DNA from: Cordylochernes scorpioides
Taxonomy: Eukaryota; Arthropoda; Arachnida; Pseudoscorpiones; Chernetidae
Assembly (NCBI GenBank): GCA_030710605.1
Contig: CP092869.1
Location: 8,343,854 to 8,407,853 of the forward strand
Direction: 5' to 3'
Length of the DNA stretch: 64,000 nucleotides
This document shows, piece by piece, positions 1 to 64,000 of this stretch. The stretch's first letter is position 1; each line of letters opens with the position of its first letter. The notes beneath the pieces are model-generated. The model was not told where the DNA came from and searched no databases. It saw only the letters and a program-made list of their open reading frames with translations. Position numbers and translations under genes: made by a program.

Positions 1-770
1 TCTTTGTCAATACGTTGTTGTTGTCGTGTCCAATGAAGAGCCTCAGATATCTCCATACATCTCTATCACAGCAGCAGCAATGTCCACTATCTTGGGTGTG
101 TAAAACTGCTGCTCTGGATCAAATTTCTGTTGTTGTTGTCATGTCCAATGAAGAGCCTCAGATGTCTCCATACATCTCTATCACAGCAGCAGCAATGTCC
201 TCTATCTTGGGTGTGTAAAGCTGCTGTTCTGGATCAATTTTCTGTTATTGTTGTCGTGTCCAAAGAAGAGCCTCAGATATCCCCATACATCTCTATCACA
301 GCAGTAGCTATGTTCTCTATCTTGGGTGTGTAAATCTGCTGTTCTGGATCAATTTTCTGTTGTTGTCGTGTCCAATGAAGAGCCTCAGATGTCTTCATAC
401 ATCTCTATCACAGCAGTTGCAATGTCCTCTATCTTGGGTGTGTAAATCTGCTGTTCTGGATCAATTTTCTGTTGTTGTCGTGTCCAATGAAGAGCCTCAG
501 ATGTCTTCATACATCTCTATCACAACAGTTGCAATGTCCTCTATCTTGGGTGTGTAAATCTGCTGTTCTGGATCAATTTTCTGTTGTTGTCGTGTCCACT
601 GAAGAGCCTCAGATGTCTTCATACATCTCTATCACAGCAGTTGCAATGTCCTCTATCTTGGGTGTGTAAATCTGCTGTTCTGGATCAATTTTCTGTTGTT
701 GTCGTGTCCACTGAAGAGCCTCAGATGTCTTCATACATCTCTATCACAGCAGTTGCAATGTCCTCTATCC
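1..770 (-). repeat. 112-116 bp minisatellite made of a LINE 3' end
   Basis: Seven head-to-tail units; the marker GTGTCCAATGAAGAGCC or a close variant recurs near 26, 141, 257, 369, 481, 593 and 705. Read on the minus strand each unit encodes an open stretch ending in D-I-A-A-A-V-x-E-M-x-G-x-I followed by TGA, then about 28 nt including (CAA)n. That is the C-terminus and 3'UTR of the I-like retrotransposon at 30.65-31.46 kb, where the same residues and tail occur once. Units join where the CAACAAC tail meets AGAAATTTGA of the next copy. Plus-strand open frames across the array are by-products of the repeat. Confidence 0.93.
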
Positions 771-809
771 TGCTCTTCATTGGAAAATGGGTACCGTTGC
801 CACGTTAGT

Positions 810-1343
810 CACCCTGGAAACGAATATGTCAATAGGAAAGTTGCACCTATGCGACATTCGGTATGTGAGGAATGAGGGAAAGACTAATGACAGCTGGTAA
901 TTAGATGACAGGACATTTGTGCGACAATTACAGGCTCCTTCCACCGACAGACATTGCCGAATTCTCGGCCATACCTAGCTAAACTAGCCATGTTACACAG
1001 GTCCTGTTATCCTACCGCGACAATACTATTAGATACCTATCACATACAAACAAGTTTTGAATATAGATTAATCCATATTTAAATCTTAAATACTCGCGGT
1101 CTATTACGAAGAGGAAACGGAGCACCTCCTCGGGCTACTCGCGCCTGAAGACAAGATTCTTCTCGACATATTCTTCGACATTATCATCAAACATGTTCCG
1201 AACATGAAATTCCCAAATGGCAGGGATCTGTCTAGATTCAAGGCGGCTTTAAGCTTCTGATCCGGACGTGCCCTCGGAGAGGGCTACGTCGATTATAAAT
1301 ATCTCTCTTCATTCCTACCATTATTATTACCTTATAACTCTCT
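810..1343. other. unassigned sequence with one short open frame
   Basis: No repeat partner elsewhere in the window. On the plus strand 1090-1260 is open for 56 codons to a TGA and reads as a plausible globular peptide (it includes L-L-A-P-E-D-K-I-L-L-D and ends F-K-A-A-L-S-F). Base composition is more balanced than the surroundings. I do not recognise it; it could be the end of a LINE coding region or a degraded exon. No start codon or splice site stands out. Confidence 0.3.
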
Positions 1344-1443
1344 NNNNNNNNNNNNNNNNNNNNNNNNNNNNNNNNNNNNNNNNNNNNNNNNNNNNNNNNN
1401 NNNNNNNNNNNNNNNNNNNNNNNNNNNNNNNNNNNNNNNNNNN
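1344..1443. other. assembly gap (100 N)
   Basis: Run of exactly 100 N, the usual placeholder for a gap of unknown size. Confidence 0.99.
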
Positions 1444-1639
1444 GACATGATGAATATGCCCAATGTGTCTTAATAAATCAACTCAAGTGGCATGGTCACG
1501 AAACCCGATCCATCTCAATGTTTTATCGACCCGAGTAACGCCTGTTTATTGCTGCTACATGCGGGGATAGAGGTATTGTATTTTGATGGCATTATAACGC
1601 CATATGTTATAAGAAACGTAAACTATTTTCGATGCGTAT

Positions 1640-1882
1640 GATTACTTTTTAATTAAAACAAATTCTACTGCCCTTACTGCAATGATAAAATAATTGTAGG
1701 GCCTGGCTCATCAGTAGTAAACCCTCTCAGCGCTTTCGCAAGTTTAATCTACCATAACACTGTAATATTGCATTTCTCTGTTTTCCTTTTATAGTGATAC
1801 TGAAGCTAGATTCTTGGGAAGTGTATTTTATAAATGAACTATGGACATAAGCTTTTAGAGGGGAGAATAGAAATATATACAA
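1640..1882 (+). repeat. palindromic element family B, degraded copy
   Basis: Carries the family core: CTACTG-CCTTACTGCAATG, then GGCTCATCAG and CCCTCTCAGCG-TTTCG, and ends with ACTATGGACATAAGCTTTTAG. Other B copies lie at 2.5, 4.0, 32.9, 35.2, 46.77, 61.9 and 63.5 kb. No protein is encoded. Confidence 0.75.
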
Positions 1883-2250
1883 TTATCAATATAGATTGAA
1901 ATTTTGCCGGGAGAAAATTGATCTAAAGAGACAAGGGTCACTCTCCCGTCAAAATAAACGTCTAAAACCAGATCTATTTACTGACGCCGCAACTAGCGGC
2001 CTCGGGTCGGTGACAAAGCCACAACACCAGCTTTGGCAAACTGAAAAGCGTCCACCTAGAGACCATGGTTTCGGGCTAATGGCCCTCGTCAGTCTAGGGC
2101 GGACTTTATTCCATGAGATCCACACGGGATCTAATGGAATCTTGACAATCTGCCAGAGAAGTGTTTAGCTGCCAAAGTGGCTGGGCCATATCTATGGCTA
2201 AAATATAGATGGAAATTTTGACGGGAGTAAATTGATCTATAATAAAATGC
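1883..2250 (-). mobile_element. hammerhead-bearing element H (direct-repeat flanked)
   Basis: A ~35 bp sequence (TAGATGGAAATTTTGACGGG and following bases) occurs as direct repeats at about 1893-1929 and 2208-2241. A complete hammerhead ribozyme lies between them on the minus strand (2055-2098). Relatives at 13.84, 16.74, 49.03 and 50.34 kb share the body (CGACCCGAGGC, AAAGCCACAAC, GACGTCTAAAACCAGAC). Repeat-ribozyme-body-repeat without coding sequence is the plan described for retrozymes and for the pseudo-LTRs of Penelope-like elements; assignment to either is inference. Confidence 0.75.
2055..2098 (-). ncRNA. type I hammerhead ribozyme
   Basis: Minus strand 5' to 3': stem I arm CCTAGA, core CTGACGA, stem II GGGC-CATTA-GCCC, GAA, stem III ACC-AT-GGT, scissile C, stem I arm TCTAGG. 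Stem I pairs 6 of 6, stem II 4 of 4, stem III 3 of 3. The nucleotides known to be needed (CUGANGA, GAAA, NUH) are present, and the GUC cleavage site is the preferred one. It should cut the element RNA between plus positions 2061 and 2060. A stem III this short is typical of mobile-element hammerheads. Confidence 0.9.
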
Positions 2251-2499
2251 CTCGAGCATTGCTCTTCCGTAAATATCATGTATACTCGTATATCTTGATG
2301 GTCCTTCCCCAATCCACCAACCTAATAATTCACCTGGTGTGATTAAGATTTTTCTCATCATTAAGGTGTTTATTAATAGGAATCTAGTGTGCCAAGATAG
2401 AGATAACTTTTTAGAATCCAATTCGGTTAAGGTTTGAAGTTAAAAACGATATATTGTGTGTAAAGCGTAATTATAACAAATGAAGACATTGAGACGCGA

Positions 2500-2750
2500 A
2501 TATTTCTTTTCAAAAATAATACAAACTGCTACTATCCTTACTGCGATGAAAAAATATATTGGGAGGACTTGGCCCATCAGTGGTGAACCCTCCCAGCGGC
2601 TTCGTCAATTTAATCTATCAGACCGGTTCTTTAGAACTCTAATATTATATTTGATCATTCTTCTTTTATATGCTACACTGAAGAGTGGAATCTTAGAAAT
2701 GGTATTTAGGTAAACTATGGACATAAGCTTTTAGGACAGTAGAATTAAAT
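2500..2750 (+). repeat. palindromic element family B copy
   Basis: Left arm CTACTATCCTTACTGCGATG, core GGGAGGACTTGGCCCATCAG, CCTCCCAGCGGCTTCGTC, AGACCGGTTC, and terminal ACTATGGACATAAGCTTTTAG with GGACAGTAGAATT, which is inverted relative to the start. Open frames here are chance. Confidence 0.75.
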
Positions 2751-2959
2751 TTAAATATTTGTATCGAGTAATGCTCTTCCTCAAACAATAAGGACAAGTT
2801 AGGCATAGCAATAACGTTATTGCGTTGCATTAAAGCGTGATTAGCTAAAGTTATTAATTGTTTTCAATAGATCGTGTGTCTATGACTAGACGAAAACCTC
2901 AGGGATTATATAAAACATCCCCCCTCTCTTTATATTTAGATTTCGTTTCATAATTCAAT

Positions 2960-3140
2960 ATCTTATCACCATCACGCCATCACCATCTCTTCAGCGGCGA
3001 AGTACGCGATCTACGTATTCTTCGTAGAACACGAAATAAGTGGTGTCGCTGGAGACCCACTGGTGATTCTCCACCAAACTCTGCAGCGATGGTAGAGACG
3101 CCATATTCTTTGTACATAGTATGATGTATATATATATACT
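2960..3140 (+). pseudogene. C-terminal fragment of non-LTR family 5 relative
   Basis: The translation contains A-A-K-Y-A-I-Y-V-F and I-L-H-Q-T-L-Q-R-W, matching the insertion at 23932-24198 and, more distantly, the L-Q-G-W-V-F-G-H-G-L terminal region at 60.9 kb. It appears to resume at 3825-3895 (GTATTGTCTAGATGTCAATAAAA tail), so ~690 bp including a Helitron seems to have been inserted into it. Confidence 0.65.
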
Positions 3141-3388
3141 TGATACCTTGATATGATTGAGTGGAGATAAGAAAGAAGAAATGAGGAAGAAATCTTACAG
3201 TAAGTAAGCATCTTCTTTCTATCGATCATTCTTTGTTAATTTCGAGAAACAATTTGGCAGAGGTCCATCGGAAGACTTTCTATTTAATGAAGTGCTCGTG
3301 GTCAGGAGATGCCTTCTTTATTTTTAATATCAACACCTGACCCACTTATCTTTTATTTTTCTATTGTTTTTTCATGTATATATATATA
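3141..3388. repeat. mixed repeat fragments
   Basis: 3141-3300 is an inverted copy of 4430-4580 (GGAGATAAGAAAGAAG, CTTACAGTAAGTAAGCATC). 3300-3385 (GGAGATGCC then TTTTTAATATCAACACCTGA) matches the end of the palindromic element at 32490-32560. No coding potential. Confidence 0.6.
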
Positions 3389-3819
3389 CTAGCCGAATGA
3401 CCCGGGCAACGCCCGGGGTTTACCCAATTAAATGCTTTTATTAAAATACTATTCGTTACAATTATAAATTGGCGCCGTGGATGTCATTCTTGTATAATAT
3501 ATAAATGAGTTTTAAAAATTGTAAAAAAAAAAAAAATGCATCGGCCGGGAATCGAACCCGGGGCGCCCGCGTGGCAGGCGAGCATTCTACCACTGAACCA
3601 AAAGCAAACGGTGACAGAAGTGTCTCGCGCATTGGCGGCGCCATCGTAGCGAACCAATAGGAGAGCGCCATTCCAAAAAAAAAAAAAAGCGAGTGGGGGG
3701 GCATGACTTGGGGCAAAGGTGGCGTGATCGTAGCCAACCAATAGGAGGGCGCCATTCCAAAAAAAAAAAAAAGCAAACCGTGACAGAGATGAAGAATGTC
3801 GCTCGTAACTGTATATAGA
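3389..3819 (-). mobile_element. non-autonomous Helitron, copy 1
   Basis: Minus strand begins TCTATATACAGTTACGAGCG and ends with hairpin CCCGGGC-GTT-GCCCGGG, then TCATTCGG and CTAG followed by T. A 5' TC, a 3' hairpin ~8 nt before CTRR and a following T are Helitron hallmarks; the base before TC is T rather than the usual A. Same ends at 41681-42100 and 60548-60749. The interior has two GGAATGGCGC blocks each after T14, and a tRNA-Gly pseudogene. No Rep/helicase, so it depends on an autonomous partner. Confidence 0.75.
3537..3601 (-). tRNA. tRNA-Gly(GCC) pseudogene inside Helitron
   Basis: Minus strand matches a eukaryotic tRNA-Gly from the D arm (TGGTTCAGTGGTAGAATGC) through the anticodon arm (CTCGC-CTGCCAC-GCGGG, anticodon GCC), the T arm (GGGTTCGATTCCC) and the 3' acceptor CCGATGC-A, followed by a T-run like a Pol III terminator. 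The 5' acceptor strand is replaced by GCTTT, so the acceptor stem cannot form. The other two Helitron copies lack it, which suggests capture or insertion. Confidence 0.8.
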
Positions 3820-3824
3820 ATGAT

Positions 3825-3895
3825 CATCTTTTTTAAATAGTACAGACTGTGTACTTTGCATGTATTGTCTAGATGTCAATAAAATTTTTTTTAAT
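3825..3895 (+). repeat. LINE 3' tail fragment
   Basis: CATGTATTGTCTAGATGTC then AATAAAA and a TTAATTGTC repeat. The same kind of tail ends the fragments at 15976-16128, 23932-24198 and 42299-42536. Confidence 0.6.
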
Positions 3896-4024
3896 TGTCA
3901 AATTGTCAATATGTTATCATCAATATCGACAAAATATTGCGGAAATATATGCAAATATATATATACATACAACAACATTTCTTCCTTATATCAATATATT
4001 TAAGAATAAAAGGATTTAAAAGCA

Positions 4025-4165
4025 CTAATGTTTATTTTATTCATAATACAAACTTATACTGTCCTTACTGCGATGAAAAAATATATTGGGAGGGCTTGGC
4101 TTATCAGTTGTGAACCAAGTAAGGGCAGTAGAAGTTTGTATTATGTATAAAAGAAACATTTGCGC
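4025..4165. repeat. compact palindromic copy of family B
   Basis: Arms AATGTTT..TAATACAAACTT..TACTGTCCTTACTG and their reverse complement meet around 4100, with the GGGAGGGCTTGG core in the loop. Confidence 0.75.
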
Positions 4166-4529
4166 ATTTAAATCCTTTCATTTTATAAGTATAGATGGAG
4201 CGTTATTGCTTTGTGTTAACATGTAAGAATACCTTATGTTTCCAATAGCTACGTACATTATTTAGTTAAGAATACAGTTTGAACATTTCAAAAGGAAGAA
4301 TTTACAACAATGACTTCCTATTTCCATTTTTTCAATAATTATATCAATTAAATTAATTGTTCTGTCGACGTTGTGGAAAAATGACGTTTTAAAAGTTGTA
4401 TTGATCGAGGTTGATGGTCATCAAGATTGAGATCATTAAATAGAAAGTCTTTCGATGGACGTTTGCCAAATGGTTTCTCAGAACTAGCAAAGAATGGTCG
4501 ATAGAAAGAAGATGCTTACTTACTGTAAG
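4166..4529. other. AT-rich sequence, mostly unassigned
   Basis: 4430-4529 is an inverted partner of 3141-3300. The rest shows no coding or repeat signal I can support. Confidence 0.4.
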
Positions 4530-4663
4530 ACTTTTCTTCTTTCTTATCTCCACTAAACAATCATATCAGGATATCAAGCTTGTAGAGCTTGTTGATGGTG
4601 TCTGTGCTGGGGATGAGTCTCTTCTTCTTTCTTATCTTCACTCAATCACGTCAGAGTATCAAG

Positions 4664-4920
4664 CGGGGGTCGGTGGAAGGATGGTCTAAACCGTTGGTTT
4701 TCGACCGCTACGACCCGGGTTTGATTCCCGCTATGGGCACTTTTTTTATGATTTAAATAAAATGCTTCAATGGCCCCTGATTCTTGCAGAAGTTCAACCC
4801 CACCAGCGAGTGCAAGTAACCAAACGGGGCTCTGCAGATTTGTAAGTGCAAAGAACTGCTTTTCACATATGTAGACACGTGGTGCATTTACAGTAAAAGC
4901 AGTCGTCTACTTCTACCCAC
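4664..4920 (+). mobile_element. SINE-1, tRNA-Glu-like head, with target duplication
   Basis: Head 4668-4740 resembles tRNA-Glu: ATGGTCTA box A region, an anticodon loop readable as TTC, and a GGGTTTGATTCCC B box ending TATGGGCA. The body includes GATTCTTGCAGAAGTTCAAC, CCAAACGGGGCTCTG, GTAAGTGCAAAG and GCAGTCGTCTACTTCTACC. Imperfect ~15 bp duplications flank it (4649-4663 and 4921-4935, ATCAGGGTATCAAG type), as expected of LINE-driven insertion. Five more copies in the window. Confidence 0.85.
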
Positions 4921-5033
4921 TATCAGGGTATCAAGCTTGTAGAGCTTGTTGATGGTGTCTGCTGGGGATGAGTAGAACTCACCAATGGAGATTTGATATC
5001 TATAATGAGATTAAGTGAAGTAGAATGCGTCTT

Positions 5034-5204
5034 CTTTTTTTTTTTTTCTTATCTCTAGTACACGTGATACAGGCCATGATAATCATGGTGAGTAGAAGTA
5101 GGCGACTGCCTTTACTGACTGTGTCTACACATGTGAAAAGCAGTTCAACTTTGCACTTACAAATGTTACAGAGCCCCGTTTGGTTACTTGTACTCGCTGG
5201 TGGA
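5034..5204 (-). mobile_element. SINE-1, 5'-truncated copy
   Basis: Minus orientation. The tRNA-like head is missing; the body runs from CCACCAGCGAGTACAAGTAA to ACGTGTACTAGAGATAAG, followed by a poly-A tail (T-run at 5035-5047). It interrupts repeat J between CGTCT and TTTGTTATTCAGAC. Confidence 0.85.
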
Positions 5205-5689
5205 TCTTTTGTTATTCAGACTGGTAGAACTACTCAGTAGCAGGACAACTTAGGTCCAATATGAAATGGGCACCTCTGACATGAAGTACAGATGCCATGT
5301 GCAGCCACTTCTAACATCGGGTACAGACTCATCCTGTATCCCTGGAGCCCTTACAGGGTACCATCAGCCGGGCCAGCTAAACCCAGGTTTTTAGTGAGCT
5401 TGTTTCTGCTCCCCCTTCTCCTTTTTCTTCCGGGATGGGAACCGGCAAAGGCAGAATTCATTTCAAATACTTTCCTTTATGGATAATTGTATTGTGATAG
5501 ATAACAAATAGTTTGAATAAACACTTTAAATATTCGATATATAGTTAAACCTTACTAAAACGATCTGCGGATACTGTAAACCTTCCTTCTTATAACGAAC
5601 CTAAAATAATCCCCAATTCTAATATAAGAACCCTGTCTATAGAGAACCAAATGTTAAGTGTTATTAAGGTTGTTAAATTTCTCATATAT

Positions 5690-5796
5690 CAAAAGTTTAT
5701 TGAAATATTATAAACTCAAAAGGAGCTTCTTCTATTCTATAGATTTTTTATATATAGAAGAAACTCCTTTTGAGTTTATAATCTTTCAATATAGTT
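5690..5796. repeat. inverted repeat (hairpin)
   Basis: Arms TTATAAACTCAAAAGGAG and CTCCTTTTGAGTTTATAA meet around a short AT loop. Small foldback element, class unknown. Confidence 0.7.
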
Positions 5797-5870
5797 ACGG
5801 GAATCGAAAGTTGATGTTTGCACATACCAAAAGTATTCGATAAGAAGAAAAAAAGATATTTATTGAGAGA

Positions 5871-6137
5871 ATGATTCAGATTTTGCACTACTTATTTGAT
5901 TGTGCTGCTCTGTCTGAGGAAAGACGAAAACTAAATGATAAAACGGGGCAACTTTGTCCTTCATTTCCGGCACTAATTAATGAAATATCAAAGAATAGGT
6001 ATATAGCGGTGGCGATATTTGGATTCCACAGGATTATATCCCGGCCACACAGTGTTCTCCCCATCCCTTGTGAACTGACGAATCCTGTATATATAGGGCG
6101 AGAGGCCCTGAATAAAGGCTTTGTTGTTGTTGAGAGA
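5871..6137 (+). pseudogene. non-LTR family 4, 3' end with C-terminal zinc knuckle
   Basis: Starts inside the terminal domain: H-Y-L-F-D-C-A-A-L-S-E-E-R-R-K-L is the H-x4-C half of the CCHC knuckle at the C-terminus of I/R1-type LINE proteins. The 3'UTR has GGGCGAGAGGCC and AATAAAGGC, and ends (GTT)n. A near copy on the minus strand is at 51605-51860. No RT remains: a typical 5'-truncated LINE insertion. Confidence 0.8.
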
Positions 6138-6329
6138 ATGATTCTATAACAAAATCAATTGACAAGCGCATTGAATATAATTATTAAAACACTGGTTAAC
6201 TTTTCTCTGCAAAAATGTTACCATTGAGTTTGCTGATGTTTCTCATATCAAAATATTATTCGATATAAAAAAGTGGCTATTTATTGGGGTGATGATTCTA
6301 CAACAAAGGAAATTGAGAAAAGCTTTCTC

Positions 6330-6415
6330 TCTATAACAACAACAACAACAAAAAGCCTTTATTGAGCACCTCTCGTCCTATAAAGGATTCGCCAGTTTAC
6401 AGAGTAATTGAAGAG
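6330..6415 (-). repeat. LINE 3' tail, minus strand
   Basis: Minus strand ends GAGGTGCTCAATAAAGGC then (TTG)n. It resembles the tail of family 4 (clipped unit plus AATAAAGGC); only the 3'UTR remains. Confidence 0.65.
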
Positions 6416-6654
6416 AAGAGAACTAAGAATACAGAGATATAAGTAGTAGGTATAGTATAGTATTTTCTACACTGTGACTATATACAACACTTTCTCTCTA
6501 TAACACACAAATTCATTTAATAATTTATCTAAAATCTGCTTGTCTCAGAAAAAGTGAATCATTGTTTTTATATATCGATGCAATTCCCCTGAAGATAGAT
6601 TATACTGAGTATATTGAATATATGGTATAGCCATAAAAATATTCGATATTCAAT

Positions 6655-6830
6655 AAACATATGCAATAAAATATTTGAAATATGCAATAAAATGTTTGAT
6701 ACATCCAATAAAGGAATTTGATGAGGCTATAAAAGAGTTTGATGATCTATATAGGGATTTGATCATCAATTGAAAGAGTTTGTGATAGTCAAATGAATAA
6801 ATTTGATAGAAAAATTTGGATTTGATGATA
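6655..6830. repeat. degenerate AT-rich short repeats, left part
   Basis: Irregular repetition of AATAAAGGATTTGATGAG-like words every ~24-30 bp. The same words resume at 7250-7575 beyond the LINE fragment, so the fragment probably split one low-complexity block. Confidence 0.55.
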
Positions 6831-7215
6831 AAATAAAGAGAATTGGACCGGTTGAAGACTCTAGCTGTCATTGTGGCAACGAATTCAAGGACTCGAGACA
6901 CCTACTGCTGGAATGCCCACTCTTCTTTACCGCTAGACAACAGACAATAAATAATGTTGTAGATCTATATCAATTTGTAAATAGCAGAGAGAATTATCAT
7001 ATTTTAAACTATTTTTGTAGATATATTTATGATTATCTTTTTAACCTGAAAGGTTTAGGTTCCTAATATATATTATTGTTTCTCTTTTTTAATTTTTGAT
7101 TACCTTTTCTTGTATAATATGTTTATAACTGTTTCTGTTTTAAAAAAGTGTAAATCGGCGCAATTATCCCTAGCCGGGATATCGCGTTTTGTGTGTTGAA
7201 ATAAATAAAATAAAA
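6803..7215 (+). pseudogene. non-LTR family 2, 3' end (CCHC knuckle)
   Basis: Open to a stop at 7066. D-S-S-C-H-C-G-N-E-F then R-H-L-L-L-E-C-P gives C-x-C..H-x4-C, the conserved terminal zinc knuckle of I/R1-like LINEs, followed by A-R-Q-Q-T-I-N-N-V. The 3'UTR contains GCCGGGATATCG and ends in AAATAAATAAAATAAAAATAAA. Second copy at 43670-44090. RT and RNase H are absent (5' truncation). Confidence 0.85.
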
Positions 7216-7249
7216 ATAAATTACAGTATAAATAGTGTAATTAGTTGAG

Positions 7250-7575
7250 AAATATAATGAGATTTAATGAACAGATACAAGGATTTGACCAGTAAATATC
7301 CGGAATGCTGATGAGACATAAGATAGATTACTGAACACTTTAAAGAATCGTTGATGAGTAAATAGTAAGTGTGTTGATAAGGCATAAAATAAATCAATGA
7401 ACAAATTAAAGGATTTGACCATTATAAAAAAGATTAGAGGAACAAATAAAGATATTTATAAATAAAATAAAGGAGTTGGATGAGTAACTAGTGGGGTTTT
7501 GATGATAAATAAAGATATTTGATGAGAAACTAGTATGATTCAATGACTGATTGAGACACTTAATAAGAAAATAGA
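7250..7575. repeat. degenerate AT-rich short repeats, right part
   Basis: Words such as GGATTTGACC, GATGAGTAA and AAATAAAGATATTT recur irregularly. Non-coding. Confidence 0.5.
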
Positions 7576-8225
7576 CAATCTTCAAACTGCAAGGCCAAAT
7601 TTTTCCTTAGTGTAATCTCTAGAATATATAAACTTCAAGGCCAAAATTTCCTAAGTCTCTAAAGAATATTTCAAAGCAAAAATAACTTACAAACTCTTGC
7701 CTAAATCAGAAAACAGCATTAGAAAGAAAACGACCAACGCATGCGTCACTAGATGACGCGGCGAATCAGGAGAGAACCATACAAAGTGAGAATTAAGAAA
7801 AGACCATATAAAAGAACCGATTAAACCGTATTTGATAGTGATAACGATTATAAAATTTTTTCTTTTTTTTTTGGATATTTTAAATAATCAGGCAATGATT
7901 TATTTGATAACTAGTTTAATATAAAGATAAAGATTAAAAGGAGTTTGAAACAACAAGGAAATTATGTACAATGATAAAGGCAGAGTAAATGGGCCGCAAA
8001 CTGCAGATAGAAGCTCCCCCTCGTGGTACCGGCTGGAACTAACTGGCGCCGGCTGTGCAGTCTTGACATTTAACACTTTTATTATCAAAACATGAATTGA
8101 AATAAAGATAATGATAATAATAATCAAAGAATATCGAAAACATTCTAATAAACAACAGAATGATACACGCAATTCTGGCCTCAACTACCCGTTTCATGAT
8201 TTTTCAGGATGCCTGAATGACCAGT
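7576..8225. other. no recognisable gene
   Basis: Contains an imperfect local duplication (CTTCAA..AAGGCCAAATTTT at ~7575 and ~7632) and a more GC-rich patch at 7985-8070. No coding or mobile signature found. Confidence 0.5.
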
Positions 8226-8470
8226 TTTTTTTTTTTTTTTTGGTTTAGGTACAGCTTGCACCACACACACATACGCTGACGAGGGCCAAAAAGCCTAAAC
8301 GCATACTTGGTTAACTTTTCTTGATTAATCAAGAATGGGTATTTGGCTAAATATGTAATAATTAAAAACCCACGAATAGTTTATATTCATTCCGATAGAT
8401 AGCGCAAGCCATCAACAACTTTGAGTTGCAAAATCAGGAGATGCCTTTTTATTTTTTCTTAGAATGATAA
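8226..8470 (+). mobile_element. Penelope-type element P1, relic
   Basis: Has GTACAGCTTGCACCAC, the ribozyme region CGCTGACGAGGGCC, TTGATTAATCAAGAA, and the terminal block GATAGATAGCGCAAGCC with GGAGATGCC. The intact relative is at 19.35-19.70 kb on the other strand. The hammerhead is damaged: G12 is lost (CCTAAAC instead of CCCGAAAC) and stem I no longer pairs. Confidence 0.7.
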
Positions 8471-9165
8471 TCATTATCATAATTCATGAGGAATTCTCGT
8501 CATTATGGTTTTAGTGTTCTGTGACTTTGTTATCGACACATAGGATCTGAATCGAATTTTAAATCGATAAAAGAAGAAAGATTTGATTTCTTCTGAATTT
8601 TTAGGACACCCTTTTTATAGAAAAAGCTGTACTTGACGCGTTAACGAGTTTTAAGTATATTAGAATACTAGCTTAAGTTTCTTTAATATTAAGAACTATT
8701 TTATTATCATGTTAATATGTATTTTTTTTTAATATTTGAAGTGTTTTAATTGTGTCAGTCCAAAGAATGAGGCTGTGAAATGCTACAAACCTCAAGAATT
8801 CCTCAACAAATTCCACGTTTATAATGATTGTTAACGAAAAATGCGGTAAAGTTTATAATTAGTGGGTAAGCCTATTTTCTGGGAGAGTTATTTGAAATCA
8901 ACCTAGAGACAATTGATCGTCTCTCTCTCTCTCTCTGAAAGTTTAATTAAACCTGCTTTAAATTGGTAAAAAAAAGTGCTTTAAAAAAACTCGAATCTTT
9001 TAATATACAAATATAGCTGACAACAACATTGAATGTTTTAACACTTTAAATTGTAATACTCTTTTAACAAGTATCTTCTGGAATTTATTTTGTTCGGTTG
9101 ATTTCAAATTTAATCAATCCAATTATTACACCTTTATTGTATTTTCTTGTCTTTGGTTACTAATT
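8471..9165. other. no recognisable gene
   Basis: AT-rich sequence without open frames of note, repeat partners or structure that I can support. Confidence 0.5.
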
Positions 9166-9436
9166 ACATTAGAACCTCCATGAGAGGACACTTACGCTAA
9201 AGGAAAATTCTCTATAAAGGACTGATTTCATTTTTGAAAAATTACCATTTTTACTATTTAGCAACTCTCCGGTAAGAGAACATCTCTCCCTAAAAGACAC
9301 TTTGGCTCTGTAATTAGGTGTCTTTTACAGGAAGGTTCTACTGTATTTAGCAACTCTCTGGTAAGAGGACACCTCTCCCTAAAAGACACTTTGGCTCTGT
9401 AATTAGGTGTCCTTTACAGGGAGGTTCTACTGTATA
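9166..9436. mobile_element. pogo/Tigger-like MITE with duplicated end
   Basis: One end reads CATTAGAACCTCCATGAGAG; the other is the inverse, CAGGGAGGTTCTACTGTA. This resembles Tigger/pogo termini (CAGTAGAACCTCC). The right ~92 bp (TATTTAGCAACTCTC through GGTTCTACTG) is present twice head to tail, at about 9255-9345 and 9346-9436. No transposase. Confidence 0.7.
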
Positions 9437-9875
9437 TATCTTAAATATATAGGGAAGATTTACAGAGAGTACTATCTCAACTGTAATGGAGTTATAAATG
9501 AAGAAAACCATTTAAGCTTGAATACCAATTGCAACAGTGTTATCAGTCTATAAGACACCTGTTAGGGTTAAAGTACAGATTTTATCTTTTATAGGCGATA
9601 GTACTAATCTAATAATTTTTTTTTTTTGCCATTTCGCTGCCAATATTTCTTCCATTTTATTCGTTATTACTGTCATTCGTTGCTGCATTCCATAAAACAA
9701 ATATATATTTCCACTAAAACTATACAGAAAATATGAAATAAGGTTAATTTGCGGATTGCTATTCTTTATTGTAAGATAAGGTTAGAACAGAATATAACCA
9801 ATGGGGTAACGGATTCTCTCCATAAACAAAACTCCAGAAGAATTATAATGACTTGTCTCTGACGATTTATAAATC

Positions 9876-10037
9876 TGTAAATTATATTTAATTGCCATCT
9901 ATCGTTAAACTTTTACACAAATAAATTTACTGGCAATGCGTTTCTTTTAAATATCATCAAAATCATCAAGGTCTGTAGAGATAATATTTGATGATATTTA
10001 AAAGAAACGCATTGCCAGTAAATTTATTTCTGTAAAA
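9876..10037 (+). mobile_element. palindromic element family A with 12 bp target duplication
   Basis: GATTTATAAATC flanks the element at 9864-9875 and 10038-10049. Tail TTGCCATCTATCGTTAA, then arm ACACAAATAAATTTACTGGC..AAATATCATCAA and its reverse complement with a short loop. Non-coding, with a one-sided tail. Confidence 0.85.
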
Positions 10038-10121
10038 GATTTATAAATCACTAAAAAAGTTTGAATATGCTAAACCAATTTGAAGTTCCTGATATCCACA
10101 TTCTTCGAAAATATAAGAAAT

Positions 10122-10486
10122 CTTCTTCTTCTTTCTTATCTCAACTCAATCATATTAGGGTTTCAAGTTGTGACCCTTGATGGTGTCTGTTTGACAACCA
10201 CTGGGTGAAGTAGAATGTGTCTGACTTTGTCATTAAGACCGGGAAAACTACTCAGTGGCAGGCCGACTTAGCTCCAAAAGAAATCGCCGCCTTTGACATG
10301 AGGAACAGACGCCATGTGCAGCTGCTCCTAACATGGAGTACAAACGCTGCTCATCCTGTATCCCTGGATTAGGAGCCCTTACAGGGTACTATCAGCCGGG
10401 CCAGCTGAACCCAGGTTTTTTAGTGAGCTTGTTACTGCTCCCCCTCCTCCTTTTTCATCCGGGCTTGGGACCGGCAAAGGCGGAGT
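10122..10486 (+). repeat. dispersed repeat J, uninterrupted copy
   Basis: Aligns with 4530-5460 minus its two SINEs and so serves as the empty-site reference. Segments: CAATCATATTAGGG, GATGGTGTCTG, GTGAAGTAGAATG, ACTACTCAGTGGCAGG, CATCCTGTATCCCTGG, GGGCCAGCTGAACCCAGG. Confidence 0.75.
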
Positions 10487-10710
10487 TAATATAAGAAATG
10501 ATCTCCATGAAAGTACAATCAAAGCACTTATATGTCTATTTTACAGCGTTTAAAATGAATTTTAATTAGAATACCTTTTAATCAATCAGTACCATTATTA
10601 AGAGATAGACCTTTAGTCCTATATACAAATTCTCTTTAGAGATAAAAGAAAATAAGTGTATAAAAAAGAGAAGGACATTACAATTTATAAAGTTCGATGG
10701 GAAATATGTA

Positions 10711-10883
10711 TACTCATGGACAAAACTTAAGAAAGTTTTTACCTTTTATAATTGTATATATTGGGATTGAGACAATAACTCTGAAAGGTATTTTATACAC
10801 AGTGACTTTTATTGAAGACCCACGAGATAACCAAGTGTGACCTAAGACTTTTCACTTCCTTAAGTTCTATCCATGAAGTGTAT
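10711..10883. mobile_element. mariner-like MITE M1
   Basis: Inverted ends TACTCATGGACAAAACTTAA and CTTAAGTTCTATCCATGA-GTGTA, with GGGATTGAGACAATAACTCTG inside. Same termini at 15.87, 48.25, 48.51 and 59.21 kb. The ends resemble Tc1/mariner-type terminal repeats; superfamily is inference. Confidence 0.65.
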
Positions 10884-10889
10884 ATATAG

Positions 10890-12165
10890 AGCAATACTTA
10901 TTTTATATTATGATTAATCAGGATAATATGACGGGATAGAAATGACTCTGTCAATTTTTGCATTTGGAAGGGAATATACAAAGTAGAAGATTAATTTGTA
11001 TATTACGAATTCGAACCTATGACATTAAGCCCTTCCATATCTATCTCTATATGGCCTTGAATTTTAATCCGGATAGGTCAAGCATTGTGGAAATTATACG
11101 GAACAAACACACCTAGAGACGCCAGTTATGTAAATTTCTCCTTTTTGCATATTCATTCAGAAGATTTACATATTTGTAAATATAATTCTGTATATAAGGA
11201 TGTTTAATAAAAGTGTGTCAGTTATAAATCGGGTGAATTATTAGTGTCATCAGGGTGTTGTGGGCACTTTTAATGAAGCAAATAGGCTTCGGTTGGAGAC
11301 CAGAAGAAGTCTGGCAAGAAGATACAGTCACACAACTATTTAGATAAGACCAGACATATCCAGGCAAGCTTTCCAAGCTTAGTAAGTGAGGCAGTGATCG
11401 TATCCGAAACAACACCCATAAACATTTCATCTTTATTTACATATATTCCCAAAATACATATTTATATTGGCTGTGAGTTTAACCTTTTAATTTTATATTA
11501 AATTACAAATATATTAGAAACAGAAATTAGAAAATTTGAATCTCAAATCACACATTACTGAATAGATTTTTTCATCTGTAAAACTAAATGATGTTAAAGT
11601 TTTAAAGGCAGAAAAATAAATTAGAGAAAATTTATGATAATATTTGAGTATTTTGAATTGTAAATTTGTTGAATTCTTTTCTAATATTTAAATAAGAAAA
11701 TAGTTTGTGAAGAAATTAGGAATAACTTTATCCACTTCCTGTTCACAAACAATGTTCGTATTTTATCTAACAATTTCTTTATCTGTATGCAAATTTATAT
11801 TTTTACGATGGTTAAATTTGGTTCATTTTCACTCAACTAGATTTACTTTATTTTTATACTCTTTATCATCGATAAAGTCGATTTTAAAATTTCATTTTTA
11901 AAAGTTTAGAAGATACTTATACTGTTTTATTACGTGTGGGTTGTGTATTATTTTACCATTATATATAAATCCTTTTTTAATTTATAGTCTAATATAGAAC
12001 CATCGTACCTAATGGAACATATAGGCGATAAATATATTGAACATAATATTGCTATATTAATACAAAATAAGCGATTTTCTCCAGTAAAAAAAAAAGATTT
12101 ATAAATTTAATATTCTTAGTTTTAATCGTGTTGTGTGATATGGATTATCTTTTTCAGCTTATATC
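10890..12165. other. no recognisable gene
   Basis: Long AT-rich stretch. The slightly GC-richer 11220-11420 has no coding signature in either strand. Nothing else supported. Confidence 0.5.
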
Positions 12166-12169
12166 TTCA

Positions 12170-12395
12170 TTCCAACATTATGGAATATATGTGTGGCTTC
12201 ATTTCAGCATTATAAACTTTATGTTTGGCTTCACTCCAGTGTTATAGACTTATGTGTGGCTTCACTTTAGCATTATAAACTTCATGTTTGGCTTCACTTC
12301 AGTGTTATAAACTTCATGTTTGGCTTCACTTCAGTGTTATAAACTTCATATTTGGCTTCAATCAAGCATTATGAACTTCATGTTTGGCTTCGCTC
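12170..12395. repeat. 33 bp tandem repeat
   Basis: About seven copies of a unit like TTATAAACTTCATGTTTGGC TTCACTTCAGTG, with the TGGCTTCA word spaced 32-34 bp. No in-frame protein function is suggested. Confidence 0.85.
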
Positions 12396-12718
12396 TCTGT
12401 GTAATGACATATTGGTTTCAATTTTGCATATCTCTTCATCAAAGGTAATATAGATACAAATGACGCCATTTCAATCCGAGCTAGTTCAACCAAGCCAATT
12501 TGATGGAAGTGACTGGAGGAATATATAATTGATTTAATTATCGATTTAATAAGCTGACAGAGGGAGATTAGCTCTCCCCAGAATGTATAATCACCCCAGA
12601 TATTACCATCATCAATAACCTGTCTTGTTCCATCGTTAACAAATCTTTTCGGTTGAGATTTCGATCTCCTATGCTCCTCGCCCTTTTCTAGATTGTCACG
12701 ACGGAAGGTAAATGGCAA
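12362..12718 (-). CDS. unassigned 118-codon open frame
   Basis: An ATG-initiated frame with hydrophilic N-terminus (M-P-F-T-F-R-R-D-N-L-E-K-G-E-E-H-R-R), a central aliphatic stretch, and a C-terminus running into the 33 bp repeats. I do not recognise it. It has no repeat partner here. Chance frame or degraded exon are both possible. Confidence 0.2.
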   Translation of the reverse strand: MPFTFRRDNLEKGEEHRRSKSQPKRFVNDGTRQVIDDGNIWGDYTFWGELISLCQLIKSIIKSIIYSSSHFHQIGLVELARIEMASFVSILPLMKRYAKLKPICHYTESEAKHEVHNA

Positions 12719-13210
12719 GATGCCGATGCAACTTTATTTTAACACAAACAATTCAACTTTATTTACATAATACACAAATTGAACTTTCAATCGAACGGTT
12801 TCAAGATATCTTTTCCCAAAGATAGAGATTTCCAAGATTTTTTCCTTTAATTTTTCTTCATTATAATTCAGATAACAATGAACATAATGATAAATAATAA
12901 CTTAATAATTACTAAGCCATAATTTAAATGGGATTTACACTCCTTGCAAATATTTAGAGAAGAATTTAACTTCGTTAGAATAGCTAAACTAACAAGGTAG
13001 GGATCATGATGATACTGATGTTATTGATACTAAAAATTGTTATTGAGGTAAAACTTTGATAAGGCTTTAGATTGACTATTATAGTTTTAGATCCGCTCAT
13101 AGAATGAACCAGTAGCTATGTTCACGTAGAAGAATAGTGAAACATTGAGTTATATTTGTAAAATAGCAGAATAATGAATTTAGGAATCTGTTTATGAAAT
13201 AATAGATATT
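12719..13210. other. no recognisable gene
   Basis: AT-rich, no supported feature. Confidence 0.5.
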
Positions 13211-13214
13211 CGAC

Positions 13215-13490
13215 TGTGAAAAAAAATAGTACAAATGTGATATTGTACTGGGATAAGGTTCATAAATTATGAAAAAGGCATCTTCTTATCGTGCAACTGA
13301 AAGTTGCTGATGGCTTGCGCCATCTATCGGAATAAATATCAACTATTATCGTTTATTTTTTTGGTTTGGCCAATTCTGGAATAATTAAAAATCAACGAGA
13401 ATAGTTGATATTTATTCCGATAGATGGCGCAAGCCATCAGAAACTTTCAGTTGCACGATAAGGAGATACATTTTCCATAAGATATTCTAC
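13215..13490. mobile_element. P1 element, foldback form
   Basis: Starts with the P1 flank AATAGTACAAATGTGATATT, then arms GCATCTTCTTATCGTGCAAC..GATGGCTTGCGCCATCTATC and their reverse complement closing at ~13360. The central ribozyme part seen at 19.55 kb is absent. Confidence 0.8.
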
Positions 13491-13834
13491 TGTCTAGCTC
13501 TTCCGTTTGGGAGCTGTGACTCACAGCATTTTAACCTTGTTTATTTCGAGAATTCAAGGAGTTTATTCTAAGAGTTAGTAGCTATTTTATTTTAATCTTG
13601 CGTCGTTTTGTCGTGGATGCAATAAGGAATGTCTTCTTATTGAGAAGAAAATCTTGGTTTTGACACGGAAGTTAAATCTTTGAGTTAGTTACAGAAAAAT
13701 ATAATCTGCAGAATTCAATACGCTCAAGATCTCGGCGCTCTTCAGCTGGGTCATTCCTATATTACCCAGCATCCACATCAAAATGTACCCTAGAAATTAA
13801 AACTTCAGAAAGATTAGACAATTTTATTTTAGAT

Positions 13835-14060
13835 GGAAATTTTCCGGTAGTATATTTATCTATAAAAATAGAGGTCACCTCTCCCGTCAAAATCCTCACT
13901 CAAAATCACCTCTCCCATCTTTGTGAACGCTTCTCAGTTTGCAAAAGCAGGTTTTGTGGCTTTGTCATCGATCCGAGGCTGCTAGTTTGCGTGCGGCGAA
14001 AGTCAATAGTTAGCGTCTAGTTTTGACGTATATTTTGGCGGCAGAGGTGACTGTTATCTT
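13835..14060 (+). mobile_element. hammerhead element H, relic
   Basis: GATGGAAATTTTCCGGTAG, CACCTCTCCCGTCAAAAT, AACGCTTCTCAGTTTGCAAA, TGTGGCTTTGTCATCGATCC and GTCTAGTTTTGACGTATATT match the body of 1883-2250 in opposite orientation. Similarity starts just downstream of where the ribozyme would be cut; the ribozyme itself is missing. Confidence 0.65.
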
Positions 14061-14094
14061 TGCATAATTTTATTTCATTAAAATAAATTAACGT

Positions 14095-14248
14095 AAAGAT
14101 AGAGGCTGCCTGGCCGGAATTCATAGTTCTTCAAATTAAAGATATTTCGGCCAGTAAATCTTTTTTATTGTCTCGACCTTTCGACAAGATTATTTTGTCC
14201 TCGTCAGGAGCGAACAAAAATTAAAACATTTGGCAAAGCGTTAAAAAT
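14095..14248 (-). mobile_element. Penelope-type element P2, relic
   Basis: Shares AGGCTGCCTGGCCGG, AAATTAAAGATATTTCGGCC and GCATTTGGCAAAGCGTT-type end with the inverted pair at 47.99-48.24 kb. Includes a hammerhead-like motif at 14172-14210. The DNA transposon at 14251 inserted immediately beside or into it. Confidence 0.7.
14172..14210 (-). ncRNA. hammerhead-like motif, probably inactive
   Basis: Minus strand: CTC, CTGACGA, G, GACAA..TTGTC stem, GAAAG, GTC, GAG. The CUGANGA and GAAA boxes are present, but one extra base precedes stem II, stem I has only 3 pairs and stem III reads AAGG rather than the palindromic ACGU of its sister at 48162. Confidence 0.55.
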
Positions 14249-14250
14249 TA

Positions 14251-15582
14251 CACTGGTCAACAAGATTTTTGCACAAGAGAACCTGATTATGTTTCTAGTG
14301 TAACTTTTCATGCTGAACTCAAAAATCTAATCAGAAATTTCCCATCACGTATGGTTTTTGCGTGACGGTATTTTTTTAGTATTGGGATAAATACACTAAA
14401 AATTTCAAACAATGTCACGTAACTGGTTTATCAAAAAATATTTTTCTTTGTCCACAAAGAAATAGCATCTTATCTACATGTCCTGAATCCAAATATACCA
14501 TAGGTTTTTTTCTATTACACAATATTTCTGAGATACACCTACTTGAATTTGGAAATATTGTTAATATATAGGCATATATGAACGAAACATATTTATTATT
14601 GAAAAGCAGTGACAGTGGATTTTCTTCTATACTTTCCTTGTGGTAGATCCCTCTTGAGTGCCCAGCAGTCGTCGGCAAGCATAGCGGGACTCCATTTACC
14701 TTGGTACCGCTTCTCCATGCTTGATATAGCTTGATGAAACCTCTCACCATGCTCATCGCTAACTGCGCCAAGATTGTCTGGAAAGAAATCTAGATGTGAA
14801 TGCAGGAAATGGATCTTGAGGGACATGTTACATCCCAGTGCCTTGTAGGAAAGCAACAGATCATTAACTATGTCTCGGTAATTTTCAACCTTGACACTTC
14901 CTAAGAAGTTTTTGCAAACGTTTCTAAAGGAATTCCATGCTGCTGCTTCAACTTCATTCAAACTATTTTTAAAATTTCCATCCTGCTGCAATTCTCGAAT
15001 CTGAGGTCCAACGAAAATGCTTTCTTTAATCTTCGCTTCACTTATACTAGAAAATTTTTGTTTTAGGTAGGCAAATCCACTGGCATTTCGATCCATTGCC
15101 TTGACAAAGTTCTTCATTAATCCCAGTTTAATATGTAATGGTGGTAAGTAAATATTTTCTGTATCGATCAGGGGTAGATTTGCAATATTTTTATATCCTG
15201 GAGTAAAGATTTTACGGTTTGCCAGATTTTTTTAATGTAATGCCTTTCCCTATCTCTGCTATCCCACTCACACAGAAAACAACAAAATTTTGTATATCCA
15301 AGCTGCAATCCACGCAAGAGAGCAACGACTTTCAAATCGCTGCATATTTTCCAACCGTATCTTTCATATTCTATCTTTTTCAAAAGCAGTTTCATGTTTT
15401 CGTAAGTCTCTTTCATGTTGGATGCATGTATTTATCCCAATACTAAAAAAAGATCGTCAGGCAAGAACCATGGGTGATGGGAAATTTCTGATTAGATTTT
15501 TGAGTTCAGCATGAAAAGTTACACTAGAAACACCATCAGGTTCTCTTGTGCAAAAAAAAAAGGTTTTTTTTGTAGACCTGTG
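14251..15582 (-). mobile_element. DNA transposon with ~145 bp terminal inverted repeats
   Basis: Left end CACTGGTCAACAAGATTTTT and right end (inverted) CACAGGTCTACAAAAAAA lead into arms sharing GCACAAGAGAACCTGAT, AGTGTAACTTTTCATGCTG, CTAATCAGAAATTTCCCATC and TTTTAGTATTGGGATAAATA. The inner ends are at about 14397 and 15426. TTA occurs on both outer sides and may be the target duplication. The interior is a single broken gene. I cannot assign a superfamily from the ends. Confidence 0.8.
14596..15420 (-). pseudogene. transposon-encoded protein, frameshifted
   Basis: Two overlapping-frame segments: 15416-15168 (includes G-L-Q-L-G-Y-T-K-F-C-C-F-L-C-E-W-D-S-R) and ~15200-14596 (includes A-A-A-W-N-S-F, L-H-S-H-L-D-F-F-P-D-N-L-G-A and D-E-H-G-E-R-F-H-Q). 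Only one frameshift, near 15210, separates them, and no in-frame stop is seen before 14596. I recall this protein type as a repeated, poorly characterised transposon protein in arthropods and other invertebrates. C-x2-C and a H-S-H..D-E-H cluster suggest metal binding or nuclease chemistry. The N-terminal part is missing, so this is an internally deleted, non-autonomous copy. Confidence 0.75.
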
Positions 15583-15589
15583 TTATTAA

Positions 15590-15640
15590 ACAGGGCGCTG
15601 TCAGTCCACTTCCTTAAGTTTTGTTCATGAGTGTGTACAG
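15590..15640. repeat. isolated M1 mariner-like terminus
   Basis: CCACTTCCTTAAGTTTTGTT-CATGAGTGTGTA is the inverted M1 end; its partner end is not found to the left. Confidence 0.55.
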
Positions 15641-15867
15641 ATAGAACGTGATAAAATATATTTTGGGATATTAACTCTCCCAAAAAGGTTATAATTTTCT
15701 AAAGTCGAAATTTCAAATTTTCACTTATTATTGATATTTTATTTTTCAATTTTATTTCCGAGGAAGAGAAGCACTTCACACCGATTGGCTAATGAACTCA
15801 ACGTTGATTGGCTGATTAAGGTCATGTGATAATAAGCAGTTAATCAAAGCTCGAATAAAACGTATAT

Positions 15868-16250
15868 ATATACACTTATGGACAATACTTAAGGAAGTGG
15901 AATGTCTCTAATGTCACCGGTCTTTTTTTTTTTTCGAGGAGACAGAAGCAATTTTGTTCACACTTGGTTTATCTCTTTTCACTTATCACTTTTAGCCCCC
16001 TTGTAAATTTGTATATTATATATGTATATATTTAATTCTTTTTGTATATATTTTCTTCTCTCTCTCTCTCTTTGATATGTAACATTGTCTAGAAGACAAT
16101 AAATAATGTTTAATTGTCAAAAAATTGTCACTTGGTTTATCTCGTGTGTCTTCAATAAGGGTCACTTTAATATCTTTCAGAGTTATTGTCTGAATCCCGA
16201 TATACGTGCTGAAAGGTACAAATTCCTTAAGTCTAAGAATGTATATATGG
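15868..16250. mobile_element. mariner-like MITE M1, split by a LINE tail
   Basis: Left end TACACTTATGGACAATACTT, right end (inverted) with AGAGTTATTGTCTGAATCCC and TTCCTTAAGTCTAAGAATGT. A 153 bp insertion at 15976-16128 is flanked by 15 bp direct repeats. Confidence 0.7.
15976..16128 (+). mobile_element. 5'-truncated LINE tail with 15 bp target duplication
   Basis: CACTTGGTTTATCTC is found at 15961-15975 and 16129-16143. The insert has no coding sequence and ends AGACAATAAATAATG-TTAATTGTC-AAAAAATTGTC, the tail type of family 5. Confidence 0.8.
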
Positions 16251-16254
16251 CTAC

Positions 16255-16734
16255 TAAGTAGTATATTAAAGTAAGTAATATCTGGTTATATCAAAACCCT
16301 AGAGATAGCAACAGTAGATTTAAAGCAATATTAGAAAGCGATTCGCTCCAAAATTTTAAACAAAATTTCAAACAAATTTGCTGAACACAGATTTTTCCGT
16401 CTTCTCTACAAAGTTCATTTTCTACCTCTAATGATGTTTAAATGGATTTAAAATTTGTTAAACTTCCCATTACAACTTTTAAATGTTTGGAGTATTACCG
16501 ATGTTTATTAATAAACTTGGCAAACATTTTCTAAATATTATATCTTAATTGAAATTCCAATCGTATTAATACATTAGGGATGGAAGTTTTACGGAAGATC
16601 AAATTGGTCTAATGTAGAGATGGTTTATTTCATCGTTAAAATGGTGGTTTAATAAAAAAACTTTGAAGAATTTGATGGTTTCGATATAGAACGACGAGTC
16701 TTGTTGACTTTATGGAATATTAAATATTTATGTA
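16255..16734. other. no recognisable gene
   Basis: AT-rich; no supported feature. Confidence 0.5.
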
Positions 16735-16805
16735 AAGACAGAAAGGGCACTTCTCCTGTCAAAATAGACACAGAAAGCTATGCCCCATCTGTTAATATTG
16801 TAAAC
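16735..16805 (+). repeat. fragment of hammerhead element H
   Basis: AAAGGGCACTTCTCCTGTC and AAAATAGACACAGAAAGC match 49085-49130; upstream ACGACGAGTCTTGTTGACTT matches 49040. Confidence 0.6.
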
Positions 16806-16814
16806 TCCTCCTCC

Positions 16815-17692
16815 TTCAATGCCTTCCTCTACTGAGGGTGGGCCACATGGTCTCTCCATATCTCCCTCCTTCAATACCTTCCTCTACTGAGGGTAGGCCA
16901 CATTGTCTCTCCATATCTCCCTCCTTCAGTGCCTTCCTCTACTGAGGGTGGGCCACATGGTCTCTCCATATCTCCCTCCTTCAGTGCCTTCCTCTACTGG
17001 GGGTGGGCCACATGGTCTCTCCATATCTCCCTCCTTCAATGCCTTCCTCTACTGAGGGTGGGCTACATGGTCTCTCCATATCTCCCTCCTTCAATACCTT
17101 CCTCTACTGAGGGTGGGCCACATGGTCTCTCCATATCTCCCTCCTTCAATACCTTCCTCTACTGAGGGTGGGCCACATGGTCTCCCCATATCTCCCTCCT
17201 TCAGTGCCTTCCTCTACTGAGGGTGGGCCACATGGTCTCCCCATATCTCCCTCCTTCAGTGCCTTCCTCTACTGAGGGTGGGTCACATGGTCTCTCCATA
17301 TCTCTCTCCTTCAGTGTCTTCCTCTACTGAGGGTGGGCCACATGGTCTCTCCATATCTCCCTCCTTCAGTGCTTTCCTCTACTGAGGGTGAGCTACATGG
17401 TCTCTCCATATCTCCCTCCTTCAGTGCCTTCCTCTACTGAGGGTGGCTGGTCACATGGTCTCTCCATATCTCCTTCCTTCAATGTTTTCCGCTACTGAGG
17501 GTGGGCCACATGGTCTCTACATATCTCCCTCCTTCGATGCTTTCCTCTACTGAGGGTGGGCCACATGGTCTCTCCATATCTCCCTCCTTCAATGCTTTCC
17601 TCTACTGAGGGTGGGCCACATGGTCTCTCCATATCTCCCTCCTTCAGTGCTTTCCTCTACTGAGGGTGGACCACATGGTCTCTCCATACTTC
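16815..17692 (-). repeat. 55 bp minisatellite made of a LINE 3' end
   Basis: About 16 units; CTACTGAGGG recurs every 55 bp from 16829 to 17658, with one unit a few bases longer. On the minus strand each unit reads I-W-R-D-H-V-A-H-P-Q-stop plus ~19 nt. That is the last codons and 3'UTR of the element whose unique C-terminal part follows at 17690-17815. Because 55 is not a multiple of 3, plus-strand open frames through the array are artefacts. Confidence 0.93.
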
Positions 17693-17815
17693 CTCCGCCA
17701 TCCTATTCATCTCCTCGTGTCGTCCAGTCCATTGTTTTAGATCGTCTGTGTATCCCTGTAGTCTCCTCCCCCTCGATCTCTCCCCCTGGAGCTTTCCCTC
17801 CAACACTAGTAGTGT
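17690..17815 (-). pseudogene. non-LTR family 6, C-terminal coding end
   Basis: Minus strand: G-R-R-L-Q-G-Y-T-D-D-L-K-Q-W-T-G-R, then E-E-V-W-R-D-H-V-V-H-P-Q and a stop. R-G-R-x..W-x-D-D-x-K-x-W-T-G is the usual C-terminal motif of CR1/L2-like and related LINE polyproteins. It is the single-copy source of the 55 bp array it abuts. Nothing upstream (towards 17.9 kb) of this protein remains. Confidence 0.75.
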
Positions 17816-17864
17816 CAAAGTATTCGACAAACATAAGCAGTTTGCGCTTGTGAAAAATATTACA

Positions 17865-18045
17865 GAAGTTAAATTGTACTGGGATCAGGTTAATAAATTT
17901 AGAAAAAAAAGCATCTTCTGATCGTTGGCTAAGTCTGGAATAATTAAAAAAATCAAAGAATAATTAATATTTATTCTGATAGATGGCGCAAGCCATCAGC
18001 AACTATTAGTTGCACTATAAGGAGATACCTTTTTCTTTTTTCTTA
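17865..18045. mobile_element. P1 element relic
   Basis: AATTGTACTGGGATCAGG, CTGGAATAATTAAAAAAATC, GATAGATGGCGCAAGCCATC and GGAGATACC match 13215-13490 in order; no ribozyme. Confidence 0.65.
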
Positions 18046-18149
18046 GTTTGAGCTTATCAGGAAAGAATGTTGTTTATTTGTATTTGATTCTGATCTCCCT
18101 CTTTGGTAAATCCTGTAGGTTCTATTAACCCCCTTGAGAACTCATAAAA

Positions 18150-18337
18150 TCAAAGTTGCTCCTGGAAAATGGCTATAGCCAAAACCCAGGCTAGTGGACA
18201 TGGCATCTGCCCGGTAAGCGGAACATTGTGGGTTCGATTCCCATCCCTGGACACTTTTCCGTTCATCATTACTCTTCATAATTCATCCTTTCATAACTCA
18301 TCCAAAAAGGTCAGTCAATATTTCACCTTCAAATGAA
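18150..18337 (+). mobile_element. SINE-2, tRNA-Thr-like head; body equals palindrome family C
   Basis: The head at 18186-18254 is followed by ACTTTTCCGTTCATCATTAC, TCTTCATAATTCATCCTTTC and AACTCATCC, which is one arm of the palindromic family at 45.4, 57.7 and 62.2 kb. The copy runs into the gap at 18338. Confidence 0.7.
18186..18254 (+). tRNA. tRNA-Thr(GGT)-like SINE promoter region
   Basis: Anticodon arm TCTGC-CCGGTAA-GCGGA pairs fully with GGT in the loop; T arm GTGGG-TTCGATT-CCCAT; 3' CCCTGGACA. Position 33 is C, not T, and the D arm (GGCTAGTGGACATGG) is imperfect. So this is a SINE Pol III promoter, not a working tRNA gene. Confidence 0.6.
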
Positions 18338-18437
18338 NNNNNNNNNNNNNNNNNNNNNNNNNNNNNNNNNNNNNNNNNNNNNNNNNNNNNNNNNNNNNNN
18401 NNNNNNNNNNNNNNNNNNNNNNNNNNNNNNNNNNNNN
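18338..18437. other. assembly gap (100 N)
   Basis: Exactly 100 N, immediately after the SINE-2 arm. Confidence 0.99.
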
Positions 18438-18599
18438 GATCGATCCAACCTCACTGCGTGACCGGAAACTGAGCGTCGTCTGCCACTGAAATATTTGACC
18501 AAACGTACTCTGAAATATGGTCTTCATGATTACTTCTCAATATACAGAATTGAGAAAATTGCGATATATTTTATAAATATATCTAAAAACCTTACATAA

Positions 18600-19230
18600 A
18601 AACACACAAAAGCCTTTATTAGGGACTTGCCCCATACAGATTCTCCCAATTGGGTAAGGTAATTGTATATTTCAATGTATAATTCTTCTCAATGTATAAT
18701 TTTCTTACAACATAAACCTTAGATTATTAAAACATTGGATCAGTAAACATGAGGGCAACCATTTCGTTCTTTTACATTACTTTATTTTTCATATAACATA
18801 TTTGTGAACAAAAAAGGTGATGATAAATTCAATGAATATTTACACAATCATAAAATATATATATATTAAACCTTTATATAAACATAAATATTCTAACTAA
18901 AATAAACAGTAATAATCATCTTGTGTTATTCACATAGAAATTGAACTGGCTTTACTCTTCGTCTCAAAGTCATTCACTTGTTAACTGGTCCTTACATAAT
19001 GGTGATCTAAAAAATGTATAGTAAGCTATTGCCTTAGATTTGTTTGCTAATATTTTTGAAAGCAATACGTAGGGTGAAGTGTTGGTACATTTAATTTGTT
19101 GATATAGGGCCTTCCTCTCTGCATCAAGGGCTGTACAATTAAGCAGGTAATGGGGGAGTTCTTCAGTAATTTACTTGTCACATAGTGTACATATTAAGTT
19201 TTTGGCCTCAAACGTCAGAACGTGTTTTTT
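18600..19230 (-). pseudogene. non-LTR family 8, 3' end
   Basis: The minus strand encodes C-T-L-C-D-K, a TAA, then L-P-H-Y-L-L-N-C-T-A-L-D-A-E-R-K-A-L, the terminal CCHC knuckle of I/Jockey-type LINEs with one nonsense change. 3'UTR ends GGGGCAAGTCCCTAATAAAG GCTTTTGTGTG. 5' truncated. Confidence 0.7.
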
Positions 19231-19344
19231 TTTTTTTAAGACTGTAAATAGTATTCTCGATTGAGCTATACATCGTTTGGTATGAAAATTTTAATAATAC
19301 CTTACATAAAAAAATTCTTTCTAATAAAGATACCTATTGCATAA

Positions 19345-19720
19345 GTATGAAAAAGATAGTACAAATGTGATATTGTACTGAAATAAGGTTTATAAATTTA
19401 AGAAAATAGAGGGAAAAAGGCATCTCTTTATCGGGCAAGTGAAAGTTACTGATGGCTTGCGCCATTAATAAGAATAAATATCAACTATTTAATTATTTTA
19501 ATTATTCCAGAATTGGCCAAATACCCATTCTTGATTAATCAAGAAAAGCTAACCACATACGCGTTTCGGGCTGTTGGCCCTCATCAGCGTGGTGCAAGCT
19601 GTACCTCAACAACCAAAAAAACTGGTCATTCAAGCATCCTGAAACATCATGAAACGGGCAGTTAAGGCGTGAGAACGCGAATCGATGTGAAAAAATAGTA
19701 CAAATGTGATATTGTACTTT
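19345..19720 (-). mobile_element. Penelope-type element P1 with intact hammerhead
   Basis: AATAGTACAAATGTGATATT flanks it as direct repeats at ~19352 and ~19689. From the left: GGCATCTCTTTATCGGGCAA, GATGGCTTGCGCCAT, TTGGCCAAATACCC, TTGATTAATCAAGAAAAGC, ribozyme, GGTGCAAGCTGTACC. Non-coding. Hammerheads in the terminal regions of Penelope-like retroelements are established; that this family is Penelope-derived is inference. Confidence 0.75.
19552..19593 (-). ncRNA. type I hammerhead ribozyme
   Basis: Minus strand: stem I ACCACG; CTGATGA; stem II GGGC-CAACA-GCCC; GAA; stem III AC-GC-GT; scissile A; stem I TGTGGT. Stem I gives six pairs (one G-U), stem II four. All core bases match the hammerhead consensus. 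The cut is predicted between plus positions 19558 and 19557. A two-pair stem III is the minimal form known from Penelope-like elements, which may act as a dimer. Confidence 0.92.
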
Positions 19721-19859
19721 TATTTTTTAATTAATGCGTAAAGTTTTTAGATATTTTTATATCTCTGAATATCTGAATGCAATCCTAATCGAATGTTTTT
19801 ATCTTTTTACCTACTGCAATAGTTATGTGCCTAATAAATATATATATATATATAAATAT

Positions 19860-20215
19860 GTAGTAATGTAGTTGTTGTATCTTGTTGGATGACTGTAGTG
19901 TGGCATGTTGGTTGCAGTCGTGGTGGCCACAATGTTTAGAGTGGTTTCAGGCGTGATTGGGATTACACAAAAGGACGAGGCATGTTGGATGGCACCATAG
20001 AGATGGCGAGAGAGCCAGTGTAGCCGACGCCAGTCAGGGGAGAACTGTCTAGAGGGGTCTGTCCATCATTGTGTCTCAAAGCCGACTAATCTGTTTGCGT
20101 AAGAAAGGGCACACTTAGGAACCCGACTTGTTTTTCGGACCTCTTTCCTCCTTCTGGCGTCGACTGTCACTCACTCGAAATTTTATTTGTCACTTTGGCA
20201 ATTACATTATAACTA
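19860..20215. other. GC-richer unassigned block, possible solo LTR
   Basis: More balanced composition than its flanks (TGGTGGCCACAATG, GTGTAGCCGACGCCAGTCAG, GACTTGTTTTTCGGACC) with TGTAGTTG near the start and AACTACAACA at the end, which could be TG..CA LTR edges. No second copy in the window and no clear target duplication. Confidence 0.25.
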
Positions 20216-20478
20216 CAACACATGGAGACATAGATATATTGGAATATATTACAGCATATATATAGTTCAAAGATACATATATATTTCAATTTTTTATTAG
20301 GATGCTTATAAAATTCCTTTTTTATAATTAGAAATGTATAAAAGCTTCTTTATAATGTTATTTTAAAATAGGAGATTCCAGAAATAGTAATAGAAATGTA
20401 AAAAAAAAAAATTGAGATTTTTTGTTGCCCTTATTACAATGTGATATTTACACTACACTATGTGTTTTCTATTTATAC

Positions 20479-20870
20479 AGGGTGATCCAAAAGTCCCGCA
20501 CAACTTTAAAAATTAATAACTCCGCGAATATTTGCGCTAGAGCAATGCGGTAAACACCATTGTGTTCAGGATGCAATGGGATTTTTTTATGGCAAATAAT
20601 GAAAAATTCGAAATTGATTTTAGTTACAACTTTATTCGCCAGATGGCGCTCTACCAGAATCAGAGATTCAGCGGCCAAATTGTTTGATAAATTGAAAAAT
20701 ATAACTGATCGACACGTATTTTTCTTTTTTGAATACCAGGAAAGAACCCTAATAATATCAAATAACAAATTAATAAAACACCACTTCGCCAAAAGTATGA
20801 AGAATTGGTTAACGATTTTCAAATACAATCAGAGATATGTAAAATAGGTAAATGCAAATTAAAACATGTA
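20479..20870 (+). mobile_element. repeat K with mariner-type terminus, copy 1
   Basis: Terminus ACAGGGTGATCCAAAAGTCC resembles mariner-like ends. ~395 bp is shared with the inverted copy at 31600-32000 (CCAGATGGCGCTCTACCAG, TGATCGACACGTATTTTTC, CAGGAAAGAACCCTAATAAT). Open frames occur on both strands but are not protein-like. It could be one end of the element whose transposase fragment lies at 21.6-22.1 kb. Confidence 0.6.
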
Positions 20871-21590
20871 GCAAAAATATTTATATTTTATATGGAGTTT
20901 TGTGAAATAGATTGAATGTTTGAAAAACACTGCTGATATCAATACACGAATTTTTGAAATGTTAATATAGTACCAAAAATTATGATGGCACTTCTAATAG
21001 GATTTCTTGCTATAAGAAATGTGTAGTTTCTTGACTGATTGGCGACACTTGACTATTTAACTGGATATTTGTCATGATCCAACAAATGAAATATAGAGGG
21101 AAGTGACAAAATATATTTGTCGTACTTTATTCCAAATATCCTATGGGCTTGTCAAATGTTATCATTGTTTATTATACTTTACACAATTTAAAAAAATGTG
21201 TCCCCTCAAATAAAAATAATTTTTAAATCGACCTTTTGCGTTGAAAAACGTGGTAGTAAAATCATTTTGTATTATTTTTTTCACAAAATTTCTAAAGTTA
21301 TTGGTGTACAGAAAATATTCCTTATGCTATTTCTTCTAATGAGCGAAAAGCGAAAACTAAACATAAGGGGAAAAATTGTGTGTACCAGTGTTATTCGAGA
21401 AGTTATAACACTCTGGTTTGCACGACATAATATGTGAGCAAATGACAAACAAAATATTACTGTTCACAAAAAGAAGAGTCAAGATGTGAGGACAGCATTT
21501 ATTATCCCCATATCCCAACACAAAGAGCTGCAAAATATTGATAGATAATATAATACATGGCGGCTTATATAACACATGAGGTAACTGCCT
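20871..21590. other. AT-rich spacer, no recognisable gene
   Basis: Lies between the mariner-type terminus and the transposase fragment; may be decayed transposon interior. No supported coding. Confidence 0.4.
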
Positions 21591-21606
21591 TCTCTCTTGT
21601 ATTAGG

Positions 21607-22095
21607 TCACAATCCTTGCTCAATGTGGCACCCTTCATTCTCAATCACCGCCTGCAGACGATAAATGACAGAATGGACAGCATTGAATAACATATCTGTT
21701 GAAATTGATAAAACGTGCCATCTTATAGAAGCCTTCAACATGGCCAATGTGGTAGGCCAGCATCGATAAACACACGATTTAATGTACCCCCATAAACTAA
21801 AATCGCAAGGCGTCAAGTCTGGTGATCTTGGAGGCCACTGGTATATAAAGTGGCGACTTATCACACGATTTTCACCGAACGTATCCTTCAGCAATTGTTT
21901 GGCACCTCGGGAGATATGAGGAGGTCCTCCATCTTTCATGAATGCTATTTCGCTTAGTGCTTTTGCCCTGCAATATGGGAAATACCTTTTCTCTCAAAAG
22001 TTGAACATAACGTTCATCAGTTACAAAAACGGTTTTAAAAGTTCTTCCATTGATTTTTCAAAGAAAAATGGCCCAATAATAAAAGAATGAACCCA
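21607..22095 (-). pseudogene. mariner/Tc1-type transposase, C-terminal part
   Basis: 21939-21607 is open with D-G-G-P-P-H (from the usual Q-D-G-A-P-P-H) and W-P-P-R-S-P-D-L-T-P-C-D-F-S-L-W-G, the second and third catalytic-Asp blocks of DDE transposases of the IS630-Tc1-mariner group. Upstream to ~22095, in shifted frames, F-F-F-E-K-S-type and D-E-R-Y-V-Q-L-L residues continue the domain. The first catalytic block and the DNA-binding domain are absent. It joins LINE endonuclease sequence at ~22100. Confidence 0.85.
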
Positions 22096-24535
22096 CATAC
22101 TCGGCGAATTTAACGCCAAAAGTTCAATTTGGGGATCACCTGTCCAGGATAACAAAAGTCAGCAGGTTGAGGACATGCTAACCGACCTTACACCGTTAAA
22201 TAACGGAGAGAACACCTACCTATCTAAGTCCACAGGCACAGAATCCGCAATAGACATCATAGCGATAAATTACAACATCGCACCCACAACACAATGGAAA
22301 ATCCTGAGAGGTGCAATCAGTGACCACAGAAATTGAGAATGTCCATTAGAATTAAAGAACATGGAACTTTAGGAAAGCCGACTTGAAAAAAATTCACAGA
22401 AAAGCTTGAAGAACTGTGCAACGAAAAATTGAATTACAGAACGCTTGACAAAAACTTGGAAAAATTCTCTTCGAACATTTCAAAGCTGCAAAAGCATCGA
22501 TACCTAGAAGTAGACGTATAGACCTGTGGATACCTTACTGGAAGGACCACAACATCGGGGCAATGATTTCAGAGAGAGAGACAATATCAATGAACTTCTT
22601 TAAAAAATAAATCATAAGAAAACAGAAAGGAACTCATTGAAATTAGTCACAAAATAGAACAAGAAATTTGGATATGCAAACAAGATAAATGGCAGAATTC
22701 TGCGAAAAAATGGATCCAAGAAAGGACAGCCAACACTGGAATATGATTAGAGTGTTAGAGAACAATCAAAACCAACACCAATCCTCCAATACTCTAACCG
22801 ATATGAATAGAACAGCGAGAACGAGAACAAACAGATGGCTGACATAATTGCTGAATATCTTTCAAGCACTTCCATACTCAACTATACGAATGAAGACAGG
22901 ACTCTAAAAATAATATAAACCAGTTAGTTAAACAAGCAAGAAACTTCCATCAACAAGATATTTTATCGAGAGACTTCACACTGAATGAGCTAAACTTATC
23001 AATAAAAAAATCCAAGAGGTCACCAAGAGATAATCTAATCTTTGGTCAAATGATTAAACACTTTGAAGACAAAGCTAATAAACAACTCCTACGAATACTG
23101 AACATTTCATGGCAAACTGGTAAACTACCAAAGAATTGGAGGATATCAATTATAGTGCCAATACTGAAGCCAAACAAAGATGCCAAGGAATACAAGAACT
23201 ATCGGCCAATTGCTCTGACCAGCATACTTTGTAAAATACCAGAACGAATTATCCACTCTAGGCTCATAGTCTGACTCACTTACTATAATAAAATAAACCT
23301 CTACCAAACTGCCTATAGATCCCAGCACTGTACGACTGATCAACTGTTCTACTTCTGTCAATCAATAATAGATTCTTTCCAGGAAAAACCGCCAAAGAAG
23401 ACAACGGCCGTATTCCTGGATATGACCTCAGCTTTTGATCGAGTGTGGAGGGAGAAATTAAGTGAAAAGCTGCACAACATCGGAGTAAGAGGAAAAACCT
23501 TAATATGGATTGCAGACTTCTTAAGGGTAAAGAAGGTTAAAGGTTCGGGTCAATGGAGAATTTTCCAAGGAAGGAAGAACATGGACTGGTGTAACTCAGG
23601 GATCTGTGCTCAGTCATCTACTCTATCTGCTATATATTAACGACATCCATCCTTACCTCACTGAAGACACAAAGGTTGCCTGTTATGCAGATGATATAGC
23701 CATATGGCACACAAGTAGCAGCATAGAAAAATCGTAAAAAATACTGAACACATCAATGAGAGGACTGGAGAAGTGGGCAATGGAACTCCAAATGACCATA
23801 AACCCAATAAAACCAAACCTATGCGTCTTCTCCACTCACAGGGGAAAAGGCATAAATATAACCACAAAATAAGCATAAACAAACAAATAATTGATAAAAT
23901 TAGAAATCCATAATACCTAGGTGTGATACTGCAGTCCTGGATCTTTCAAGTTGGTCTTGAGGACCACGCCATCACCATCTCCTAAGCGGCGAAGTACGCT
24001 ATCTACGTATTCATCGTAGATCGCAAAATGCGTGGTGACGCTGGAGACACACTGGCGATTCTCCACCAAATTCTTCAGCGCTGGCAGAGGCGCCATATTC
24101 ATTGTACATAGTGTATATAATGCATATTATCTTTTTTTTTAATAGTGCAGACTGTGCATGTATTGACAAGATGTCAACAAAATTATTTTAATTATTATTG
24201 ATGAGGAATTGGAATTTTCAGAACACATAATTAGCACCTCAAATAGAGATATCAGAAAACTAAACATTCTGAGAAGGCTATGTGGAACAAATTGGGGAGC
24301 AAAACCCAGAATTCTCAGAACAACATATACCACCTTAATAAGGCCGATAATGGAATATGCAACACCGGTCTGGGCTCCCTCAAGCTCATCACTAAAAGTA
24401 AGCCTAGACAGTGTTCAAGCAAAAGCGGCCAAAATAATCACTGGTGCTGTTTCATCCACCAACAATGAGAAAATTCAGTGAGAATGTGTTCTAGACCTAC
24501 TCGCTCGAAAGCACAAGACAAAATAAAAACAACTT
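22095..24535 (+). pseudogene. I-like non-LTR retrotransposon: endonuclease and RT
   Basis: In order: endonuclease end (F-N-A-K-S-S-I-W-G-S-P at ~22105, S-A-I-D-I-I and I-S-D-H-R-N at ~22250-22335); decayed linker 22340-23040; RT from 23050 (W-R-I-S-I-I-V-P-I-L-K-P, Y-R-P-I-A-L-T-S, A-F-D-R-V-W-R); Y-A-D-D-I-A-I-W at ~23685; post-RT region from 24200 (L-C-G-T-N-W-G-A, R-P-I-M-E-Y). Several frameshifts and stops; not functional. A LINE fragment at 23932-24198 splits the post-RT region. RNase H and knuckle may continue at 30.65 kb beyond two later insertions. Confidence 0.85.
23932..24198 (+). mobile_element. LINE 3' fragment inserted in the I-like RT
   Basis: The host frame reads Y-L-G-V-I-L before and D-E-E-L-E-F-S-E-H-I after. 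The insert encodes W-I-F-Q-V-G-L-E-D-H-A-I-T-I-S and A-A-K-Y-A-I-Y-V-F, as at 2.96 kb and related to the family 5 C-terminus, then a non-coding tail with AGATGTCAACAAAATT. Confidence 0.8.
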
Positions 24536-26900
24536 GGATCGGCACTTCGGAAACGAGCAACCAGAGGACGAGATCTCTCTGACCACTTGTGGTTTGGTAG
24601 ATCCGCCCTTTTCTGAGAATGAGGTGAAACTGACGGCTTTCAAGTTCGGGAAAAGGAAATCTCTTGGTCCCGAAGGGATCGATAACACGGTCGTGAAAAC
24701 CCTGGTAAGGATGCACCCATCGCTTCTTTCCAGGTTATTCAATAGGTGCCTGGACACTGGTACATTTCCTGAGGCATGGAAGGTTGCCCGAGTAGTACTT
24801 CTCGAAAGGTCTGGTAGAAAGGGTAATTCTCCTAATGATTATCGTCCGCTTTCTTTACTAGTGTGTCTAGGTATGGTCCTGGATAGCCTACTAGCTCAGC
24901 GACTGAAGCATTGGCTAGAGAGTAATGAACTCCTTTCCTCTTTCCAACATGGTTTTAGGGAAGGGAAGTCCACAACCACAGCTCTGAACGAGGTGTTAGA
25001 GGGGGTTGAGATGGGCTTAAATAAGGGTTCTTGGGTTCTTGCCCTGGAATATTGATGGCGCGTTCAACTCCATGAACTGGAACAAGCTGACGAGAAATTT
25101 GATGGACATGGGTTGTCCTGATAATTTGTGCAGCTTGGTTCGTGACTTCCTGAGGGATAGACGGATTAGCCTCAGTTTTGGTGGGCGGAAGTTGGAAAGA
25201 AACTGTGCTAGGGGTTGCCCCCAGGGCTCTTGCTGCGGACCTATTCTGTGGAATATCCTGGTAAACACCGTTTTCCAGGAGGAGCTCCCTGAGGGAGCCA
25301 GGCTGGTTCTCTATGCTGACGACCAGTTCCTCATCATTGAGGCTGCTTCGAGAGCGAAGGCTGAGAAGTGTGTTGAAACTTCTCTCCAAATTCTCTCGAT
25401 CTGGGCCCATGACTCTGGCCTTAAGTTCAATGTCTCCAAAACTAAAGCCCTCAGCTTTAAGCCCAGGGACATAAGACCTAAAAGGAAAGGGATCAAATGG
25501 CAACACAAGCCGGCTATCCGGATGGAAGGACGGAGGGTAGCGTTGGTCAATAGGATGACCATCCTGGGGGTGGTCATTGATGACAAGATGGGTTGGCAAT
25601 ACTAGGCGGAGGAGATGGTGGCGAGAGGCAGGGAGGCGTTGTGCAGGCCTGTCCTGGTTGGCTCTCAACAGGGGGGGGGGGGGGAGAAGGAGGGTACTAT
25701 TTTTAGGAACCTCTGCCTCTCCTGTGTCGAGCCAATCTCGACGCCGGTGACGCCGAAACAGGGATCAGAAGGTGGCAACAACTCTTGAGAGAGTGCAGAG
25801 GACAGCGACACTCAGAATCACAGGGGGATATCGCACTACCAGCAGTGAGGCCTTATTGGTCCTCGCTAGGCTTGAAACTGGGATTGAAACTAGAGGAGGA
25901 GACCATCAGACAGAAGATCTGGAAAAACAGGGAAGATGCCCTGGGACTTGAAGCGGGGGCCCTGGAATCGAAGAGGGATCCAAGGAAGCCTCCGCAGTGG
26001 TTGCCAAAGTGGAATTGGAGTCCTGGAGGGCCGACAGGGATTGGCACGGAGGTTTTCACTGATTGTAGTAAGTCTGGAACCAATACTGGAGCTGGGGTAG
26101 TGATATTCACTAATGGAGAGCTGATCTTCCAAGAAATTTTAACACTCAGAGTGGACGAATTGGTCTTTTCAGCCGAGCTGGTTACGATCAGGGTAGCCCT
26201 CAGAGTGTGTGCCGAGAAGAACTTCAGCCCGGACCGCCTCTATTCAGATTGTATGTCGGCCCTCGTCGCCATCAATCTGGAGAAAGGGCAACTCGCGCAT
26301 CAAATAATCCAGGAGCTGGAGATGATGACGCGGGCTCCGGAGCTCCCTTGGTTTAGGAGACACAGCCTAATCGAAGGTAATGAGTTCGCAGACAGGATCG
26401 CTAAGGCAGGATACTTTAGAGGTAGATCACTGAGGACCCCAGTGACCAAGAAAGAAGTTTATAGGAGGATCAGGGGGCACGTCCAGGACTTATGGTTGGA
26501 CAGATGGAGGAACAGTGTAAAGGGGAGAGAGGTATTCAATGGGGTAACAACACCCAAGTACCTCTGTAAGGTAATGTCCCACAAACTCATTAGGGTAGTT
26601 CGGAACATGGGCTCTTCCCCAAGTCTCCACAGATTTTAAATTAAGAGAAACCCTGATTGCGTCTATGGAGAAAGGGATGTGAATGCACGCCACTACATCT
26701 TGGATTGTCCAAGGGTAGTGGGTGTGCAGGAAGTGAGAAGGAGGGCGAGGGGCGCGATCGAGAGTAAGCTGCTGAGAAATCACAGCAAACTTCTTGAGAA
26801 AGCCCACGACGTGGCAGCTGAGCTTTTCCTCAGCTGTGAGTGAACAGAGTCCACCGGTGGCCGCCTCCCCGCGGTCCCTGCTGGACACAGTAGATAGTTT
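24535..26900 (+). pseudogene. R1-like non-LTR retrotransposon: RT, RNase H, zinc knuckle
   Basis: 5'-truncated. RT from ~24600: S-L-G-P-E-G-I-D, N-D-Y-R-P-L-S-L-L, G-C-P-Q-G-S, V-L-Y-A-D-D-Q-F-L-I. A frameshift at ~25050 and a TAG at ~25604 interrupt it. RNase H in 25785-26639: F-T-D-C-S-K-S-G, F-S-A-E-L, Y-S-D-C-M-S-A-L, G-N-E-F-A-D. Terminal knuckle at ~26645-26720 (N-P-D-C..A-R-H-Y-I-L-D-C-P), stop at ~26844. Domain order and motifs fit the I/R1 group. More GC-rich than its neighbours. G9-13 at ~25672 marks a slippage-prone site. Confidence 0.9.
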
Positions 26901-29900
26901 CCTATTTTGCTGTTACTAAAGGCCACCGGTATAGAAATCCTTCCAGACACGTTGTCTGGGAGGTGGTGTTTCCAGGTACAATGTCCAAGCACTAGCTTGG
27001 ATACCGTTACTTGGCTTATGAGTTGAACAGAATAGCAGCGAAGGGCATGCTTCGCATGCCGGCTTGTGGACCGAAAGGTCTGGGTGGCCATCTGCTTCTA
27101 GGGTATACCAACTGTGCTTAGGTGGGATCCTCCAGTTCTTGTTTATTTTGGCTACTGTTTCTATTTCTTTAAAATTAAGTTTATTTTTCTGTAGCAAGGG
27201 TTCTTTTGTGCCTTTTTTCTCTAGCGCATCAGCAGCTTCATTGCCTTCAATGCTAACATGTAAGGGTATCCATTGAAGGTGAATTTTTGAGGTATTGAGA
27301 GTTTTTGGAGATAACCAATTATGTTGCTGCTTACTTTGTCTCTAAGTTCCCCTGTGTGACTCAAGTGTTGTATGGCACTTCTACTATCAGTAAGAATCCA
27401 TATATCGTGATGTTTAATGTTTCTGATGGATTTTAAGACTTCATAGATGGCTATAAGTTCTGATCTGAAAACTGAGCAAAATTCTGGATTTCTTCTGTTT
27501 ATTTTCTCATTGCCATTTATGGTTTTAATGAGAGAGCCACTGCCAGTGTGTCCCAACTCGTCTCTGCTACCATCGGTATAGATAGTTATTGCATTTTTAG
27601 GAATTTTATATTAATTATTTCTAATGATAATTGTTTTAAGTATTCTGGATTTTGGTATTGTCTGTTGGTGGGTTCATTTAAAGTGGCATTAAAAATAACA
27701 TTTTGTTAGTGGTTCGCATGGAGATATTTTTTCAGCTAAATAATATTTTTCCACTTTATATTTTAAAAATCCATTTCTTTTGGCCAGGTGGAGAGGGCCT
27801 TCTTTTTTTAGTCTTATATTGGGTCCCCAATTAAGTATGTAATTGAAAGGTCTGTGTTTGTTTTCATAACTCTTGATTTTGTTTATATATTTTGGCAGAT
27901 TGTAGCTTATTCTATCCTTCAAGGGCATAATGTCTGCCTCGTAAAGTACAATATTATTAGGGCAGGTTTTTCGAAGACTTGCAATAATTCTAGCTGCATT
28001 TAGTTGTATCCTTTCCAGTGTTTTTAGATTTGTTTCAGATGCTGTACCATAGATTTGATATCCATATTCCAAGATAGGTCTCATTAGAGATGTGTAATTT
28101 AATTTTAGTATTGTTGCTTCAGCTCCCCACTCTTCCTGAAATATATTTCAAGATTTTTAGTCGGTCTCTTCTTTTTCTAACAACTCCTTCAATATGCTTA
28201 CTGGAGTTAATTTCTGGATCCAGGGTGTAGCCGAGATATTTAGGATGTTTATTATATTGCAATTGTTGTTCTTTCATAATAATATTTGGTCTTATTTTGT
28301 ATAGTTTCTTATCGGTAGTAAAAAGACAGATTTCAGATTTTTGGGGGTTAAATTCTAATTTATGTTTATTAGCAATTTTTTCTAGGTGGAGAAGAGTCTT
28401 GTTCAAATCTCTTTCAGCTTTTTTCCAGTTAGTGTTGCTGCTCCATAGAATAATGTCATCAGCGAAAAGTCCAATATTGGTTTTATGTGAAATTTTTTTC
28501 TTCTATGCCTGCAATAAATAGGGTGAAGAGAGTTGGGCTAAGGATTGATCCTTGTGGTAATCCTTGGTACAATTTGAAGGTTTTAGATAGAGTGCCATTA
28601 TATTTGACCCTGATGTATCTATTTTTAAGGAAATCATTTATCCAAGTGATAGCTTTTCCATCAATTTTGAAATGTTTGTATAATTTTGTAATTAACTTGT
28701 TTTTCCATACCTTATCAAAAGCTTGTGTAAGGTCTAAAAAGCAGCTATGGTGTGGTTAGTAGGTTTTTTGTTTTGTGCATCTTTTACCTTTTGTGTGAAA
28801 AATAAGAGTTGGTCTATTGTCCCATGTCCTTTCCTAAATCCATATTGTTCTTCTGGTAAGAGATTTCTTGTGTCAGGGTGGTAGGTGAGTCGTCTGAGTA
28901 TAATTTTTTCCATTAATTTGCAGCAAATATTTGTTAGGGAGATAGGTCGGTATTTTTTTGGGTCATCAGCAGATTTGTCAAGTTTTTTAATGGGAATTAT
29001 TGTTGCATTTTTACAGTCTTGAGGCAATTTTCCAGTTTTCCAGGAGTTATTGAAAATATTAAGAAGTCTTTCTTTGCCAATTTTGCCCAAGTTTGATATC
29101 ATTCGGCCATGGATTCCATCTGGCCCAGGAGTCTTGTTTAGGTCAGTGTTTTCTAATGCATAAGCTAGCTCTTTCATATTGATTTTTTTCATGGAAAATA
29201 TTATGACAACAACAACAACAACAAAAACCTTTATTAAGACACTATTGTCTTACAAGGGGATTCCCCTAAAAAGTTATATATGTACATGAGTGAGGAGGAA
29301 AAGCAATTTAGAGGGGAGGGGGAGCAATCAGCCGTTGTCTGTGGGGTTGAGCACTTCTTCTCTCATTTTATCAATCGCCTTGTAATATTTAAAAAAGTTA
29401 TAAACAAATGTGTCATCCAGCAGGAGAGTAGTGAAGATTTTATATACATGTTGTTCATTGTAGTGAGTTGGCCCCGAAATTTCGCGAATTTCCAGTCTCT
29501 TTTCATGTAGGAATTGGCAATGGAATAGATAGTGGACCAAATTGTTTTGGATGTCAACATTGCAGAAGTAGCAATTTAAAGGGTCGCTGCTCCAAAATCC
29601 CGTGATATCCTCGCGGAAAAGTAGCCATAGAGGAAAATATTATGAGTGCTGGTGTCATTTTTACAGTCATGAATAATCTTTCGGACCTTTTTCAACCTTG
29701 ATTTTACTACTTATTTGATATGAATTACCTAAAAGATTGGCAGCAATTTTGTCATTAGTTGCTGGTGTACCATCTGTATTCTTTATCATATTTGTGTTTT
29801 CAGTTTGTGGCTGGCCTCTGTCAATTTGTTTTTCCAAATGCCAAAGTTTTGTATTTGGGTTTCTTGGGTTCAGGTTTTCACAAGTTTGTTTCCATTTTTA

Positions 29901-30640
29901 CCTTTTCACATTTACGTATAATCTTTTTATTTTTGCAATCACAATGTTCAGTTCAGTTCTACAATTTGTTTGGTTTTGGGTGCACTTTTTGTAGTTCATT
30001 TCTTTTAGTTATAAGTGTTTGAATATTTTTTGCCTGGTGTGTATAATTTGGAATCCATTTCTTAATATTACCTCTTGGTATTGAAACTTTGGCTGCTTTA
30101 ATAATGGTGTTTTCGAAAGATATCATATTAGCCTTTTTGAAGTTCCAGAATTTTTCTTAATTGAGCTAGTTTTGGTCTTGGTGCTAATTTTTTTTATCAA
30201 ATTAGGCAAATGATCACTTCCAAAACTTTTTAATATTTGCTATTTGCATTTGTGGAAAATGCCAGGATAGTAAAAACGTATATCAAGGGCTTGTGCAGTA
30301 TTATAGCTTGTAGGGATGATGGGTAGGATTCCCATCATTTAAGCACATGAAGGCATTGTCGTCAAATATGTTTGATAGTATTTTGCCTCTTGGGTTTGGC
30401 GTAGAACATCCCCATATTTTATGTTTGGCATTAAGGTCACCTACAATAATAGTATTGTCTGCAAGAAATTGAGCCATTGTTCCATCGTCAATAAATGTAT
30501 TGTTTGGAGGGTGATACATATTGTATATGTTGATGGCTTTGTTTTGATTGAGGTAGACTTTGATACCTTGGGCTTCGAGGTCTAATGTGTTTGTAATATT
30601 AACGGCTATGTCCTCATAGTACAAATTCTTGATTAAAAAT
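26900..30640 (-). pseudogene. I-like non-LTR retrotransposon, minus strand, nearly full ORF2
   Basis: Read right to left: endonuclease ~30640-30300 (V-G-D-L-N-A-K-H-K-I-W-G), linker ~29960-29700 (N-L-N-P-R-N-P-N-T-K-L-W), RT 29192-28440 (P-G-P-D-G-I-H-G-R, Y-R-P-I-S-L-T-N, Y-G-F-R-K-G, F-A-D-D-I-I-L-W), post-RT 28406-27689 (K-Y-L-G-Y-T-L, R-P-I-L-E-Y), RNase H 27556-27220 (W-I-L-T-D-S-R-S-A, N-E-A-A-D). Several frameshifts. Carries a 425 bp insertion at 29207-29631. 5' truncated inside the endonuclease. Confidence 0.88.
29207..29631 (-). mobile_element. non-LTR family 3, 425 bp, 14 bp target duplication
   Basis: GGAAAATATTATGA flanks it exactly (29193-29206 and 29632-29645), and the host reading frame continues across the empty site. 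It encodes H-Y-L-F-H-C-Q-F-L-H-E-K-R (half knuckle), and ends GGGGAATCCCCTTGTAAGAC, AATAAAGG and (GTT)n. A second 425 bp copy at 46938-47362 is truncated at almost the same point. Confidence 0.9.
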
Positions 30641-30644
30641 TCTA

Positions 30645-31460
30645 GGCCACGCCCTTTAACAGCATATACAGATGGATCTTCAGACCTTATCCTGAGTAAT
30701 GGAGGGGCCGGAATTAACATAATACTGCAAGATGGAACAAACATCAAAATCAAAGAAGGAGCAGGACAGATTTCGTCAAACTTCACTTGTGAACTGACAG
30801 CTATCTGGAAAGCCCTTAATGTATGCCTTAACCAACCATCCCTGCATCAAGCAGAAGGAATTTTAATATACAGCGACTCCATATCCGCTCTAGAAGCAAT
30901 TCAGAAGGGCAATACTAAAATCACACAGAAAATGCACTCGTTACTTACCCAACTCGAACCATTGGAGAATAACTGCATTCTACATTGAATCCCTGCCCAT
31001 GCTGGGATCGGGGGTAATGAAATGGCATTTGAATTGGCAAAGGAAGCCAGAAAGTTGAGCCAAAGGAAAGAACAAATGTCATTATTTGACGCTGATTCTT
31101 TGTCAAAATACAAGATAATTAAACAAAAAAATAAGAAAAGATCAAAATGCGAAATAAACTCTGAGAGAAAAATGACAAAAACTATAACAAGACTTAGAAC
31201 AAAACACTATAAAGGAATGACAATACATCCAGATGGCACAAGAACCTATAGCGCATGCAACAATTGTCCTGGTGTGGAACTTACACCTACCCACATATTC
31301 TCATAGCCAGCAATGGCCGCAGCCTTGCAGAAATTTGACATAGACCCTGAGCAGCAGCTTTACACACCCAAGATAGTGGACATTGCTGCTGCTGTGATGG
31401 AGATGCATGGATATATCTGAGGCTTTTTATTGGACACGACAACAACAACGGCATTCCAGA
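30645..31460 (+). pseudogene. non-LTR family 1: RNase H, knuckle and 3' end
   Basis: RNase H: Y-T-D-G-S-S-D, F-T-C-E-L-T-A-I, I-Y-S-D-S-I-S-A-L, then G-N-E-M-A-F-E-L-A-K, where the usual fourth Asp (A-D) is Phe. A TGA at ~30987 replaces a Trp. Knuckle C-N-N-C..T-H-I-F then a TAG in place of the last Cys. The C-terminus D-I-A-A-A-V-M-E-M-H-G-Y-I, TGA and a CAACAACAAC tail match the unit of the 1-770 array. It may be the displaced 3' half of the element at 22.1-24.5 kb. Confidence 0.85.
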
Positions 31461-31599
31461 GTAAAATAAATTATCAGAGATAGATACATATTTTTCAAAT
31501 GAATTAAAATAAATATAATCGATGCTGAGTGAGAGTTGAATTAAAAATATTAGAAATTTATTATCTTCGGAAACAAACCGTATCTAAAATATCAATTTT

Positions 31600-32000
31600 C
31601 TTTTTGCTACGTGTTTTAATTTGCATTTACCTATTTTACATATCTCTGATTGTATTTGAAAATCGTTAACCAATTATTCATACTTTTGGCGAAGTGGTGT
31701 TTTATTAATTTGTTATTTGATATTATTAGGGTTCTTTCCTGGTATTCAAAAAGGAAAAATACGTGTCGATCAGTTATATTTTTCAATTTATCAAACAATT
31801 TGGCCGCTGAATCTCTGATTCTGGTAGAGCGCCATCTGGCGAATAAAGTTGTAACTAAAATCAATTTCGATTTTTTCATTATTTGCCATAAAAAATCCCA
31901 TTGCATCCTGAACACAAAGGTGTTTACCGCATTGCTCTAGCGCAAATATTCGCGGAGTTATTAATTTTTAAAGTTGTGCGGGACTTTTGGATCACCCTGT
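31600..32000 (-). mobile_element. repeat K with mariner-type terminus, copy 2 (inverted)
   Basis: Near-identical reverse complement of 20479-20870, ending AAGTTGTGCGGGACTTTTGG and ATCACCCTGTA. High identity implies recent movement or gene conversion. Confidence 0.65.
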
Positions 32001-32129
32001 ATATAGATAAATATTTTGGCCCAATAAGTTTCTTTTAATATTTTCTATCATAATAAAACCTTATTGAGAAAGAATTCAACTTTATACATAATATTTATTT
32101 CAATTTCTTTATTTTCAAAATCTATATTT

Positions 32130-32505
32130 ATTAAAAATAAAAAGGCATATCCATGACCAGGAGCACATGTGCTTTTCAGAAGGCAGAACGCCATCTGGTG
32201 GAACAGAAATAAACTAATCATTGATTTAACCTGTTCCCTGATATTTGGCCAACCCAATTTCTTGATAAATAAAGAAAAGCCATCCACGAACGTGTTTCGC
32301 GCTGTTGGCGCTCGTCAGCGTGGAGTAAACTGTACCACTGCGACCAAAAAGATTTTGGTCTTGATTTATCAAGAAATTGGGTTGGCCAAATATCAGGGAA
32401 CAGGTTAAATCAATGAATAGTTGATTTCTGTTCCATCAGATGGCGCTCTGCCTTCTGAAAAGCACATGTGCTCCTGGTCAATATATGCCTTTTTTATTTT
32501 TAATA
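32130..32505 (-). mobile_element. Penelope-type foldback element P1b with intact hammerhead
   Basis: Nearly palindromic to its edges: TTAAAAATAAAAAGGCATAT, CCAGGAGCACATGTGC, CAGAAGGCAGAACGCCATC, GAACAGAAAT, TTGGCCAACCCAATTTCTTG are repeated in reverse complement on the right. The ribozyme sits in the loop. It ends in the CAGATGGCGCTCTGCC motif shared with other families here. Related to P1 but diverged. Confidence 0.8.
32283..32324 (-). ncRNA. type I hammerhead ribozyme (covarying sister)
   Basis: Minus strand: stem I TCCACG; CTGACGA; stem II GCGC-CAACA-GCGC; GAA; stem III AC-AC-GT; scissile T; stem I CGTGGA. Relative to 19552-19593, stem II swaps a G-C pair to C-G, and stem I swaps A-U to U-A and G-U to G-C, so pairing is kept by double changes. 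U at the cleavage position is allowed but usually slower than C. Confidence 0.92.
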
Positions 32506-32589
32506 TCAACACCTGACCTTTTTTATTTTTTCTATTGTTTTTTATCTATATTTATATATCACGCGACACAGGGGAATGGATTACACCAT

Positions 32590-32800
32590 ATTGACTGGAA
32601 ATATGTCTGGGAGACACATACCTGGATGTCCGCCGACACGCTTCGTGGACCAATTAAAGGAACTCACTGGTTTAACGATTGCCGAGATGGTACCTCGAGC
32701 TTAAGACAGAGATGGCTCACATTGTGTTTGGGATGTAATACATACAGTACAACGTTCGATCGCGAATAAAATTATATTACTATATTTATATATATAAAGA
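32590..32800 (+). pseudogene. LINE C-terminal fragment
   Basis: G-R-H-I-P-G-C-P-P-T-R-F-V-D-Q-L-K-E-L-T-G-L-T, then a TAA-type stop and D-R-D-G-S; this is the decayed R-G-R-P-x-x-R-W-x-D-x-I-K terminal motif of CR1/L2-like LINEs. AT-rich tail follows. Confidence 0.6.
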
Positions 32801-32889
32801 ATTGTAATGTTTGTTTCCATAACACTCACAATTGTAGCTATTTTTCTTTCTTTTAGATTCATCTCGTAAAAAACTATAGTAATTTAGAA

Positions 32890-33112
32890 AATTCGAAACT
32901 ATTATAGACATGTATGATTCTTTTTGAAAATTGAACGATTTCTACTGCCCTTACTTTCAATGGAAAAATTAATGGGAGGGGCTTGCTCATCAGTGGTGAG
33001 CCCTCCTAGCGGTTTCGTCAGTTTAATCTACCATATCGCTTTTATATTACATTTTTCGGTTTTCCTTTTGTGTAATTTTCATAACAGATGGCGCGCTAAT
33101 GTATCATACTAT
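32890..33112 (+). repeat. palindromic element family B copy
   Basis: TTCGAAACTATTATAGAC, TTTCTACTGCCCTTAC, GGGAGGGGCTTGC, GTGAGCCCTCCTAGCGG and terminal ATAACAGATGGCGCGCTAAT. Right arm mostly lost. Confidence 0.75.
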
Positions 33113-33440
33113 TGTAACAAAGTATTTATTAATTTTATTATTTTTATTAACAGAGTGGTCATTTTTTATGTTTATATTTTGCTACTCTGTAAATTTCCCT
33201 CGTGGCTTATCTTTTGTTTACCATTTTTAGTTTGTCCTTCCCTGAAATAAATTGCTGTCCCCTCCTAAGAGCTCACGCCCAACAGCTGCCCTCCTGCAAG
33301 GTCTAGGGGGACCACCTCTACTCTACCAACTCGCCATGTGTAAATAGCCAGGACAAGGTGACTCGAATGTAACACCTGTAAATTTAGACGAAATAAATAA
33401 ATAAATAAAGTTTTTGGCTTCCCTAATTTTCCACGTGGCA
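33113..33440 (+). repeat. solo LTR-B, split by a LINE tail
   Basis: TGTAACAAAGTATTTATTAA ... TTCCCTAATTTTCCACGTGGCA. Other copies at 35000-35173 (-), 35440-40086, 51322-51496 (-), ~52355-52540 and 54118-54307. 33269-33409 is foreign (GAGCTCACGCCC ... AAATAAATAAATAAATAAA), a 5'-truncated non-LTR 3'UTR with an (ATAA)n tail. Confidence 0.8.
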
Positions 33441-33782
33441 ATATATATAGTAATTTATAGTTGGAATATTAATTACTGTGTTATGTGTGATTCTAAAGTA
33501 CTGGTAGTGGGTAGTAAATCTTTTATTTCAAGGTTCTATATCTTTGGAAGCTAAAATCCGTACTTCACGTGGCCTAGAGCGGCTAGGACAGGAGTATAGA
33601 GACCGGGATTGGCTACAACTCCATCCTAATATTCTGCATTTACTGTCCCTTGTAGTTAGAGAAGGCTTCTAAAGGGTAATAAATCTACTAATATTTATAT
33701 GTAATTCTACTGTCCTAAAAGCTTATTTCCATAGTTTACTTGAATACCATTTCTGAGATTCCACCCTTCAGTGTTTATTTTG
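33441..33782. other. mostly unassigned; family B fragment at the end
   Basis: 33710-33775 is an inverted family B terminus (CTAAAAGCTTATTTCCATAG, AGATTCCACCCTTCAGTGT). 33540-33680 is GC-richer but not recognised. Confidence 0.45.
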
Positions 33783-34080
33783 CTTATCCCTAGTACACGT
33801 GGTACAGGCCATGATAATTATGGTGGATAGAAGTAGGCGACGGCTTTTACTGTAAGTACACCACATGTCTACACATATGAAAATCAGTTCGACTTTGCAT
33901 TTACAAATATGCCAGAGCCCCGTTTGGTTACTTGCACTCGCTGATGGGGTTGGACTTTTACAAGAATCGGAGGCCATTTAGCATTTTTTTAAATAAGATA
34001 AAAGTGCCCAATGCGGGAATCGAACCCGGGTCGTAGCGGTCGAAAACCAACGGTTTAGACCATCCTTCCACCGACCCCCT
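33783..34080 (-). mobile_element. SINE-1, near full length
   Basis: Minus strand: GGTCGGTGGAAGGATGGTCT, AACCGTTGGTTTTCGACCGC, CGGGTTCGATTCCCGC, body, and 3' ACGTGTACTAGGGATAAG. The best reference copy for the ~300 bp unit. Box A- and B-like Pol III promoter is in the head. Confidence 0.88.
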
Positions 34081-34329
34081 CCATGTAGAATATATAAACA
34101 GAATGATCAAATACAGTATTAAAGCTCTGAGAAGCGGTCTGGTAGATTAAACTGGCGAAACACCGCTTACATATTTACATATAGACAAGTGCTAAATGTA
34201 GATGTTTATTTCGTAAAATAAACTCGCCGTATTATATATATATATATTTGTTTAATTGTAGATTCGCACTATATATATGTTATATGAAAATTGTATTTTA
34301 TTTAAAATTATATTTCATAGATTCAAATA

Positions 34330-34545
34330 TTCTGTTTATATCTACCACCAGATGTCGGGACTTTCCCTATATAAAACTGATTGATGTTGTTTCCCGATGG
34401 CCGGCTCAAACCTTTTGTACATTATGTAAATACGTTTTTCATTTTTCTATTCTTACGCCTTACGTCAGGCGGTATTTTTTTTTAATCAAATTATGTCTTA
34501 TATATTCCATTAGCTCAATTAAAGCTATTTCTAATCTTTACTATT
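34330..34545 (+). repeat. repeat F (LTR-like, TATA-containing), copy 1
   Basis: TACCACCAGATGTCGGGAC, CTATATAAAACT, CGATGGCCGGCTCAAACC, TTTTGTACATTATGTAAATA and CTCAATTAAAGCTATTTCTA are shared with 60010-60290. A TATA-like box ahead of TTGTTTCCC suggests an LTR promoter; edges not found. Confidence 0.5.
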
Positions 34546-34599
34546 TTTATTATACTTTAAATACAATATTACAATATATATAGGGTCGATTAATCTTTT

Positions 34600-34999
34600 A
34601 AAATATTTTGACTTAGAAGCCAGAATAAAAACACATTATAAAACATTTTATAAACTATAATTTTCTATAACATACATAAAATATTTATTTAGAAACAAAA
34701 TCAAGTAATGGGAAAATTGAGGAAGAGGTTCTTTTAAACTATTTCCCAAAGTTTCTAGAAAACAAACGAAAAAGAAATTTAGGAATTAATGAGAAGAGTA
34801 TCTCCATTGGACTGAGGAAAAAAGATAATTCTTGGTTAAATTAGGTTTAGTTTAAGCATATATAATATAAATAATTTGTTACATAACGGCTTACATTCAA
34901 ACTTAACACCTATAAAGTTAGTATAAAGAGATAACACTAACTATATGTTTCTATAGCCACTATAATGTTAAAATTTGTGAGAATTTTTGAAATTAATAT
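34600..34999. other. no recognisable gene
   Basis: AT-rich; no supported feature. Confidence 0.5.
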
Positions 35000-35173
35000 T
35001 GCCTGTGGAAAATTAGGAAAGACCAACTTCGGGAGTAGACAACAATTATTTCAGGCAAGAACAAACTATGAATGGTAAACAAAAGATAAGCCACGAGGGA
35101 AATTTACAGAGTAACAAAATATAAACATAAAAATAACCACTCTGTTAATAAAAATAATAAATACTTTGTTACA
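35000..35173 (-). repeat. solo LTR-B, minus strand
   Basis: Plus strand starts TGCCTGTGGAAAATTAGG and ends ACTTTGTTACA, the inverse of TGTAACAAAG..CACGTGGCA. ATAT lies just left of it. Confidence 0.75.
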
Positions 35174-35186
35174 AAATATAAATAAG

Positions 35187-35430
35187 AAAATTCGAAACTA
35201 TTATAGACGCGTATAATCCTTTTTAAAAATAAACAATCTCTACTGTCCTTACTGCAATGGAAAAAATGAATGGGAGGGTTCACCACTGATGAGCCAAGCC
35301 TTCCCATAAATTTTTCCATTGCAGTAAAGGCAGTAGAAATTGCTTATTTTTAAAAATAATCAAAAGCGTCTATAATAGTTTCGAATTTTGATAACAGATG
35401 GCGCGCTAATGCATCATAAAAATAATTTTA
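35187..35430. repeat. palindromic element family B, full foldback
   Basis: Arms TTCGAAACTATTATAGACGC..AACAATCTCTACTGTCCTTACTGCAATGG and their reverse complement meet at ~35280. It ends ATAACAGATGGCGCGCTAAT-GCATCA. Confidence 0.85.
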
Positions 35431-35439
35431 AGAGTATAT

Positions 35440-35539
35440 TGTAACATAGTATTTATTAATTTTATTTATGTAACAAAGTATTTATTAATTTTGTTATTTT
35501 CATTAACAGAGTGGTCATTTTTTTATGTTTAAATCTTGC
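35440..35539 (+). repeat. solo LTR-B, left part (interrupted by Gypsy)
   Basis: TGTAACATAG start preceded by ATAT (35436-35439). It continues at 39964 after the Gypsy insertion and ends CACGTGGCA at 40086, followed by ATAT. A ~25 bp piece of the start is locally duplicated at 35465. Confidence 0.85.
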
Positions 35540-35712
35540 TGTAATGTATATTAAACTTTTAGTTTGGCAACGCCAACTATTTATCATCATCACTGAATAG
35601 CATTCAGAATTTGCATGTAACTTAAGAAATAAACAATAAGTTTTGTTTACTGCGTCTTATTAAATTTCCATAGACTATAAAGAATATTAAAGTGTAAACG
35701 AATAACATAACA
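35540..35712 (+). repeat. Gypsy 5' LTR
   Basis: TGTAATGTATATTAAAC ... CGAATAACATAACA. 173 bp, TG..CA bounded. AATAAA occurs near the middle. Confidence 0.95.
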
Positions 35713-35724
35713 TGGTGGCAGCGG
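35713..35724 (+). other. candidate tRNA primer binding site
   Basis: TGGTGGCAGCGG directly after the 5' LTR; TGG complements a tRNA CCA end. Donor tRNA not assigned. Confidence 0.6.
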
Positions 35725-35817
35725 TAGGTCTATCGTTTTAAAATATAAAAATATAGGTATAATAACTATTTTAACTTTTTTTATATTTTGCTTTCTCATA
35801 AATTATAAAAGATAATT

Positions 35818-37634
35818 ATGAATAATTTACCACCGCCTTCTGCGTTTACAATAGATCGAATGATCCTAATAAATGGCCAAAATGGCGTAAAAAATTCGAA
35901 AACTACATCATAGCAAGTGATCTTGATTCAAAAACTATACAACAACAAAGGGCGATTCTATTACACATTATTGGCGATTCAGCGCTTGAAATATATAATA
36001 CATTTGGTTTTGAAGAGAATGCGCAAAGCCCTACTATCAAAGATATTCTAGATAAATATGATCAATATTTTAGACCATTTAAAAACACCATATATAAAAG
36101 AAACATTTTCTTTACTTGTGAACAAAAGCTAAATCAAACTTTTGACGATTTTGTCACAGAAATTAAAATTAAGGCTGAAAACTGTGAATTCGAAAATATT
36201 AAAGATTCTCTTATTAGAGACAGAATTGTTCTGGGTTGTAGGGATACAACACTTAGAGAAAAATATTTACAGAACCCCGATTTGACACTGTCATTGGCTA
36301 TTAATCAAGGTCAGGCGGCTGAGGCATCGCAAAAACAATTAAGAAACATTGAAAAAGATTCAATTGATGCTATAAGGAAAAACTTTAATGAAAGATATAA
36401 ACCTACCACCTCTTTGAAGAATAGCTACACAAGTAACCCAGTTAGAGCCAATTTTAATAAATCGATCAGGTGCTCAAAATGTAACATGGCTCATGACTTT
36501 GGAAAGTGCCCTGCATATGGAAAAGAATGTTACAAGTGCAGACAGCCAAACCACTTTGCAAATTGCTGCAAAAATAGAGCAGTTAGGTGTATACAAGAAA
36601 TTGAGGAAGAAAAAGATAACCTACTGATTATAGACTCAATCATGGTCGGCCAAGTGTTAAGGAAACCGTGGAAGGAACTAATTTACATACAAGGACATCC
36701 TGTTGATATTAAACTTGATACAGGAGCAGATGTAAATATTCTGCCAGAAAGGCTAATTAAAGAATGGCCTAATATGCCATTGCTGGAAACAGCAGATTGC
36801 AAAATATATACTTATACAGGACAACAAATCCCAGTAGTAGGAAAATGCCAGCTAGATTGTAAGACGAAATACGCTTGCAGAAAAGTTACATTTTTAATTG
36901 TTAACAACTCAGCAGTTCCTATACTAGGTCTGGATGAGTGTGTGAAATTAAATTTAGTAAAAAGAGTGGAAACAATAAGTGATAGCAGCGTTACTCTTAC
37001 AGGACTCTTGGATGAATATAAAGATGTTTTCAAAAGAAATGGCCATTTGAGTTATATGTATGACATTAAAATATCGGATAAGGCGGAGCCTAAAATATGT
37101 CCAGCCAGAAGACTACCCAGAGCATTGCTTCAACCAGTAAAGGAAGAACTGTTTAAAATGGAAGAAGACGGGATTATCGAAAAAATAGAAAAACCGACGG
37201 TATGGGCGCACCCAATGGTAGTGGTAAAGAAACCATCAGGCAAATATCGGATATGTATTGACCCAAGGGAACTGAATAAATGGGTCTTGAGGGAGCATTA
37301 CACCTTACCTGCACCTGGAAACATTTTGGCAGAAATACCTAAGGCTAAATTTTATTCTGTATTAGATGCGAAATCTGCATTTTGGCAAGTGCCGCTAAGT
37401 GAAAATACATCTAAATATTTGGTGATGAGTACACCATTTGGGCGTTATCGATTCTTGAGGCTACCTTTTGGAATTTCCAGTGCACCTGAAATTTTTCAAA
37501 AAATTATGCACAAGAATTTTTGTGATATCTCTAACGTGGTCTGCAATATAGATGATCTTCTAATATGGGGTAATTCAATTGAAGATCATAACTCAACTCT
37601 AAAAAAAGGTTTTGGATTTGGCCAGAGAAAGTAG
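35818..37634 (+). pseudogene. Gypsy gag, protease and first half of RT
   Basis: A start ATG is at 35818, but a frameshift near 35856 separates it from the frame open to 37634. Gag ends in two zinc knuckles (C-S-K-C-N-M-A-H-D-F-G-K-C and C-Y-K-C-R-Q-P-N-H-F-A-N-C, ~36470-36575). Gag and pol share one frame. Protease: L-D-T-G-A-D at ~36712. RT: Y-R-I-C-I-D-P-R-E-L-N, F-Y-S-V-L-D-A-K-S-A-F-W, L-P-F-G-I-S-S-A-P-E. The catalytic box reads N-I-D-D where Y-x-D-D is usual, a Tyr-to-Asn change explained by one base. The frame is lost at ~37606. Confidence 0.92.
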
Positions 37635-38629
37635 ACTGAAGCTTACATTAAATAAACTCCAAATGGCCACAGGGGTAGTTAAATTTTAGGTCATACCATC
37701 TCACAGGAAGAAATTTTACCTGATCAAGATAAAGTTAGAGCCATTCAAAATATGCAAATACCTAAAAATAAGCAAGAATTGCAAAGGACACTTGGGACTG
37801 TAACTTATTTAGCCAAATTCATACCGGACTTATCATCAAATACTTCTAATATGAGAAACCTGCTTAAAAAGGATATAATCTGGAATTGGAATATTGTGCA
37901 GCAGATCAAGAGCTGAATTTTATCAAAACTCTCCTAACTAGTCCACCAGTATTGAGACACTTTGATCCTAATGAACCACTAGAACTTTTTGCTGATGCAA
38001 GCAAAGATGGGTTGGGTGCTATACTAATGCAAAAAGAAAAACCTTTATCTTATGCATCTGCATCTCTCACTTCTCCGCAAAAACATTACTCCCAAATTGA
38101 AAAAGAATTATTGGCTCTATATTTTGGATGTAAAAGGTTCCATTATTTCCTTTATGGTAGAAAATTTACTGCATATACAGATCATAAACCCTTGGTTTCT
38201 TTATTGAAGAAAAACTTTGATCAAATGTCACCTAGACTCCAAAGGTTGTCATTGTATTTATTAAATTATCAATTTGAATTAAAGTTCATCCAAGGAAAGA
38301 GTATGATACCTGCTGATACCCTTTCCAGACATTTCTTGCCCCAGGAACAAATCGAAGATAAAGAATTAGACTTATGTACTCAAACGTTTGTTTTAAATGT
38401 TGAGATCAAAGACCAGAGATTAACGAGACTACAGGAGGATACGTTAAATGATAAAGAATGCTGTTTGCTAAAGCAATATATTTTAACAGGTTGGCCTTTA
38501 CACAAAAAGAACTTGCCTTCCAACCTCAAACCTTATTGGGAATTCAAAGAAAAACTTCATGAATGGCAAAACTTGATTTGCAGAGGTAATAAACTTCTAA
38601 TACCAAAAACCCAAAAAGCGATATTTTAA
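37635..38629 (+). pseudogene. Gypsy RT thumb/connection and RNase H
   Basis: G-H-T-I-S-Q-E-E-I at ~37690, frameshifts near 37685 and 37880, then 37886-38629 open. RNase H acidic residues: L-F-A-D-A-S-K-D-G-L-G-A (~37990), I-E-K-E-L-L-A-L (~38100), Y-T-D-H-K-P-L (~38175), and I-P-A-D-T-L-S-R. Frame lost again at ~38625 in an A/T run. Confidence 0.92.
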
Positions 38630-39773
38630 AGATACTCCATGCTTCACATCAAGGTATAAATAATACAATTGCATTAGCCAAAGGATTCATTTACTGGCCT
38701 GGAATGAATAAAGAAATTGAAGAATTTATCAATAACTGTTCAATTTGTCAACAAACATCAAGAGCAAATCTTAAAGAACCTATGCCTCCACACCAAGCAC
38801 CTGAATATCCATGGCAAAAGGTAGGGATCGACATTTTTCAAATAGAAAGCTCAAAATATCTCTTAATAGTAGACTACTTCAGCAAATACCCAGAAATATA
38901 TCAACTCCAAGATATGACAACAGACACCATAATAAGGAGATTAAAGAGAACTTTCTCGAATTTTGGAATTCCTGAAACTTTGGTGAGTGATAATGGGCCT
39001 CCATTCTTTCAAAAGAGTCCCAAAACTTTACTAGAACTTGGAATATAGTCCATGTAACATCTAGTCCTTACCATGCACAGAGTAACGGGATGGTAGAACG
39101 AACAGTTCAAACTTTAAAGAAACTGATAAAGAGATGTGGGGAAGAAAGTACAGACCCCTACTTAGCTCTTCTCAACTTACGAAACACACCACACAATAAT
39201 TTGCCATCACCTGCACAAATTCTGATGTCAAGGAAATTAAGGTCTATAATACCCTCGAAGACATCCCAGTTCGTGCCCTCTATGATTAACAATGAGGCGA
39301 TCCAGAAACAGCTAGTGGATAATCAAGTTAAAATGAAAAACAATTACGATAGACACACTAGACCGGCAGACCCATTATCTATCAATGATAGAGTTTGGTT
39401 TCGAAAAGATAAAAGATGGATCCCAGGCCAGCTAAAAAACCAAGCCAATGAACCCCGATCCTTCTACGTGAAAGACCAAGAAGGAAATGAATATAGAAAA
39501 AATAGTATTCACATCCGCGAGGATAAGCGGAGTGAAACAACCCACACAGATTGGGCGAAGCCACTAGAACTGAACCAGGAACAAGCTGATTTGCAGGACC
39601 TGGAGGAAACCCCATCACAGCCTACATCTTCTGGACAACTCTCTTCTCCTGGATCCCCGGAGAACGTGACCACCACAGGACCCCCAGAGAGCTGTACCAA
39701 TGGTTCCCCAGGGAACCTGATCACCACCAGATCTGGTAGGGTGGTTCGACCCCCACGCAGATTGAACCTTTGA
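38630..39773 (+). pseudogene. Gypsy integrase
   Basis: H-A-S-H-Q-G then C-S-I-C-Q-Q gives the HHCC zinc-binding domain. Core Asp residues in V-G-I-D-I-F and V-S-D-N-G-P-P-F, and Glu in N-G-M-V-E-R-T-V-Q-T-L: a complete D,D-35-E set split by a frameshift near 39005. The C-terminal tail is Pro/Ser/Thr-rich and ends R-R-L-N-L-stop 17 bp before the 3' LTR. The K-Y-L-L-I-V-D-Y-F-S-K style resembles the widespread K02A2.6-like Gypsy integrases. Confidence 0.92.
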
Positions 39774-39776
39774 TGG

Positions 39777-39790
39777 TTAAAGAGGGGACA
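39777..39790 (+). other. polypurine tract
   Basis: AAAGAGGGGACA directly before the 3' LTR, the expected plus-strand primer. Confidence 0.8.
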
Positions 39791-39963
39791 TGTAATGTAT
39801 ATTAAACTTTTAGTTTGGCAACGCCAACTATTTATCATCATCACTGAATGGCATTCAGAATTTGCATGTAACTTAAGAAATAAACAATAAGTTTTGTTTA
39901 CTGCGTCTTGTTAAATTTCCATAGACTATAAAGAATATTAAAGTGTAAACGAATAACATAACA
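39791..39963 (+). repeat. Gypsy 3' LTR
   Basis: 173 bp; differs from the 5' LTR by GAATGGC for GAATAGC and TCTTGTTA for TCTTATTA only. Confidence 0.95.
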
Positions 39964-40086
39964 CTTGCGACTCTGTAAATTTCCCTCGTGGCTTATCTTT
40001 TGTTTACAATTCATAGTTTGTCCTTCCCTGAAATAAATTGCTGTCCCCTCCTGAAGTTTTAGTCTTCCCTAATTTTCCACGTGGCA
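39964..40086 (+). repeat. solo LTR-B, right part
   Basis: CTTGCGACTCTGTAAATTTC ... ATTTTCCACGTGGCA then ATAT (40087-40090), matching the ATAT before 35440. Confidence 0.88.
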
Positions 40087-40090
40087 ATAT

Positions 40091-40372
40091 TTTTCCAGAA
40101 CTGTGTATTTAATTAGAAAGAGGGAGAGAGATTTACTATTAAGAAACAACTCCCTGAATATAAAGGTACAAGTAAGAGACACAATAGTGAAGTGAAGACA
40201 AGCATGGAGTGTAAGGTCCTCAAGATAGCGTCCACAGGGAACTGTTATCAAGTCCCAAGGAGAAGTCCATCATGGACTTTCAATAAATCTCCTTAAAGGG
40301 ACTCCACCTCTCATTAGCAAGGCCATCTTCCTTCATCTTCTCTCTCCCTCTAAGTCCTGATATTCTGAATAT
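40091..40372. other. no recognisable gene
   Basis: A mixed-composition stretch (CAAGATAGCGTCCACAGGG, CATCATGGACTTTCAATAAA). No partner elsewhere in the window. Confidence 0.4.
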
Positions 40373-40589
40373 TGTGGCGAAGAAATAATTATTCTATGAA
40401 AATATTTGAAACAGATTTATTATTTTATATTTGTAAAATCATCATTTAGTTACCTAGCTTGCTTGCTCGATATTCTCTAGCTGTAGATAATTTAGTTAAT
40501 TTGTTAATAATTGTCGACTGGTCGTGGTGAAGTCATCAATAAATACTTTCACATCTTCAGATATTCAAAGACTTGATTTCTACGCTACA
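40373..40589 (+). repeat. solo LTR-C with ATAT duplication
   Basis: TGTGGCGAAGAAATAATTAT ... GATTTCTACGCTACA, TG..CA bounded, with ATAT immediately on both sides. Single copy here; LTR status rests on edges and target duplication. Confidence 0.6.
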
Positions 40590-40724
40590 ATATTATATCT
40601 CTTTTAACAAGCGTTAATCAATTCTATAGTTTGCTCTGAAGCTTGCTATAGAATTTCTACAAAGCAGTAAGTAAACAGAGATAACTTTTATCTATTTCTT
40701 CCTTCTCAACTTCATGATTTGAAT

Positions 40725-41018
40725 GGAAGGATGTGTCTAAACCGTTGGTTTTTAACCGCTACGACCCGGGTTTGATTCCCTCATTGGGCACTTTTTTTCT
40801 GATTAAAAAAAAAAAATTATCCAATGGCCCCCGGATTCTTGCAAAAGTCCAACCCTACCAGCGAGTGGAACTAACCAAACGGGACACATTTGTAAGTGCA
40901 AAGTCGAACTGCTTTCTGCTTTTCACATGTGTTGACATGTTGTGCACTTACAGTAAAAGCAGTCGCTAACTTCTATCCACCATGATTATCATGGTCTGTA
41001 CCACGTGTACTAGGGCAA
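40725..41018 (+). mobile_element. SINE-1 copy
   Basis: Head GGAAGGATGTGTCTAAACCG, CGGGTTTGATTCCC, ATTGGGCAC; body AACGGGACACATTTGTAAG; 3' CACGTGTACTAGGGCAAG. Confidence 0.85.
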
Positions 41019-41084
41019 GCAAAATATAATGATGCTCATCAAACCTCATGCAGCCTTCGTTTGTTTTAATCCCTAGTAAATCAA

Positions 41085-41260
41085 GAAAAGCCTATTATAT
41101 ACGCGTTTCGGGCTGCTGGGCCCTATTATTAATTTATCAATAAAATGAGCTAACAAATATTATGTAATAAATCTACCTTTAATTAGAATTTATTCCTACA
41201 GATGGCGTTATGAAACTGAAAATCTTATTTGTCTATTTATTACATTACCTGGCCTTTATA
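41085..41260 (-). mobile_element. P1 relic with ruined ribozyme
   Basis: TCAAGAAAAGCC, ACGCGTTTCGGGCTGCTGGG then CCCTATTATTAAT where CCCTCATCAGCG is expected: GAAA and stem II persist but CUGANGA is gone. CAGATGGCG end at ~41200. Confidence 0.7.
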
Positions 41261-41403
41261 TTCCTCTTTTTTTTCTTTCTTTTTCACTCATAAGACTATA
41301 GGTGGATATTTTGCCTGGAAGATGTTGTTCTATTAGAATACAGGTCGAGCCTTCCATAGTTGTCGCTTAGTTTCATCTTCTCTTATGTTGATGACCTTTA
41401 TTT

Positions 41404-41540
41404 TATAAGGTTATCCCAAAAGTTCGTGTTTTTTATTACTTGCCGAATTAATATTATTACGGCGAATACATAATAATACAATTACTTTATACATAATACA
41501 AAGACATTATGTGAGTAATAGATACCTAGAAATTATCCGA
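41404..41540 (+). repeat. mariner-like MITE M2, one end
   Basis: AAGGTTATCCCAAAAGTTCG, ATTATTACGGCGAATACATA and CATAATACAAAGACATTATG match the right half of 63447-63889 inverted. Confidence 0.6.
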
Positions 41541-41680
41541 AAAAGAAAAAATAAATAATATTAAGGTAAAGGGTTTCTTTTAATTTTGATTTTCGCAAGT
41601 TTTCGAGTAAAATTTCTTTTCTTCAACGGGTATATACTTCTATGTACAATATCAAGATGAACTTTGTACATAGAAGTATA

Positions 41681-42100
41681 CTAGCCGAATGACCCGGGCA
41701 ACGCCCGTGTTTTACCCGATTGAATGTTTTGATTCAAATACTATGTGTTACAATTATAAATTGGCGCCTTATATAAATGCATATGTTAGTTAATAACTAT
41801 AGCCTATGTGCTTTATCTGTCTATGTACTGTTGGCTTCCGTAGGCGTCTCTTACTGGGAAAAAGAAAGAGAGGATTCCATTTGGTTATTAACTAATATAT
41901 GCATTTATTTAAGGAGCGACCCGCTCCAACACAATGGTTACAAAAACGAAAAAGCGAGTGGGGGGGCATGATGGGGGGGGGGGGGGGGCAAAGGTGGCGT
42001 GATCGTAGCCGACCAATAGGAGGGCGCCATTCCAAAAAAAAAAAAGGCAAACGGTGACAGAGATGACTGATGAAGAATGACGCTCGTAACTGTATATAGA
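41681..42100 (-). mobile_element. non-autonomous Helitron, copy 2
   Basis: Same ends as copy 1 (CTAGCCGAATGACCCGGGC and CGTAACTGTATATAGA on plus). Hairpin arm slightly decayed. The tRNA-Gly part is replaced by a ~130 bp foldback (ATAAATGCATATGTTAGTTA ... TAACTAATATATGCATTTAT). G-run at ~41969-41987. Confidence 0.75.
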
Positions 42101-42239
42101 ATTATTTCTGACACGTATGATTCTTTTTACCATTAATCAATTCTCTATTTCTCTTAATGAAACATGCCTTAACATCACCGCTAATGAACCAGACACTCCC
42201 ATTATTTTGTCATTGCAAAAAGGACAGTAAAAGAATGAT

Positions 42240-42780
42240 ATACAGTTAAACATGTCCATAGTGCCCCCTCTAAATAGCACCTCCCTCTCTATAGCGCCCG
42301 ATATCTATAGGTACTTCCTCGGCGTGGAACTGAGGAGTGAAGACCTTGTCTGGAGGAGAACTCTCTCAAGGTGGGAAGTCTTCCTTGCTGAAGACATTTG
42401 TACACATACAACTATATATATTCCCCTACATTTTATATGCCCTTTATTTACTATCTTATTATATATTTTTTCCACCTTTGTAAAAACTGATTAGAAGAAT
42501 CAATAAAATTGTTTAAATTGTCAAAAAAAAAAAAATTGTCTATAGCGCCCCCTCTAAATAACGCCTCCCTCTCTATAGCGCCCGATTTTAAATACGTAGT
42601 ACGATGCGATTTACATTAAAAGTGACCTGTCTATAGTTCCCCCTCTAAATAACACCTCCCTCTCTATAGCGCCCGATTTTAAATAAGTAGTACGATGCGA
42701 TTTACATTAAAAGTGACCACTCTATAGCACCCTATTTTGTTGAATCCCAAGAGGGGGCGCTATAGAGATATTTAACTGTA
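42240..42780. mobile_element. pogo-like MITE with tandem interior and LINE insert
   Basis: Ends ACAGTTAAACATGTCCATAG and, inverted, ACAGTTAAATATCTCTATAG with GCGCCCCCTC. A ~92 bp unit (CTATAGCGCCCGATTTTAAATA .. GCGATTTACATTAAAAGTGACC) is repeated at 42538-42720. A LINE fragment at 42299-42536 interrupts the left part. Confidence 0.65.
42299..42536 (+). pseudogene. non-LTR family 5, 3' end
   Basis: Encodes I-Y-R-Y-F-L-G-V-E-L-R-S and L-V-W-R-R-T-L-S-R-W, as at 60.9 kb. It ends GAATCAATAAAATTG-TTTAAATTGTC-A13-TTGTC. 5' truncated. Confidence 0.8.
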
Positions 42781-43020
42781 TTACAAAAAGAATCATACGC
42801 ACCAAAATAGTTCAGATTTCTTACAACAGAGGGCGCGGGATATTGCATCATATATAAATATAGATATCTTTGCCGATTATGATCCTACCGGCCAGTACTG
42901 TAAATAACTTTCCCCGATAATCTATTTCTAGAGGACGGTTGGGGGGGAGGGGGGAAGGGACGAACCATTATTTGATTGTTTGTCTACACCCAGCTTCTTC
43001 CTTACTTCTTCCTCTTTCTT
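42781..43020. other. no recognisable gene
   Basis: Contains GGGGGGGAGGGGGGAAGGG at ~42940 and no repeat partner. Confidence 0.4.
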
Positions 43021-43024
43021 AGAC

Positions 43025-43310
43025 AATTGACAATTCAAACAATTTTATTGATTCTTTTAATCAAATTTTACAAAGGAGAAACAATAAAAGAGTAAAAGGG
43101 CATACAAAGTGTAGGAGAATACATATATAGTTGTGTACAAATGTCTTCAGCAAGGAAGGCTTCCCCACCTTGAGAGAATTCTCCTCCAGACAAGGTCTTC
43201 TTGTTCACTCCTCAGTTCCACACCGAGGAAGTACCTATAGATGTGTGTCTTGGCAGACGTCAGGATGGTGTCATCGTCTAGGCCATGCCCGAAGACCCAG
43301 CCCCTCTTTC
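43025..43310 (-). pseudogene. non-LTR family 5, 3' end, minus strand
   Basis: Inverse of the family 5 tail (GACAATTCAAACAATTTTAT TGATTC) through CTTCCCCACCTTGAGAG, CCGAGGAAGTACCTATAGAT and CGTCTAGGCCATGCCCGAAG. Confidence 0.8.
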
Positions 43311-44090
43311 TTAGAGAGATTGTTGAGATTTACAAATATTGAATTGACATCATTCAATATCAAATTCTTCTTTGAGCGATTAGAGCCTACAAATCTACTT
43401 CCTTCAACTGTGTCCATAGTCTTGCGAACATCCCCCTTCTCACATATTATATTGAATCTAAAATAATTAAATATAATTTGGCTCATCTTTCTATAGAGGA
43501 TAAAAATGCTTTTAGACCACATTCTCCAAGTATAATTAGATCATTTTGAAGTGCAAAAATGGTTGAATTATTTCTAAAAACAAATGAAACATTCCAAAGC
43601 TTTTTTCCATTTGGAATTCAACATTTTTCCGTTCCAATTTTTATAATGCCCAGTTCAAAACAAACCATGGAAATATTATGGGATTTTTATCAAAATTTGG
43701 AGCGGGTGAGGACTCTAGCTGTCATTGTGGCAACAAATTCCAGGACTCGAGACACCTACTGCTGGAATGTCCACTCTTATTTAGCGCTAGACAACAGACA
43801 ATAAATAATGTTGCAGATCTATATCAATTTGTAAATAGCAGAGAGAATTATCATAGGTTTAACTATCTTTGTAAATATATTTATGATTGTCTTTCGGGCC
43901 TGAAAGGTTCAGATTCCTAATATATCTTATTGTTTCTCTTTTTAAATTTTTAATTATTTTTTTTCTTGTATAATATGTTTATAACTGTTTCGGTTTAAAA
44001 ATGTAAATCGACGCAATTATCCCTAGCCGGGATATCGAGTTTTGTGTGTTAAAAAATATATAAAAATGAATACAAGTAGTTTAAATAAAT
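43311..44090 (+). pseudogene. non-LTR family 2, longer 3' part
   Basis: 43680-43920 is open: S-S-C-H-C-G-N-K-F, R-H-L-L-L-E-C-P-L-L-F, A-R-Q-Q-T-I-N-N-V. Frame-broken sequence from ~43320 probably continues the protein upstream. 3'UTR as at 7.07-7.2 kb. The two copies differ at several residues, so they are independent insertions. Confidence 0.8.
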
Positions 44091-44184
44091 AAAAAAATAT
44101 ATAAGAAGAGGTATCATTAAAAAAATTGTAAACAAGATAAAATAAAAGAGGAAACTATTTACAGTTTTTAAAATAAAAAAGGTA

Positions 44185-44345
44185 TATCCTGAACAGGAGA
44201 ACACGTGCTTCTTTAATACCCATTTATTGGTTTCTCAAGAAGCCTCATCAAATTATTGATGGATGATATTTGCATAATAGATTTTGCTTGATAAAGAGGA
44301 TTCCACGAAAGCTTTAAGGTATAAATAATAAATAGAAAAACTTAG
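44185..44345 (+). repeat. Penelope-like terminus with degenerate hammerhead-like block
   Basis: GGTATATCCTGAACAGGAGA matches the P1b edge. GCTTGATAAAG..CACGAAAGC is arranged like a decayed CUGANGA..GAAA pair. Confidence 0.4.
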
Positions 44346-44454
44346 CGTTTATACAATTTGACAATTCAAAATATCTTATCAACACATTCTCAGTAAATTG
44401 TTACAATACTCAATGATAAATTGAACAAAGATAAATGTGATTATTCACAATTTG

Positions 44455-44530
44455 GTGATAAATATATACAGCTGTTCTCAGGAAGGGAGGCTCCTTCATC
44501 TTGTCTTCCTCCAGACAAGGACAGGATCTC
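44455..44530 (-). repeat. short degraded family 5 fragment
   Basis: CAGGAAGGGAGGCTCC, TCTTCCTCCAGACAAGGACA parallel the minus-strand end of family 5 at 60.9 kb. Confidence 0.4.
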
Positions 44531-44559
44531 TCATTTAAATGTTGAGATGATACTCATTT

Positions 44560-45045
44560 ATAAATTTAATTGCCATCTATCGTTAATCTTTTACACAAAT
44601 AAATTTACTGGCAATGCGTTTCTTTTAAATATCATCAAATATTATCTCTACAGACCTTACTGCAATGATATGAGTTATTGAATGAGAGGGCTTGGCTCAT
44701 CAGTAGTTAACCCTCTCAGCGGTTTCGCCAAATTAATCTCTAGACCGCTCTATTATTGTATTGGAATGGTTTGGAATATTACCTGTATTTTCTATGGAGG
44801 GCAGATTAGGTTACTAAACACCCCTAAGCTGTCTTCCATAGAAAATACAGGGTATATTCCAAACCAATCCAATACAATAGTAGAGCGGTCTAGAGATTAA
44901 TTTGCCGAAACCGCTGAGAGGGTTCACTACTGATGAGCCAAGCCCTCTCATTCAATAACTCATATAATTGCAGTAAGGTCTGTAGAGATAATATTTGATG
45001 ATATTTAAAAGAAACGCATTGCCAGTAAATTTATTTGTGTAAAGG
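44560..45045. mobile_element. palindromic element family A, long foldback
   Basis: ~485 bp. Tail TTGCCATCTATCGTTAA, arms from ACACAAATAAATTTACTGGC through GACCTTACTGCAATGATATG, GAGAGGGCTTGGCTCATCAG, CTCTAGACCGCTCTATTATT to ACCTGTATTTTCTATGGAGG; the right half is the reverse complement, meeting near 44815. It could form a hairpin of well over 200 bp. Non-coding. Confidence 0.9.
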
Positions 45046-45139
45046 ATTATACATATAGAGACTTATCGTATATCTATAAAGTATAGAAAGACAAAACGAG
45101 CCATTATAAGCTACAAGTACATGTAGAACGACGCTATAG

Positions 45140-45394
45140 GAAGAGCTGAGTCATGCCCCAACTATGCAAATACATACCGGGTCCTATACAGGAAGAACTT
45201 ATTTACATAAGGAAGTCGTATTACATCAGGAAGTAAGGACAAAGGCATTCCAACAACCTGGATTTACGATCCATGGCGAACGTCCACGACATATGAATGA
45301 TTCAACTTTGGACAATGTCGACCCAAACTTCAGACCATATTTGAAACAAGATATCAATATTTTAAGAGAGAGTCAAATACGATCCTTTGAATAA
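45140..45394 (+). CDS. unassigned open frame, possible host exon or retrocopy
   Basis: An 84-codon stretch between st op codons; first Met at 45164, stop at 45392-45394. Balanced, hydrophilic composition with G-F-T-I-H-G-E-R-P-R-H-M-N-D-S and D-P-N-F-R-P-Y-L-K-Q-D-I. It looks more protein-like than other orphan frames here and has no repeat partner in the window. I do not recognise the family. It is flanked by palindromic elements A and C. Confidence 0.35.
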   Translation, partial: EELSHAPTMQIHTGSYTGRTYLHKEVVLHQEVRTKAFQQPGFTIHGERPRHMNDSTLDNVDPNFRPYLKQDINILRESQIRSFE

Positions 45395-45765
45395 GTTTAT
45401 AAAACAACGTTTGAAGGGTTTTACAGCAAATGTTTCTTTTGAACGAAAAATCGTAATTTGATTTTAAGGAGAAATAACGAATATTTCTATCCTTAGGGAT
45501 GAAGTATGAAAGGATGAATTGTGAAAAGTAATGATAAACGGAAAAATGAAGTGTCCAAAGATAGGAAAAATGAGGAAAAAATTATCATTACTCTTCACAA
45601 TTCATCCTTTCATACTTCATCCTTAAGGATAGAAAATAATCGTTATTTCTCCTTAAAATAAATTGCGATTTTTCGTTCAAAATAAACATTTTCGATAAAA
45701 ATGTCAAACGTTGTTTAACAATCATTAGCCGAATTATATTGTACCGTAAAATAAGTTTATACATG
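45395..45765. mobile_element. palindromic element family C, foldback of SINE-2 bodies
   Basis: Arms ACAACGTTTGAAGGGTTTT, CGAAAAATCGTAATTTG, AAGGAGAAATAACGA, GAAGTATGAAAGGATGAATT, GTAATGATAAACGGAAAAAT and reverse complement. The arm is the SINE-2 body; no tRNA-like head in the centre. Confidence 0.8.
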
Positions 45766-46039
45766 AAAAAAGGCATACCTGGATCTGTTAAAGAAAAACA
45801 ACAATTTATTTCTCAAAATATTTCGAGAGATTGTTCCCTCTTTATCAATTTATTGCACAGTATGGGAGAAAATACTTGTTTTCTTTTTTTCTTTACAGAT
45901 CCAAGAACGCCCCTTTTTTATATAAAGACCAATATTTTCTTTAACCATGTTATAAGAGGGTTGATAGAGAGGAATCGTATAAACCGTCAAATTTCGACAT
46001 CCAAACTTTTTTTTTTTTTCTAAAAAAAAAAAAGATTAA

Positions 46040-46205
46040 ATGGATCCCTGATTCTTGCAAAGATCCAATTCTACCAAAAAGTAAAGTTATCCAAACAGGG
46101 TTCTGACACAATTGTAAGTGAAAAAGTCGAACTGCTTCTACATGTGTAAACATCTGGTGTACTTATAGTAAAATACGTTGTTAACTACCTACCATGATTA
46201 TTATG
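46040..46205 (+). mobile_element. SINE-1, headless copy
   Basis: GGATCCCTGATTCTTGCAAA, ATCCAAACAGGGTTCTGAC, GTAAGTGAAAAAGTCGAACT, then CTACCTACCATGATTATTAT. More diverged than other copies. Confidence 0.75.
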
Positions 46206-46560
46206 ACGTATTTGGGATCAAAAAGAAACTCACCGCCACACTGTTATAATGTTTGTCTAAAACTCTATTACAATTCCCAACCAGCCAGTCCTGAACATCT
46301 ATTGAATTGTATTAAATCCTCCAAAAAAGACCTCTGGGAAAACCCCAAGACTATAATAGAAAAGCTGAGACAATGGAACCTAGTGGAGATCGTTTAAACA
46401 ACTTGAGGAATAAGTATCAATAACAACATACAGGATTCTGTTTATGCTACATCGTCCGTTCTTACCCCAGGACTATAATAGAAAAGCTGAGACAATGAAA
46501 CCTAATAGAGATCGTTTAAACGACTTAAGGAATAAGCAACAACAACAACAAAACTCTATT
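46206..46560 (+). pseudogene. non-LTR family 7, 3' end duplicated in tandem
   Basis: Encodes P-A-S-P-E-H-L-L-N-C-I-K-S-S-K-K-D-L-W-E (knuckle H-x3-C), I-I-E-K-L-R-Q-W-N-L-V-E-I-V, stop at ~46395. The last codons, stop and UTR (GACTATAATAGAAAAGCTGA ... GATCGTTTAAAC) occur a second time at 46470-46530, ~118 bp later, and the second copy ends in (CAA)n. It parallels the two minisatellites at small scale. Confidence 0.8.
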
Positions 46561-46759
46561 ACTGAATTACTGATGATTTATCATTATTTTAAATGAATAA
46601 GTCCTAAGACTGGCTATCCCAAAGTGATGTATAGGCATTGTCTGGTAATCAAATGTTGCCTTGATCCAGTTGGTTCATTCATTGAGGATTTTCGTGGGAA
46701 ACTGGTCACAGAAAATCATAAACACTTTTAACGATATTTTCTTGAATTTATTATTAAAA

Positions 46760-46937
46760 TTCAATTCTACAGTCTTTATATCATGGAATAAATATAATTT
46801 TAAAGATGGCGTGTATGGCTCATCAGTGGTAAACCCTCCCAGCGGTTTCGCCATGTTTGGGTTCAGTGATGTCACTACTGATGGTCCTCCCAATATTTGC
46901 CTCAATGCAGTAATGGCAGTAGAAAATATCGTTTTTA
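46760..46937. repeat. palindromic element family B, foldback
   Basis: TTCTACAGTCTTTATATCAT, TGGCTCATCAGTGGTAAACC, CTCCCAGCGGTTTCGCC, then the reverse arm ending TGCAGTAATGGCAGTAGAAA. Interrupted on its right by the LINE at 46938. Confidence 0.75.
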
Positions 46938-47362
46938 CAACAACAAAAACCTTTATTAAGACACTATTGTCTTACAAGGGGATTCCCCTAAAAGGTTATA
47001 TATGTACATGAGTGAGGAGGAAAAGCAATTTAGAGGGGAGGGGGAGCAATCAGCCGTTGTCTGTGGAGTTGAGCACTTCTTCCCTCATTTTATCAACCGC
47101 CCTGAAAAATTTTAAATATTTATAAACAAATGTTTTATCCAGCAGGAGAGTAGTAAAAAATTTATATACATGTTGTTCATTGTAGTGAGTTAGCCCCGAA
47201 ATTTCGCGAATTTCCAGTCTCTTTTCATGTAGGAATGGGCAATGGAATAGATAATGGAACAAATTGTCTTGGATGCCAACATTGCAGAAGTAGCAATTTA
47301 AAAGGTCGCTGTCCCAAAATCCAATGATATCCTCGCGGAAAAGAAACCATAGAAACTTTTGA
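46938..47362 (-). mobile_element. non-LTR family 3, 425 bp, 15 bp target duplication
   Basis: AAAATATCGTTTTTA at 46923-46937 and 47363-47377. Encodes C-Y-F-C-N-V-G-I-Q-D-N then H-Y-L-F-H-C-P-F-L (C-x2-C..H-x4-C), E-E-V-L-N-S-T-D-N-G, stop; tail AATAAAGG-TTTTTGTTGTTG. Same length and nearly the same 5' edge as 29207-29631. Confidence 0.92.
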
Positions 47363-47479
47363 AAAATATCGTTTTTATTGAAAAGTAGAAATATTCTCGC
47401 TAATAAAATAGTGTTTACATACAACACGCATTTTAAAGTAAAAAACATATTATGTGTTATTGTAAAGGACATATTTTAT

Positions 47480-47800
47480 AAATAAATTTTCGATTAAAAT
47501 ATGTCAAAATTGTTTATCTTCTACAAGAATTTGTGTTTGCTTTTGGAATTTTATTTTTTATTTGACGTAAACACACACAAATCCTCTTACAAAACAGACG
47601 ATATCTGCCTTACGAAATATTTTAGAATAAAAAAGGAATTTAATCTAATTTAAGTTTTCTATAATAGCTGAATATTTATAAAGATTGCAATTTTCCCCTC
47701 ATAAATGATAAAATTCTTTAAATAGCTCATATTGAGGTGTAAAAAAAAAAACGGAATAACAAGAAAGATTAAGGATAAATAAACTAAAATGTAACAATAA
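47480..47800. other. no recognisable gene
   Basis: AT-rich; no supported feature. Confidence 0.5.
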
Positions 47801-47804
47801 TCAT

Positions 47805-47960
47805 TTATTGTTAATCCAATACAATGGTAGAGCGGTCTAGAGATTAATTTGGCGATACCGCTGAGAGGGTTCACTACTGATAAGCCAAGCCCTCTCATTC
47901 AATAACTTATATCATTGCAGTAAGGTCTGTAGAAATAATATTTGAAGATAATCATTTATT
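47805..47960. repeat. palindromic element family A, right half
   Basis: CCAATACAATGGTAGAGCGG, TTTGGCGATACCGCTGAGAG, CCAAGCCCTCTCATTCAATA, GCAGTAAGGTCTGTAG. Confidence 0.75.
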
Positions 47961-47989
47961 TCGCATTCATCTATATATAGACTCATTGT

Positions 47990-48240
47990 AAAGCTAGAGG
48001 CTGCCAGGCCGGCATACATAGCACTTCAAATTAAAGATACTTCGGTCAGAAAATCTTTTTATTATCTCGACGTTTGGACAAAAATCTTTTGTCCTCGTCC
48101 TTGTCCCTGCAGCCTTAGAATTATTTTTAACGCTTTGCCAAATGTTTTAATTTTTGTTTGCTCCTGACGAGGACAAAAGATTTTTGTCGAAACGTCGAGA
48201 TAATAAAAAGATTTACTGGCCGGAGTATCTTTAATTTTAA
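47990..48240. mobile_element. P2 elements in inverted pair
   Basis: Left (-): AGGCTGCCAGGCCGG, AAAGATACTTCGGTC, TCGACGTTTGGACAAAAATC; right (+): TTTGCTCCTGACGAGGAC, GTCGAAACGTCGAG, TTTACTGGCCGGAGTATC. The two could pair over most of their length. Confidence 0.75.
48162..48200 (+). ncRNA. hammerhead-like motif (P2)
   Basis: CTC, CTGACGA, G, GACAAAA-GAT-TTTTGTC (7 pairs), GAAACGTC, GAG. Core boxes complete and stem III is palindromic ACGT, the dimer-type arrangement. One unpaired base before stem II and a 3-pair stem I leave activity doubtful. The left partner at ~48066-48100 (-) has lost both boxes (AGGACGA, CAAAC). Confidence 0.6.
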
Positions 48241-48244
48241 TAAA

Positions 48245-48310
48245 TATATACTTATGGATAAAACTTGAGAAAGTGGAAAGTCTTTGATATCGCCGGGTCG
48301 TCTGTTATTT
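48245..48310 (+). repeat. M1 mariner-like end
   Basis: ATACTTATGGATAAAACTTG, GTCTTTGATATCGCCGGGTC. Confidence 0.6.
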
Positions 48311-48511
48311 AATTTTTTTTTAAGAAGGCAGAGGCAATTTTGTTCACACATAGTTGGTTTCAACTTCAGGTCACTACTTGTATAAACTCGTCTATTATGA
48401 TTAAAAGAGAATTTTGAAGAATTCAAACCCCACTTCATCCCTTAGCCTATAAGATTATACAAAAGAATTGAGCTGGCACAAAAAATATTATTCAAATGCA
48501 TTTGATTTACA

Positions 48512-48882
48512 ATCATGGACAAAACTTAAGGAAGTTGTACCGTTTAGTATGTATATCGGGACAATAACTCTGAAAGATACACTCATGGACAAAACTTAAA
48601 GGAAGTTGTACCTTTCAGCATGTATATCGGGATTGAGACAATAACTCTGAAAAATACACTTATGGACGACACTTAAGGAAGTTGTACTTTTAGCATGTAT
48701 ATCGGGATTAAGATAATAACTCAGAAAAATATTTGATACACAGTGTCCTTTATTGAAGATACAAGAAATAACCAAGAATGAAGAATAGTACCTCTGTCTT
48801 CTTCTTAAAAAATAAAAATAAAAAGGACGACCGGCGATATCAAATACTTTCCATTTCCTTAACTTTTGTACATGAGTGTATA
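48512..48882. mobile_element. M1 mariner-like MITE with triplicated left end
   Basis: CATGGACAAAACTTAAGG-GTTGTAC..ATGTATATCGGGA..ACAATAACTC occurs three times, about 72 bp apart (48512, 48583, 48657). One right end follows (CTTAACTTTTGTACATGAGT). Confidence 0.75.
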
Positions 48883-49029
48883 TTCTCGTCTAAATATCCC
48901 AACTTATCTATATCCAGTGTTATATGGACCTGACTCATCATTGTTGATATCTCTCAGATATTTCTTTATTTGAAATATCAGCTTTGTTTGTGGTTTTATG
49001 AAAATAATACTTTAATGAGTTTTGAAATT

Positions 49030-49810
49030 TCCGATAAAATACGACGAGTCTTGTTGACTTTATGGTATATTAGAGATTTATATATAAAGATAGAAAGGGC
49101 ACCTCTCCTGTCAAAATAGACACAGAAAGCTAGAAGAGCTTAAATTGACTTGTTCCATTATATGTATGTTCCATATGTAAATACCTGTTTTCTTTCCTCT
49201 TTTCGCTCTTCACTTCTTCCATCCATATTTCCCTTTTTTTTTCCAAATCCATATTCTTATTATCCATAGGATCATTCAAATAATAATCTTTATATATTTA
49301 CCATGTGTATATAATCTTTCTCAAATTTTACACCTTTGTATATTTCCCACTTTCATAGGTTTCTCCGTCTTGTAAGCTCAAGGAGAATCCTCTGTAAGAC
49401 CTGTGTGTCTTAATAAAGGTTTTTGTGTGTGTGTGACACAGAAAGCTATGTAACATGTTGATATTGCAAACTAGCAGACTGAGATAGGTGACAACACCAA
49501 CTTTGGAAATTTCAGAACGTTCACATGGAGACCATAGTTTCGAGTTATGACCTTTGTCTGTTCAAAGGGCTTTAAAATTTCATTAGAATTACAAAGGATC
49601 CATGGAAGCTTCATAATTTACCATGGTATGCTTATCTGACAAAGTGGCTAGGTCAATTCTAGGAACAAAACATGAACGGAAATTTTGACGAGAGTAGATT
49701 AATCTATAAAAAAAGTTCACCTCTCCTATCAAAATAGACTCTAAAACAGTCCCATCTATTGATAGTGTTTGCAAACTAGCAAACTCGGGTCAGTGAAAAA
49801 AAAATTAAAC
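49030..49810 (+). mobile_element. hammerhead element H, degraded and split
   Basis: ACGACGAGTCTTGTTGACTT, GGGCACCTCTCCTGTCAAAA, AGCAGACTGAGATAGGTGAC, GGAGACCATAGTTTCGAG, GGAAATTTTGACGAGAGTAG. The ribozyme remnant at ~49525-49565 (-) keeps CGAAAC but CUGACGA has become CAGACAA. Interrupted at 49133-49435. Confidence 0.7.
49133..49435 (+). mobile_element. 5'-truncated LINE, 13 bp target duplication
   Basis: ACACAGAAAGCTA at 49120-49132 and 49436-49448. The insert is non-coding and ends CCTCTGTAAGACCTGTGTG, AATAAAGG-TTTTTGTGTGTGTGTG. Confidence 0.85.
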
Positions 49811-49819
49811 TAGATTAGT

Positions 49820-49888
49820 AAAATTCAGAATTGTAAAACGACACTTGAAGTTACACCGCATAAGTTTATTTTCAATGAAAAATCAAAA
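49820..49888 (+). repeat. palindromic element C arm running into a gap
   Basis: ATTGTAAAACGACACTTGAA, CCGCATAAGTTTATTTTCA, TGAAAAATCAAAA resembles the C arm at 57.76 and 62.18 kb. Confidence 0.6.
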
Positions 49889-49988
49889 NNNNNNNNNNNN
49901 NNNNNNNNNNNNNNNNNNNNNNNNNNNNNNNNNNNNNNNNNNNNNNNNNNNNNNNNNNNNNNNNNNNNNNNNNNNNNNNNNNNNNNNN
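49889..49988. other. assembly gap (100 N)
   Basis: Exactly 100 N, in a palindrome arm. Confidence 0.99.
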
Positions 49989-50330
49989 AAATCTTCTGTG
50001 ATTTGCTTCGAGCCACGATTCACTCTGTCCTCAAACACCAAGAGAAGACTTGGGATCAGCGATGAAATCTTGATCCAACACCAACCACGAGATAATCGAA
50101 GTTTCGATGTAAAAAGAAAGAAGAGAGTTCAACTTCCAATGAGAAGGTCTGTCAATGCGCTTGTACCAGATATATTATAAAACAAAGCTAACCGAAATGG
50201 AACAGAAAATTGAGAATATATATTGATAAATTCTATAAATAAATATATGTTAATATATGATATAATTGATAAATATACATATATAAATAGATAGAGAATT
50301 ATTTTACAAATTATCAATAAAAATGGTATA
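49989..50330. other. no recognisable gene
   Basis: 49989-50180 is less AT-rich and partly open in several frames, but nothing is recognisable. The rest is AT-rich. Confidence 0.4.
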
Positions 50331-50334
50331 TTTT

Positions 50335-50595
50335 ATAGATGGAAATTTTGCCGGGAGGAAATTGATCTAAAGAGACATGGGTCGCCTCTCCCGTCAAAAT
50401 AGACGTCTAAAACCAGACGCCATCTATTAACCGTCGCTGGTCTCTAGGTGGACGCTTTTCAGTTTGTCAAAGCTGGTGTTGTGGCTTTGTCACCGACCCG
50501 AGGCCGCTAGTTGTGGCGACGGTCAATAAATGGCGTCTGGTTTTAGACGTCTATTTTGACGGGAGAGGCTACCCTTGTCTATTTAGGTATATTTT
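50335..50595 (+). mobile_element. hammerhead element H, foldback without ribozyme
   Basis: Arms CTCTCCCGTCAAAATAGACG, TCTAAAACCAGACGCCATCT and reverse complement. The inner body starts TGGTCTCTAGGTGG, i.e. within about five bases of the predicted cut site in the 2055-2098 ribozyme, and runs through CTTTGTCACCGACCCGAGGC. Confidence 0.8.
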
Positions 50596-50739
50596 TATAT
50601 TTAATCATGATTATACACAATTAATGTACCTCTACTACTTTGGTTTAATATACCAATAGCTCGGAAGGTTTGCCATTGTATAACAATGACATTATATTCC
50701 AGTATTCAAAATCAGTAAATATAATTTATAGCATATATT

Positions 50740-50982
50740 TTACACAAATAAATTTACTGGCAATGCGTTTCTTTTTAAATCTCTACAGACCTTACTGCAA
50801 TGATATGATTAATGAATGAGAGGGCTTGGCTGAGAGGGTTCACTACTGATGAGCCAAGCCCTCTCATTCATTAATCATATCATTGCAGTAAGGTCTGTAG
50901 AGATTTAAAAAGAAACGCATTGCCAGTAAATTTATTTGTGTAAAATTTTAACGATAGAGGGCAATAAAATTCAATTTACTAT
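50740..50982. mobile_element. palindromic element family A with ~13 bp target duplication
   Basis: TTATAGCATATAT lies at ~50726-50738 and ~50982-50994. Arms ACACAAATAAATTTACTGGC .. GCAATGATATGATTAATGAA and reverse complement; tail (right) AACGATAGAGGGCAATAAAA. Confidence 0.85.
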
Positions 50983-51004
50983 TATAGCATATATATTATT
51001 TATT

Positions 51005-51165
51005 TAGAATATACCAAACCCTCTCATTCAATAACTCATATCATTGCAGTAAGGTCTGTAGAGATAATATTTGATGATATTTAAAAGAAACGTATTACCA
51101 GTAAATTTATTTGTGTAAAATATTAACGATAGATGGCAATTAAATTTAATTTACTAATATAAATA
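51005..51165. repeat. palindromic element family A, one half
   Basis: ACCCTCTCATTCAATAACTC, GCAGTAAGGTCTGTAGAGAT, GTAAATTTATTTGTGTAAAA, TTAACGATAGATGGCAATTA. Confidence 0.8.
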
Positions 51166-51321
51166 TCTATCATTAGCCTTCAATGCTCCCAACTTCGGGA
51201 GGTGAAACAAAAATTTGCATATCCGTATGCCTCTTACTGAAGAAAGAGATGTTTCTCTCTGAGTCTTTGAACAATGTTATTTACTGATAGTTCTACAGTT
51301 AAGTAGAATATCTGTGACTAT

Positions 51322-51496
51322 TGCCATGTGCAAAATTAGGTAAGACAAACTTCAGGATGAAACAGCAATTTATTTAAGGAAGGAACAAACTGTAAATGAA
51401 TAAAAAAAGATAAGCAATGAGGGAAGTTCACAGATTATGAAAATATTAACATTAAAAATTATACTCTGTTAATAAAATGAAAAATAGTTTGCTACA
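51322..51496 (-). repeat. solo LTR-B, minus strand, degraded
   Basis: TGCCATGTGCAAAATTAGG ... TACTCTGTTAATAAAATG ... GCTACA; ATAT follows. Confidence 0.65.
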
Positions 51497-51604
51497 ATAT
51501 CATTAAACAACAGAAGATATGACCAGAAGACACGCAGTATTTTTTGTTTTTTCCACCAAAAGACTATACTCCTAATTACATGTTTAATAATTCATATTTT
51601 TTAC

Positions 51605-51860
51605 TACACAACAACAAACAACAAAGCCTTTATTTATAGCCTCTCGCCCTATACAGGATCGCCAGTTCACAAGGGATGGGGAGAACACTGTGTTCCGGGA
51701 TATAATCCTGTGGAATATCGCCACCGCTATATACCTATTCTTTGATATTCCATTAATTAGTGCCGGAAATGAAGGACAAAGTTGCCCCGTTTTATCATTT
51801 AATTTTCGTCTTTCCTCAGACAGAGCAGCACAATCAACATATTTTTTACTAATGCTTTTG
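51605..51860 (-). pseudogene. non-LTR family 4, 3' end
   Basis: Reverse complement of 5871-6137: the peptide with D-C-A-A-L-S-E-E-R-R-K-L-N-D-K, 3'UTR CAGTGTTCTCCCCATCCC, GGGCGAGAGGC, AATAAAGGC and a TTGTTG tail. Missing a short segment relative to the other copy. Confidence 0.85.
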
Positions 51861-51867
51861 CTAAATC

Positions 51868-51950
51868 AGTTGCCTGCCACTGAGTCGTGTTTCCAGTCTT
51901 AATAACAATTGGAGATACATTCTACTTCAGAGATAAGAAAGAATAATTAA
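51868..51950 (-). repeat. dispersed repeat J fragment
   Basis: CTGCCACTGAGTCGTGTTTC and ACATTCTACTTCAGAGATAA match J inverted. Confidence 0.6.
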
Positions 51951-52048
51951 TGCATCTTTTTCTTGAGCTCCGGAACGAATCAATGTAAAAGGTATTGTCT
52001 CAATATATGATTATATATTGTAGCAAAGTTTTTATTTATTTTTGATTA

Positions 52049-52308
52049 TCCCTAGTACACGTGGTACAGGCCATGATAATCATGGTGGGTAGAGGTAGGC
52101 GACTGCTTTTTACTGTAAATGCACCACATGCATACACATGTGAAAAGCAGTTCGGCTTTGCACTTACAAATGTGCCAGAACCCCGTTTGGTTACTTGCAC
52201 TCGCTGGTGGGGTTGGACTTTTTGCAAGAATCGGGGGCCATTGGAGCATTTTTTTTAACATAAAAAAGTGCCCAATTCGGGAATCGAACCCGGGTCGTAG
52301 CGGTCGAG
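52049..52308 (-). mobile_element. SINE-1, truncated head
   Basis: CTAGTACACGTGGTACAGG, body, GTGCCCAATTCGGGAATCGA ACCCGGGTCGTAGCGG; the head stops inside the anticodon arm. Confidence 0.85.
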
Positions 52309-52354
52309 AAAACAAAATATATAATATAACCAAACAATATCACAATAATAATAT

Positions 52355-52540
52355 AACAAAACAAAGTATTTATTATTTTATTAACAGAGTGTCAATCTTG
52401 ATATTTATATTTTGATACTCTGTGAACTTCTCTCATTTATTTTCTTATATCAATTATAGTTTGTTCTTGTCCCTTAAATAAATTGCTGTGTCATCTTGAA
52501 GTTTGTCTTTGGTAATTTTCCATTATGTAATATATAAATA
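52355..52540 (+). repeat. solo LTR-B, degraded
   Basis: AACAAAGTATTTATTATT, GAGTGTCAATCTTGATAT, AAATAAATTGCTGTG, GGTAATTTTCCATTATG. Confidence 0.6.
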
Positions 52541-52582
52541 TTCAAATTTATCTGAAATACAAGGTACTATCGTACAATATAT

Positions 52583-53094
52583 TGTTACGTAGAAAAGAAA
52601 TGGCGCATTCTAGAAGAGAATGTTTTAGAACGTTCTAGAAAAATGTAGAAAAATTGGAGAACAACTGATTGGCCAATCAGTAGCGATTGCGCAATGCTCA
52701 GTGCTGGCAGCTTTCTGATTGGCTGACCAACCATGACCGTTCTGGAAAGATCTACTCAGGGATATATAGGGATGAGGAATCATGCAAGGAAGTCGAAGAA
52801 CGAAGCTACGTGGTGTACTCCAAGCAAGCTGCTGTCTCAAGAGGTCGGACTGCTGCTTACCGCCGACGCAGATGTACTTCTTGGAAGATTCTAGAAGGTT
52901 CTACGAACTTCTGTCTCCTGTTCTGCTCCTGCTTTCCCTCACCGTGCTGCAGTTGGTAAGTTTGTAACTGCTGTGTTCTTTATTATTTTTTTTTTTACGC
53001 TCTTCTGTAATTATTTTATCGATTAGGCTTAAATAAAGTCCTAAAGATCCCTCGTAACCACGGAAGTTATTATTTGTTAACCAAAAACGCAACA
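52583..53094 (+). repeat. LTR-D, probable 512 bp solo LTR
   Basis: TGTTACGTAGAAAAGAAATG ... AACCAAAAACGCAACA, bounded TG..CA and preceded by ATAT. Moderately GC-rich interior with GATATATAGGG at ~52761 (TATA-like), imperfect inverted TTCTAGAA motifs, and AATAAAG at ~53031. Open frames inside are short. Resembles a Gypsy-type LTR; internal region absent. Confidence 0.65.
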
Positions 53095-53222
53095 ATAAAT
53101 ATATTATATAATCTAAAAACTCAAATATTTCTATATTTTAAGAAATATATATTTAATTTTCATTCATTGTTAATTTTACTTTTGTTTTCATCGTTTTTTA
53201 GAATGACTTTCAGTTTTGTTGT

Positions 53223-53380
53223 AAACACAAGGTAATAAGACCAAATCCAAATAAATAAATAGTGTGTGACGTTTCAGTACTTCAGTACTTTTGTCTGAAG
53301 ATGGTAACAACGCTGTTACCGAAACGTCACACACTATTTATTTATTTGTATTTGGTCTTATTACCTTGTGTTTATAATCT
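53223..53380 (+). mobile_element. Penelope-type foldback element P3
   Basis: Arms AACACAAGGTAATAAGACCA, AATAAATAAATAGTGTGTGA-CGTTTC and reverse complement around the ribozyme-like centre. Confidence 0.75.
53292..53331 (+). ncRNA. hammerhead-like motif (P3)
   Basis: TGT, CTGAAGA, T, GGTAACA-ACGC-TGTTACC (7 pairs), GAAACGTC, ACA. Both core boxes match the consensus. As in P2 there is one extra base before stem II, stem I is 3 pairs and stem III is palindromic ACGT. Confidence 0.55.
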
Positions 53381-54117
53381 GTAATCCAAATTGTGCCTTA
53401 TCAGTTTTGCTGGAAATATGCGTAGTTAACATATCTATATTTTTGAATCACTAATATAGGATTAACTTTATAAATTCTATATAATGTGAAAATAACTAAT
53501 GTGTGATATTTCCTCAAGTATTTGAAAATAAAAGCTACTTGATGGTAAATAATTATATATTTTTTTATCATGACTGCACCTTCAACCCTTTATCTTATTC
53601 GATCCTTTGTCTTATCAAGCCTTATCTAACAACAAATAAATTATTCATAACATGAATATATATGCAAAATTAAAATTAGTATTTCTGAATCAAGTCATAT
53701 TTTTATTTGTTCTTCACACACACCAAATGGTGTTGCATGTTGCAATGTTGCAATGTTCTAGTATAGATACTTGTTTACACCAAATTCGGCTGCTTTTCCC
53801 CCTAATTGCAGCTTCCATCCTGCGTTGTCTAATCTGGTATTTGCTCTTCTTTGCTTGTCTTAATACACTTCTTTTCCCCATCATTAGATTCTGACCCTAA
53901 ATTGGCGGTTGCTCTAACCCTGGTGTTACATGAGACCATACACTAGCCTACTATATACCAGATGATTATATTCATTTATGAATTTATATATATACCTGTA
54001 AATCGACTTTAATAAATGCATTTAATTAAAAAGGCATATATTGGATCAAAATATCATTTATTTTACCAATATTTCAGTTGTCTAAACGCCAACCTTTATC
54101 AAGGTATTATAACATAT

Positions 54118-54307
54118 TGTAACATAGTATTTCTTAATTTTTATTATTTTTTATTTAACAGAGTGGTCATTTTTATGTTTTATATCTTGCGACTCTGTAA
54201 ATTTCCCTTGTGGCTTATCTTTTGTTTACCTTTGATAGTTTGTCCTTCCCTGAAATAAATTTTGTTTCCTCCTGAAGTTTTTGTCTTCCCTAATTTTCCA
54301 CGTGGCA
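54118..54307 (+). repeat. solo LTR-B, complete, ATAT duplication
   Basis: TGTAACATAGTATTTCTTAA ... ATTTTCCACGTGGCA, 190 bp, flanked by ATAT at 54114-54117 and 54308-54311. The empty site is visible at ~57275. Confidence 0.88.
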
Positions 54308-54526
54308 ATATTAATATGTGTAAACAACAAACTCAGCGCCACATAACGTCAACAGAATTAAGTTAAAAAAATATTTTTGATTAAATTCAATGGGGAGAAA
54401 AAAAATGTTGATAAATACATTTGTATTATGGACAAAATAAATTTTGTAAAATATGAGTGTGAATATTTTGAAAATGAACAATAACATCTATTTTATATTT
54501 ACAAATATTGATAAAATAAATAATAT

Positions 54527-54767
54527 TGTCGCGGAGATGAATAAAGAAAGGGCAAATTTAGGAATAATTAATTTATTATAAAGAGTATTTACCTTTTAGT
54601 TTTCCAATAAAATTATATACAAGAGGTATTTATAGAGAGAACAACTTATCCCAGAGTAAAGTTAATAAGGAGAGTGGCCAGCCACCGTCCCCTTTTCCTT
54701 ATTCCAGTGATGATTGACAGGTGTCCCATGAAGCTTCTTGTGATCGGAGTTGTAGAGCTACTTGACA
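54527..54767 (+). repeat. solo LTR-E, ATAT duplication
   Basis: TGTCGCGGAGATGAATAAAG ... GTAGAGCTACTTGACA, 241 bp, with ATAT at 54523-54526 and 54768-54771. Confidence 0.7.
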
Positions 54768-55129
54768 ATATTTTGATCCAATATATTACTTTTTTTAATT
54801 GAAGATGTATTTATGGATTGCTCTATATATATTTTTTTCTAAATATAAATGTTTATAAATTTCTAGAAAAAACTCTGTGAAGACGCCAGCAAGATGGCGC
54901 AACTTTACACTATATTAATCTATTGTTGTTGTTTTCTTTTGGCAGGCACAAAACCATTTGTAAGTATGTAAATATGTAATTAACTCTTTTCTTTCTTCTT
55001 GTCTCAAATCAAGTATTTAATTCTCAAATTATTTTATCAGCTTCTCTAACAAATTAATTTATTAGACAATTCAATATATTTTATAGACAGTCATAGTCAA
55101 TTGTTTCAAAAATATAATTGAGTTAAATA

Positions 55130-55290
55130 AATTTAAAATATTTGCAGAGTTTATTTATTAAGGTATCGGGAGGCAAGCTTTCATCAGGCCACTGGCTCCT
55201 GATGAAGCGCGACCACGCGAAAGCTTGTCTCCCAATACCTTAATAAATAAACTCTGCAAATATTTTAAATTTATTTAACTCAATTATAAT
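55130..55290 (+). mobile_element. Penelope-type foldback element P4
   Basis: Arms AAATATTTGCAGAGTTTATT, AAGGTATCGGGAGGCAAGC and reverse complement. Centre CTGATGA, AGCG..CGC, GAAAGC (55199-55224) is hammerhead-like but stems I and III do not form well. Confidence 0.7.
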
Positions 55291-55544
55291 ATTATTTGCA
55301 TCAATATATCAAGTACAAAAAATAAAATTGTCTAACAAATTAAATAAAATAATGATTTAAAGTTGTTTTATTCTATTTTTCAAGATATCATGTCTGGATA
55401 CCATTGGCGAAATACTCATGTATTTCAAAAACAGCAAATAATTCCTATTAATCGAAAAATGTATATTTATAACACACATATATATATATATATAATTGTT
55501 CTGAAAATAGAGAAATCCATACTTAAATCATTAGATAATAAAAA

Positions 55545-55690
55545 GGCATATATTGGATTGAATAAAACATTTATTGAGTTTGTGTATACAAAAATGTAAT
55601 GTCCCGATAAAGGTTGGCGTTCAGCCAGCCGAAATATTGGCAAATTAATCTTTATTCTATCCAATATATGCCTTTTTACTATCTAATATA
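55545..55690 (+). mobile_element. Penelope-type foldback element P5, copy
   Basis: AAAAGGCATATATTGGATTG, GATAAAGGTTGGCGTTCAGC, CAGCCGAAATATTGG, CAATATATGCCTTTTTAC. Confidence 0.7.
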
Positions 55691-55699
55691 TATACATAT

Positions 55700-56449
55700 A
55701 TATACAATTATAATATATATTTCCTACAAGCGATTAATTTTAACAAATCCAAAGTAGGAATGCAACCATGTTATAGATGCATAGAAAAAAAATTGTAAAA
55801 ATAAATTCAATTTGAAAGTTTAAACCTGATTTACTGAATAAATTCCTCTCTCCCAGACTTAAATTGAAGGGCAGATTAGAAAAGGCGTTGGTAAATTGTA
55901 GCCAACTTAATCAGGGCTCGAAAAAGGATTTTTCTTTCTTAGAATATGGTTTAACATCTAAATTAAGCCATTAAATTGGAACTCTAAGACTTCTTATGAA
56001 TATCAATGAATACCTTTTTAAATTTTATTCTAATATAAAAGGCTGAAGTTTAGATAATTTAGTGAAAATATTTTAACCTTTTTAAATTCGTTTTTATTAT
56101 TTAAAAATGTTTAATCTCAAAATGAAATTATATATTAGAGAGAAGAACACGAATAATTTTGTCTTCTGTAAAATAAATAATCTAATTAAATTAGTAATTA
56201 TCTTTTGGAAAAGATTTTGAATATAAAAAGTTAATTGATAAATTGTCATTTTATAAATAATTGCTTGCATCATTGAGATTATGTTTATTGATTGGAAAAT
56301 TCTCGCAATTAAAACTGCCATACGTCAATTATTGTTTGCTTTTTCTAATTCAAATGTATATTACTGTTTGCATTTTTTTTCTAAAAGAAAATAAGAGATT
56401 AATAATTAATATAATACGTTTGAATTGTTTTAATTAATGCTAAAACTGA
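55700..56449. other. no recognisable gene
   Basis: AT-rich (GATTAGAAAAGGCGTTGG is the least AT-rich part). No supported feature. Confidence 0.5.
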
Positions 56450-56940
56450 TAACCTTATATGTTATATAGGTTTTTAACTTTTAATTAGACAATTTTAATT
56501 TATTAAATTCAATTTTATTGCCATCTATCGTTAAAATTTCACACAAATAAATTTACTGGAAATGCGTTTCTTTTAAATATCATCAAATATCATCAAATAT
56601 TATCTCTACAGACCTTACTGCAATGATATTGCAGTAAGGTCTGTAGAGATCATATTTGATGATATTTAAAAGAAACGCATTGCCAGTAAATTTATTTGTG
56701 TATAATTTTAATTTATATTTAGACATTTTTCATTTTAAATTAGACACATGGGCTTTTTATATAAAAAGCCCATGTGTCTAAATTAAAATGAAAAATGTCT
56801 AAATTAAAATGAAAAAATGTCTAAATTAAAATGAAAAAATGTCTAAATTGAAATGAAAAATGTCTAAATTAAAATTGAAAATGTCTAAATATAAATTAAA
56901 ATTGTCTAATTAAAAGTTAAAAACCTATATATAAATGAAA
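56450..56940. repeat. foldback with 22-25 bp internal repeats and a family A insertion
   Basis: Left arm AGGTTTTTAACTTTTAATTA .. TTAGACACATGGGC, right arm its inverse, centre ATATAAAAAGCCCATGTG. The right arm has about six TGTCTAAATTAAAATGAAAAA units. A family A element (~56506-56702) in the left arm is flanked by AATTTTAATTTAT on both sides. Confidence 0.8.
56506..56702 (+). mobile_element. palindromic element family A, 13 bp target duplication
   Basis: Tail TTGCCATCTATCGTTAAAAT, arms ACACAAATAAATTTACTGG .. TGCAATGATAT and inverse; flanked by AATTTTAATTTAT. Confidence 0.85.
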
Positions 56941-57189
56941 ACATATATAAGTAAACAAACATTACACCAAGTGAACTCTGTAAAGGTATAGTTGAGGATA
57001 GAATTGTTCAACACTATTGATTTAAAATAAAACGAAATACGGCAATCTTTTCTCATTTTCAATGTTACTAATTGTTGAATATGTTTTTTATTATAAATAA
57101 TACTGATTGATGGATAATACCATTCTTAAATACACACTTACATATGAATATATATTTTTGAAAATAGAGCAATCCATGAATAAATATTT

Positions 57190-57390
57190 AATTAAAAAGG
57201 CATATATTGGATCAAAATATCATTTATTTTATCAATATTTAAGTTGGCTGAATGCTAACCTTTATCAAGGTATTATAGCATATTAATATGTAATAACACC
57301 TTGATAAAGGTTGGCGTTCAGCCAACTGAAATATTGGTAAATAAATGATAATTTGATCCAATATATGTATTTTTAATTAAAAATTTATTT
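57190..57390. mobile_element. Penelope-type foldback element P5, uninterrupted
   Basis: AAAAAGGCATATATTGGATC .. ACCTTTATCAAGG and inverse CCTTGATAAAGGTTGGCGTT .. GATCCAATATATG, meeting near 57275. Confidence 0.8.
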
Positions 57391-57734
57391 ATGACATATA
57401 GATTGTTTCTTTTTTTTTTCTTGAAGATTTCTGCAAAGTTTAGTACTCAAGCCTTGCAAATATCACAATTCGCGATGATAATAATAATAATAATAAAATC
57501 ATTATTTACAATTATTTTAATAAAAATAAAGATGGTATATCCTGACCAGGAGCACATCTGAAATTTTATATATATTTTTAAATTTAATAATTATTTTTAT
57601 ATCAATTAATATAATTATATTATAAAACACCACACAGAAAGGCTTAAATATATCTAAAATATAGCAAGCTAATTAAATTTGTAATTATTTTGATAAAAAT
57701 ATATTATTTGGCTTAAAGACAATAATTTATAATA

Positions 57735-57925
57735 CAATATAATGCGGCTTATAATTGTAGAACGACATTTGAAAATTATCCCGCATGTGTTTCTTTTGAA
57801 CGAAAAATCGAAATTTATTTTAAGGAGAAATAACGATTATTTCTAACCTTAGAGATGAAGTATGAAAGGATGAATTGTGAAGAGTATTGATAAATGGAAA
57901 AATAAAAGTATCCCTGGAAAAATTT
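57735..57925 (+). repeat. SINE-2 / family C, single arm with head junction
   Basis: ATAATGCGGCTTATAATTGT, CGACATTTGAAAATTATCCC, TTTTAAGGAGAAATAACGAT, GAAGTATGAAAGGATGAATT; it ends AAAAGTATCCCTGG, the inverse of the tRNA-like 3' edge CCCTGGACACTTTT at 18.25 kb. Confidence 0.7.
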
Positions 57926-58389
57926 ATTCATTTGTTTATTAAAAATAGAATATTTTTATTAACTAGCGCTATTCCCAATCAGAGTTAGGGTAATAAAAAC
58001 TAGGGAATGATGATGATAATAATGATAATAAAGAATCTGATGAAAGGAAAAATGATGACAAGGAAATGGCACATATCAAAAAAAGGAAATGTAAGATGTG
58101 TCCCCAAGGAAATTGTCATCTCGGCCTAGGTATAATTATGCCATTCAAATGTACTAGCCTGGGGCATAGGTTAACACAGAGAAATACTCTGTGATTTTTC
58201 TATGGATTTTCAAATATATTTCGCCTCAAACCACAATTGACATTTTCACTTTACATTTTTCTTATCATCCATCGTCTGGTGAAATTTTATATCAAATTTG
58301 AAGATAAATCTCTATAAATATATTTCAAAATAGAAATCAAATCATAAATATTATATAAATATTTTTATATAGGTTTTTCTCACTTTTAA
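57926..58389. other. no recognisable gene
   Basis: Includes a short ATGATGATAATAATGATAA run. Nothing else supported. Confidence 0.5.
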
Positions 58390-58960
58390 GATAACATTTT
58401 ACACTTTAATGAGACAAATGAAAACATTTGTATTTTTAAATTACAACATTTTGCCTTTAAATAACAGCGATTTTAAACATTTAATAATATATTACCTTTC
58501 AATAACAATGTTCAAATCAATATGCTTGAGGGATAAGTCTCTTTCAATAACAATGTTTTAACATTTTAACCAATATTTTACACTTTAATGACAACATTTT
58601 ACCTTTCAATATCAACGGTTTTCAACATTTAATAATTTTTTAGTTTTCAATAACAATGTTTTAACCTTTTAAACAACATTTTACACTTTAATAACAATAT
58701 TCTTACTTTCAATAACAACGTTTTAACCTTTTAAACAATATTTAACACTTTAATAACAATATTCTACCTTTCAATAACAACGTTTCAACCATTTAAACAA
58801 CATTTTACACTTTAATAACAATATTCTACCTTTCAAAAACAACTCTTTTCAACATTTAATAATATTTTACACCTTGTTGACAACATTTTACTTTTTAATT
58901 ACAACGTTTTAACATTTAATAACAATATTTTACACTTTAATGGCCACCTTCTTTTATTTT
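58390..58960. repeat. degenerate ~60 bp AT-rich tandem repeat
   Basis: Alternation of TTTTACACTTTAATAACAA, TATTCTACCTTTCAATAAC and AACGTTTTAACCTTTTAAAC blocks, roughly ten copies with drift. Confidence 0.75.
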
Positions 58961-59210
58961 ATAATGATAGGTTTTCATCTTAATGGTTGACGTTTTTATG
59001 TATTTACCATGTGAAATAATTTCTTTATTTTATAAAATCTCTCTTAATATGATGGAAATATGGTTGGATGGATATATAAAAATATAGTTTAAATATTTAT
59101 TATATTTAAAAGAGACCGCGTTTCTTACCTTTGTTGTCTTTATCGTTGGTCTCTTTTAACAATGATACTCTGCGACTCCTTCTATTGTAATATTTAATAT
59201 AGTATACACA

Positions 59211-59316
59211 CTCATGGACAAAACTTAAGAAAATGAAAAGTTTTGAAATCGCCGATGCTAAAAAATACAACTTCCTTAAGTTTTGTCTCTTCCTTCCCAC
59301 ATATGAGTGTATATTA
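59211..59316. mobile_element. short M1 mariner-like MITE
   Basis: ACACTCATGGACAAAACTTA and inverse CTTCCTTAAGTTTTGTC..CATATGAGTGTA, only ~105 bp apart. Confidence 0.7.
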
Positions 59317-60000
59317 AAAACATATATTAACTATTAATGCATTTTAGTCATATAATTATATATCCTAGCCCACTTTACAATCTAAAAACCTATTTTGCAA
59401 CTTCTGAAGATATCATTTGATCCTTTTGTAAATCTCACGTTATGAAACTTTGTCACTAATTCCGCTAGTTTGCAGAGAAGATCAATATATGGCGCTAAAC
59501 TTGAACGTCTGATAGGATCGGAGAAGTAACTATTATTTTAATAGATCTTCCCTATTAATGATTTACGCGTAAAATTGTAATCTTTTGTTTTAATTAATAA
59601 GATATTCTCTTTTTGTACGTTTTAACGTTTGATCTATACTAGGGGGAAGATTAAAATAATAAATATTCTTCAAAGTCAGATCAATAGAGTATATTTTTGA
59701 TATAAAATATAAAAAATGATATGGTAGAAAGAATTCGCAAAGAAATAATAATAAATAAAAACCAAACGAGATCAATAAAAAACAATATTTCAGTTTGTAG
59801 ACTCTTTATAAAAATATTTGGTATCATTCTATCAACCAGCTTTATCCAATATGCTGCAAAACTAAAGCCACATTTTAGGAATTATTCGAATAAAAAATAC
59901 TCCCATTATTATTATTAAACTATATTTGTGCAATTCAATCACTATATATTGTAACTATATATATATATATTATATAAAAATGTTTTCTCTCAAATATATT
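59317..60000. other. no recognisable gene
   Basis: AT-rich; short frames on both strands look like chance. Confidence 0.5.
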
Positions 60001-60009
60001 TCATAGAAA

Positions 60010-60290
60010 AAAATACTCTGCTAAATCGACCACCAGAGGTCGTCGTTTTCTCTATAAAAACTCGTTGTTGTTGTTCCCCGTTACCGGACAGTTGGCGACT
60101 TTCGTACGCTCCAGGAGTCCGGGTTATGTACAGAATAATAATAAAATTTCCCGTTAGCCGGCTCAAATCTTTTGTACATTATGTAAATAATATTTTGTTT
60201 TCCTTGTTCTACTCGCCTTAAGCCAGGCAGTACTTTTACCAAATTATGTTTTATTTTTCCCATAAGCTTAATTAAAGCTATTTTTGATAA
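60010..60290 (+). repeat. repeat F (LTR-like), copy 2
   Basis: CACCAGAGGTCGTCG, CTATAAAAACTCG, then an extra GC-richer ~75 bp (TTACCGGACAGTTGGCGAC, CTCCAGGAGTCCGGG), then GTTAGCCGGCTCAAATC, TTTGTACATTATGTAAATAA. Confidence 0.5.
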
Positions 60291-60547
60291 CTAATTTCAT
60301 TTAATTATTGCCACGACTGCTCAACAAATATCTCTGTTCTCAAAATAATCATTATAAATAATAATCATAAATCAAGCACAAAATATCTCATTATTTTTTA
60401 TATAATATATATTTCTATTTGGGAGGAGATATTTCACATGGATAAACATAGAAAAATCTAATGTTATGATAGTATTGTGGATGTTATTGTCAAATATTAT
60501 TTTATGATTGTAATAATCTGTGACTTAAAATATGTGGTGTCAGGAAT

Positions 60548-60749
60548 TCTATATACAGTTATCAGCGTCATGCGTTCTGTCACCGTTTGCTGCGCCACCA
60601 CGGCGCCACCCATCCCGCGTTTACATTTTTATTTTTGTATTTTAAAAACACACAAAGTTTGAAGCGGGACGTTTCAAAAGAGTGCCATCCACGACGCCAA
60701 TTTATAATTGTAAAGAATAGTATTTTAATTGCCCGGGTCATTCGGCTAG
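60548..60749 (+). mobile_element. non-autonomous Helitron, copy 3 (short)
   Basis: TCTATATACAGTTATCAGCG ... GTCACCGTTTGCTGCG ... CCGGGTCATTCGGCTAG then T. About half the length of the others, and the left arm of the 3' hairpin is lost. Confidence 0.7.
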
Positions 60750-60788
60750 TGTATATATAGGTGAGAGTTAATAGAGATGTGAGGTTAG

Positions 60789-61729
60789 ACAAATTAAACA
60801 ATTTTATTGATTCTTTCAATCAAATTTTACAAAGGAGAAAATATAAAAGAGAAAATGGGCATATAAAGTGTAGGGGAATATATATACAAATATCTTCAGC
60901 AAGGAAGGCTTCCCCACCTTGAGAGGGTCCTCCTCCAGACAAGGAGGGGGTCTTCTTGTACACTCCTCAGTTCCGCGCCGAGGAAGTGCCTATAGATGCG
61001 CGTCTTGGCAGACGCCAGGATGGCCAGGGCGTCATCGTCTAGGCCATGCCCGAAGACCCAGCCCTGCAAGTCAGGGGGCCGCCCTATGATGGTAAATGCC
61101 TCCCTGATGAGAGGCCTGATGTAGCGGCAGGACCAGTACCTGTGAACCAGCGACAGGTCGCCGGACCCACAGGCGATGCAAGACTGATGTGCCGATGCTG
61201 GATGGGGCAGGGCGTGCAGAGCTAGCTCACTGCCACGTCCGCGTTGTGCCCGGAGAAGGCGCAGCGCCGGAGCGACGACCAGCCGATGTTGATGGGTAGG
61301 TTTATATTTTCCTCCCACCTTCTAGCGAACTGGATGATGGGCAGGGCAGTCAGGCGTGGACGCTCTAAGATGCGACGGGCAGTTCGGGTGATGACTCGCA
61401 AGAACGGCGTAGTCGTCCCGCGCAGCACTACGGCCTGGCCGATGGTGTTTACTCGGTAGGTCCCGCGTAGATTTTCGTCGATAAGACGACGGCAGAAGCT
61501 GGTCAGCGACGTGGCGTCAGCCAGGGCGCAGCGCGTAGGCCGAGTGAGGGGAGGGGCAGGGCCAGCGAAGTCCCCAATGCAGGCATTGACCCACCGGGTA
61601 GGAGCGAGAAGGTCGGGTGGCCGGAGAAGGCGGCAGCCACCTATGATGGGGAGGTTCAGGAGTTGATGTGGTGTAAGCACAGAGTGGTCTAGCGTGAAGA
61701 TGTCAGCGACCGCCTCCCAGATCTTAAGA
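60789..61729 (-). pseudogene. non-LTR family 5, 941 bp insertion with 16 bp target duplication
   Basis: AGAGATGTGAGGTTAG at 60773-60788 and 61730-61745. Encodes the post-RT C-terminal region: L-T-S-F-C-R-R-L-I-D-E-N, one frameshift near 61235, then S-C-I-A-C-G-S-G-D-L-S-L-V-H-R-Y-W-S-C (C-x2-C-x8-H-x4-C) and L-Q-G-W-V-F-G-H-G-L-D-D-D-A. The stop at ~60896 is followed by the AATAAAATTG-TTTAA tail. Much more GC-rich than its surroundings, as a recent arrival would be. RT domain absent; the knuckle style recalls Tx1/R-type LINEs, exact clade not assigned. Confidence 0.9.
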
Positions 61730-61883
61730 AGAGATGTGAGGTTAGAGAGATGTTATTAGTAATGTTTACTAGATATATTTAGTAATTTATGTTCCTTGTA
61801 CCTTCAATAAAGAAGATTTATATTTTAGAAGAGAAGTAATTATTACGATCAACCAACAATAAGTATTAATACAGTACTATAGT

Positions 61884-62083
61884 CAAATTACAAAACTATT
61901 TTAGAGGCGTAATATTATTTTTAAATTAAAACAATTTCTACTGTCCTTACTGCAATGGAAAAATTAAAGGGAGGGCCTGGCTTTTCCATTGCAGTAAGGA
62001 CAGTAGAAATTGTTTTTAATTTAAAAAGAATATTACGCCTCTAAAATAGTTTTGTAATTTGATAACAGATGGCGCGCTAGTGC
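61884..62083. mobile_element. palindromic element family B, 13 bp target duplication
   Basis: ACAGTACTATAGT at 61871-61883 and 62084-62096. Arms CAAATTACAAAACTATTTTA..TTCTACTGTCCTTACTGCAA and inverse, end GATAACAGATGGCGCGCTAG. Confidence 0.92.
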
Positions 62084-62174
62084 ACAGTACTATAGTATTT
62101 TACAGTTTTTCAAACAGAAATAATGTAATATATATTTTTCTCTCAATATATAATAAGTATTTAAAATATGTATA

Positions 62175-62460
62175 TAATAATGTAAAACGACATTTGAAAT
62201 ACTATCCCGCATGTGTTTCTTTCCAACGAAAAATCACAATTTATTTCAAGGAGAAATAACGATTAACGTTTTCCGTTTATCATTAACTCTTCACAATTCA
62301 CCCTTTCATACCTCATCCAAAAGGTTAGAAATAATCGTTATTTCTCCTTGAAATAAATTTTGATTTTTCGTTGGAAAGAAACACATGCGGGATAGTATTT
62401 CAAATGTCGTTTTACAATCATAAGCCGCATTATATTATATTGTATTATAATAATGCATAT
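62175..62460. mobile_element. palindromic element family C, foldback
   Basis: Arms GTAAAACGACATTTGAAATA, CCCGCATGTGTTTCTTTCCA, AAGGAGAAATAACGATTA and inverse; right end CATAAGCCGCATTATATTAT. Confidence 0.85.
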
Positions 62461-62495
62461 ATAAAAATTATATTTATTATTAAGTTTTTAATGTG

Positions 62496-62580
62496 ATAAT
62501 CCTGTTGAAGGACTGACAAGTCCGAAAACTTGAAAATAAAAAGTTACACAAGAAACTTAACCCTGGAAGTTTAATTTATT
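62496..62580 (+). repeat. Penelope-like terminus P6, decayed hammerhead-like core
   Basis: CCTGTTGAAGGAC..GTCCGAAAACTTG: GGAC/GTCC stem and GAAA remain but CUGANGA reads CTGTTGA. Confidence 0.35.
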
Positions 62581-62634
62581 TTATAACAGTACCATAATAT
62601 TTATATATTTAAATGTTAAGTATAAATAATTAAT

Positions 62635-63240
62635 ACTTCACATTGATTTATTTCCAAAGAGGACACTATTGTTTTGTAAGCTCTCACAAAATATTTCATT
62701 TTTAATCACATTGGAAGAACAATTAACAAATTACCACCATTTTCGTTAGTTTACAATGCATTGCCTATTTATAAAATATACTTTATCATAAATATTATAT
62801 AAGATAACACTATATATAATATATATATTCTGGGTAATATGTAAATTGGAAATTACATTAGGTAAATATGTGTACACAGTGTATATTTTAGCTATATATA
62901 TCTTCTTCTTGGGAGGAGGTGTTTTACATGGATAAACATAGAAAAAACTAATTCTCTGATAGCATTAATATATACTATATTATATTTACACGGTTCTATA
63001 TAAATTTTAAGTATAAAGAATTAATACTTCACTATTTCGAAGGAAAACGTGATCGTTTTGCAAGTTCTTAAAATATTTAATTATTAATCGCATTGGAAAA
63101 AACAATTAACAAATTATTATCACTTTTGTTAGTATTCAATGTATTACCTATTTATAGAATATTTTTTCTTAAATGTTACATAAGCTCGGTGTCATATGTA
63201 AATTGGGAATGACATTATGTAACTGGAGTGTATAAATACG
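62635..63240. repeat. diverged ~360 bp tandem duplication
   Basis: TTAATACTTCAC, AAAATATTT, AACAATTAACAAATTA and CCTATTTATA.AATAT recur in order at 62635-62830 and 63020-63190, each followed by ATATGTAAATTGG..ATGACATTA. A piece (GGAGGAG.T.TTTCACATGGAT) also occurs at 60420. Confidence 0.65.
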
Positions 63241-63446
63241 CAGGAGTATACTGCAATGCATCTACGTGGGCGTAATGTTATTAGAATGGCGCACAATGAA
63301 AACAGATGTATTTATTCGCGCTGTATCAACATTAAGAAGTCAGTATATCCCTGCGCGTAGTATTTACATTGTTTGGGACTATTTTCTTTCACTTTACGGC
63401 CATTGTGTTGTATTTTAAGATATAAAAAAATATTACCTTTTATTTA
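63241..63446 (+). other. TATA-like element and 47-codon open frame, unassigned
   Basis: GTATAAATACGCAG at 63220-63235 looks like a TATA box. ATG at 63279 opens 47 codons (A-V-S-T-L-R-S-Q-Y-I-P-A-R) to a TAA at ~63420. No match recognised; could be a promoter-bearing repeat end. Confidence 0.25.
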
Positions 63447-63889
63447 CAAGGTTCTCCCAAAAGTTCGTATGCCCTTGCAAAAAATTGGAATGCCAATATT
63501 ATTTGTTATGATGTACTAGAGCGCCATCTGTTATCAAATTATAAAATTATTTTAGAGGCGTAATATATATTTTTTTAATAAAACAATTTCTACTGTCCTT
63601 ACATCGCAGTAAGGACAGTAGAAATTGTTTTATTTAAAAAAAAAAATATTACGCCTCTAAAATAATTTTATAATTATTTGTTATAATATTATTCGCCGTT
63701 ATGTATAAAATATTTGTATTATGTATAAAAAAAGTAATTGTATTATTATGTATTATCCGTAATAATATTATTCGCCGTTATGTATAATGTCTTTGTATTA
63801 TGTATAAAGTAATTGTATTATTATGTATTCGCCGTAATAATATTATTCGCCAGCTAATAAGAAAAACACGAACTTTTGGGACAACCTTT
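63447..63889. mobile_element. mariner-like MITE M2 with a family B insertion
   Basis: Ends AAGGTTCTCCCAAAAGTTCG and, inverted, AAGGTTGTCCCAAAAGTTCG. Interior TTATTCGCCGTTATGTATAA repeats. Family B inserted at ~63513-63672. Confidence 0.75.
63513..63672. mobile_element. palindromic element family B, ~15 bp target duplication
   Basis: ATTATTTGTTATGAT (63498-63512) and ATTATTTGTTATAAT (63673-63687) flank it. GAGCGCCATCTGTTATC tail, then arms TTAGAGGCGTAATAT..CTACTGTCCTTAC and inverse. Confidence 0.88.
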
Positions 63890-64000
63890 TAATAGGACAT
63901 CTTGTGATTTTTAATGCTAAAGATCAATAATTATGAAAATGAAGAAAGGAGATTAATCATGAAAGCGCTCATATCAAGGCAACACAACATAATCAACAGA

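Follow-up and report, generated by a model that had tools for sequence, protein, structure and literature searches.

Hammerhead elements of the pseudoscorpion Cordylochernes scorpioides share an insertion anatomy that points to Penelope-type machinery

Two minus-strand sequences in a 64,000-nucleotide stretch of the Cordylochernes scorpioides genome (contig CP092869.1 of assembly GCA_030710605.1; the whole stretch is called the window here) resemble hammerhead ribozymes and raise the question of whether RNA catalysis has been selected in them, and by which route the elements carrying them enter the genome.

Type I hammerheads and selection for catalysis

The scanner applied to the window accepted a site only with CUGANGA, pairing in stem II, GAA, a stem III closed by A15.1-U16.1, H17 and a stem I of at least 4 bp. 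Both full cores proposed in a preliminary description were returned at exactly the expected coordinates, and the window contains a third hammerhead:

19552..19593, minus strand: type I hammerhead of family A, with stems I, II and III of 6, 4 and 2 bp (scanner)
32283..32324, minus strand: type I hammerhead of family B (scanner)
2055..2098, minus strand: type I hammerhead of family C, the third in the window (scanner and core-pattern match)

The scanner gave no false positive in 60 Markov-shuffled windows or in a 2-Mb shuffled sample, and the core pattern with up to two mismatches had four matches in the window against 0.01 expected. The sequences of stem II (GGGC/GCCC and GCGC/GCGC) and stem I (ACCACG/TGTGGT and TCCACG/CGTGGA) in the 19552 and 32283 hammerheads, respectively, were confirmed. 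The preliminary description had read three differing stem pairs as compensatory changes between two diverged elements. Pairing was indeed kept at all three, but only two of them changed on both sides (the outer pair of stem I, A-U against U-A, and the second pair of stem II, G-C against C-G), and the inner stem I pair changed on a single side, from G-U to G-C. The two elements are homologous and about 74% alike across 153 bp, so they are not unrelated.

A significant Rfam covariance score was not obtained, an outcome that the preliminary description had listed among those that would refute it. With the HH9 model, the 32283 and 19552 hammerheads reached 23.3 and 19.6 bits, respectively, against a gathering score of 52; the type I hammerheads overall scored between 19.6 and 26.5 bits, below this family cut-off, and that of family C had no Rfam match. 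The low scores are probably explained by a stem III of only 2 bp, and the failed score was weighted less heavily, as Rfam contains no model close to these hammerheads. The Hammerhead_1 model had no match across the whole genome, a search that was uninformative because its 14 control genomes gave nothing either. The type I naming was therefore based on core and pairing and not on Rfam, and families A, B and C all show the conserved core, three stems and an open stem I.

Covariation was measured on 17 hammerheads from the three families, hand-picked for diversity. Their stem cells were paired in 93.6%, changes on both sides occurred in five of the 12 stem pairs, and the covariation score was 0.229 compared with 0.091 ± 0.016 in shuffles, which ignore relatedness. 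Across 52 segments of family A, the catalytic core was changed at 8 of 433 sites and the remaining unit at 701 of 13,765 (Fisher p 0.001); four of the eight core changes fell at the position that tolerates any base, the other four at G12. Position 17 in 78 copies of families A and B, many of them supplied by arrays, was C in 67, A in six, T in five and never G. Covariation, core conservation and the avoidance of G at position 17 together support the earlier proposal of selection for RNA catalysis, as a property of amplifying lineages and not of the present state of either window copy.

Element families and the anatomy of their insertions

The elements at 19552 and 32283 are two among several families of hammerhead elements scattered through the genome. 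The family A unit is 338 nt long (longest ATG ORF 44 aa) and occurs as dispersed copies and in tandem arrays with units spaced 336–339 nt apart. The family C unit is 314 nt long (longest ATG ORF 30 aa), and tandem copies of family B or C were not seen in the sampled data. Outer ends of insertions were scored within two ranges of unit positions, 170–200 for site e1 and 226–246 for site e2. The copies of these families in the window are as follows:

19348..19718, minus strand: one-armed family A element, 1.09 units of the 338-nt repeat, with its 3' end at e2 (unit position 236)
32132..32543, unstranded: family B insertion with head-to-head arms around the hammerhead and a 3' tail on the right side only (about 32506–32543)
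32120..32131, plus strand: family B target site duplication ATCTATATTTAT, left copy
32544..32555, plus strand: family B target site duplication ATCTATATTTAT, right copy
1888..2239, minus strand: family C element, 1.12 units of the 314-nt repeat, with 38-nt terminal direct repeats
8166..8453, plus strand: degenerate family A copy whose hammerhead core (8276–8300) is damaged, with a 9-nt word shared by the flanks
13221..13480, unstranded: two-armed family A insertion that lacks a hammerhead; its left outer end is e2, its right one e1
17849..18037, unstranded: two-armed family A insertion that lacks a hammerhead; its left outer end is e2, its right one e1
13830..14059, unstranded: two-armed family C insertion without hammerhead, with a 10-nt word in both flanks
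50334..50594, unstranded: two-armed family C insertion without hammerhead, with a 10-nt word in both flanks

Family A arrays switch strand once, with the minus arm on the left and the plus arm on the right. Among arm joins at most 45 nt apart, 23 were minus-plus (including one family B element) and one was plus-minus; this lone case (L053) proved to be two adjacent insertions, each with its own duplication. When both ends of a two-armed match lay in the fetched stretch, one e1 and one e2 end were scored in 17 of 20, and the remaining three comprised one family B element and two matches (L013 535–691 and L043) that were e1/e2 by eye. All 19 assessable two-armed insertions of family A, two of them judged by eye, had one end of each kind, and the second outer end lay about 25–50 nt beyond the first fixed site. 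Twenty one-armed matches were found outside array splits and one-armed copies are therefore common; 13 ended at e2, three at e1 and four at neither, and two of these four are family B copies.

L044 and L045 are mirror images, which may represent one duplicated insertion, and both lie outside the 19.

In 25 of 34 family A insertions the two flanks had a word of 8 nt or longer in common; when flanks were re-paired in 200 runs, this held on average for 2.7 and at most for 7 of the 34. The duplication of family B was clear in one copy. A tail on exactly one side was present in all five family B copies with both ends seen and in all five copies with both ends seen of the type-SGC family described below. 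The 40 scored copies of family B have a similar centre and near-constant length, and the ranking favours such copies; given these centres, family B could be copied as a fixed palindrome.

Arm length, the position of 5' ends and predicted folding would fit copying from a circular or multimeric template. The longest family A arms reached about 14.8 units (L043) and 11 units (L041). Just one of 67 5' ends lay within 4 nt of the cleavage site, against about 1.8 expected, and no pile-up was present there. Modelled as circles, the units are predicted to be strongly folded (z of -8.35 for family A and -6.2 for family C). Furthermore, in 10 of 13 comparable cases the arms within an insertion resembled each other more closely than they did those of other insertions, and the arms of L053 had eight variants in common against one difference.

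A type-SGC hammerhead element

A further family in the window carries hammerheads with a different order of blocks:

44684..44749, minus strand: type-SGC (non-circularly permuted) hammerhead with four of four helices paired
44884..44949, plus strand: type-SGC hammerhead with one stem II mismatch
44545..45049, unstranded: two-armed element with both of these hammerheads and a tail on the left only (coordinates approximate)
47831..47896, plus strand: type-SGC copy with core mutations (GATA, CTGATAA)

The S-G-C order, the conserved bases, stems I–III and a fourth helix are all present, and no clear target duplication was seen at 44545..45049. Neither a pseudoknot nor a type II hammerhead accounts for stem I of the repeated GAAAC...CUGAUGA motif, and both readings were rejected; the type-SGC order fits. 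As outlined in the available text of PMC10085705, type-SGC hammerheads have the same order of cleavage site, GAAA and CUGAnGA with the same conserved core bases, and the same helices I, II and III, plus an additional helix that connects stems I and II on their other sides. The examples given there come from metatranscriptomes, metagenomes and RefSeq, whereas here the hammerhead lies in a tandem 378-bp element of a chromosome-scale genome; animals, insects and retrozymes have no mention in the main text of that paper, as available.

A pattern fixing part of the upstream block matched 20 copies, and CUGAnGA, GAAA and H17 were all intact in 16 of them. Stem cells were paired in 96.3% (13 copies). 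Among few independent lineages, four pairs carried changes on both sides and the score was 0.201 against 0.135, but two other covariation measures were equalled or exceeded by 85 and 488 of 500 shuffles.

Penelope-type insertion and its alternatives

The elements resemble the metazoan non-LTR retrozymes outlined in PMC7229834: type I hammerheads, a non-coding unit of 170–400 nt without long ORF (A and C), tandem copies (A), a G+C content under 50%, target duplications of more than 4 bp (A) and a self-paired predicted circular fold. By comparison with that account, divergent arms, two fixed ends and a one-sided tail are resolved here only. Penelope-like elements have been named only as candidates for copying animal retrozymes into DNA in the text available from PMC7229834 and PMC11722881, the former proposing them as a strong candidate helper without insertion evidence of this kind, and retrozyme repeats are stated in PMC7761336, in its accessible part, to show no conserved motif useful for deducing the helper. 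The insertion anatomy is what is new here; its common signature ties the elements into a single system, which the preliminary description had not recognised.

This anatomy has counterparts in Penelope-like elements, for which the portions available of PMC3846280 and PMC11167929 describe head-to-head inverted copies, tandem copies, duplications of 8–10 bp, AT-rich targets and a tail of 30–40 bp at one inverted end. A purified Penelope-like protein cuts and extends both strands from two adjacent internal start sites, and the tail corresponds to the segment that separates these sites (PMC11167929, in the part available), and the published work, so far as accessible, calls this tail unique to Penelope-like elements. 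Head-to-head copies with the tail at one of two 3' ends were found in A, B and the type-SGC family, and in three of five family C matches. The Penelope of the same genome, represented by 147 scored copies that are 96–98% identical with open frames of up to 794 aa, shows the same arrangement: opposite-strand neighbours less than 10 kb apart were divergent in 27 of 27 cases (read by eye), and all 10 insertions picked from these 27 for examination of their outer ends have a tail on one side and not on the other. Its GIY-YIG match (E 9e-4, 19.9 bits) lies under the Pfam cut-off of 22.6, and a damaged Penelope was present in a random genome sample (L020).

In our view, the two hammerheads are probably parts of small retroelements, of the same kind as metazoan retrozymes, that rely on Penelope-type machinery for their insertion. 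The element would be transcribed, its hammerhead would cut the transcript into units and a host ligase would close these into circles. A Penelope-type enzyme may nick both strands of AT-rich DNA about 8–15 bp apart, and each nicked end would prime copying of the RNA, one from the internal site e1 and the other from e2, about 25–50 nt downstream. Each copy would proceed 5'-ward, sometimes for many rounds, and the two cDNAs would then be joined head to head. The basis for this scheme is at the level of sequence: hammerheads, tandem units, head-to-head arms, target duplications and e1/e2 ends, matching the pattern of the Penelope in the same genome. With middling confidence, we further propose that animal retrozymes, including one based on a type-SGC hammerhead, are parasites of Penelope, in which a two-subunit enzyme would read one ribozyme-made circle from both nicked strands, with one subunit per start site giving one tail per two-armed insertion and the hammerhead making the circle.

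Several observations count against this model. Rfam scores fall short of the cut-off, one-armed copies are common, and the similar centres of the family B copies could instead reflect a fixed palindrome. The ends and tail of the Penelope sampled from this genome differ from those of the hammerhead families, with only a TTCTTAA-like end being similar, and no cognate was found in this sample. The element at 19552 is one-armed without a clear target duplication (the longest word common to its flanks is 4 nt), the end pair is absent in two of the five two-armed family C matches, and 5' ends crowd at unit positions 176–187 (11 of 67 against 2.4 expected). In the available text of PMC11167929, the start site is the same on either strand and hammerhead mutants leave insertion in vitro unaffected.

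It is possible, though rather improbable, that the units are not separate retrozymes and derive instead, as pseudo-LTR fragments (solo ends), from complete Penelope elements with the same non-coding region. Penelope-like elements have hammerheads in that region and the same tail logic, according to the accessible parts of PMC11167929 and PMC3846280, and the tail-bearing ends and head-to-head order are common to Penelope and the hammerhead elements. However, family A forms arrays at 336–339 nt spacing with no ATG ORF above 44 aa, and the sampled Penelope has other ends. The ORF with reverse transcriptase and GIY-YIG that marks Penelope-like elements was not found in the units of families A and C, which have no long ORF, and this and sequences unlike the sampled Penelope set them apart from the elements of PMC3846280 and PMC11167929, as far as those are described.

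Insertion by LINE-type retrotransposons, through L1-like twin priming or by the LINEs present here, appears unlikely. The window contains matches to LINE-type endonuclease and reverse transcriptase, and the target duplications would suit this route; in a Pfam scan covering seven of its 13 listed ORFs, LINE-like and integrase domains were found and none of Penelope. Inversion of part of a copy is likewise an outcome of twin priming, but that process sets one of the outer ends at an internal position that varies. In the present elements the two outer ends fall at two fixed sites, and many units are possible per arm.

Palindromic DNA transposons (MITEs or foldback elements) carrying hammerhead sequences by chance are very unlikely, even though the inverted arms resemble terminal inverted repeats and the scored family B copies are near-constant in length: the words shared by flanks vary in length, and family A arms can be as short as a few tens of bases or as long as about 15 units. 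These many-unit arms, the variable inner junctions and the one-sided tail also speak against taking the long inverted arms for MITE termini. Equally improbable are relics or chance matches without a catalytic role, which the weak Rfam scores and some decayed copies would suit, given the absence of chance matches in shuffles, the conserved core with its pairing changes and the intact cores of young near-identical arrays.

For Penelope-type insertion of retrozymes, a footprint tied biochemically to a Penelope enzyme would allow the question of the retrozyme helper to be tested in any animal with a sequenced genome. The one-tail pattern would also constrain the Penelope-type enzyme itself to two strands and two start sites, one each. 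Furthermore, a high-copy, recently spread type-SGC element would bring the non-circular permutation of the hammerhead to animal chromosomes.

Hammerheads of the window and their conservation

The two minus-strand hammerheads of the preliminary description were recovered by a window scan with exactly the positions and sequence reported there, and the scanner returned none in shuffled sequence. The features of the window considered here are as follows.

19552-19593, minus strand: hammerhead, family A
32283-32324, minus strand: hammerhead, family B
2055-2098, minus strand: third hammerhead (family C), CCTAGA-CTGACGA-GGGC-CATTA-GCCC-GAA-ACCATGGT-C-TCTAGG
8276-8300, plus strand: decayed hammerhead, from the core-pattern scan
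32120-32131 and 32544-32555: 12-bp duplication ATCTATATTTAT of the family B copy

The family A and B ribozymes are ordered stem I, CUGANGA, stem II, GAA, stem III, H17 and stem I, with a 4-bp stem II carrying the loop CAACA and a stem III made of A15.1-C15.2 with G16.2-U16.1 and a two-base loop. The claim that their stems differ by compensatory changes was borne out over families A, B and C, as two-sided changes were observed at 5 of 12 stem pairs in 17 rows picked for diversity. In family A, the core has changed less than the remainder of the unit (compared over segments at least 40 nt long and at least 80% identical, with the young arrays L041-L045 excluded). The sole Rfam model reported for the two hammerheads was HH9, under its cut-off, and the Rfam search with the third gave zero matches. 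A strict scanner found four intact type I hammerheads in a 200-kb sample (twenty 10-kb stretches placed at round-number positions along contigs 1-9), which extrapolates to ∼52,000 (95% Poisson interval 14,000-134,000) in this genome of 2.62 Gb and 24 contigs, whose retroelements point to an animal.

The window also contains a type-P1 twister match at 10438-10492 (minus strand; 50.6 bits, cut-off 67.2); RTE retrotransposons are mentioned in PMC7761336 as having twisters at their 5′ end. Short matches to the tmRNA model at 34012-34051 (minus) and in the fetched genome locus L019 (2041-2080, minus), with 19.5 and 24.6 bits, are below cut-off and probably due to chance or derived from repeats. At 14266-15556, 130-bp inverted repeats (94%) lie on both sides of a 211-aa ORF having no Pfam match.

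Head-to-head insertions of family A

The family A DNA query gave at least 106 matches (40 scored of 7075 loose candidates), including arrays with a unit spacing of 336-339 nt and arms of up to ∼14.8 units (locus L043) and 11 units (L041). The unit has 41% G+C, and its tetramer contains no ATG ORF above 44 aa. Folded as a circle, it is predicted to reach -111.7 kcal/mol as against -69.6 ± 5.0 in shuffles, with hammerhead stems I and II formed and some core bases also paired.

In arrays and short copies alike, minus-strand copies lie to the left and plus-strand copies to the right, and therefore the 3′ ends point outward. Joins within 45 nt were minus-plus in 23 cases (one a family B element) and plus-minus in one, and the latter (L053) is two adjacent insertions with their own duplications, AATTATACTTAT and TTATATAGCCATTGT. 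The outer 3′ ends fall at two sites, e1 at unit ∼188 (..CCTTTTTCTTAA) and e2 at unit ∼238 (..TACTATTTTTTCACA), which were scored within unit positions 170-200 and 226-246, respectively. Both ends of 20 two-armed matches lie within the fetched stretch, and 17 of these were scored as having one e1 and one e2 end; the three exceptions are a family B element, which the query retrieved because of its similarity, and two insertions (L013 535-691 and L043) that have e1/e2 by eye. The pair is thus present in 19/19 two-armed family A insertions (17 scored, 2 by eye), 11 of them being among the loci that match the window copy best, six from the 200-kb sample (L004, L005 twice, L011, L013 twice) and two from the window. 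Among 20 one-armed matches to the query, which itself ends at e2, 13 end at e2, three at e1 and four at neither, two of these four being family B copies (a split piece of L043 is omitted).

A flank word of at least 8 nt was common to both sides in 25 of 34 one- and two-armed insertions with boundaries set by hand (mean 9.8), as against a mean of 5.3, and on average 2.7/34 and at most 7 insertions with such a word, when the left and right flanks were re-paired 200 times. These flanks are 73% A+T versus 65% for the window. No clear target duplication was found for the 19552 element.

An inverted repeat of ∼412 bp (20466-20877 / 31601-32011, 97-99% complementary) spans 11.5 kb between both hammerhead elements. 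Close copies of the A (95%) and B (96%) elements, no more than 2 kb apart and with B in opposite orientation, occur ∼90-100 kb from the window copies (G000 C7:8464267-8466156), and are probably a rearranged local duplication.

One-sided tails in families B, C and type-SGC

The family B query gave at least 85 matches (40 scored of 5401 candidates). Each of the five copies with both ends seen carries the tail, TCAACACCTGACC..., on a single side, partial copies L007, L012, L015 and L060 being left out; the side is right in the window copy, L006, L009 and L091, and left in L092. Family C, with a unit of 314 nt, ends near 170-184 at one side and near 207-210 at the other in three of five two-armed matches, the pair being absent from L002 and L012 4811-5334.

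A 48-nt motif with 21 occurrences in the fetched loci searched forms, with an upstream AGCGGU-(C/A)-U(A/G)G stretch, another hammerhead, whose strands follow one another as cleavage block, GAAA block and CUGAnGA block and which has a fourth helix, GAGAGGG/CCCTCTC. This strand order is the type-SGC permutation described in PMC10085705, the only one among the open-licence papers searched in which type-SGC was found together with the hammerhead. Among 20 copies retrieved by a pattern fixing part of the upstream block, CUGAnGA, GAAA and H17 are all intact in 16, and position 17 is C in 16 and A in four. In 13 aligned copies, 96.3% of stem cells are paired, and covariation is higher than in shuffles by some measures but not by two others. 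Rfam gave no match to this family (window, E up to 1; L089, E up to 0.1). Most of the scored copies (40 of 1380 candidates) share 97-99% identity with the copy in the window, and the unit spacing is 378 bp. By eye, opposite-strand neighbours among the listed copies are divergent in 8/8 cases. The tail is one-sided in all five insertions for which both ends were visible, namely L090, judged by eye, and four of the window. L086-L088, which run beyond the fetched stretch at one end, and a diverged subfamily (L009, L014 and others) are left out of this count.

Penelope and the template of copying

The damaged Penelope copy in locus L020 matches GIY-YIG weakly, at 19.9 bits against a cut-off of 22.6. 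Its protein search scored, of 56,683 candidates, at least 147 copies, 96-98% identical with the query itself excepted. Every one of the 27 opposite-strand neighbours listed at a distance of up to 10 kb is divergent by eye. Among insertions with both ends fetched, 10/10 carry a tail of 31-32 nt (GTTGCACACCGGAAGAGTTT... and variants) at one side but not at the other (5 left, 5 right). For rotifer Penelope, PMC3846280 describes tails of this kind at one of the inverted ends. PMC11167929 terms the tail unique to Penelope-like elements and reports that an Anolis Penelope-like protein cuts and extends both strands in vitro, with synthesis beginning at two adjacent internal sites. At L084, a Penelope copy adjoins a family A piece. 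Minimal hammerhead-like cores (e.g. CTGACGAAGACAAAAGATTTTTGTCGAAACGTCGAG), akin to those reported in Penelope-like elements, occur in the window at 48164 (plus) and 14207 (minus) and in L007 (611, 4193), L013 (242) and L014 (3786, 7063), at least two copies being in head-to-head settings.

In 10 of the 13 insertions (out of 18) whose arms overlap enough for comparison, the two arms resemble each other more closely than arms from separate insertions do (means 0.945 vs 0.908); the arms of L053 have 8 variants in common and 1 difference. Only one of 67 segment starts, which include a few family B matches and one artificial split, lay within 4 nt of the hammerhead cut (∼1.8 expected), and that one is a family B copy; by eye, one family B arm of L091 appears to start just past the cut site. 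Since the cut is not a site where 5′ ends accumulate, a linear once-cut monomer is not the usual template, and circles or uncut multimers would remain. Just upstream of e1, at family A unit 176-187, 11 of the 67 copy 5′ ends crowd as against 2.4 expected, perhaps because a second bound enzyme stands in the way.

No report of a Penelope insertion signature in retrozymes came up in the open-licence listings searched or in the parts consulted of PMC7229834, PMC3846280, PMC7761336, PMC11167929, PMC10085705 and PMC11722881. Judged from their sequences, the elements of these families bear this signature, which is the larger result beyond the ribozymes, and the anatomy of the insertions argues well for the inference that they are copied from circles by Penelope-type enzymes.
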